Part shown: piece after piece, positions 1-24,392 of the stretch
How positions within the stretch are numbered: the stretch's first letter is position 1
Layout: every line of letters begins with the position of its first letter
Virus record (IMG/VR): IMGVR_UViG_3300029911_000144
Span: 1 to 24,392 of that record
DNA: 24,392 nucleotides
Reading direction: 5' to 3' (one strand)
Source of the DNA: a virus
Notes under the pieces: model-generated
Told to the model about the DNA's origin: nothing
Databases searched by the model: none
Seen by the model: only the letters and a program-made list of their open reading frames with translations
Made by a program: the position numbers and the translations under genes

Positions 1-180
1 CGCACCATGATTGCTCTGCAACAGCGCGGGCTCGCTCGATTTCAGCGGCATCACAAATACGGACGCGACTGTTGGCACCTGACCGAGGCTGGCACCGCCG
101 AAGCCGCGAAGCGCGCAGCCCAACGGGCGCGACGCTTCACTAGAAGTGGATCACCCGGAGCAGATGATGTCCCATCGTGA
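1..180 (+). CDS. Partial protein, C-terminal end of a possible winged-helix DNA-binding protein
   Basis: An open frame enters from the left edge and stops at 178-180, leaving about 59 visible residues. The first part, with 'ALQQRGLARFQ' followed by 'CWHLTEAGTAEAAKR', looks like the last helix and wing of a winged helix-turn-helix protein (a 'RGL-wing-LTE-G' pattern), and the tail is basic. The N-terminal half lies outside the window, so neither start nor full fold can be judged. The next gene starts inside its 3' end (167), which suggests one operon. Seen: frame and pattern. Inferred: DNA binding, perhaps a regulator. Confidence 0.45.
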   Translation, partial: RTMIALQQRGLARFQRHHKYGRDCWHLTEAGTAEAAKRAAQRARRFTRSGSPGADDVPS

Positions 181-838
181 AAAATCCCTGACGCCGTGGA
201 TCACCAACGAGACGCACGGCGATTTGCCGCCGGCACATTTCGACGGCACGCGCTGGAGCGACGACGATCCGAAGACCGACCGCGAGAAGCACGAATTCTG
301 TCGGCGGCGGACCGGCGTCTGCGCGACGTTCCTCTCGCCCTCGCTCTATGCGAAGGCCGAAAGCCTCGGATACGATATGCGCAATTTCGTAATCAACAAG
401 TCAATCCCGGTCGTACTCAGCCCCGGCGAAGTCTCGCTCGACAACGGCAAGACGTGGTATCAGGCCCCGCACGGTGCGACGTTCACCGTCGAACACAAGA
501 TGCCCACGAATGAAGAGCGGCGCGCGGAGTTGCAGCGCAAGCTCGATAACGGCGAGCTGCTCGGCGCCTCGCACAACATGGATTTCAAAGGACCGGTCTA
601 CGGGAACGGCAGCTTCATCAACCCGGATGGCAGTGAGTACAAGCGCGGCCCGCTGGAGGTCTCGAAGCTCGCGCCGTCGCACGCGGTGCGCTGGGATGAT
701 TGCGCGCCGGCTCCGAAGCTGTATCCGCATGGCAAGGTTGGCCGCAAGCATATCAGCGAGAAAACGTGCGGCGGCAAAGATGTCGTCTGCATGCCCGGGC
801 TCGACGGCAAGTGCGTGGCGTGCTCCGATGACGATTGA
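167..838 (+). CDS. Hypothetical protein, 223 aa, Cys-rich C-terminus
   Basis: I do not recognise a family. The ATG at 167 is preferred because GGAG at 157-160 lies 6 bases before it; GTG 146 and ATG 164 are alternatives in the same frame. The start overlaps the end of the preceding frame by 14 bases. The protein is hydrophilic and soluble. A short Cys cluster ends the protein (CGGKDVVC followed by GKCVAC), which could bind metal. The middle ('NMDFKGPVYGNGSFINPDGSEY') reads like a compact beta-rich domain, but no catalytic motif is visible. It is the longest gene of the first 1.6 kb. Confidence 0.75.
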   Translation: MSHREKSLTPWITNETHGDLPPAHFDGTRWSDDDPKTDREKHEFCRRRTGVCATFLSPSLYAKAESLGYDMRNFVINKSIPVVLSPGEVSLDNGKTWYQAPHGATFTVEHKMPTNEERRAELQRKLDNGELLGASHNMDFKGPVYGNGSFINPDGSEYKRGPLEVSKLAPSHAVRWDDCAPAPKLYPHGKVGRKHISEKTCGGKDVVCMPGLDGKCVACSDDD

Positions 839-1010
839 CGCTTACCACTACGAACAAACGGAGCGCTGGATCAGAGCGATGGCCCAGCGTATCGAGAACT
901 GCCCGCATACCGAGATGTATAGCCTCCGGCCGAAGTCGCTGCGAATGAGCTGCAAGGATTGCTTTTTCACTCGCGCCATGACGGCCGAGGAAATCGAGAG
1001 GACAAAATGA
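828..1010 (+). CDS. Small hypothetical protein, 60 aa, possible zinc-binding
   Basis: Starts at ATG 828, 11 bases inside the end of the upstream gene, and its stop overlaps the ATG at 1007 (ATGA), so it sits in a translationally coupled chain. The sequence contains a 'NCPH' and an 'SCKDCFF' pair, spaced about 30 residues apart, which could form a C-x-H/C-x2-C metal site. No known family is recognised. Length and coupling, rather than homology, support it as a real gene. Confidence 0.6.
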   Translation: MTIDAYHYEQTERWIRAMAQRIENCPHTEMYSLRPKSLRMSCKDCFFTRAMTAEEIERTK

Positions 1011-1189
1011 AAACTTCCGAGGTAGCGCAGACCATCACGAACCTTCTGCTCAACCTGCGGAGCAGCGCGATCGTCGAGCACGAGCAGACGATGGTCGGCA
1101 CCGAGACGATCCACCTGACAACACGCGAGCCGTTCACCGAGGGCGGCCAGATCGACACGTTCAAGATCACCGTCACGAGGCAGCGATGA
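1007..1189 (+). CDS. Small hypothetical protein, 60 aa
   Basis: The ATG at 1007 overlaps the upstream stop by 4 bases and is preceded by GAGAGG. The product starts with an amphipathic helix (MKTSEVAQTITNLLLNLRSS) followed by an alternating beta-like stretch ('IHLTTREP', 'DTFKITVTR'). No Cys, no membrane segment, no family recognised. It probably folds as a small alpha-beta protein. A longer in-frame start at 959 has no better support. Confidence 0.6.
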   Translation: MKTSEVAQTITNLLLNLRSSAIVEHEQTMVGTETIHLTTREPFTEGGQIDTFKITVTRQR

Positions 1190-1204
1190 CCGGTAAGTCG
1201 AAGT

Positions 1205-1474
1205 ATGACTAGCTTCATGGAGCCATCGGACATCAAGCCCGGCGATCAGGTCGTTTCTCGCGTCCTAGTCGCGGGCCGAGCCCATACACCAACGATGGAC
1301 GTTGTCAGTGTCACGGCAGGCTTCGCCACGTGCAGATGGATTGGCGTCGATCCGAGCCGCCTCTCTAAGGATGGCAAGGAAATAATTCTTCAGAGATACC
1401 CTGTCCCAAGGTTCAACATTTTCCACACGTCCGATTTGGTCGTCGTGGCTCGACAAGAAGGATTGAGATCGTGA
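1205..1474 (+). CDS. Small protein resembling YodC/DUF2158
   Basis: 89 aa. The N-terminal part shows the spacing typical of the YodC-like (DUF2158) fold: 'KPGDQVV', then 'PTMDVVSV', then 'CRWIG', ending in a beta strand 'TSDLVVV'. In that family a small SH3-like barrel is expected and the function is unknown. ATG 1205 is chosen; ATG 1217 is an alternative, and neither has a strong ribosome site. The stop overlaps the next start (GTGA at 1471). The YodC resemblance is a motif match by eye only. Confidence 0.6.
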   Translation: MTSFMEPSDIKPGDQVVSRVLVAGRAHTPTMDVVSVTAGFATCRWIGVDPSRLSKDGKEIILQRYPVPRFNIFHTSDLVVVARQEGLRS

Positions 1475-1671
1475 GCGTCATTGACAAACAAATGCTGCGA
1501 GAGCTGGAGCGGCGCCTCGCCGAACACGAAGCGGTCATCAAAGAGCTGTTCAACGTTTTCTCCGCCTATGGAGAGGGCGCGACGATAGAGCATCGATACC
1601 TCGAAGGCACGGACATAACTCCGGATGCGCCGACGATCGCTGCTATCATTCGAAAAGGACCAAAATCATGA
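1471..1671 (+). CDS. Small hypothetical protein, 66 aa, helical N-terminus
   Basis: GTG start at 1471 with AAGGA eight bases upstream; four-base overlaps with both neighbours (GTGA, ATGA). Residues 3-28 form a strongly charged amphipathic helix, with 'LRELERRLAEHEAVIKELF' suited to a coiled coil. The second half is neutral and short. No family recognised. It could be a small oligomerising adaptor, but nothing in the sequence fixes a role. Confidence 0.6.
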   Translation: MSVIDKQMLRELERRLAEHEAVIKELFNVFSAYGEGATIEHRYLEGTDITPDAPTIAAIIRKGPKS

Positions 1672-2108
1672 CCACCAAACCTCCGGGCGGCAGGCCCGTC
1701 AACGATAACCGCCAGATCGCGCTCCAGTACGGTCTCAAGACCTACGACGGCAGCCCGCACTCGAAGTGCGGCACCACGGAACGCTACGTCAGCGGCGGCG
1801 GATGTGTGCATTGTGCGCGCGTCACCGCGACCGAGCAGCGTGACGCCCTGAAGTTCTTGAAGCAGCATGCGATCGACGAAGCGATTGCAGCGAAGCAAGC
1901 GGCGGACGGCGTTGATCCGGCGAGCATTAACGATGATTTTGGGATCATCTCGACGCCGTTCGGGACGCAAGGCGAGACCTTCGCGGAAGAGCCTGTTAAC
2001 GATGACGCCGACAACCCCGACGATCCGCTTGACAGTGCCGACGAAGATGGCTTAGAGATCGATGACGCTGAAGCCCGGAGACTGGCGGCGATCGAAGACC
2101 TTATGTGA
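1668..2108 (+). CDS. Hypothetical protein with CxxC knuckle and acidic tail, 146 aa
   Basis: Residues about 25-50 carry 'YDGSPHSKCGTTERYVSGGG' followed by CVHC. This resembles the 'Y-G-x-C/H..G..RY-x-x-G-x-C-x-x-C' zinc knuckle often seen at the N-terminus of phage HNH-type endonucleases and in small phage proteins. No HNH catalytic motif follows here. The C-terminal third is very acidic (DDADNPDD... DEDGLEIDD), as in DNA mimics or flexible linkers. ATGA overlap with the upstream gene. Seen: knuckle and acidic tail. Inferred: nucleic-acid-linked or protein-interacting role. Confidence 0.65.
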   Translation: MTTKPPGGRPVNDNRQIALQYGLKTYDGSPHSKCGTTERYVSGGGCVHCARVTATEQRDALKFLKQHAIDEAIAAKQAADGVDPASINDDFGIISTPFGTQGETFAEEPVNDDADNPDDPLDSADEDGLEIDDAEARRLAAIEDLM

Positions 2109-2115
2109 GAGCAAT

Positions 2116-2652
2116 ATGCCCCCCGAAAGCAGCACCAACTTCTATGGCCATCTTCTCGCGGACCCCGCGCGCAATCGCGATCTGATCGACTGCTACCTCA
2201 GCGGCCAGATTTCGGAGCGCCAGTGGATGAAACACCTTGACGCGGAGCCCGGCCTGCTTGACGCATGGGTGGATCGCAAGTATGTGGGTGGACCCCGGCT
2301 GACCGTGGAGCACGCCAAGCGCACGATCAGCAAGCACCCCGCGCTCGCCGTGCCCTACGGCCGAGGCCTTCAGGAGAACACCATTCAGCTCGACGAGATC
2401 GCCGTGGCCCAGCGCAAACTTTCACCGCGCTTCCCCACGATCGCGGAGGCCACCGAGCGCCGCACCGCGCTGCGCGAGACGATCATCGCGCGCACGCTGC
2501 TCGGGCTCACGGTCGGCGGCTTGATCTATTCCGTCTGGGACCGCTCCGGCTTTGGCCTCGCCGGGGCCAGCTTCGTCGGCTTCGTCATCACGTGCTTCGT
2601 CGCTGGCAACCGCCGGCATGGGCGCAGCGGCGGCGGAGGGTTTCCCGGATGA
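2116..2652 (+). CDS. Hypothetical membrane protein, 178 aa, C-terminal two-helix anchor
   Basis: ATG 2116 follows a GAGAG sequence and lies 7 bases after the upstream stop. Residues 1-130 are soluble and charged; then two hydrophobic segments follow ('LLGLTVGGLIYSVW' and 'GLAGASFVGFVITCFVAG'), separated by a short polar turn, and a Gly-rich basic tail. The topology is a cytoplasmic domain anchored by a C-terminal hairpin. It is the first of four overlapping genes that all encode membrane segments near the C-terminus (2116-3161). Family not recognised. Confidence 0.7.
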   Translation: MPPESSTNFYGHLLADPARNRDLIDCYLSGQISERQWMKHLDAEPGLLDAWVDRKYVGGPRLTVEHAKRTISKHPALAVPYGRGLQENTIQLDEIAVAQRKLSPRFPTIAEATERRTALRETIIARTLLGLTVGGLIYSVWDRSGFGLAGASFVGFVITCFVAGNRRHGRSGGGGFPG

Positions 2653-2843
2653 GTGCGGTCATGGGAAGTGGTCCCCGAAACAAGGAAGAGACGCTCAACG
2701 AACTCAACGAGCGTCATCGGCGTCGTGTGCAGCTCATGCGGATGCAGGGCGACATCGATCGGCAGGAGAGACGCGTGCACATCATGTGGGCCGTCGCTGC
2801 TGTCCTCGGCGCCATCGCTCTCCTGCTGTTGGCCGTGTCGTGA
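2649..2843 (+). CDS. Small single-pass membrane protein, 64 aa
   Basis: ATGA overlap with the upstream gene. The first 45 residues are charged and helical ('EETLNELNERHRRRVQLMRM', 'DRQERR'), followed by one membrane helix at the extreme C-terminus ('MWAVAAVLGAIALLLLAV'). This is a tail-anchored layout. The size and topology would suit a holin- or exclusion-type accessory protein, but no family signature supports either. The next gene starts on its stop codon (GTGA). Confidence 0.65.
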   Translation: MSAVMGSGPRNKEETLNELNERHRRRVQLMRMQGDIDRQERRVHIMWAVAAVLGAIALLLLAVS

Positions 2844-3061
2844 GTGTCCCGCCGGAAGAGAAGTTCGAGATGACGCCGGATGAAAGGTTTGAGCTTGCCA
2901 AGCAGCTTCGGATTGCCACGCGCAACCGGCGGGTCAGCAAAGCGTTGCTGAAGCGCGCCGAACAGCGGCAGCTCAACTCCATCGGGTTTGGCGCGGTCGG
3001 AAGCGTGATCTTGATTGGCCTGTTAATGTGGGGAATGTTCTATGTCGCATTGGCGAGATAA
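2840..3061 (+). CDS. Small single-pass membrane protein, 73 aa
   Basis: GTG 2840 overlaps the upstream stop; ATG 2870 is an alternative start. The N-terminal 45 residues are charged and helical ('DERFELAKQLRIATRNRRVS'), and one C-terminal membrane helix follows ('GFGAVGSVILIGLLMWGMFYV'-like, residues about 50-70). It has the same tail-anchored plan as the preceding protein and may be a diverged copy or partner. The following 39-aa gene starts within its last 20 bases. Confidence 0.6.
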   Translation: MSVPPEEKFEMTPDERFELAKQLRIATRNRRVSKALLKRAEQRQLNSIGFGAVGSVILIGLLMWGMFYVALAR

Positions 3062-3161
3062 AACGCGCGCACGGCGAAGGCTGGAGATCGTCCGGGTCGT
3101 CGTGTTCTTCGGCGTCTCCGTGATCGTTATTGCCTTGATCACGTTCGGGGCACTGCGATGA
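3042..3161 (+). CDS. Membrane microprotein, 39 aa
   Basis: This short frame overlaps the upstream gene by 20 bases and the downstream ATG by 4 (ATGA at 3158). A GGGGA lies 8 bases before the ATG. It encodes a very basic N-terminus (MSHWRDKTRARRR) and a single membrane helix ('VVVFFGVSVIVIALITFGAL'). The positive-inside rule places the N-terminus in the cytoplasm. Overlap at both ends makes a chance frame unlikely. Function unknown. Confidence 0.6.
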   Translation: MSHWRDKTRARRRLEIVRVVVFFGVSVIVIALITFGALR

Positions 3162-3808
3162 AACCGGACTGCGATATCTGCCAAGGCACTGGCCATGTCC
3201 GCCTGATCCGGCACCGCGAGCTTCAGTGCGCGCCGACGCCGGCCGAAGAGATGATCGCGCTGGATCAGATGTATCGCACCTTCCCCTGTCCGCAGTGCGT
3301 GCCGATGGTGCCGTACCGAAAGGTCTGCGCGAACAGAGTGATCAGCGAGTACGATGTTGACGAGGCCCGCAAATTTCAGGAGCCGATCAAGCGCAGCCTC
3401 GCGGCGGCCTTCGGCGAGTACCTGTTGCGCAAGGGCCTGATCAGCTTCACGACGGATGAGAGCGAGAGGCTGTCAAACGGCACGATCAAGATCATTGCCG
3501 AGATGGGCGCCGTCGCTATCGAGAACGCGGAGAAGGCTGGAGCCTCGGTTGACGTGGTCGAGACCGATGCGCCGCCGCTGCCCGCCAAGCTTCAGCGCCA
3601 GCTCGCCGAGCGGGCATCATGGGCGCCTGACGCGAGTAGGCCGCCGCCGAAACCGTGGGAGCCCGGTCGATTGCAGCCGGAGCCTGTCACGTTTCGCCGG
3701 TCGCGGTCTACAGCGGAGAAAGTTCGCGACGTTCGCGAGAGCCGCGAGAGCGCCCGGGATCGGTTTTCCGGTCTCGAACTGTTTCAGGATGATGGAGAGA
3801 TGTCATGA
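3158..3808 (+). CDS. Zinc-ribbon protein with long helical and Pro-rich C-terminus, 216 aa
   Basis: The N-terminus carries 'CDICQGTGHV' (residues 5-14), the repeat unit of DnaJ-type zinc fingers, and a second pair 'CPQC' at about 44-47, so one four-Cys zinc site is likely. The middle is helical (about 65-130). The C-terminal 70 residues are Pro- and Arg-rich, with an 'RESRESARDRF' basic segment. It lacks a J-domain, so it is not a DnaJ co-chaperone. Role unknown; nucleic-acid or protein binding is the reasonable guess. Confidence 0.7.
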   Translation: MKPDCDICQGTGHVRLIRHRELQCAPTPAEEMIALDQMYRTFPCPQCVPMVPYRKVCANRVISEYDVDEARKFQEPIKRSLAAAFGEYLLRKGLISFTTDESERLSNGTIKIIAEMGAVAIENAEKAGASVDVVETDAPPLPAKLQRQLAERASWAPDASRPPPKPWEPGRLQPEPVTFRRSRSTAEKVRDVRESRESARDRFSGLELFQDDGEMS

Positions 3809-3945
3809 GCCCGGCTACCGAAAATGTTTGCACGCTCGCTGTCACGGGCGCAACGATCGCTCTTGCACTTTGGTTCGGAGCTGGCGGCTGGAGCTTCGTT
3901 GCGCTGATCTTCCTCGGGAACTTGAACAAGCGAACGCACAGATGA
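3805..3945 (+). CDS. Membrane microprotein, 46 aa
   Basis: ATGA overlap with the upstream gene and GGAGAG 5 bases before the ATG. The product is almost entirely hydrophobic between residues 9 and 39 ('TLAVTGATIALALWFGAG' then 'SFVALIFLGNL') and ends in a basic tail (NKRTHR). It would span the membrane once or as a tight hairpin. It overlaps the next gene by 4 bases. Family not recognised. Confidence 0.6.
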   Translation: MSPATENVCTLAVTGATIALALWFGAGGWSFVALIFLGNLNKRTHR

Positions 3946-4121
3946 GCCCGCCTCCGGATGGAAAACATGCCGCGCTTCAGGAGCAGCTCCGTCGTCTCGC
4001 GTCGCAGACACTCGATGTGCTCGTGCCGTCCGACGATTTGATTATGCTGCTCGATTACATCCGTGAGCTTGAAGAGGCCGACTACCATTCGTGGGAAGCC
4101 CATACGGGAGAAGATTTGTGA
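3942..4121 (+). CDS. Small acidic helical protein, 59 aa
   Basis: Coupled to both neighbours by 4-base overlaps (ATGA at 3942, GTGA at 4118). The product is soluble and mostly helical, acidic toward the end ('LMLLDYIRELEEADYHSWE'-like). Longer in-frame extension upstream is shadow of the neighbouring genes. No family recognised. Confidence 0.55.
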   Translation: MSPPPDGKHAALQEQLRRLASQTLDVLVPSDDLIMLLDYIRELEEADYHSWEAHTGEDL

Positions 4122-4354
4122 CGCACGACATTATCGCGACGCGCATCATCGCCGCGCTCCACGCTGCGGAGGTTGATCTTGTCGGCTCGACCGTGCAGAC
4201 GTTCAACGGCGAGGCTGGCACCTGCAAAGGCGTCCGGCTTGACGATCACCACGGACTGTGCTTTACAATCGATGATCCGCGCACGTCGCTCGATATGTAC
4301 GTGCGCGACATGCGCCGCTGGTACCCCGTTTCAACAATTAGGATGAAGTCATGA
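4118..4354 (+). CDS. Small hypothetical protein, 78 aa
   Basis: GTG 4118 is preferred because GGGAGAAG lies just upstream and it overlaps the previous stop; an in-frame ATG at 4091 would overlap more. The N-terminal helix 'HDIIATRIIAALHAAEVDL' is followed by beta-like segments with 'NGEAGTCKGVRLDD' and 'GLCFTIDDP'. Soluble, no known motif. It directly precedes the putative hydrolase gene with an ATGA overlap. Confidence 0.6.
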   Translation: MTHDIIATRIIAALHAAEVDLVGSTVQTFNGEAGTCKGVRLDDHHGLCFTIDDPRTSLDMYVRDMRRWYPVSTIRMKS

Positions 4355-4857
4355 GTGAAGCGACTATCGTCATCCGTTTCATCGCCGAGAAGGGCTTCGT
4401 GCCGTGGGCCATCCGCGTGCAAGCGGGCGTCACGATGCCCATCACCCCGAACCATGTCGAGAGCGTTTCCCCGGATGGTCAGTGGTATTATGGCGAGCAC
4501 ATCTCAGGCGGCTTGCGCAAGCGCCCCAAGGGGTATGACAGCGCGACGTTGCTGCGCGAGTTCTTCGTCACGATCCCCTGCACTCAGGCGCAGGCCGATG
4601 CCTACTATGGCTATCTCGAAGGCAAGGTCAACAATGAGCCGTATGACTGGCGGTCGATCGTCAGCTTCGTCATCCCGTCGTGGAATTTGCACAAAGTCGG
4701 CGAGCTGATCTGCTCGGCGATCACGGGCGCGGCCTTGCGCAAGAGCGAAGTTTTCCCGTGGCCACTGGCTGTCCCTTTCCATCATCTGTCGCCGCGTGAT
4801 ATCCTGCTCTTGCTGAGCGCAGTCGTGAAGGTCGATCATCCGGAGATGCCACTGTGA
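4351..4857 (+). CDS. Putative permuted papain-like hydrolase (NlpC/P60 superfamily, YiiX-like)
   Basis: 168 aa. The order of motifs is that of the circularly permuted papain-fold family: an N-terminal 'NHVESVSPDG' with candidate catalytic His35 and nearby Glu37, then 'GGLRKRPKG' (about 53-61), a 'Y-x-NNEPYDW' segment, and a C-terminal 'ELICSAITGAAL' with candidate nucleophile Cys121. Known members cleave amide or ester bonds, in cell-wall peptides or lipids. No signal peptide is seen. In a phage it could act in lysis or in virion entry; the next gene encodes a small membrane protein, but no holin is recognised. Catalytic assignment is by eye. Confidence 0.55.
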   Translation: MSEATIVIRFIAEKGFVPWAIRVQAGVTMPITPNHVESVSPDGQWYYGEHISGGLRKRPKGYDSATLLREFFVTIPCTQAQADAYYGYLEGKVNNEPYDWRSIVSFVIPSWNLHKVGELICSAITGAALRKSEVFPWPLAVPFHHLSPRDILLLLSAVVKVDHPEMPL

Positions 4858-5075
4858 CCTCACTCCGCATCATCGTCTGTCTGCTTGTCGGTCTCAGCTT
4901 TCTGGCGGGGAATATCGTCGGGTATAAGAGCGGCTGGGGTGATGGCGCCGGCTCCGCCCTCAACGACGTTGCTAAGGTCAAGGAAGAACACGACCGCATC
5001 ATGCACAAGCTCGGCCTGTGCAAGTGGGCGCAAATCTGGGCCGAGGATACCCGGTGCAAGGCGGAGCGGCCATGA
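4854..5075 (+). CDS. Small protein with N-terminal membrane anchor, 73 aa
   Basis: GTGA overlap with the hydrolase gene. The N-terminus 'MTSLRIIVCLLVGLSFLAGN' is a membrane anchor or uncleaved signal, followed by a short helical outer part with two Cys residues ('LGLCKWAQIW', 'DTRCKAERP'). The layout is like a very short inner-membrane spanin, but 73 aa is short for one and no outer spanin is nested in it. Its position after the putative hydrolase makes a lysis role possible only. Confidence 0.55.
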   Translation: MTSLRIIVCLLVGLSFLAGNIVGYKSGWGDGAGSALNDVAKVKEEHDRIMHKLGLCKWAQIWAEDTRCKAERP

Positions 5076-5392
5076 TCACGATCGAGAAACCTGACCCTCA
5101 CTGCATCGGATGGGTACGAGCAAGCGCCGCACTCTACGGCATGTCGCGTGATCACGATCTTGATGAGCCCGTTCTGTTGAGCGAGCCAGTCTTCTGTCGC
5201 GTGAGGCTCGGCGAGATGTCGGTCATCGCCGATCGCGAGATTGTATTGAAGGCGTGGTGCACAGGGCACCATGTTGCGCTTCGCTTCACATTCAAGGACG
5301 GGAGCTTCTACGAGGTCGAAAGCGACGAAATTTCCAGCATCCTCAACGGCCAGACAGCAACAGTGGACGCCGCACTGGAGACGCTGAAATGA
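5072..5392 (+). CDS. Hypothetical protein, 106 aa
   Basis: ATG 5072 with GGAG eight bases upstream and a 4-base overlap with the preceding stop; a longer start at 5018 would run deep into the previous gene. The product is soluble and mixed alpha-beta, with 'HVALRFTFKDGSFYEVESDE' suggesting a beta sheet of the kind that binds other proteins. Two Cys and two adjacent His residues do not form a clear metal motif. Family not recognised. Confidence 0.65.
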   Translation: MITIEKPDPHCIGWVRASAALYGMSRDHDLDEPVLLSEPVFCRVRLGEMSVIADREIVLKAWCTGHHVALRFTFKDGSFYEVESDEISSILNGQTATVDAALETLK

Positions 5393-5625
5393 TCATCTGC
5401 AAGCTTCCGCCCAAGCAGGGTATCCGGTTCGCGTGGCTGCCCGTGTGGACCGAGGATGGCAAGGTATGGCTTGAATGGGTCCACTTCCGCTACAACGATG
5501 TCGGGCTCGAAGGTAGCTACACCTATCGCCGCTGGGTCCCAACGAAGGAATACGACGCGGGCAAGCGTGCGTGGGGCTCGACGTGTCCGAGCGTGACCGG
5601 CCGCGACGGAGCCGACTATGAGTGA
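5389..5625 (+). CDS. Aromatic-rich small protein, 78 aa
   Basis: ATGA overlap at 5389. The product is rich in Trp and Tyr (six Trp, five Tyr in 78 residues), with 'WTEDGKVWLEWVHFRYNDVG' and 'YTYRRWVPTKEYDAG'. This is the look of a compact beta-sheet protein; no family is recognised. It overlaps the next gene by 8 bases. Confidence 0.65.
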   Translation: MIICKLPPKQGIRFAWLPVWTEDGKVWLEWVHFRYNDVGLEGSYTYRRWVPTKEYDAGKRAWGSTCPSVTGRDGADYE

Positions 5626-5863
5626 CGTGCTCGCACTCGCGGCCCGCGCCGCCGGCATGCTGGAGAATACCAGCGACAGCCTCGAAGACCTCGCCGAGCG
5701 CGACGCGCGGACTGCCGAGGTAGTTGACGACGCCGAGTTTTTGAAGTATCTCGACAGCATGGTCTTCTGTTGTGTCTCGTGCAATTGGTGGCATCGCCAG
5801 CGCGAGAACGCGACGCCGGACGGCGCCGAGTGGGAATGTCAGGAGTGTCACGATGAGCGATAG
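5618..5863 (+). CDS. Small zinc-ribbon protein, 81 aa
   Basis: The C-terminal half has a four-Cys zinc site: 'FCCVSCNWWH' (about 50-59) and 'WECQECHDE' at the end. The first 45 residues are an acidic helix ('DSLEDLAERDARTAEVVDDA'). Ribbons of this compact type occur in small phage proteins that bind nucleic acid or host protein. It overlaps the previous gene by 8 and the next by 11 bases. Confidence 0.7.
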   Translation: MSDVLALAARAAGMLENTSDSLEDLAERDARTAEVVDDAEFLKYLDSMVFCCVSCNWWHRQRENATPDGAEWECQECHDER

Positions 5864-6080
5864 CGCATATGAAGCGGAGGCCGCGCGCACGCACGCGGCC
5901 ATGCTCAAGGCCCGTGATCCCGTGCCCAAGTCGTACCCGGCGCGCGACAAGGCATTCAGGGAATGGGCGCACAGTGCGATCAGCGCTGCGAGCCCGCCGG
6001 AGCGTGCGTTCGCCAAGGCTATATTCGTCGCCGGCTGGGACGCGCGCAAGCGTGCCCAGTACAGCGGCGGCGCCAGTTAA
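5853..6080 (+). CDS. Small helical protein, 75 aa
   Basis: AGGAG seven bases before ATG 5853 fixes the start. The protein is all-helical by composition. Its C-terminal segment 'ERAFAKAIFVAGWDARKRAQ' matches a motif often seen in small phage proteins, where 'F-x-AGW-x-AR' packs one helix onto another; those have no assigned function. Soluble, no Cys. Confidence 0.65.
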   Translation: MSDSAYEAEAARTHAAMLKARDPVPKSYPARDKAFREWAHSAISAASPPERAFAKAIFVAGWDARKRAQYSGGAS

Positions 6081-6105
6081 CCATTCGACCAACGAGGGCT
6101 AGACC

Positions 6106-6207
6106 ATGTTCTTCGATCATGCTATCGGGTGGCTCGTGATTGGCACGTGCGCGCTGATCCTGATCAGCGTTATCGTTTCCGGCGCACGAGGGAAGTTCAA
6201 GTTATGA
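6106..6207 (+). CDS. Membrane microprotein, 33 aa
   Basis: GAGG lies about 9 bases before the ATG and the stop overlaps the next ATG by 4 bases (ATGA at 6204). The product is one membrane helix ('AIGWLVIGTCALILISVIV') with a short basic C-terminus (GARGKFKL). The first 25 bases after the preceding gene hold only the ribosome-binding site. Function unknown; size compares with other phage membrane microproteins. Confidence 0.5.
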   Translation: MFFDHAIGWLVIGTCALILISVIVSGARGKFKL

Positions 6208-6290
6208 CCGAGACCCAAGCGCGAACGTGGACCGTCTGCGCGCTGCCGTTTCTGATCCTCGCTGCGCGGAGTTTCGTGTTGTGGATTTGA
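6204..6290 (+). CDS. Possible membrane microprotein, 28 aa
   Basis: Starts in an ATGA overlap with the previous microprotein and overlaps the next start. It encodes a single hydrophobic helix ('TVCALPFLILAARSFVLWI'). Coupling to a neighbour of the same type is the main support; a chance frame of this size cannot be excluded. Confidence 0.35.
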   Translation: MTETQARTWTVCALPFLILAARSFVLWI

Positions 6291-6490
6291 ACGACGCCAT
6301 CCATACGGCGGAGTGCGGCGGCTTCATCCGCAACGATGATACCATGCGTCCCGGTTGGTCAATCCGCTGGGACGCCAAGGACAAGCTGCTCTACTTCTTC
6401 GACCCGCAAGGCGAGCGCAAGCACCGGGTTCAATTCAGCGACACGCACCGCATGTCGTTTCAATGGCGCACCACGATCGACGGCAACTAG
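6281..6490 (+). CDS. Small hypothetical protein, 69 aa
   Basis: GTG 6281 is chosen because GGAG lies 9 bases upstream; GTG 6227 is a longer option that would overlap the preceding microprotein almost entirely. The order of features, an N-terminal 'DAIHTAECGGFIRND' helix-strand, 'MRPGWSIRW', and a C-terminal 'SDTHRMSFQWRTT', loosely recalls the Tad2/DUF2829 layout (helix, G-x-x-x-R, GW, terminal D-x-x-x-x-x-W). This resemblance is weak and no function should be taken from it. Confidence 0.6.
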   Translation: MDLNDAIHTAECGGFIRNDDTMRPGWSIRWDAKDKLLYFFDPQGERKHRVQFSDTHRMSFQWRTTIDGN

Positions 6491-6505
6491 GAAAGGAAAT
6501 CGACA

Positions 6506-7477
6506 GTGACCCCCTTCGGTATTTTTGGAGTGGCAGTTCTTGCGGTCCTCGTGACCGTGATCCTCGCGCTCACATTCTCGCCGCGACGCAAGCGTCGTCC
6601 CGGCGACGGCGAGATGGTCGATCTCTGGGACGGTTCGCACTTAGACCGCTCTGGCCTTCCACGTCCCGGCTTCAACGCCAAGGGCGAGTATATTCCATTC
6701 CCGCCGCCCGCGTACTCCCCCGTCGCGCTCGACAAGATGCGCGATCGTTTCCGGGACGGCGGCCTCGCGCATTCAATCCCGCGTGCGGAGCCCCCGGCCG
6801 CTGCCAATGCCTATCACACGGCGAAGGGTCCGGTGCCGCCGAGCTTCGGCAAGCGCAAGCCCTCGATCTTCCTGACCCCGCGCCAGTTGGAGCGGGTCAA
6901 CATTCAGCGCAAGCTTCAGGGGCGCCAGCCGCTCAACCGGCGGGGCTTCACCAACGCGGTCGCCCATGCGTGGGACCAACATGAGAGCACTCATCCCACG
7001 CGCCAGAGCCAGCCGGTCAATACCGGAGATTGGTTGACGTACCTCATCCTGTACGAATGCCTGTTCGATGACCACTCGACGGGCCGGACCTACGTCGATA
7101 CCGGCCTGACGATCACCCCCGAGGCCCCCTACAACGGGCACGGGGGCGAGTTCGCCGGGGCGGGCGCATCCGGTGACTGGGCGAGCCCGACCGCATCCAC
7201 GGCTGCGGCTGCGGCGGCTATCGCGGCTGACGGGGGCGCGCCGTTCCCCGCCCCGCAATACACCGATGACAATGCGCCTGAGCGCGCCGTCGAGCCGGCC
7301 ATCACCGGGAACGGCTACCACTTCACCGACCCGGCGCCGTCAACTCCGAGCTATACACCGGACCCCGTGCCGTCAACTCCGAGCTATACGCCGGACCCGT
7401 CGCCCAGCTACTCGCCGGACCCGAGCCCGAGCTTCGACAGCGGCAGCTCGTCTTCGGGCGGCGGCGACGGCTCATGA
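6506..7477 (+). CDS. Membrane-anchored protein with Pro/Ser-rich repeat tail, 323 aa
   Basis: GTG 6506, preceded by GGAAAGGAAA. An N-terminal membrane helix (residues about 4-24, 'GIFGVAVLAVLVTVILALTF') is followed by a basic stop-transfer (SPRRKRR), a long Pro-rich soluble region, a conserved-looking middle with 'LTYLILYECLFDDHSTG', an Ala/Gly-rich linker and a tail of 'P-S-T-P-S-Y-T-P-D' repeats ending in Ser/Gly. It is among the longest genes outside the packaging module. A surface or envelope-spanning role fits the layout. Family not recognised. Confidence 0.7.
   Translation: MTPFGIFGVAVLAVLVTVILALTFSPRRKRRPGDGEMVDLWDGSHLDRSGLPRPGFNAKGEYIPFPPPAYSPVALDKMRDRFRDGGLAHSIPRAEPPAAANAYHTAKGPVPPSFGKRKPSIFLTPRQLERVNIQRKLQGRQPLNRRGFTNAVAHAWDQHESTHPTRQSQPVNTGDWLTYLILYECLFDDHSTGRTYVDTGLTITPEAPYNGHGGEFAGAGASGDWASPTASTAAAAAAIAADGGAPFPAPQYTDDNAPERAVEPAITGNGYHFTDPAPSTPSYTPDPVPSTPSYTPDPSPSYSPDPSPSFDSGSSSSGGGDGS
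7331..7396 (+). repeat. 33-bp tandem repeat, two copies, in coding sequence
   Basis: Two in-frame units of 33 bases encode P-x-P-S-T-P-S-Y-T-P-D twice; two further shortened units (P-S-P-S-Y-S-P-D and P-S-P-S-F-D) follow to about 7440. Copies differ by only a few bases, so the expansion is recent. Confidence 0.8.
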
Positions 7478-7680
7478 GATGCCTCGACGCGAGCGATCGT
7501 GAAAAACTGCTTGACCTCATCGTGGAGGCCAAGTTAGTAGAGATCACCTACGCTCGCGTCGAAGACGGCTCGATCTATTGCACCATTCAACGAAGGAAGA
7601 ACCCCCATGGCGACCTCAGCCGAACAACTGATCCTGCGCGGATTGAACCTCGTGATCCGGGCGAGCTTTTCACCGAATGA
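7474..7680 (+). CDS. Small hypothetical protein, 68 aa
   Basis: ATGA overlap with the upstream gene. The N-terminal 45 residues ('DASDREKLLDLIVEAKLVEI' then 'ITYARVEDGSIYCTIQRR') look like a helix and beta hairpin; the last 25 residues are unstructured and share bases 7607-7680 with the next gene in another frame. The long overlap means the C-terminus is constrained by the neighbour, or one of the two frames is not used. Confidence 0.5.
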   Translation: MRCLDASDREKLLDLIVEAKLVEITYARVEDGSIYCTIQRRKNPHGDLSRTTDPARIEPRDPGELFTE

Positions 7681-7828
7681 TCCCGCTGGGCAGGCGAAGC
7701 ACTTCGCCGCGCTGACGCAGGACATCGGACCGTGGTTCAAGGACTACGCCGAAGAGATTGCGAAGCCCGCAGTCGATTGGAGTGTTGATTTCCAGAAGGC
7801 GACCGAAGACGGCGACCTGCAACAGTGA
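7607..7828 (+). CDS. Small helical protein, 73 aa
   Basis: AAGGAAG lies about 8 bases before ATG 7607, a better ribosome site than the average here. The protein is helical, amphipathic and acidic at the end ('AKHFAALTQDIGPWFKDYAE'). It overlaps the preceding frame by 74 bases and the next start by 4 (GTGA). Family not recognised. Confidence 0.65.
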   Translation: MATSAEQLILRGLNLVIRASFSPNDPAGQAKHFAALTQDIGPWFKDYAEEIAKPAVDWSVDFQKATEDGDLQQ

Positions 7829-8043
7829 ACCCCTACAGGGTCACATGGGCGATCGAGCACACGCCTGACGGCTCCTATGTCGTCGAGCGCGAGACCGATC
7901 GCCCCGTGACCGTCTACGGCCCAATGCCCGCTGCTCTCGTGACCGCGTTCATTCGCGATCGGGAAGCAGTGATCCGAGAAGTTTTTCAGGCGCATCTTAA
8001 CAGGAGTTTCCTTCATGGCCAAAACCCGCCGCAAGAAGATTAA
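7825..8043 (+). CDS. Small hypothetical protein, 72 aa
   Basis: GTG 7825 overlaps the preceding stop. The N-terminal half is a beta hairpin-like stretch ('YRVTWAIEHTPDGSYVVERE'), the middle a helix 'ALVTAFIRDREAVIREVFQA'. The last 29 bases overlap the next gene. Soluble, no recognised motif. Confidence 0.55.
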   Translation: MNPYRVTWAIEHTPDGSYVVERETDRPVTVYGPMPAALVTAFIRDREAVIREVFQAHLNRSFLHGQNPPQED

Positions 8044-8425
8044 CAAGTCCCCCAGCCGTCCGTATCGCAACGCCAAGGCGTTCATCGCCGACAGGGGCGA
8101 CATGATCACCACGGCCGGCGTGCGCGGACGCACCAAGGTCGTGCGCGTGCGCGACGAAAACGACAAGCGCGTCACGTCGGTTCGGTCCGTCATGGTCGTG
8201 CCGCAAGTCGCGGCGAAGACCGGGAGAGCCCGCGACGCCGAGGGAGCCCCGACCAACAAGCCCCGGGGCATCTTCGTGGGGCGCCGGTACACTGGCATCG
8301 CGCGCAGCAAGGTCTACCCGACGCACGGCGCGAAGCGCGGCGGCGTGGCACCCAAGCCCGCCGGGCTCATGGCGCGGGCTGCCAAGGCGGTCAAGCGCGT
8401 GGTCGTCCGGGACGGAGCCAAGTGA
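8015..8425 (+). CDS. Very basic protein, 136 aa
   Basis: AGGAG precedes ATG 8015. Lys and Arg make up roughly a quarter of the residues, spread along the chain, starting 'MAKTRRKKINKSPSRPYRN' and ending 'ARAAKAVKRVVVRDGAK'. It has no Cys and no membrane segment. The composition suggests binding to nucleic acid or to a polyanionic surface. A central segment 'GIFVGRRYTGIARSKVYPTH' may be the folded part. Family not recognised. Confidence 0.65.
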   Translation: MAKTRRKKINKSPSRPYRNAKAFIADRGDMITTAGVRGRTKVVRVRDENDKRVTSVRSVMVVPQVAAKTGRARDAEGAPTNKPRGIFVGRRYTGIARSKVYPTHGAKRGGVAPKPAGLMARAAKAVKRVVVRDGAK

Positions 8426-8700
8426 TGCAGACGGCTATCGAAACCGAGTACCAGCGCCATCGCATCATTGGCGTCGCTGACGCGATCCGTGGGCTACAGG
8501 CGTGTGGCGACGAGCGCCGCGCAATCCAGTTGCTCATTCTGAGATTTCCCGAGGCCGCGCGGTACGTGCCGATTGGCAGCCGCATCGGCGAGCCGAGGCT
8601 GACGCCGCGAGCCGCGATCTCATATCGCGAGGGCACGGTCCACTACTGGCGCCCCGGCAATGATGGATACGCGGACAGCACATGGTTGGTACCGCAATGA
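8425..8700 (+). CDS. Hypothetical protein, 91 aa
   Basis: The ATG at 8425 shares one base with the upstream stop (TGATG) and has GGAG seven bases before it; GTG 8422 would be too close. The N-terminal 45 residues are helical ('YQRHRIIGVADAIRGLQACG', 'RRAIQLLILRFPEA'), the rest beta-like. Soluble. Overlaps the next gene by 4 bases. Family not recognised. Confidence 0.65.
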   Translation: MQTAIETEYQRHRIIGVADAIRGLQACGDERRAIQLLILRFPEAARYVPIGSRIGEPRLTPRAAISYREGTVHYWRPGNDGYADSTWLVPQ

Positions 8701-8981
8701 ATAGCGTTGACGCGAAGGGCAAGCCCCTCAAGATCGGCGACGAAGTCTATTGCTTCATCAAGGGCCATGGCAGCGAAGGGTGTTTTGGTTTCATCATCGG
8801 CGTGATGAGCTACGCGACAGATGCGGATGACGAGGTTGTCTGCATCGCATCGGAGCAATACTCCGGCATGCCAGTGAACACCGCGCATCTCCAGCGCACG
8901 GGCGAGCACCGTCCGGACGTGGCGCGAGCGCGGCGCGAGCAGTATCTCATGCAAATCCCCGGCGCATTTAAGCCGGAATAG
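8697..8981 (+). CDS. Small protein with SH3-like opening, 94 aa
   Basis: ATGA overlap at 8697. The opening 'GKPLKIGDEVYCFIKGHG' followed by 'FGFIIGV' and 'DEVVCIA' has the spacing of a small SH3-like barrel, with 'NTAHLQRTG' at its end, then a basic helical tail ('RPDVARARREQYLMQ'). Several phage and YodC-like small proteins open this way. No function assigned. Confidence 0.6.
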   Translation: MNSVDAKGKPLKIGDEVYCFIKGHGSEGCFGFIIGVMSYATDADDEVVCIASEQYSGMPVNTAHLQRTGEHRPDVARARREQYLMQIPGAFKPE

Positions 8982-8995
8982 AACGTGGCGAAATT

Positions 8996-9202
8996 ATGAA
9001 AAATGACCCCGCGAGTAGATCAGTGACGGAGCGCGAAGTCCTTATCCGAGTGACCGCCAGTTTGGCCGCTGCGATCTCGATACTGGAGCGCATACCGGGC
9101 GCACCGAAGGCCGTTGCATCGGACAAGATGTTCAAGCAGATGATCGTGGACTATACGCGCTCGCTCAATGCAGCGCGGTCGCTGCTACGCGGAGCGGACT
9201 GA
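8996..9202 (+). CDS. Small helical protein, 68 aa, last gene of the rightward cluster
   Basis: ATG 8996 lies 14 bases after the previous stop and has only a weak ribosome site. The protein is helical ('TEREVLIRVTASLAAAISIL', 'FKQMIVDYTRSLNAARSLL'). It is the last gene before the strand switch, and its final 52 bases overlap the end of the convergent leftward gene, leaving no room for a terminator between them. Confidence 0.6.
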   Translation: MKNDPASRSVTEREVLIRVTASLAAAISILERIPGAPKAVASDKMFKQMIVDYTRSLNAARSLLRGAD

Positions 9203-9321
9203 TCTAATCCGACCCATGCGAGCCCGAGCTGTTGCTCAGCGGTGCGCTTGCGGACGTTCTCGAACGCCGCCCGCTGGAGCCTTGCAAGCTCCAGCGTGAT
9301 CTCTTCGTGGATGTCAAACAT
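9151..9321 (-). CDS. Small helical protein sharing a module with the gene at 17832, 56 aa
   Basis: The start is the ATG complementary to 9319-9321; the stop lies at 9151-9153. Residues 9-41 ('LELARLQRAAFENVRKR', then 'AEQQLGLAWVGLDQ') align with the C-terminal half of the product of 17832-18047 ('LEISRLERRAYENVRRK', 'ASQQLGEAWKGLGQ') with about 20 of 33 identities. This supports the short frame as a real gene. The last 15 residues are unique and lie in the overlap with the convergent gene. It is the last gene of the leftward operon. Function unknown. Confidence 0.65.
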   Translation of the reverse strand: MFDIHEEITLELARLQRAAFENVRKRTAEQQLGLAWVGLDQSAPRSSDRAALSERV

Positions 9322-9325
9322 CGGA

Positions 9326-9523
9326 CTAGGCTTTCCGGTACGAGTTGATGAGGCCGCCGACCGACGCCGCGTAGTACGCGACGTAGTCGCCCTCCGGCTG
9401 TTTCTCCGTGGCGGCGCAGAGCCGGTCGAATTTCCGGTTGGCCTCGTGCCGCGTGCAGTAGACGCTTTCGGTCGAATGCGCGAAGTGATTGCACACGACG
9501 AAGGTGAACATTTCATTTTCCAT
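9326..9523 (-). CDS. Small hypothetical protein, 65 aa
   Basis: Start at 9523 with GGAG seven bases upstream on the minus strand; an inner ATG at 9516 is possible. The chain contains 'VVCNHFAHSTESVYCTRHEA', where C, H, H, C and H could form a zinc site, but the spacing fits no standard finger. A Tyr-rich end ('DYVAYYAASVGGLINSYRKA') follows. It overlaps the upstream gene by 11 bases and lies 4 bases from the next one. Confidence 0.65.
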   Translation of the reverse strand: MENEMFTFVVCNHFAHSTESVYCTRHEANRKFDRLCAATEKQPEGDYVAYYAASVGGLINSYRKA

Positions 9524-9890
9524 TTTGCTTCTCCAGTGCTCTCACGATGGTCATGATCTCGACGGCGCGGCCCTGACAGTTGCCAAGCGTGCGCCGCCAC
9601 TCGATACTATGGTGGGTCAGGTATTTGTCGCCATCATGCACGCTGATGCCGAACCCGGCGTCCGTGCTCTTGACGATGTCGAACTTGATGTTGCCGTGCT
9701 TGGCATGGTATTCGTACATCGGACGCCCGGAGTTATCCGTGCCGTCCTGCTCGCGCGTCCACTCCAGCCCGGCGACGACTTCCCAACTCTTCTTCGGCTT
9801 GCGCCGACAGAGAGCGGGGAAATTGTGTCTATGCACGGCCTCGGCAGACATGCTGCGAAACCGTTTGCCACATCGGCATGACAAGTCCAT
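9513..9890 (-). CDS. Zinc-finger-like protein, 125 aa
   Basis: GGAGGG lies upstream of the start at 9890. The N-terminus 'MDLSCRCGKRFRSMSAEAVH' followed by RHNFPALCRRK gives Cys, Cys, His, His, Cys in a compact stretch, as in a small C2HC-type finger. The rest ('YEYHAKHGNIKFDIVKS', 'GFGISVHDGDKYLTHHSIEW') is beta-rich and ends in a helix 'VEIMTIVRALEKQ'. Family not recognised. A small Zn-finger plus beta domain would suit binding to nucleic acid or to a host protein. Confidence 0.7.
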   Translation of the reverse strand: MDLSCRCGKRFRSMSAEAVHRHNFPALCRRKPKKSWEVVAGLEWTREQDGTDNSGRPMYEYHAKHGNIKFDIVKSTDAGFGISVHDGDKYLTHHSIEWRRTLGNCQGRAVEIMTIVRALEKQNGK

Positions 9891-9893
9891 AGC

Positions 9894-10094
9894 TCAACCC
9901 TCCAGTGACGCTTTGCAGGCGGCCAGCGAGACGAATACTTCGCCGCCGAGCTTGTCGCCCTTGGGGTAGTAGCACCACCCGCCGGTCACAAGGTGGGGGA
10001 CGCGGGCGCCCGTTAAATGCCTGATAGTGCCGACGCGACGGCCGGCGATGAAGACCTTGACTTCGGTGTAGGTCTCATAAGTGATCGTGCTCAT
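9894..10094 (-). CDS. Small hypothetical protein, 66 aa, phage/bacterial YPKG-type
   Basis: GGAG nine bases before the start at 10094. The pattern 'VKVFIAGRRVGTIRH' - 'GWCYYPKGDKLGGEVFVSL' - 'CKASLEG' resembles small phage and bacterial proteins in which 'G-x-x-VG-x-I' and 'Y-x-PKG-x-x-x-GE-x-F' strands are followed by a short helix 'VKxSLEG'. Those proteins have no assigned function. The stop lies 3 bases before the next gene's start, so the operon is tightly packed. Confidence 0.65.
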   Translation of the reverse strand: MSTITYETYTEVKVFIAGRRVGTIRHLTGARVPHLVTGGWCYYPKGDKLGGEVFVSLAACKASLEG

Positions 10095-10105
10095 GGTGTG
10101 CTCCG

Positions 10106-10441
10106 TTAGAAGTTTGCGCTGTCGTCGAACGAGAATGTCCGAACGTCCTGTGTTTCGTCACCATCCGCGAAGATGACAACGTCGCCTTCCGCCACTTCGT
10201 CAACCGCACGGCGGTCCCAGAAGCGATGGATAAAATCGGGTCGGCCCCATGTCTTGATCGCGTTCCAGTAGCGATCGTCCTTGAAGCCGACGAAGTGAAA
10301 CGCACCGCGCTCTTCGTAGGGCGTGCCGCGCGTGACCTTCTGCCAAGCAGCGCGCGTCACGTAGAGCCCGCCATCGGCCCGGCGCTCGACGACGCCGCTG
10401 TCGATCAGGGATTGATGCGGGTCTTCCCCGGGACCGTGCAT
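10106..10441 (-). CDS. Hypothetical protein, 111 aa, first gene of the leftward operon
   Basis: GGAGCTGAGCT precedes the start at 10441. The C-terminal two-thirds ('GAFHFVGFKDDRYWNAIKTW', 'GRPDFIHRFWDRRAVDEVAE', 'GDVVIFADG') is rich in aromatic residues and looks like a compact alpha-beta domain of the kind conserved among phage and plasmid proteins without assigned function. No catalytic motif is clear. It is transcribed from the promoter at 10618-10668 after a leader of about 170 bases that contains the tRNA-like RNA. Confidence 0.65.
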   Translation of the reverse strand: MHGPGEDPHQSLIDSGVVERRADGGLYVTRAAWQKVTRGTPYEERGAFHFVGFKDDRYWNAIKTWGRPDFIHRFWDRRAVDEVAEGDVVIFADGDETQDVRTFSFDDSANF

Positions 10442-10506
10442 AGCTCAGCTCCAGAGTTTGAGGCGGCGCCTGCGATAGCGGGCAACAGAGTTCGCTAGAG
10501 AAACTG

Positions 10507-10607
10507 TGGAGAGGTCGGAGGGTATCGAACCCTCTACGCCTGCGGGGCGTGTCCGATGTAGGCCTTGCATCCGCTTCCCGCGTTCCGGGGATGGGGCCGT
10601 CGATCTC
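10507..10607 (-). ncRNA. tRNA-like RNA, class II shape, in the leader of the leftward operon
   Basis: On the minus strand the T-arm is textbook: GAGGG-TTCGATA-CCCTC (10534-10518), followed by CGACCTC, T and CCA ending at 10507. The 5' strand GAGATCG (10607-10601) pairs with CGACCTC with one A-C mismatch. Between them lie a CCCG/CGGG hairpin in the D-arm position, GATG-CAAGGCCTA-CATC in the anticodon-arm position, and a perfect 5-bp ACGCC/GGCGT variable arm. The length (98 plus CCA), the missing U at position 8, absent D-loop GG and nine-base anticodon loop are not canonical, so it is a degenerate tRNA or a tRNA mimic. No sure anticodon. Confidence 0.45.
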
Positions 10608-10617
10608 TTGTGTCCCC

Positions 10618-10668
10618 AACATACACGCTGCCCCCGGCCGTGCAAGGCAAACCGATGCTTATGGTTTA
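10618..10668 (-). promoter_or_regulatory. Leftward promoter with TWAACC-N9-GGTTTG operator
   Basis: Minus strand: TAAACC-N9-GGTTTG (10668-10648), then -35 TTGCA (10645-10641), 17 bases, -10 TATGTT (10623-10618). The same element arrangement occurs at 10710-10760 and 11414-11464 on the plus strand with identical spacing. Predicted start of transcription near 10611, just before the tRNA-like RNA. Confidence 0.6.
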
Positions 10669-10709
10669 CGAACCGTGAAGACCCTTGCAGAATAGGCGTT
10701 AGCGAAGCG

Positions 10710-10760
10710 TTAACCACGGCGAGCGGTTTGACTTGCGAGCCGCGATGGCATGCGCTACAT
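10710..10760 (+). promoter_or_regulatory. Rightward promoter with TWAACC-N9-GGTTTG operator
   Basis: TTAACC-N9-GGTTTG at 10710-10730, -35 CTTGCG with TTGCG at 10733-10737, 17 bases, -10 CTACAT at 10755-10760. CTACAT matches five of six bases of the alphaproteobacterial CTATAT. It faces away from the leftward promoter and lies 30 bases before the gene at 10790. The intergenic region 10442-10789 holds nothing else I can support besides the tRNA-like RNA and the two promoters. Confidence 0.65.
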
Positions 10761-10789
10761 CGGTGGGTATAAGAGATGGAGCAAAGCAA

Positions 10790-10957
10790 GTGACCTACGA
10801 AGTGAGCATCAAGACCCAATACGCGCAGGCCGATAGCGTCTTTATCGAAGCGGCTACCGCGAAAGACGCGATATCGAAAGCCCGCCGGACCGCTCGTCTT
10901 GAAGGCTGGTTCTGTCTCCGCAATGACGGGCGTGTTACCTACACAGTGGTTAAGTGA
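10790..10957 (+). CDS. Small hypothetical protein, 55 aa
   Basis: GTG 10790 with GGAG eight bases upstream; it is the first gene behind the promoter at 10710-10760, so the start lies about 23 bases from the predicted transcription start. The fold looks like strand-helix-strand: 'TYEVSIKTQYAQADSVFIE', 'ATAKDAISKARRTARLEGW', 'GRVTYTVVK'. The 'A-x-A-x-x-A-x-x-KAR' helix is common in small phage proteins of this shape. No function assigned. Confidence 0.65.
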   Translation: MTYEVSIKTQYAQADSVFIEAATAKDAISKARRTARLEGWFCLRNDGRVTYTVVK

Positions 10958-11163
10958 TGCATTTACGCACCGTCAACAACGTGTTCTCCGCCTCGAAGCT
11001 CCCGATCGAGCTTGTCAAGGGCAAGGACTATCTGTACCTCATCTTCGATGACGGCACGCGCTACGACACGCTGTCCATCATGGTGCCGAGGCTCAACGAT
11101 CTCACGCTCGCGCAGTGGGTCGAAGAGGGAAAACAATTCGCCGCGAAAATGGAAAGCAAATGA
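10957..11163 (+). CDS. Small hypothetical protein, 68 aa
   Basis: TGATG overlap puts the ATG at 10957; GTG 10954 is an alternative. The product begins with beta strands ('KGKDYLYLIFDDGTRYDT', 'SIMVPRLNDL') and ends with a helix 'TLAQWVEEGKQFAAKMESK'. The order of elements suggests a small alpha-beta protein acting on another protein or RNA, without further evidence. It overlaps the next gene by 4 bases. Confidence 0.65.
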   Translation: MHLRTVNNVFSASKLPIELVKGKDYLYLIFDDGTRYDTLSIMVPRLNDLTLAQWVEEGKQFAAKMESK

Positions 11164-11417
11164 GCAAGCGCAAAACGATCCAGATCGCCGACCTCAAGGC
11201 GAAGGCCAACAAGGTCTTCCGCGAAAGCGAAGATGATTATGCGGACGGTCGCCGGCACATCCAGAACTTCGTCGAGAACGTCTTGATGGAGGCCGATCAG
11301 TACAAGGGCTTCGGCTACCTGAGCAAGGACAAGGTCGCCCCGGGCAAGACGTTCGGGATCGAGTTCGTCGGCAATGAGCCTAAGTTTCATGACCATACCC
11401 GGATCGAGTTCTTTTAA
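11160..11417 (+). CDS. Hypothetical protein, 85 aa
   Basis: ATGA overlap at 11160, with GGAAAG upstream. The N-terminal half is helical and charged ('IADLKAKANKVFRESEDDYA', 'RRHIQNFVENVLMEADQYK'); the C-terminal half is beta-like ('GYLSKDKVAPGKTFGIEFVG') and ends in 'FHDHTRIEFF'. Its last 4 bases overlap the operator half-site of the next promoter. Soluble, no family recognised. Confidence 0.65.
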   Translation: MSKRKTIQIADLKAKANKVFRESEDDYADGRRHIQNFVENVLMEADQYKGFGYLSKDKVAPGKTFGIEFVGNEPKFHDHTRIEFF

Positions 11418-11464
11418 CCACGATCAACGGTTTGAATTGACCCGATGTCAGCGAACGGCTACAT
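11414..11464 (+). promoter_or_regulatory. Rightward promoter with TWAACC-N9-GGTTTG operator, third copy
   Basis: TTAACC-N9-GGTTTG at 11414-11434, -35 TTGAC at 11437-11441, 17 bases, -10 CTACAT at 11459-11464. TTGAC-N17-CTACAT is close to the alphaproteobacterial consensus. From the CGG of the operator to CTACAT there are exactly 31 bases, as at 10724-10754. The -10 also lies in an inverted repeat, CCGATGT (11442-11448) with ACATCGG (11461-11467). Confidence 0.7.
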
Positions 11465-11491
11465 CGGGGAATGTCACCGAAAGACGACACC

Positions 11492-11671
11492 ATGACCAAG
11501 AAGTTCAAAGTTCAAAAGTGCGTGGCCCTCGCCGGCAAACTGCCGAGCGGCGTTCGGGTCGGGCGCGTCTGGGAGACGATCGGCACCTATGGGCGCCGGG
11601 CCGTTGCCGAGCGCGTAGCGCAGAACCTTCGGCAGGACTTGCACGACAACGAAGTGAGGATTTCACAATGA
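11492..11671 (+). CDS. Small basic protein, 59 aa
   Basis: ATG 11492 is preferred; ATG 11471 in the same frame would fall on the predicted transcription start and be leaderless. The chain is basic and mixed: 'KKFKVQKCVALAGKLPSGVR', 'GRVWETIGTYGRRAVAERVA', with a terminal helix 'QNLRQDLHDNEVR'. The strand-strand-helix order could form a small nucleic-acid-binding fold. It overlaps the next gene by 4 bases. Family not recognised. Confidence 0.6.
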   Translation: MTKKFKVQKCVALAGKLPSGVRVGRVWETIGTYGRRAVAERVAQNLRQDLHDNEVRISQ

Positions 11672-11961
11672 AACGTATCTTGCTCGCCGCTGTCGCGGCG
11701 ACTGCACTGTCCGCTTCGGCGTCTGCCGGGGGGTTGCAGTTCAACTGCCGGTCCACGAGCTACTACGGCACCTACAACGGTGGCTGCTCGCTTGAGGACA
11801 TCAAGGACCCGAAGAAGCTGACTGAGGAAGAGATCGCTGCGCTCAAGGTCGAAGACGACAAGTGGCTGGCGTTCTGCAAGCCGGTCAGGCAGCCCGACGA
11901 TGAAGGTGTCATCCGTTTGCGCTACGCGCACAAGGGATGTGAATTTGGCAGGAGCGAGTGA
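11668..11961 (+). CDS. Secreted or periplasmic small protein, 97 aa
   Basis: GAGGA lies upstream of ATG 11668. A Sec signal peptide is clear: 'MKRILLAAVAATALSASASA' followed by Gly-Gly, with a likely signal peptidase I site after ASA (about residue 20). The mature part, about 77 aa, has four Cys residues ('NCRSTSYYG', 'GCSLEDI', 'AFCKPVRQ', 'KGCEFG'), which could form two disulfides in the periplasm. Export of a small disulfide-rich protein from a phage early-type operon suggests action on the envelope, such as exclusion of other phages. Inference only. Confidence 0.7.
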   Translation: MKRILLAAVAATALSASASAGGLQFNCRSTSYYGTYNGGCSLEDIKDPKKLTEEEIAALKVEDDKWLAFCKPVRQPDDEGVIRLRYAHKGCEFGRSE

Positions 11962-12422
11962 TGAACGTCCATCTTACACCGGACATGCTGATCAACCGGG
12001 CGCCCCATAAGCCGCTGTCGCCCTTCAAGGTACGACGGCGCGGAGCGAACGCGTTCTGGGATGCGGTCAAGCAGGACTATCCCAAATACGCCGATGCGCA
12101 AGAACGCGCCGAGCGCGAGCGGGATAAATTTGATCCGAGCTACCATGCGCCCAAGACTGCAAGGGTTCACGCGGGCGAGCAGATCACTGGCGCGTTCATT
12201 CTGGGATGGAAAGACCGATGGGTCGGTCGTGCCATCACGGAGGCCCATTGGCTCGGATACATGAACAGTTGGCAGGACTGCGATGCGCGCGTCGAGCACT
12301 TGCGCGCCGCGTACATCAACGGGCGCGAGTTCTACGACGAACAGTTCCCGGGCGTCGGCCCGCAGGACCCGGAGTTAGTCCGGCCCTCGGCCTACGCAGA
12401 AGCAGCGCGGGAGGCAGCGTGA
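11961..12422 (+). CDS. Hypothetical protein, 153 aa
   Basis: The ATG at 11961 shares a base with the upstream stop (TGATG) and has GGAG six bases before it. The protein is soluble, helical and rich in Trp and Tyr: 'ANAFWDAVKQDYPKYADAQE', 'GAFILGWKDRWVGRAITEAH', 'WLGYMNSWQDCDARVEHLRA'. No family recognised. It ends in TGATG overlap with the next gene, which has its own GGAGG site. Confidence 0.7.
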   Translation: MNVHLTPDMLINRAPHKPLSPFKVRRRGANAFWDAVKQDYPKYADAQERAERERDKFDPSYHAPKTARVHAGEQITGAFILGWKDRWVGRAITEAHWLGYMNSWQDCDARVEHLRAAYINGREFYDEQFPGVGPQDPELVRPSAYAEAAREAA

Positions 12423-12646
12423 TGGCTGACAAAATCAAAATATCCACCGACCTGATCGTGGACGCGGCCCGGGCGACCAAAGCGGTTTACGTGGCCAACG
12501 CTGCCAAGCTGTTCTGTAACAATCATCCGGACACCGCGCTGGTAGAGACGACCCGGGCCACCCTCATGAGCATGCTTGCAGCGGATGAAAATCTGTGTGA
12601 GATGCTCGCCGGCCGCATCCATCAACTGGGGCATGGCGTGAAATGA
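12422..12646 (+). CDS. Small helical protein, 74 aa
   Basis: GGAGG precedes ATG 12422, which shares one base with the upstream stop. It is helical: 'DLIVDAARATKAVYVANAAK', 'TRATLMSMLAADENLCEML'. Two Cys residues do not form a motif. Soluble; the next gene overlaps it by 4 bases. Family not recognised. Confidence 0.6.
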   Translation: MADKIKISTDLIVDAARATKAVYVANAAKLFCNNHPDTALVETTRATLMSMLAADENLCEMLAGRIHQLGHGVK

Positions 12647-12960
12647 GCCTGTGGACAGAACCCAAATACCCCGGCGACGCGGTCCGCGAGGTCCTGCTCT
12701 ACCGGCGTGATATACGCGGCGGAGAGCTTGTCGAAGAGCTGGGCTTCGTCAGTATCCAGCACTACGGCGCGAGCGTGCGCGTCGGATCGTTTCTCCCGGG
12801 CGTGAGCGAGTGCTCGCCCGGCGATACGCCGAAAACGGAGCCCGAGAAATCGGAGTGGTGTTCGTCGAGCTTCGCCGCCGACGAACTCTTTGACAAATAC
12901 CTCGGCGAGGCCTACGAAGAGTTTTGGCAGAACTATTACCCGGAGCAGCACAATGGCTGA
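12643..12960 (+). CDS. Hypothetical acidic protein, 105 aa
   Basis: ATGA overlap at 12643. The first half is beta-like ('DAVREVLLYRRDIRGGELVE', 'FVSIQHYGASVRVGSFLPG'), the second acidic and aromatic ('ELFDKYLGEAYEEFWQNYYP'). Two Cys residues ('SECSPG', 'EWCSSS'). No family recognised. The next ATG lies 8 bases inside its end. Confidence 0.65.
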   Translation: MSLWTEPKYPGDAVREVLLYRRDIRGGELVEELGFVSIQHYGASVRVGSFLPGVSECSPGDTPKTEPEKSEWCSSSFAADELFDKYLGEAYEEFWQNYYPEQHNG

Positions 12961-13213
12961 CCTTCTCAAAGACGGCGCCCGCAAGCCGCGTATCCTCGGC
13001 GGCACATGCTACACCGCCAACAGCTACGACCGCAACGAAGTCACCGAACGCGGCGTCATGCCCGGGATGTGCTATGACCTCACGATCAGCGGCAACACGA
13101 GCTACACCGCTCGCCTGACCGAGGTCGAGATGCTGCGCACCATGCAGGAGTGGTTGACGCGCTACAACGCGCATCAGGATCAAAAGCGGAGGCATGCCCG
13201 TGTCTCCGCTTGA
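12953..13213 (+). CDS. Hypothetical protein, 86 aa
   Basis: GGAG eight bases before ATG 12953 fixes the start. The chain shows 'PRILGGTCYTANSYDRNEVT', 'GMCYDLTISGNTSYTARLTE' and a helix 'EMLRTMQEWLTRYNAHQ'. The beta-beta-helix order resembles small phage proteins that regulate a partner, but no family can be named. It overlaps the next gene by 14 bases. Confidence 0.6.
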   Translation: MADLLKDGARKPRILGGTCYTANSYDRNEVTERGVMPGMCYDLTISGNTSYTARLTEVEMLRTMQEWLTRYNAHQDQKRRHARVSA

Positions 13214-13373
13214 GGGCATCCCGGAGTACCTGAAAATTCCGCAGGACGAACGCAAGGCCGCGTGGGAGAAATTCCGCGCGGATCGGAAAGCTCTACCACC
13301 GGAAGCGCCGCCGGCTATCAGGCGCATCACCGATCTGCCCGGAGCAAAGCACCATGACGACCCCGACGCTTGA
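13200..13373 (+). CDS. Small hypothetical protein, 57 aa
   Basis: GGAGG at 13188-13192 lies 7 bases before GTG 13200 but only 1 base before an in-frame ATG at 13194, so GTG is preferred. The product is basic and Pro-rich: 'EGIPEYLKIPQDERKAAWEK', 'RADRKALPPEAPPAIRRITD'. The helix in the middle may be a binding peptide; the rest looks unstructured. Overlaps the next gene by 20 bases. Confidence 0.5.
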   Translation: MSPLEGIPEYLKIPQDERKAAWEKFRADRKALPPEAPPAIRRITDLPGAKHHDDPDA

Positions 13374-13734
13374 AGATACCATCCGCAGTCTCGCTGCCCG
13401 AGGGGAGATTTCGCATATCTCGCTTACCCCATCGCAGGGGGGCAGGATGTGGCGCGCATCGTTCACGATGTGCTCGCACTTTGGCGTCAGCTTCGCCGAG
13501 GACAAGGACCCGGTCGAAGCGCTCATGCTCGCGTTCACGAGCGCGAAGCTCAAGAAGCCTCGGGCCACGCTCAACCTGAAACCGGAGCCTGAGCCGGTTG
13601 ACGCGAGCGACACCAACGATGCGGATGGACCCGCCCCGGGAAACCCGATCGCGCCGCCGGCCAATGTTGATGGCGGCGTCACGATCGACTGGAGCACGGG
13701 GCAGGCGATCGACCCCCTCAGCGACTTGATGTAG
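13354..13734 (+). CDS. Hypothetical protein, 126 aa, structured N-terminus and disordered acidic tail
   Basis: GGAG eight bases before ATG 13354. Residues 1-75 look folded ('EISHISLTPSQGGRMWRASF', 'GVSFAEDKDPVEALMLAFTS'), a strand-strand-helix plan that resembles small phage proteins of unknown role. The C-terminal 45 residues are Pro-, Asp- and Glu-rich and probably disordered ('PEPEPVDASDTNDADGPAPG'). It is the last gene before the promoter of the tagged array. Confidence 0.65.
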   Translation: MTTPTLEDTIRSLAARGEISHISLTPSQGGRMWRASFTMCSHFGVSFAEDKDPVEALMLAFTSAKLKKPRATLNLKPEPEPVDASDTNDADGPAPGNPIAPPANVDGGVTIDWSTGQAIDPLSDLM

Positions 13735-13742
13735 TCGGGGGC

Positions 13743-13781
13743 TAATTCCCAGTTGTCTCCGGGAACGTTGCGCGCTAAGTT
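13743..13781 (+). promoter_or_regulatory. Promoter, TAATTCCCAGTTGTCYC class, copy 1
   Basis: TAATTCCCAGTTGTCT at 13743-13758 holds a -35 TTGTCT (13753-13758); 17 bases later is TAAGTT (13776-13781). The same box and 17-base spacing recur at 18978-19016. Transcription would start near 13788, upstream of the first gene of the tagged array region. Confidence 0.6.
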
Positions 13782-13807
13782 CAACGCCCAATCGCCACCC
13801 GGAGACA
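13754..13807. promoter_or_regulatory. 10-bp inverted repeat covering promoter and ribosome-binding site
   Basis: TGTCTCCGGG (13754-13763) and CCCGGAGACA (13798-13807) are perfect reverse complements. The left arm overlaps the -35 region; the right arm contains the GGAG ribosome site of the gene at 13813. A transcript from upstream would fold and hide the ribosome site; a transcript started at this promoter lacks the left arm. As DNA it may also be an operator. Confidence 0.5.
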
Positions 13808-13812
13808 CGCCC

Positions 13813-14061
13813 ATGGCCCGCCTCAAAGCCAAGACCCGCAACAAGCTCCCCGCCTCGAAGTTCGGCCTGCCCGGTGCCAAGGGCAAAGGCAAAGCCAAGG
13901 GCAAATACCCGATGCCCGACAAGGCCCATGCGGCGGACGCCGAGGGCCGGGCGACCCAGATGGTCGCGAAGGGCAAGCTGTCTCCCGAGCAGGCCTCGAA
14001 GATCAAGCACAAAGCTGAAGCGGTCCTCGGCAAGCACGACTGCAAGTATCACAACTGTTGA
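13813..14061 (+). CDS. Small basic protein, DUF6582-like, 82 aa
   Basis: ATG 13813 with GGAG upstream; longer in-frame starts would extend into the promoter. The pattern 'LPASKFGLPG' - K/G-rich linker - 'KYPMPDKAHAADAEGRATQM' - 'LSPEQASKIKHKAEAVLG' matches a small domain (DUF6582-like) found in phage structural and morphogenesis regions, often C-terminal to larger proteins and with the sequence 'YPIxDxxHAxxALAR'. Function unknown. Lys- and Gly-rich insertion 'GAKGKGKAKGKY' looks like a flexible arm. First gene of the transcript that carries the tagged array. Confidence 0.65.
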   Translation: MARLKAKTRNKLPASKFGLPGAKGKGKAKGKYPMPDKAHAADAEGRATQMVAKGKLSPEQASKIKHKAEAVLGKHDCKYHNC

Positions 14062-14073
14062 TCGGAACGCGCC

Positions 14074-14568
14074 ATGGCAAAAGACGCCCTCGGACACGGT
14101 AGCGAAGGACGCGGCGCGCATGCGGGCGCGGTCGCACGTGTCGGCTTGCAAAATCCCGACCACCCGATCTACAACACGGCGCAGAAGATGCGCGGCTACA
14201 ACGGCCCGATCTCGCCGCTCAATGCTGACTACAGCACGGGCGGCAAGATGCTGCGGGATCGCACGAGTGGCATGACAAAGGATGAGCACATGGCTGCGGG
14301 CGATCAACACGCCCAGCAATCGGCATCACTTCGAAGTGCCCATGGCGATGTCGTTGACAGGGCGATGCATAGCCTTCAAGGGCGCGACCCCGGCCCGCTG
14401 ATCTCCGGCATCGTCTCGGACAAGTTCTCGGCCGGCGACAAGAACTCGCTGCGCAGCTTGGCTGTCGGCTCCGGCAAACACATGAGCGCAGCGTTCGCGC
14501 ACTACGCCGCCGCTGGAATGCGGATCGGCACCGCACGCACGCGGTTTCACTCAGTAAGGGGTACATGA
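14074..14568 (+). CDS. Tagged-array protein 1, 164 aa
   Basis: Begins MAKDALGHGSEG, the array tag with an inserted Ala. The rest is hydrophilic with small residues, 'YNTAQKMRGYNGPISPLNAD', and a helical C-terminal half ('DQHAQQSASLRSAHGDVVDR', 'SAAFAHYAAAGMRIG'). No Cys. It lacks the P-V-H-D-S-M motif. The composition (Gly, Ser, His, few hydrophobics in the first half) suggests a flexible, soluble protein. The next gene starts 1 base after its stop. Function unknown. Confidence 0.7.
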   Translation: MAKDALGHGSEGRGAHAGAVARVGLQNPDHPIYNTAQKMRGYNGPISPLNADYSTGGKMLRDRTSGMTKDEHMAAGDQHAQQSASLRSAHGDVVDRAMHSLQGRDPGPLISGIVSDKFSAGDKNSLRSLAVGSGKHMSAAFAHYAAAGMRIGTARTRFHSVRGT

Positions 14569-14569
14569 C

Positions 14570-15100
14570 ATGAAGGACGCACTCGGACACGGATCAAATG
14601 GCAAGGGCGGCGCACAGACGCCCGTGCAACAGGAGAACGCTCCGTTCAAGTCTCGGCTTCCGGGGAAATCGTATCTTGATCCTAACGATCCACGCAATCC
14701 TGCCAACCTCAAGATGACAGCCACCCAACAGCGAAAGTCGGGCGCGGAAGACGCGGCGTTTGACGGCACCAAGGGGCTCCACTCCGCTGGAGTGCAGAGC
14801 ACCCCGCAGTTGCAGCGTCGGCACTTCGAAGCCATCGCAGCCGATCTGAAGGCGCAGGCTCCAAAGTCGTGGGGCGACAACAGCTCCAAGGCGAACTCGG
14901 ACGCGAACGGCGCACACATGGCCAAAGTCAATGATGTCGCGGACAAGCTCGCGATGACCAACCCGGGCTTCCGCCGAGATTTCTTCGTCAAGGCGGCGAC
15001 GCCGGGCGGCGCGTACAATAACAAATCGCGCGAGCGATCGGCGACGAAACCGGGCTTCGCGTCGAAAGTGAGCAGGGCGAAGAAATTCGCGGGGATGTGA
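14570..15100 (+). CDS. Tagged-array protein 2, 176 aa
   Basis: Begins MKDALGHGSNG with AAGGGG upstream. The body is hydrophilic: 'QQENAPFKSRLPGKSYLDPN', 'TPQLQRRHFEAIAADLKAQA', 'KVNDVADKLAMTNPGFRRDF', ending in a basic helix 'KPGFASKVSRAKKFAGM'. It has no Cys and no membrane segment. The helical core around 'LQRRHFEAIAADLKA' is the only part that looks stably folded. Longest protein of the array. Function unknown. Confidence 0.75.
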   Translation: MKDALGHGSNGKGGAQTPVQQENAPFKSRLPGKSYLDPNDPRNPANLKMTATQQRKSGAEDAAFDGTKGLHSAGVQSTPQLQRRHFEAIAADLKAQAPKSWGDNSSKANSDANGAHMAKVNDVADKLAMTNPGFRRDFFVKAATPGGAYNNKSRERSATKPGFASKVSRAKKFAGM

Positions 15101-15103
15101 GCC

Positions 15104-15424
15104 ATGAAGGACGCACTCGGACACGGAAGTAACGGCGTCGGCGCGCAGCTTCGGCAGCGGATCGATGCGGATCGGCATATGTTCGGCGGACCCCGTCCGA
15201 CGCTCCTGCGCGACAACACGTCGAACGCGCAGGCCGCGCAATCGCTCATGGGCAGCTTGAAGTCCACCATGGTCCCCGTGCACGACAGCATGGCCGGCCG
15301 CGCATCGAACCCGACCTCGCAACGCGGGCCGACTGATCTGGGCAACCGGATCAGGTCCGCTGTAGGGCGCGGATCGAACTCGGAAGATCGCGCGGCGTTC
15401 GCCGCATGGAACGGACTGAAATGA
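15104..15424 (+). CDS. Tagged-array protein 3, 106 aa
   Basis: Begins MKDALGHGSNG, 3 bases after the previous stop. It carries the second array motif around residues 47-64 ('QAAQSLMGSLKSTMVPVHDS', then M), and a third Gly/Ser-rich stretch 'RIRSAVGRGSNSEDRAAFAA'. The N-terminal tag and the P-V-H-D-S-M motif are about 45 residues apart, joined by 'LRQRIDADRHMFGGPRPT'. No Cys. Function unknown. Overlaps the next gene by 4 bases. Confidence 0.7.
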   Translation: MKDALGHGSNGVGAQLRQRIDADRHMFGGPRPTLLRDNTSNAQAAQSLMGSLKSTMVPVHDSMAGRASNPTSQRGPTDLGNRIRSAVGRGSNSEDRAAFAAWNGLK

Positions 15425-15603
15425 AACGGCACAAGCGGGTCACGAACAAAGACGCGGCGAGAGAGCTTTCGAGCGGCTACGGCCCGGCCCCGGTTCACCC
15501 CGCAATGGTTTCCATGGCGACGGTCTACGCGGCGGACAAGGACCCGGCTGCAAACGCAACGGATGCATCGGATGACACGGACGACCAAGGCGGAAGTGAC
15601 TGA
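15421..15603 (+). CDS. Array protein with second motif but no tag, 60 aa
   Basis: ATGA overlap at 15421 (a longer ATG at 15406 is in frame). It lacks the GHGS tag and starts MKRHKRVTNKD, then shows a version of the second motif: 'DAARELSSGYGPAPVHPAMV'. An acidic tail follows ('DASDDTDDQGGSD'). So the second motif can stand alone. Overlaps the next gene's GTG start by 8 bases. Confidence 0.6.
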   Translation: MKRHKRVTNKDAARELSSGYGPAPVHPAMVSMATVYAADKDPAANATDASDDTDDQGGSD

Positions 15604-15754
15604 TCAGGACGTGAAGGTCCATCTCGCGCTCGGCGGCGGCAAATCTCACGAGGCGCCGATCCATCCTGCGATGATCGGCAAAGGGCAGAACAAACTCGAA
15701 GTCGGCTCAACTCTGGGCTATGGCATCGGATCAGCGATAGGATCGGGCACATGA
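15596..15754 (+). CDS. Array protein with degenerate second motif, 52 aa
   Basis: GTG 15596, five bases after AAGG, overlaps the upstream stop by 8 bases; ATG 15563 and 15572 are alternatives with no ribosome site. The body carries a short form of the second motif, 'LALGGGKSHEAPIHPAMIGK', and ends in a Gly/Ser-rich stretch 'STLGYGIGSAIGSGT' that is mildly hydrophobic. No tag. The end overlaps the next tagged gene by 4 bases. Confidence 0.5.
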   Translation: MTDQDVKVHLALGGGKSHEAPIHPAMIGKGQNKLEVGSTLGYGIGSAIGSGT

Positions 15755-16224
15755 AAGACGCACTCGGACACGGAAGCAACGGCGGCTGGGGCCAGCATCC
15801 CGCCACCGGAAAGCTGAAGACCGCTTCGAAGTATCAGTCGTTCAACGGACGCAAGGACGCCGTCGTCCGGACCGAGCGTATGCCAGCCGGACATCTCTGG
15901 CAGCATGGAAATCAGTATGGCTACGCCAACAGCGTGGCCGACGCCAAGGCGACCGTCGAGAGCCGCGTTGCCGACGAAGACCGATACAAGACGCACGAGC
16001 CGGTCACCACGTCACAGTTCGACGGACCGCGCGAGCGGTCGGGGCTGGGCAACGCGACGCACAACGAGAACGGTCACGCATGGGGATCGCCCGAGGCGCT
16101 GAAAGACTTCAAGGACAAATACAACCGGGGCCGTGCCGAGGGCAACGCGAAGAACCGGGCAGAAGGCAAAGCGTTCCGCAGTGCCAAGGGCGAGATCAAC
16201 CGTCTCCGCAAGCAGGGGAAGTGA
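15751..16224 (+). CDS. Tagged-array protein 6, 157 aa
   Basis: Begins MKDALGHGSNG; the first 33 bases are identical to those of the gene at 18295. The body contains 'YQSFNGRKDAVVRTERMPAG' and 'HLWQHGNQYGYANSVADAKA', which look like a beta-helix fold, and the module 'SQFDGPRERSGLG' (residues about 89-101), followed by 'ALKDFKDKYNRGRAEGNAKN' and a basic helix. The module and the following D-F-K segment recur in the next gene. No P-V-H-D-S-M motif. Function unknown. Confidence 0.75.
   Translation: MKDALGHGSNGGWGQHPATGKLKTASKYQSFNGRKDAVVRTERMPAGHLWQHGNQYGYANSVADAKATVESRVADEDRYKTHEPVTTSQFDGPRERSGLGNATHNENGHAWGSPEALKDFKDKYNRGRAEGNAKNRAEGKAFRSAKGEINRLRKQGK
16015..16050 (+). repeat. 36-bp direct repeat, copy 1
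   Basis: Identical over 36 bases to 16460-16495. It encodes Q-F-D-G-P-R-E-R-S-G-L-G in both genes and in the same frame. Perfect identity, unlike the diverged tag copies, points to recent duplication or gene conversion. Confidence 0.85.
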
Positions 16225-16225
16225 C

Positions 16226-16651
16226 ATGGCGAAAGACGCAAAAGGCCACGGGTCCAACAGCCACGACTATAGCGGCGTCAAGACCTATCCAGCTATCACA
16301 GGCTTCGAAGGTCTCCGCAAGTCGCTCAATCTGGACGCTCTTCAAGCGGGCGGTCAGCCGGTCTCTGGCAACGCCAACGCAGCTCACGAGCTTTCGAGCG
16401 GCGGTCCGAAGTCGGTAGCGTCTCCGGTCCATGACAGCATGGTCGGCGCGAACGTGTCGCAGTTCGACGGACCGCGCGAGCGGTCGGGGCTGGGCGCGCA
16501 CGACCAAGCGGTCAAGGATTTCAAAGAGGGTCGGATGACGCACGGCGACATCCCGCCTCGGACCCCGTCCGAGCGAAACGTCAAGGCTCTCAATGAGAGC
16601 ACGGGCTACCGCATTCGCAACGGCACCCTTCGCGGCAAACCCGGGAAATAA
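16226..16651 (+). CDS. Tagged-array protein 7, 141 aa, carries three modules
   Basis: Begins MAKDAKGHGSNS. It then has a helical segment 'GFEGLRKSLNLDALQAGGQP', the second motif 'NAAHELSSGGPKSVASPVHD' plus SM, and the third module 'SQFDGPRERSGLG' followed by 'QAVKDFKEGRMTHGDIPPRT'. It is the only gene with tag, second motif and third module together. The end is basic and Gly-rich. No Cys. Function unknown. The start lies 1 base after the preceding stop. Confidence 0.75.
   Translation: MAKDAKGHGSNSHDYSGVKTYPAITGFEGLRKSLNLDALQAGGQPVSGNANAAHELSSGGPKSVASPVHDSMVGANVSQFDGPRERSGLGAHDQAVKDFKEGRMTHGDIPPRTPSERNVKALNESTGYRIRNGTLRGKPGK
16460..16495 (+). repeat. 36-bp direct repeat, copy 2
   Basis: Identical to 16015-16050, 445 bases apart, in the same reading frame of a neighbouring array gene. 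Confidence 0.85.
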
Positions 16652-16664
16652 CGGAGCAAGTGAC

Positions 16665-17156
16665 ATGAAAGACGCAAAAGGTCACGGCAGCAATGAGCGC
16701 GGCGGCACCAAGCCGAACGCAAAGGGCATGCGGCTCATCAAGACCCATGTGCTCGGGCCGCACTCAGCGAAGGTCTACAACAATCCCGAGTGGGGTGAGA
16801 AGGTCGTGCAGACGTTCCGCAACGGCGTCTATCAGTCGAAGAACGACTATCACACCGACGATCTCGCGGACGCGCATGCGACCGCGCAATCGCAGTTGAA
16901 GCGCTGGGATGATCAAGATGGCGGCGGTGGCATGATGGGGGCCATGAAGGCCAAGCTTTCCGACGATATCGCCGCCGGCCGCATGCTGAGCAGCGGCGGC
17001 CCGAAGTCGGCGGCGGTTCCGATCCACGACAGCATGCAATCCGCGTCTCGCGCGTTCTCGGACAAGAATAACGAAAAGTGGGGCTCGTATGCTAACGTCG
17101 GGAACGCAAAGGCGAATGACGCCGTGTTCGGTTCCGGACGGCACAAGCTCACGTAG
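16665..17156 (+). CDS. Tagged-array protein 8, 163 aa
   Basis: Begins MKDAKGHGSNE; GGAG lies upstream. The body has a strand-rich part ('MRLIKTHVLGPHSAKVYNNP', 'KVVQTFRNGVYQSKNDYHTD') with an aromatic, Asn-rich look similar to the middle of protein 6, then a helix 'DLADAHATAQSQLKRW', the second motif 'LSSGGPKSAAVPIHDSMQSA', and a polar tail. No Cys. The N-terminal half may be the same fold as in protein 6, with low identity. Function unknown. Confidence 0.75.
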   Translation: MKDAKGHGSNERGGTKPNAKGMRLIKTHVLGPHSAKVYNNPEWGEKVVQTFRNGVYQSKNDYHTDDLADAHATAQSQLKRWDDQDGGGGMMGAMKAKLSDDIAAGRMLSSGGPKSAAVPIHDSMQSASRAFSDKNNEKWGSYANVGNAKANDAVFGSGRHKLT

Positions 17157-17168
17157 GGGCAGCACGAG

Positions 17169-17423
17169 ATGAAAAACGTTCGCGGTACATCGGGGACGAA
17201 CCGGCTCGCTGACGAGGGGGCGCGCGGCTTTGTGACGGCTCCCGGAGTGCGCGGCTTCGCCACGTCCACACAGAACACCGACGCGGCCAACGAGCTGGCC
17301 AGCGGCCCGAAGTCGCGCATGGTACCGGTTCACGACAGCATGAGCGGCTACAACGGCGTGCCGGTCCCGAGCGATAACATTCAGGACATGGCGCGGCAGC
17401 GCGGATATCAGGCGGCATCATAA
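17169..17423 (+). CDS. Array protein with second motif and altered start, 84 aa
   Basis: The N-terminus MKNVRGTSGTNR is a weak echo of the tag; GHGS is absent. The second motif is complete: 'DAANELASGPKSRMVPVHDS' plus M. The C-terminus 'PSDNIQDMARQRGYQAAS' is helical. GGGG lies upstream of ATG 17169. It shares one base with the next gene (TAATG). Function unknown. Confidence 0.7.
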   Translation: MKNVRGTSGTNRLADEGARGFVTAPGVRGFATSTQNTDAANELASGPKSRMVPVHDSMSGYNGVPVPSDNIQDMARQRGYQAAS

Positions 17424-17644
17424 TGGCACCAATGCAACGGATTTCCAAGCCGACCCACTCGGTCGGGGTCACGATCGCCGTCCCGCATACGCGGTTCGCG
17501 CCGACGCCGAATATGTCGCCGCTGGAGATCGCGTTCCGGAAGGGACAAGAGGCTAAGCGCCTCGGCCGTCCGGCGGAGAACCCGCACACGGACAATGAAG
17601 TGGGCGAGCTTGCAAAAGAATGGGAACGGGGATATGGGTCATGA
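17423..17644 (+). CDS. Small hypothetical protein in the array, 73 aa
   Basis: TAATG overlap at 17423. It has none of the array modules. The N-terminal 30 residues are Pro- and Thr-rich; the C-terminal half is a charged helix ('SPLEIAFRKGQEAKRLGRPA', 'DNEVGELAKEWERGYGS'). The pattern 'F-x-x-G-x-E-A-x-x-x-G' with a terminal 'W-x-x-GY' is common in small proteins of bacteria and phages, where it is thought to bind DNA or protein. Function unknown. Confidence 0.6.
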   Translation: MAPMQRISKPTHSVGVTIAVPHTRFAPTPNMSPLEIAFRKGQEAKRLGRPAENPHTDNEVGELAKEWERGYGS

Positions 17645-17835
17645 ACATGATTTGGGTAACAGCGCCGAACGGGGTCAGGTTCGAGATCGACCCCGAGAAG
17701 ATCAGCGTCCTTGAGCCGGCTCAGCCGGGCATGTACGCGCCGGGAGCGAAGGCGGTTTTTCGCGTCGATGGCGAGATGCATGCAGTCAAAGAAACCGTCG
17801 CTCAAATCGACACCATGCGTGGGGCGGGAAAATGA
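17641..17835 (+). CDS. Small protein with FlbD-like pattern, 64 aa
   Basis: ATGA overlap at 17641. The sequence reads 'MIWVTAPNGVRFEIDPEKIS' then VLEP, and after a linker 'AVFRVDGEMHAVKETVAQID'. This strand-strand-strand-helix plan, with 'I-x-V-T-x-x-x-G' at the start, 'I-x-x-x-E' in the middle and 'V-K-E-T' near the end, resembles the FlbD family, small flagellar-linked proteins; similar small proteins also occur in phages. Homology cannot be tested here. None of the array modules is present. It overlaps the next tagged gene by 4 bases. Confidence 0.6.
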   Translation: MNMIWVTAPNGVRFEIDPEKISVLEPAQPGMYAPGAKAVFRVDGEMHAVKETVAQIDTMRGAGK

Positions 17836-18047
17836 AGGACGCTCTGGGGCACGGGAGCGTGAGCAATGCGGACGCGGCGAATGCGCTTGCGAGCGGCGCG
17901 AAGTCGGCGATCGTTCCAGTCCATGCTAGTATGAGCGAGGACACTGCACTCGAAATATCGCGGCTCGAACGCCGCGCGTATGAGAACGTTAGACGGAAAG
18001 CAGCTTCGCAACAGTTGGGCGAAGCGTGGAAGGGGCTAGGTCAATGA
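17832..18047 (+). CDS. Tagged-array protein 12, minimal three-module protein, 71 aa
   Basis: Three modules fill the whole length: the tag MKDALGHGS, the second motif 'DAANALASGAKSAIVPVHAS' plus M, and a helical C-terminal module 'LEISRLERRAYENVRRK' - 'ASQQLGEAWKGLGQ'. The last aligns with residues 9-41 of the leftward gene at 9151-9321 (about 20 of 33 identical). Coupled to the upstream gene by ATGA and to the next by ATGA. It shows that array proteins are assembled from interchangeable parts. Function unknown. Confidence 0.75.
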   Translation: MKDALGHGSVSNADAANALASGAKSAIVPVHASMSEDTALEISRLERRAYENVRRKAASQQLGEAWKGLGQ

Positions 18048-18298
18048 AGGACGCTCTGGGACACGGCAGCAACCCGCAAGGCTTGATGGTCGCGCACCAA
18101 ACGGGAGTGCGTAAGGCGATCGGCTTCAAGGTCGAGAAGCATCTCGCGTTCTCCGGCAGAACGGCCGCCGGCCAGCGCAACCTCGCGACCGGCAACGTCT
18201 GGGGCAAGGTCGCTGGCGGCAAGCGGCGCGCGGTCGCGGAGAAGATCGCGATGGGCGCGCGAATTGACAACCCGAACTCAAGGATCAGGATCAGATGA
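18044..18298 (+). CDS. Tagged-array protein 13, 84 aa, basic
   Basis: Begins MKDALGHGSNP; ATG 18044 is chosen over an earlier in-frame ATG at 18026 because the tag then starts the protein. The rest is strongly basic with helical character: 'TGVRKAIGFKVEKHLAFSGR', 'GKVAGGKRRAVAEKIAMGAR'. It has no second motif. A basic body of this type could bind nucleic acid. ATGA overlaps at both ends. Function unknown. Confidence 0.7.
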   Translation: MKDALGHGSNPQGLMVAHQTGVRKAIGFKVEKHLAFSGRTAAGQRNLATGNVWGKVAGGKRRAVAEKIAMGARIDNPNSRIRIR

Positions 18299-18750
18299 AA
18301 GACGCACTCGGACACGGAAGCAACGGCCTGCACGCGGGCGGCGTCAACAAGATCGGCAATCTCCCGGTCCACCCGAACGCGCTGCGCACGATCCAGAAGA
18401 ACCCATGGGGCGCGAGCGTGAAGCCGCAGACCGGTGTCTCGCCGACGACCGGGTACATGGTTTCGATACAGGGCCGCACTCAGAGCCCGACCTCGGCGGC
18501 GCTCGCCGGTCCGCAGGGTGCGAGCATCATTCGCGACTACGCGCGCAACAACTCCGATCTGTTGCAGAAGCCTGACATGCACATCGGGAGCTGGGCCGAC
18601 GAAACCGGTCGCACGCATCTCGACGTGTCGCAGAACATCCCTGATCGCGCGACTGCTGTCCAAGAGGGGCGTCGTCGCAATCAACAGGGTATCTGGGATG
18701 TTGCCCGCAAGAAGTTCATCGGCACGGGCGGCACGGGAGACGCGGCATGA
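18295..18750 (+). CDS. Tagged-array protein 14, 151 aa
   Basis: Begins MKDALGHGSNG, base-identical to protein 6 over the first 33 bases. A weak relic of the second motif may be 'NLPVHPNAL' at about residue 24. The central part ('TSAALAGPQGASIIRDYARN') and 'DETGRTHLDVSQNIPDRATA' followed by 'VQEGRRRNQQGIWDVARKKF' resemble a short sequence seen in phage and bacterial proteins in which 'HLDVSQN' and 'A-x-x-x-GRxRNQxAIWD' co-occur; no function is known to me. No Cys. Confidence 0.7.
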   Translation: MKDALGHGSNGLHAGGVNKIGNLPVHPNALRTIQKNPWGASVKPQTGVSPTTGYMVSIQGRTQSPTSAALAGPQGASIIRDYARNNSDLLQKPDMHIGSWADETGRTHLDVSQNIPDRATAVQEGRRRNQQGIWDVARKKFIGTGGTGDAA

Positions 18751-18980
18751 TCAGTGCAACGAAGAGCCACGTGAAGTGGGATCGCGGCAATCGGAGTGTG
18801 ACCGATGACGAAGCTGCTGACGTTCTTGCAAATGGCCATCCGAAGAGTGGTCCGCCGAGTTTTCCTGAGCCCGCTAAAGTTCTGCCGGGCGCGCCGGGCG
18901 CTGGCGCGGCTCCGGGCGCGAACGGCCCGCCTACGACAGGCGCGTCGGTAGGTCCGGGCGGGCCATTGGGTTCGATCTAA
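18747..18980 (+). CDS. Array-end protein, 77 aa, Gly/Pro-rich tail
   Basis: ATGA overlap at 18747. No tag. Residues about 20-36 ('DDEAADVLANGHPKSGPP') match the first half of the second motif (A-A-x-x-L-x-x-G-x-P-K-S), after which the P-V-H-D-S-M part is lost and a Gly/Pro/Ala-rich tail follows. It is the last gene before the promoter at 18978, which overlaps its stop codon. Function unknown. Confidence 0.6.
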   Translation: MISATKSHVKWDRGNRSVTDDEAADVLANGHPKSGPPSFPEPAKVLPGAPGAGAAPGANGPPTTGASVGPGGPLGSI

Positions 18981-19016
18981 TTCCCAGTTGTCCCGGAGAA
19001 GCTCTCCGCGTATGCT
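18978..19016 (+). promoter_or_regulatory. Promoter, TAATTCCCAGTTGTCYC class, copy 2
   Basis: TAATTCCCAGTTGTCC at 18978-18993 with -35 TTGTCC (18988-18993), 17 bases, -10 TATGCT (19011-19016). The distance from AATT to the -10 is the same as in copy 1 at 13743. The spacer holds a small perfect hairpin, CGGAGA-AGC-TCTCCG (18994-19008). Confidence 0.65.
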
Positions 19017-19053
19017 TGCGAAAGAAATTCCAACTATCGCAAGGATTATGCAC

Positions 19054-19422
19054 ATGGCACTTCGTGGCTCAGGCGTTGTAGCAAAGACCATCGATCCCCC
19101 GATGCAGGATCGCATCTCCAACAGCCCCGTCGATCCGCGCGCTGGCGCCGCCAAGCGGACCCAGACCAAGTTTCCGGTCAAGCCGGGCATGACCGATATG
19201 GTCAAGGGCTCCGTGTCATCGTTCGCCGGCCCGAAGAACCCGGGCGTCGGCCCGGATGCCTCCAGCTCCAATCCGCTTGACCCGTCGCCGACCGACAAGA
19301 TTTTGCGTCGGCAGCCGCAGGAGATCAAGTCCTCGTGGGGCATGGTGGACGCCAACGGTCAGTCGGTCAATGGCAACCTCGGCAAGGCCATCCTCGACGA
19401 AGCCGGCCGCCTCGGCCGCTAA
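19054..19422 (+). CDS. Hypothetical protein, 122 aa, Pro/Gly-rich
   Basis: AAGGA at 19041-19045 lies 8 bases before ATG 19054 and too close to ATG 19048, so the former is chosen; longer in-frame starts would cover the promoter. The protein is low in hydrophobic residues: 'GVVAKTIDPPMQDRISNSPV', 'TKFPVKPGMTDMVKGSVSSF', 'LRRQPQEIKSSWGMVDANGQ'. It looks largely disordered with a helical end 'NLGKAILDEAGRLGR'. No Cys. First gene behind its promoter. Family not recognised. Confidence 0.7.
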   Translation: MALRGSGVVAKTIDPPMQDRISNSPVDPRAGAAKRTQTKFPVKPGMTDMVKGSVSSFAGPKNPGVGPDASSSNPLDPSPTDKILRRQPQEIKSSWGMVDANGQSVNGNLGKAILDEAGRLGR

Positions 19423-19425
19423 CCC

Positions 19426-19566
19426 ATGCCAACCCCCGCATGCTCGTGGCAAACCTTCTGCGGCTTCTTTCTCGCCGCATTCGGGGCCGCGACAGGTTGG
19501 GGGATGGGCCTCTTCGTTGTGGCCCAAGTCACGCGAGCCATCGTGCGGCTGTTCGGCCTAACCTGA
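19426..19566 (+). CDS. Membrane microprotein, 46 aa
   Basis: Starts 3 bases after the preceding stop, with no strong ribosome site. One long hydrophobic region (residues about 10-34, 'TFCGFFLAAFGAATGWGMGL' then FVVAQV) and a basic end 'TRAIVRLFGLT'. Two Cys near the N-terminus. It compares in size and plan with the microprotein at 3805-3945. Function unknown; holin-like behaviour is possible but unsupported. Confidence 0.5.
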   Translation: MPTPACSWQTFCGFFLAAFGAATGWGMGLFVVAQVTRAIVRLFGLT

Positions 19567-19578
19567 AAAGAGACGACC

Positions 19579-19863
19579 ATGGCGATTGATGTAGTCGGAA
19601 GCAAAATGAAGTCGGACAATGGCTATGGCCAGAACGGCTATAGTGGAAGTTCGAGCGATCTCCCCGGCCAGCACACTACCTCCGGCTTTCTGCCGCAGGC
19701 CACTGTGCCAGCCGACTGGGGCCAGACGCGCCCCATGTCCGCCGAGCAGAAGGTGCCGACCACGAAGGGCATGCGCTCGCGTAGTGGCGAAGGCGGAGTG
19801 ATCCCGGCCGCCAATACCCGGCGTGCGGCCAAGCCCGCGCCCAATCGTTCGTTCCAACGGTAA
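19579..19863 (+). CDS. Hypothetical protein, 94 aa, low-complexity
   Basis: ATG 19579 follows a GAGA site, 12 bases after the previous stop. The chain is rich in Gly, Ser, Asn and Gln: 'NGYGQNGYSGSSSDLPGQHT', then 'SAEQKVPTTKGMRSRSGEGG' and a basic end 'RRAAKPAPNRSFQR'. It seems unstructured, with no Cys. Similar composition is found in small phage virion proteins, but I have no family to name. Confidence 0.6.
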   Translation: MAIDVVGSKMKSDNGYGQNGYSGSSSDLPGQHTTSGFLPQATVPADWGQTRPMSAEQKVPTTKGMRSRSGEGGVIPAANTRRAAKPAPNRSFQR

Positions 19864-19868
19864 CACTT

Positions 19869-19893
19869 CCGGGGCGCTACGCGCCTCGGTTTC
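19869..19893 (+). terminator. Possible weak intrinsic terminator
   Basis: Hairpin CCGGGGCGC (19869-19877), loop TAC, GCGCCTCGG (19881-19889), nine pairs with one G-T, then TTTC. The T-run is short, so termination may be partial. It lies between the genes at 19579 and 19921. Confidence 0.35.
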
Positions 19894-19920
19894 AACAGTC
19901 CCGACCATGGAGAGCCCAAA

Positions 19921-20232
19921 GTGTTGAAACTCGCATCGCTGTCCCTCGCTGCGCTTCTCTCCGTCGCTTCCCCCGTCCTCGCCAAGCCCCCGATCGCTGC
20001 GCCGCCCACGGCGAAGTGCATCGCACCGACCAAGTTTCCAGACACCATCCGCGTCGAAGGCGCCGCTCTCGTCAAGCTCCGAGAGATCGCTCGCGGGCTC
20101 CCGGATCAAGTCGATCTCGTGCTTCTGCTCAAGACCGCTCCCGTCGCCGTCGCCTTCGTCAACGGCTGCGCGGTCGGCTTCGGGCAGCTCGCTCCCCTCG
20201 GGCTGAAACCCGCCGATGATGGAGCGATCTGA
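19921..20232 (+). CDS. Secreted or periplasmic protein, 103 aa
   Basis: GTG 19921 with GGAGAG upstream. The N-terminus is a Sec signal peptide ('MLKLASLSLAALLSVASPVL' then A), with a likely cleavage after ALA-type 'VLA' near residue 21. The mature part has two Cys ('AKCIAPTKF', 'NGCAVGFG') about 80 bases of coding apart from each other's ends, suited to one disulfide, and a helix 'GAALVKLREIARGLPDQVDL'. It is the second exported small protein of the window (compare 11668). Role at the envelope is inferred. Confidence 0.7.
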   Translation: MLKLASLSLAALLSVASPVLAKPPIAAPPTAKCIAPTKFPDTIRVEGAALVKLREIARGLPDQVDLVLLLKTAPVAVAFVNGCAVGFGQLAPLGLKPADDGAI

Positions 20233-20233
20233 G

Positions 20234-20386
20234 ATGGCCGAGAAAAATAACACGTGCGCTCCGTCGAGTTACGAGAAGCGCCTCCAGCGGCAGCTCGCGG
20301 GTATCGAGAAGCATCTGGAAAATTTCCCGAATGACAAGCTGAGCCAGATGCGCGCAGCTACAATCCGATCGGAGCTATCAAAATGA
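20234..20386 (+). CDS. Small charged helical protein, 50 aa
   Basis: GGAG lies 9 bases before ATG 20234, and its stop overlaps the next start (ATGA at 20383). The product is a single long helical stretch ('YEKRLQRQLAGIEKHLENFP' followed by 'NDKLSQMRAATIRSELSK'), with the heptad spacing of a coiled coil. One Cys near the N-terminus. Phage proteins of this plan can be small scaffolds or adaptor subunits, but none is recognised. Confidence 0.6.
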   Translation: MAEKNNTCAPSSYEKRLQRQLAGIEKHLENFPNDKLSQMRAATIRSELSK

Positions 20387-20649
20387 GTTGGTCGATCTCA
20401 AAAATGGGGCTCTCGAAGCCCGTCCTCGCCGCGATCAAGAAAGAGCGCGCCACTACGGAGATGAGCGAGCCCGAACAGCTCGTCAGAGACCTCGTCGTCG
20501 GCGCGATCAAGCTCGCGCTCCGCGACATGCCGGATGATATGCCGGTCGAGATTTCCGCAAGCGGAAGTCAGTCCGATGTCGGCGACGGTACGTCAGTGAA
20601 TTCGTTCACGGTCACCGTCACGCCGAAGTGGGGCTTCCTGAGCAAGTGA
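20383..20649 (+). CDS. Small phage protein ending in a beta-rich region, 88 aa
   Basis: ATGA overlap. The N-terminus 'MSWSISKMGLSKPVLAAIKK' is followed by a helix 'EPEQLVRDLVVGAIKLALRD' and a strand-rich end 'VEISASGSQSDVGDGTSVNS' - 'FTVTVTPKWGFLSK'. This plan, an 'MSWS' start and a C-terminal 'ASGS' and 'V-x-P-x-WGF', is seen in small proteins of other tailed phages without assigned function. It is the last gene before the packaging module. Confidence 0.65.
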   Translation: MSWSISKMGLSKPVLAAIKKERATTEMSEPEQLVRDLVVGAIKLALRDMPDDMPVEISASGSQSDVGDGTSVNSFTVTVTPKWGFLSK

Positions 20650-20724
20650 TACAGAACCTCGGATGTAGCTGAGCTGCACCCGACGTTTCGTATCAGAATT
20701 ACGCGAGCGCGCATGTGCGCCTCC

Positions 20725-20741
20725 CATCGGCTGGGCCGATG
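20725..20741 (+). promoter_or_regulatory. Perfect hairpin in the leader before the terminase genes
   Basis: CATCGGC-TGG-GCCGATG, seven pairs with a 3-base loop. It lies 24 bases upstream of the start at 20765 inside the otherwise empty gap 20650-20764. No T-run follows, so it is more likely a leader structure or protein-binding site than a terminator. I see no clear promoter in this gap. Confidence 0.4.
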
Positions 20742-20764
20742 CACGACTATTGGAGGATATCCGC

Positions 20765-21589
20765 ATGAGCGGCATTGATGACACCGATCTCGCTGATCTT
20801 CTCGGCCCCGATCCACTCGGTGCCGAAGCCGAAGAAATTCTAGTTGATGTGACCCCGCCGAAATCGCGTCCCATGGGCGCAGCGAGCCGAGGCGTCCTAG
20901 AACGATCGCGCAGCTACCCCGTCAACGCTGCCGCCCGAGCAAGGCTCCCTGACCGCCTCAGCCGTCTGCTCAAGAACATCTCTGAAATCCCGATCGCAAC
21001 GGACGCCGCGCGCCGCGCCGGCATTAGCCTGTCCCAGCTCAAGTATATGCTGCAAAAATCCAAGGAGGGTCGCTCCGGGGACGGGTATGACGTGGCCCTT
21101 CCGGAAGGCGAAGATAACGGCACCCCCGATAACACCGAACGGTTTCACGTCGTGTGGGAAGATGCGATGAGTGAAGGCCTCGGCAAAGCAGAGACGGCCG
21201 CGTGGGCTCTCGGGGTCGGCTTCAACGAAATCCAAGCTCACAAGGGTCGTGTCCAATACCGAATTGACCCGGAGAAGTACGATCTGTTCGTTCTGCTCGG
21301 CGACCCCATTGACGAGCGCAACCCGAGCCTATGGCTTCGCGATGAAGTTGGGGCTCCAGTCCCCGAGACAATCTTCAAGCAGGACCCGGATATGCTCCGG
21401 TGGCTGCTCGAAAACCGCAAGCCGAAGGAATATGGCAAGCGAGCTGCTCTCGATCTGAATGTTACGGGCGGTGTTCTCGTGGTCGGTATGAAGGCGGCTA
21501 CGTCGGAAGAGCTAAACGAAATCGAAACCGAATATCGCAAGGTCGGTCGTCCCGCCGTCACGTTCGAAGAGAGCGACGGGGACGTGTAA
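20765..21589 (+). CDS. Putative terminase small subunit, 274 aa
   Basis: GGAGG lies 9 bases before ATG 20765; a TTG at 20750 is in frame but would contain the ribosome site. A first helix-turn-helix-like segment is 'ATDAARRAGISLSQLKYMLQ' (residues about 78-97) and a second 'AETAAWALGVGFNEIQAHKG' (about 142-161). Near residue 213, 'LLENRKPKEYGKR' matches a motif typical of small terminases. The family recognises pac or cos DNA and hands it to the large subunit. The gene overlaps the large-subunit start by one base (TAATG), the usual order. The subunit identity rests on context plus motif. Confidence 0.75.
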   Translation: MSGIDDTDLADLLGPDPLGAEAEEILVDVTPPKSRPMGAASRGVLERSRSYPVNAAARARLPDRLSRLLKNISEIPIATDAARRAGISLSQLKYMLQKSKEGRSGDGYDVALPEGEDNGTPDNTERFHVVWEDAMSEGLGKAETAAWALGVGFNEIQAHKGRVQYRIDPEKYDLFVLLGDPIDERNPSLWLRDEVGAPVPETIFKQDPDMLRWLLENRKPKEYGKRAALDLNVTGGVLVVGMKAATSEELNEIETEYRKVGRPAVTFEESDGDV

Positions 21590-23178
21590 TGGGTTTTCCT
21601 TGCGTAGCAAAATTTGTCCAAGATAGGAATGGGGCTTACGTCCCATACTATCTTGACGACGACAATGTACTCAGGGCCGCGATTTGGTGCCCGCAACCGG
21701 GTTCGCAGGAGTTCTTTCTGGCGGACCCGACGATGGAAGTTCTCTACGAGGGCACGCGCGGCCCCGGCAAAACTGACGCGCTCATCATGGACTTCTGTCA
21801 GGATGTTGGCAAGGGCTGGGGCGCGGAGTGGAAGGGCATTCTGTTTCGACAATCGCATCCGCAGTTGCGCGACATCATTGAGAAGTCGAAGAAATGGATC
21901 AAGCGCATTTGGCCGGATGCGATCTACAACGAAGTCAAGACGATGTGGGAGTGGCGGACAGGCGAGCGCCTGTACTTTGCCCACTTCAATGTCCGAAGCG
22001 ACTATGACAACTATCACGGCCACGCTTATCCGTGGATTGGTTGGGAAGAGTTGACGAACTGGCCGAGCCCGGACTGCTATATCAGCATGTTCTCGTGCTC
22101 GCGTTCGACGATCAAAGGGATGCCGCGCAAGGTGCGCGCGACGACGAACCCCTATGGCGTCGGGCATAACTGGGTCAAGGCACGTTGGCGGCTGCCGATC
22201 AACGGCGAGACGATCAACGGCCGCAAGCCGACAGTCGGTCCGCTCATTCAGGATAGCGTTGATGCGGCGGGTAACAAAGAGCCGCCGCGCCGCGCCATCC
22301 ACGGCTACCTCGACGAGAACGTGCTGTTGCTGCATGCCGACCCCGAGTACAAGAACAAGATTAAAGCGGCAGCCCGGAACGCATCCGAACTCGCGGCGTG
22401 GATGGATGGCTCGTGGGACATCGTCGCGGGCGGCATGTTCGACGACATCTGGTATGAGCACAAAGACGCGATCGTCATGCCCCCATTCGACGTGCCGCCG
22501 GGATGGAAAATTTATCGGGCCTATGACCACGGCTCATCGAAGCCGTTCTCGGTTGGCTGGTACGCCGCCAGCGATGGCACCGATCTGAAGCTACGCGATG
22601 GGCGCACGCGCGCGACCGTGCGCGGCGACCTCTTCCGTATCCACGAATGGTACGGCTGGCGTGGTCAGCCGAACGAAGGCGCTCGATTGTTGGTCCCGGA
22701 TATCGCGAGGGGCATCATTGAGCGCGAGATCAAATGGGGCCTCCGTGATCCGCAGGGCACGTGGACCCGCGTGAGCCGGGGGCCAGCCGATAGTTCGATC
22801 TTCGACGCCGATCAGAAGGCGACGACCGTGTCGATCGCCGACGACTTCGAGAAGCCGGTTACGATCAACGGGATCAAGTTCAAGGGTATTTTCTGGGAGC
22901 GCGCTGACAAGGGTCCGGGCTCCCGCGAGCAAGGATGGGAGCAAATCCGCAAGCGGCTCAAGGCGACCAAACGTCCGCCCGGCGGCTTCCGGGAGACCCC
23001 CGGGCTGTTCATCACGACGGACTGCCCGCAATGGCTCCGGTGCGTGCCTGTGCTTCCACGGGACGAAACCGAAATCGATGACGTAGACGACGACGCGGAA
23101 GATCATAACGGCGATGAAACTCGGTACATGCTCCGCCACGAGATCAGGACAACACGGTCGGGCCGCGTGGCGGCCTGA
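21589..23178 (+). CDS. terL: Terminase large subunit, 529 aa
   Basis: The motor that packs phage DNA into the procapsid. ATPase: Walker A 'GTRGPGKT' (residues 55-62), Walker B 'YPWIGWEE' (147-154) with catalytic Glu. RNase H-like nuclease: 'AYDHGSSKP' with Asp313, and 'ADSSIFDAD' with Asp401. Near the C-terminus 'ADKGPGSREQGW' and 'AEDHNGDETRYML' are typical of this subfamily. Length is normal for the family. ATG 21589 shares a base with the upstream stop and has GGGGA upstream; the frame extends further upstream only as a shadow of the small subunit. All key motifs are intact. Confidence 0.95.
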   Translation: MGFPCVAKFVQDRNGAYVPYYLDDDNVLRAAIWCPQPGSQEFFLADPTMEVLYEGTRGPGKTDALIMDFCQDVGKGWGAEWKGILFRQSHPQLRDIIEKSKKWIKRIWPDAIYNEVKTMWEWRTGERLYFAHFNVRSDYDNYHGHAYPWIGWEELTNWPSPDCYISMFSCSRSTIKGMPRKVRATTNPYGVGHNWVKARWRLPINGETINGRKPTVGPLIQDSVDAAGNKEPPRRAIHGYLDENVLLLHADPEYKNKIKAAARNASELAAWMDGSWDIVAGGMFDDIWYEHKDAIVMPPFDVPPGWKIYRAYDHGSSKPFSVGWYAASDGTDLKLRDGRTRATVRGDLFRIHEWYGWRGQPNEGARLLVPDIARGIIEREIKWGLRDPQGTWTRVSRGPADSSIFDADQKATTVSIADDFEKPVTINGIKFKGIFWERADKGPGSREQGWEQIRKRLKATKRPPGGFRETPGLFITTDCPQWLRCVPVLPRDETEIDDVDDDAEDHNGDETRYMLRHEIRTTRSGRVAA

Positions 23179-23197
23179 AATTTCCAGTGTCAAGGAC

Positions 23198-23226
23198 ATT
23201 GACAGAATATGGTTAATAGGCTAGAG
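23198..23226 (+). promoter_or_regulatory. Promoter before the portal gene
   Basis: TTGACA (23199-23204), with TTGAC 17 bases before CTAGAG (23221-23226), fits the alphaproteobacterial CTTGAC-N17-CTATAT pattern in nine of the twelve positions. Just upstream, AATTTCCAGTGTC (about 23179-23191) resembles the AATTCCCAGTTGTC box of the two promoters at 13743 and 18978. Confidence 0.5.
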
Positions 23227-23232
23227 AGCCTA
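23217..23232 (+). promoter_or_regulatory. Hairpin in the portal leader
   Basis: TAGGCT-AGAG-AGCCTA, a perfect 6-bp stem with a four-base loop, between the -10 element and the ribosome site (GGAAGGA, 23239-23245). It may shape the 5' end of the portal message or act as an operator. Confidence 0.4.
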
Positions 23233-23252
23233 GCCCCCGGAAGGATTTTCAC

Positions 23253-24392
23253 ATGGCACTTCCCGACAAGCACCCCGAGTACGTAGAGAGGCTGGGCGAA
23301 TGGCTCCAGCTTTCGGACACCTATCAGGGCGAGCGCGCCGTCAAGTCGAAGCGGCTTGACTACCTGCCCGCGACCGAGGGAATGGTGCAGGACGGGATGA
23401 CCACGCCCAGCTCCCCGGGCTGGCGCGACTACGAAGCGTACTTGATGCGCGCCTACTTCCACGACGTTGTCAAGGAAGCTGTCAAAGCCATGGTTGGCAT
23501 CATGCACAACAAGCCCGCCGTGATCACGCTGCCCCCGCGCCTCGCCGGCATGATCGACCGGGCGACGATCCAAGGCGAAGGGCTCCAGATGTTGCTCCGC
23601 CGGATCAACGTCTCGCAACTCCTGTACGGCCGCTGCGGTCTTCTCGCGGACGCGCCGCAGGGCGTCGATATCGACAAGGCAACTCCCTACCTGTCTTTCT
23701 ACGAACCGATGCGGATCATCAACTGGGACGCCGGGCGCCTCAATGAGGGCCGCAACGAACTCGATCTCGTCGTGCTCGACGAAAGCGGCTTCCGCCGTGA
23801 GGGCTTCACGTGGAAGACCGAACGCAAGTATCGCGTGCTGACGCGCGGCGGCCCGGAGAGCCTTGAGAGCGGCTGGGAACGACCGCCGGAGGGCTCGCCG
23901 TATTGCGTGGCCGTGAAGGTCAACGACAGCTCCATGCCCGTCATGGAGGACTTCATTCAGCCGTCGATCGGTGGGCGCACGCTCCCGGCGGTTCCGTTCG
24001 TCTTCATCGGCGCCAACGATCTCGTACCCGAGCCCGAAGTGTCCCCGCTTCTCGGCCTGTCGAACCTCGCGCTCGCAATCTACCGAGCCGAGGCCGACTA
24101 CAGGCAAACGCTGTTCGCGCAGGGACAGGCCACACTCGTCATCATCAACGGCAACGTTGACGATGCGGCCCCCGACAAACTGCGCACCGGCTACAAAGGC
24201 GTCATCGATCTGCGCATGGGCGGCGACGCGAAGTATATCGGCGTGCCCGCCGCCGGGCTCGGCGAGATGCGTCAGTCGCTCAAGAGTGATATCGATGCCG
24301 CCGCTCTGGCGGGCATCGCGTTCTTGGACGTAGGCAACGCGCGCGGCGAGAGCGGCGAAGCTCTGCGCATCCGCGTCGCGGCGCGCACGACC
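23253..24392 (+). CDS. Portal protein, DUF4055-type, partial (first 380 aa)
   Basis: Open from ATG 23253 (GGAAGGA upstream) to the right edge. The portal forms the dodecameric ring at the capsid vertex through which DNA enters and leaves. Features typical of the DUF4055 family: 'HPEYVERLGEWLQLSDTYQG' near the start, 'YLPATEGM', 'DYEAYLMRAYFHDVVKEAVK' followed by 'AMVGIMHNKPAVI', 'LYGRCGLLADAPQG', 'PVPFVFIGAND'-like 'LPAVPFVFIGANDL', and the helix 'ALAIYRAEADYRQTLFAQGQ'. Its place right after the large terminase supports the call. The C-terminus is outside the window. Confidence 0.85.
   Translation, partial: MALPDKHPEYVERLGEWLQLSDTYQGERAVKSKRLDYLPATEGMVQDGMTTPSSPGWRDYEAYLMRAYFHDVVKEAVKAMVGIMHNKPAVITLPPRLAGMIDRATIQGEGLQMLLRRINVSQLLYGRCGLLADAPQGVDIDKATPYLSFYEPMRIINWDAGRLNEGRNELDLVVLDESGFRREGFTWKTERKYRVLTRGGPESLESGWERPPEGSPYCVAVKVNDSSMPVMEDFIQPSIGGRTLPAVPFVFIGANDLVPEPEVSPLLGLSNLALAIYRAEADYRQTLFAQGQATLVIINGNVDDAAPDKLRTGYKGVIDLRMGGDAKYIGVPAAGLGEMRQSLKSDIDAAALAGIAFLDVGNARGESGEALRIRVAARTT

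Follow-up and report, generated by a model that had tools for sequence, protein, structure and literature searches.

An array of tagged genes adjoining the terminase genes

From the ORF survey of the window (the whole stretch of viral DNA that was analysed, 24,392 nucleotides long), it is clear that nine adjacent genes, at positions 14074-18750, open with the peptide M(A)KDA[LK]GHGS (Table 1). A sequence-only reading of this DNA had proposed nine neighbouring genes with a common N-terminal peptide and product lengths of 71-176 aa, and all nine ORFs were found in place with exactly this range. The nine tags are written in eight DNA spellings, and a pairwise comparison of their codons over the nine genes gave 120 synonymous versus 14 non-synonymous differences, all 14 being at the single variable residue. 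Since the spellings are so varied, and the differences are mostly synonymous and otherwise confined to that one residue, the sharing of the tag goes beyond chance; the earlier proposal that selection acts on the peptide is borne out by the same counts.

Five more small ORFs (starts 15406, 15563, 17169, 17423 and 17620) lie inside the array interval and have no tag. A second, internal motif, approximately AAxxLAxGxPKSxxVPVHDSM, is common to several tagged proteins and the untagged ORF 17169-17423. Two array genes contain a 40-nt repeat of 98% identity (at 16011 and 16456), and tagged gene 2 differs from its counterpart in the related phage G020 by a segment lying between the tag and the domain.

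Table 1. Features of the tagged array and its surroundings in the window.
Feature	Position	Strand	Basis or remark
24-nt repeated element ahead of the array, putative late promoter	13742..13765	+	Found twice in the window (expected 0.00); in relatives, also ahead of major head and tail genes
Tagged gene 1, MAKDALGHGS, 164 aa, MAKDALGHGSEGRG	14074..14568	+	3-member similarity group
Tagged gene 2, 176 aa	14570..15100	+	17-member group, represented by the near-identical gene of L039
Tagged gene 3, 106 aa, PVHDSM motif	15104..15424	+	ORF list, tag codons
Untagged array ORF, variant PVHPAM motif	15406..15603	+	
Untagged array ORF, variant PIHPAM motif	15563..15754	+	
Tagged gene 4, 157 aa	15751..16224	+	40-nt stretch common with gene 5
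Tagged gene 5, MAKDAKGHGS, 141 aa, PVHDSM motif	16226..16651	+	40-nt stretch common with gene 4
Tagged gene 6, 163 aa, phrog_7884 relative	16665..17156	+	PHROG E 2.3e-13
Untagged array ORF, PVHDSM motif	17169..17423	+	
Tagged gene 7, 71 aa, PVHASM motif	17832..18047	+	
Tagged gene 8, 84 aa	18044..18298	+	15-member group
Tagged gene 9, 151 aa; its family matches part of the internal virion proteins of cyanophages	18295..18750	+	
24-nt element, second copy, between array and terminase genes	18977..19000	+	
Terminase small subunit (context)	20750..21589	+	G020 counterpart 27.7% to RDJL3 TerS, E 3e-15
Terminase large subunit (context)	21589..23178	+	60.6% to RDJL3 TerL
Portal protein, truncated by the contig end (context)	23253..24392	+	DUF4055 E 1.4e-8; G020 copy PHROG portal E 1e-102

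The tag in other phages and in host genomes

A search for the peptide beyond the window, which the sequence-only reading had proposed as a check for arrays in other phages, found the tag again in many IMG/VR phage contigs, with up to 12 tagged genes per record (50 loci in 49 records). At least two tags were present in 46 of the 49 records, a figure that is biased upward since the omitted stretches mainly had single matches. The regular expression used at an earlier stage had pinned most of the conserved residues, and the invariance in the sets derived from it is therefore partly imposed; with this bias, its 219 instances comprise 186 DNA spellings of 10 peptides, the residue preceding K being M in 178, A in 34, P in 4, S in 2 and G in 1. 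A relaxed scan removes most of the bias. Here, every place with six or seven of the seven fixed residues (256 of 256) was a protein start, at most four codons from the start codon, and 6 of the 20 places scoring 5 lay within the same distance.

The tag is spread over unrelated proteins, since the 256 unique complete tagged proteins (median length 125 aa) fall into 75 similarity groups, 54 of which are singletons; group 0, with 80 members, is a lump chained via short common motifs rather than a single family. The set includes single tags from a Planctomycetales MAG and a Luminiphilus MAG, both probably there by chance. In a profile search, 203 of the 241 matches were tagged; of the 38 untagged ones, 16 reach an edge, whereas the remaining 22 include broken frames, tags that have degenerated and some proteins that are apparently truly untagged. 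The 23 of 23 count for tags and TerL covers only the records with both among the matches listed, several of which are near-copies, three carrying the TerL of the window at 100%. Large head-region proteins of the same phages carry a second N-terminal motif, RDxxG[RKQ]W[TS]xGG.

The sequence-only reading had named a tag occurring mainly on host proteins as the finding that would speak against it. A relaxed DNA pattern for MKDxxGHGS gave matches in 4 of the 397 Hyphomicrobiales genomes searched, three of them with a single match and the fourth, the centre MAG, with two on one contig, and a host protein tag is rejected on these numbers. Two carriers were binned with Hyphomicrobiales MAGs, which gives a hint of the hosts. 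A tblastn search with the tag peptide, a query too short to exclude cultured carriers, returned one weak match (E 10), and the window DNA from 13500 to 19500 had no match among the phages searched. Neither the peptide nor the array is reported in the openly licensed PMC papers searched.

Late-gene context

The class II promoter that had been proposed ahead of the array was not confirmed; a different, repeated 24-nt element is present instead, and its first copy ends 308 nt ahead of the first tagged start codon. A sigma-70 promoter was rejected, sigma-70-like sites being at chance level (one in 13000-21000 versus a mean of 1.2 in shuffles). In relatives, the element precedes the capsid (major head) and tail genes; it was not found in L100-L104, L022 and L055. 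In the window the tagged array adjoins the terminase genes, while in G040 the tagged genes lie within the tail operon, adjoining the tape measure, with a matching position in G014 and G035. In the phage collection, the terminase relatives are of the RDJL3/Abidjanvirus kind and not of the T4 kind.

Composition, predicted structure and domains

Cysteine is lacking in 250 of the 256 tagged proteins, and the proteins are basic. Their Cys content is 0.38 per 1000 residues, compared with 2.4-5.2 in the three structural and 12-17 in the three non-structural comparison sets, and their net charge is +4.5 per 100 residues, close to the +3.9, with no Cys, of T4 IPI-III. Their composition thus resembles that of the T4 internal proteins and differs from that of non-structural proteins in this phage and its relatives; the ordinary structural proteins of the tagged phages are acidic. 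The untagged ORFs of the window array, all five of them, are likewise Cys-free, so that this property is not bound to the tag alone. The untagged homologues of gene 9 (18295-18750) in actinophages are Cys-free and acidic (the within-phage control for their composition includes shadow ORFs), and the cyanophage proteins are also acidic, meaning that the lack of Cys belongs in part to the family and that ejection needs no positive charge. In the predicted structure of gene 9, residues 1-18, which hold the tag, have pLDDT values below 50 and are followed by a confident domain.

Domain scans covered 180 of the 198 cluster representatives, the 18 omitted being mostly short. Pfam matches comprised ART-PolyVal in 4 of the 180, GNAT in two and Arr-ms in one, with weaker matches to ParB_N (one, below the Pfam cut-off) and Peptidase_M57 (one, E 0.0027); where the matches were resolved by protein, each tagged protein had one domain class, and the majority of the 180 had no match. 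The model of a tagged ART has a pLDDT of 65 and a fold match, which at this confidence is support and not proof. By-eye readings of group 9 as an acetyltransferase and of group 12 as an ART had no Pfam support and were dropped.

The gene 18295-18750 family matches a segment of proteins annotated as internal virion proteins in P60, S-CBP42 and Syn5; of 21 group profiles it was the only one that matched the internal virion proteins tested. Its fold recurs in large multidomain phage proteins; against the PDB it had no sequence match and no fold match at E 0.001, and against plasmids no match. Phage searches with one tagged ART, gene 14074, a zincin-like tagged protein and gene 16665 gave no match.

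Comparison with known virion-loaded proteins

Short N-terminal sequences load the capsids of T4 and P1, according to the available parts of two sources (PMC9026906; PMC9024508). In T4, IPI-IPIII and Alt likewise carry one short N-terminal peptide, the CTS, on otherwise unrelated proteins, and a side-by-side comparison shows that IPI-III and the tagged proteins are alike in being small, basic and Cys-free. Alt is itself an ADP-ribosyltransferase cargo, as described in the accessible portion of PMC9026906, and this enzyme class thus occurs in both sets. However, the CTS peptide (MKTYQEFIAEA in ipII and ipIII, MKTFKEFTSTT in ipI) is unrelated to the tag, and the tagged phages differ from T4 in the number of tagged genes per record and in the kind of terminase. 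Removal of the tag as in T4, which the sequence-only reading had suggested, is doubtful: 3 of the 256 tagged proteins have the T4-type motif [LIV]xE among their first 25 residues, versus 11.0 after shuffling, and one of the 256 has [LI]xE among its first 14. A tblastn search of eight regions with T4 gp21 gave no match at E 1, although this test is weak if the protease has diverged.

For P1, the first 30 residues of DarB bring a reporter into the capsid, and in the part of the paper that was available no consensus is reported among the Dar N-termini (PMC9024508). As far as that text goes, DarB and the other Dar proteins are virion-stored and ejected, as proposed for the tagged set, but the latter has one consensus on many proteins. 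The polyvalent phage proteins of Iyer et al. 2017 are described, in the available part of that article, as having ART, GNAT, metallopeptidase and ParB-like domains and a portal-terminase context (PMC5512222). These domain classes also occur in the tagged set (ParB and metallopeptidase through the weak matches given above), the tagged phages have the portal-terminase packaging system in common with them, and the fold of gene 18295 is likewise found in large multidomain proteins. In contrast to a polyvalent protein, which is one multidomain chain, the tagged set consists of separate small proteins with a common tag. The proteins of P60, S-CBP42 and Syn5, named internal virion proteins as annotated, are nearly Cys-free (0, 0 and 1 Cys), but are 1415-1639 aa long and acidic, with the segment homologous to gene 9 lying internally; scans of them gave no tag-like start at the N terminus.

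A probable tag for virion cargo

Taken together, KDxxGHGS[N/D/E]xRGG is probably a flexible N-terminal cargo tag, carried by proteins that would be kept within the virion and then ejected into the host cell. This is the best-supported reading, and it rests on the composition, the late-gene context, the cargo domains, the homology to internal virion proteins and the predicted disorder of the tag. From the earlier proposal of co-packaged or ejected proteins it retains the idea of a targeting peptide of their own, while T4-like peptide removal and the class II promoter find no support. Counted against it are the lack of a recognised function for most of the cargo, the lack of a T4-type cleavage motif, the loci in which the 24-nt element was not found, and the single matching profile among 21.

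Made late in infection, the tagged proteins would join the virion during its assembly, most probably entering the prohead interior, or else the portal or tail lumen. The stored proteins would then be ejected with the DNA into the next host cell, where they may act early in host modification or against host defence; packaging, receptor, ejection and role in the host are steps that we infer. The array could accordingly be seen as a collection of exchangeable cargo genes, mostly with a single domain each, resembling a polyvalent protein split into separate genes under one address label. If so, a start codon followed by KDxxGHGS would allow probable ejected proteins, which are otherwise hard to recognise by sequence, to be picked straight out of metagenomic data, the 256 unique proteins and their 75 groups being the yield here. 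In that case the tag would also offer a new short means of getting proteins into tailed-phage particles, and cargo sorting without the T4 prohead protease would become directly testable.

The positions next to the terminase genes and in the tail operon, and the common 24-nt element, would suit any role in late morphogenesis, including an assembly or chaperone docking signal by which the tagged proteins bind scaffold, portal or terminase as late accessory factors and depart before the virion is completed. We regard this as unlikely, since the host-modifying domain types and the high gene turnover (54 of 75 groups being singletons) are more in line with cargo than with a conserved part in assembly, and the T4-IP-like composition also speaks against it. 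Degradation and assembly signals had both been named as alternatives in the sequence-only reading. It is quite improbable that the tag keeps late-made toxic proteins short-lived by serving a protease or adaptor of the host as a signal for degradation or for the timing of activity. Such a signal would agree with a tag that is short, N-terminal and predicted to be disordered, and with cargo enzymes potentially harmful to the producing cell, but it leaves the lack of cysteine and the late-operon positions unexplained; moreover, the residue before K varies, so that there is no fixed N-terminus, and a degron or N-end reading was rejected on this ground.

The exchange of segments within the array, seen in the 40-nt repeat, and the segment by which gene 2 differs from its G020 counterpart are what might be expected of a DNA or RNA feature, either a cassette-swapping recombination site or a translation signal, with the peptide as a by-product. 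This is very improbable: it is disfavoured by the synonymous variation in the tag codons, by the many spellings of few peptides among the 219 instances (regex-biased as they are), and by the tagged genes at a second, distant locus. Recombination may nevertheless help to shuffle cargo behind the tag.

Extending the cargo tag to the second N-terminal motif of these phages, we would tentatively raise the possibility, itself rather doubtful, that KDxxGHGSxxRGG and RDxxG[RKQ]W[TS]xGG represent a single portable code for virion loading in two forms. Such a code would serve an arsenal of separately encoded proteins, up to a dozen of them and open to exchange, which would be loaded at the head and possibly the tail without T4-type proteolysis, as a distributed alternative to the polyvalent proteins.

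Array of tagged genes and selection on the tag

The window virus contig (24,392 bases, 62% G+C) indeed contains nine ORFs that share the start M(A)KDA[LK]GHGS, here called the tag, as the sequence-only reading had described. Since the gaps between consecutive tagged genes are only −4 to 13 nt in six of the eight intervals, these closely spaced genes are probably co-transcribed; the two remaining gaps (326 and 675 nt) contain untagged small ORFs. To the right of the array lie the terminase small subunit, the terminase large subunit (TerL) and the portal. The window TerL has its nearest cultured counterpart in Roseobacter phage RDJL3 (60.6%), followed by Abidjanvirus-type Pseudomonas phages, and the tag was not found in the fetched stretches of RDJL3 and Ab18 (Ab18 being covered only in part).

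The proposal that selection acts on the peptide is well supported, with differing codon pairs among the nine window tags being synonymous in 120 cases and non-synonymous in 14, all of the latter on the variable residue. Across contigs, 219 tag instances comprise 186 DNA spellings of 10 peptides, a count made with a regex that pre-fixed most conserved residues. A relaxed scan gave 256 places with six or seven of the seven fixed residues, all 256 no more than four codons from a start codon; most departures affect the third residue (A, P, K, Q, S, E, R), a few being H-to-R changes. The variable residue agrees within loci at 0.57 against 0.33 expected, a value reached by none of 1000 permutations, which fits co-evolution with a receptor and also plain common descent.

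Coordinates of the features discussed (L, fetched phage loci)
Feature	Sequence	Position
CTAATTCCCAGTTGTCYCSGRGAA, copy 1	window	13742-13765
CTAATTCCCAGTTGTCYCSGRGAA, copy 2	window	18977-19000
Array of tagged and untagged small ORFs	window	14074-18750
ORF in array-terminase interval, ending near WGMVDANGQSVNGNLGKAILDEAGRLGR; counterparts in L029, L038, L060 have W(G/D)MKDANGxG	window	18988-19422
Tagged gene, C-terminus compared	window	17832-18047
Minus-strand ORF, by-eye likeness to that C-terminus (LELARLQRAAFENVRKRTAEQQLGLAW)	window	9151-9600
PKSxxVPVHDSM	window	15252-15298, 16401-16447, 16996-17042, 17302-17348, 17893-17939
AHxxGVxxVG, example (gene 18295)	window	18295-18750
Tag-domain insertion, near-identical phages compared	window; L099	14570-15100; 2070-2441
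Similar insertion behind degenerate tag	L047	near 2427
Sister-motif proteins (also L012, L053, L102, L103, L106, others)	L099	12281-14695, 15126-16151
Scaffold; next ORF	L099	16588-17436; 17503-17913
Collagen-like; glycosyltransferase-like (by eye)	L100	12968-15241; 15287-16423
Single MAKDxxGHGS genes adjoining portal-like/terminase-like genes (by eye)	L118; L117; L119; L122; L124	4694; 13271; 1587; 1895; 8036

Distribution across phages and hosts

The tag recurs in other phages, arrays included, MKDAxGHGS being found in 82 IMG/VR stretches and nine genome-contig stretches, two of which are Hyphomicrobiales MAG contigs with two tags apiece. The earlier reading would have been refuted by a tag borne mainly by host proteins; in 397 Hyphomicrobiales genomes, the relaxed pattern gave more than one match only in the MAG picked as centre, so that the tag is a property of phages rather than of hosts.

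A relative of the window TerL (50–100% identity) is present in 45 of the 49 records searched, all of which hold the tag by design, having been chosen for it. Among the matches listed, in all 23 records with both, several of them close relatives of one another, the main tag cluster precedes TerL on the same strand, with about 1.6 to 6.3 kb between TerL and the nearest tag. Thirteen further loci came from a MAKDxxGHGS scan, including some single tags in other phages, some tags directly before terminase-like genes and one between portal-like and scaffold-like genes (roles by eye). One added match sits within a long ORF and is probably due to chance. Relatives of the window TerL or portal were not detected in the fetched L117, L118, L119, L122 and L124 stretches.

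Putative cargo: domains and composition

A Pfam scan of 180 tagged representatives (E up to 0.01) matched ART-PolyVal (four), Acetyltransf_1 (two) and Arr-ms (one), and more weakly ParB_N and Peptidase_M57 (one each); the majority had no match at this threshold. Further ART-like and HEIGH-type motifs were seen by eye, and the structure model of a tagged ART (pLDDT 65) best matched ART-fold structures, with MbcT at the top (E 7.6e-4).

Gene 18295 belongs to the largest clean similarity group (29 members). The profile of this group picks out internal virion proteins in P60 (2.9e-13), S-CBP42 (1.2e-10) and Syn5 (1.5e-7; names as annotated), and also small proteins without the tag in Gordonia and Rhodococcus phages. 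Reversed controls gave no match, nor did any of the other 20 group profiles match the internal virion proteins compared. The gene 18295 model is confident save for residues 1–18 (the tag) and the last residues. Viral proteins as long as 1102 aa, among them one named Zeta toxin and one XkdF, share this fold, as do small standalone ones. In tagged phages, 203 of the 241 matches to the 21 profiles carry the tag, and 16 of the 38 untagged matches touch an edge.

The 256 unique complete tagged proteins contain 0.38 Cys per 1000 residues (250 are Cys-free) and carry a net charge of +4.5 per 100 residues, the corresponding values for T4 IPI-III being 0 Cys and +3.9. Cys per 1000 is 16.6 in 12 ORFs on the left-hand side of the window array, 12.2 in 45 small non-structural RDJL3 proteins, 13.5 in 17 T4 non-structural proteins, 8.7 in terminases, and 2.4, 4.0 and 5.2 in three structural sets, which are acidic. 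Within the same loci, 162 tagged proteins have 0.60 versus 16.4 in 710 conserved untagged ORFs, a control that contains shadow ORFs and whose charge is uninformative; Cys-free proteins differ with a Fisher p of 2e-52, with n inflated by relatedness. Cys depletion would be a sign of life in an oxidising virion or of tail passage, a reading supported by T4 IPI-III and by the 0, 0 and 1 Cys of three internal virion proteins of cyanophages (1415–1639 aa). A simple composition rule is contradicted, since the cyanophage proteins are acidic, and so are the actinophage relatives of gene 18295, which are Cys-free although they lack the tag. The five untagged array ORFs are also Cys-free, with small net charge.

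Repeated element and tail-operon locus

Beyond its two copies, CTAATTCCCAGTTGTCYCSGRGAA does not recur in the window at up to three mismatches (chance expectation 0.00). Relatives were searched with its 15-nt core (0–2 mismatches), which starts about 180 nt upstream of the major head gene in the phage stretches G014 and G027, before the tail-tube-like gene (152 nt in G027, about 1 kb in G014), and, in both G014 and the window phage, 327–339 nt upstream of the first tag; additional copies have no recognised gene downstream. The element was not found at up to two mismatches in seven loci of five other tagged records (L100–L104, L022, L055). We infer from these positions that it is a putative late promoter.

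A second tagged locus lies in the tail operon. In the G040 stretch, where PHROG matches name both the tape measure (E 6e-18) and the major head protein (1e-100), a tagged gene that is ART-like by eye, with no Pfam match, is directly 3′ of the tape-measure gene, and a tagged ParB-like gene follows one gene beyond, ahead of an 857-aa gene. The matching place holds two tagged ART or ART-like genes in G014, one of them ART-PolyVal (Pfam E 1.5e-9), and one in G035. In G020, PHROGs identified scaffold (1e-38) and portal (1e-102).

Proposed mechanism and known systems

Tagged proteins would be synthesised late, from a promoter in common with the capsid genes as the repeated element suggests; the tag, predicted to be disordered, would recruit them to a component of the head, portal or tail, and they would be stored alongside the DNA, ejected and, as cargo domains and homologies suggest, act on the host. 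According to excerpts of the respective papers, 10 N-terminal residues suffice to load foreign proteins into the T4 capsid (PMC9026906), and at most 30 do so in P1 (PMC9024508). Removal of the tag in the T4 manner, raised earlier, is disfavoured, the T4-type cleavage motif occurring in three of 256 tagged proteins versus 11.0 expected. Because this motif is rare, the tag may be retained or cleaved by another route. The system would work like the T4 capsid targeting sequence, yet is not a member of it, since the peptide is unrelated and a gp21-type cleavage motif is absent as a rule. With polyvalent proteins, as described in an excerpt of PMC5512222, the tagged proteins have domain classes in common, but not the multidomain build. 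Neither KDAKGHGS, KDALGHGS and GHGSNARGG nor any report of such a tagged-gene array was found in the literature searched, which comprised openly licensed PMC papers.

Other motifs and possible segment exchange

In the same phages, large portal-to-scaffold-region proteins start with a sister motif, M[TA][FY][DN]P..(E/P)xRDxxG[RKQ]W[TS]xGG, its regex being N-terminal in 16 of 20 matches, with two of the other four within TerL. By eye, an 804-aa carrier has an ART-like C-terminal stretch and a 341-aa one HEIAH; Pfam detected neither an ART in the former nor a HEIAH-type domain in the latter. Tag and sister motif have the pattern [KR]DxxG, then [HRKQ]x[ST], in common, too few residues to test kinship.

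The internal motif PKSxxVPVHDSM, in strict form, occurs in 34 tagged proteins and four untagged ORFs of the fetched loci, and a loose regex places AHxxGVxxVG behind the tag, with a spacing that varies, in 93 of the 256 tagged proteins. Judging from the insertions between tag and domain, the tag boundary looks as if it were a swapping point. In L099, the C-terminal NPWxxxxWNLTxQG stretch of the scaffold is repeated in the next ORF; both match the RDJL3 scaffold-like protein, and the stretch is perhaps a candidate capsid-binding motif on the second protein. The collagen-like and glycosyltransferase-like proteins of L100 occupy the scaffold-to-major-head interval.
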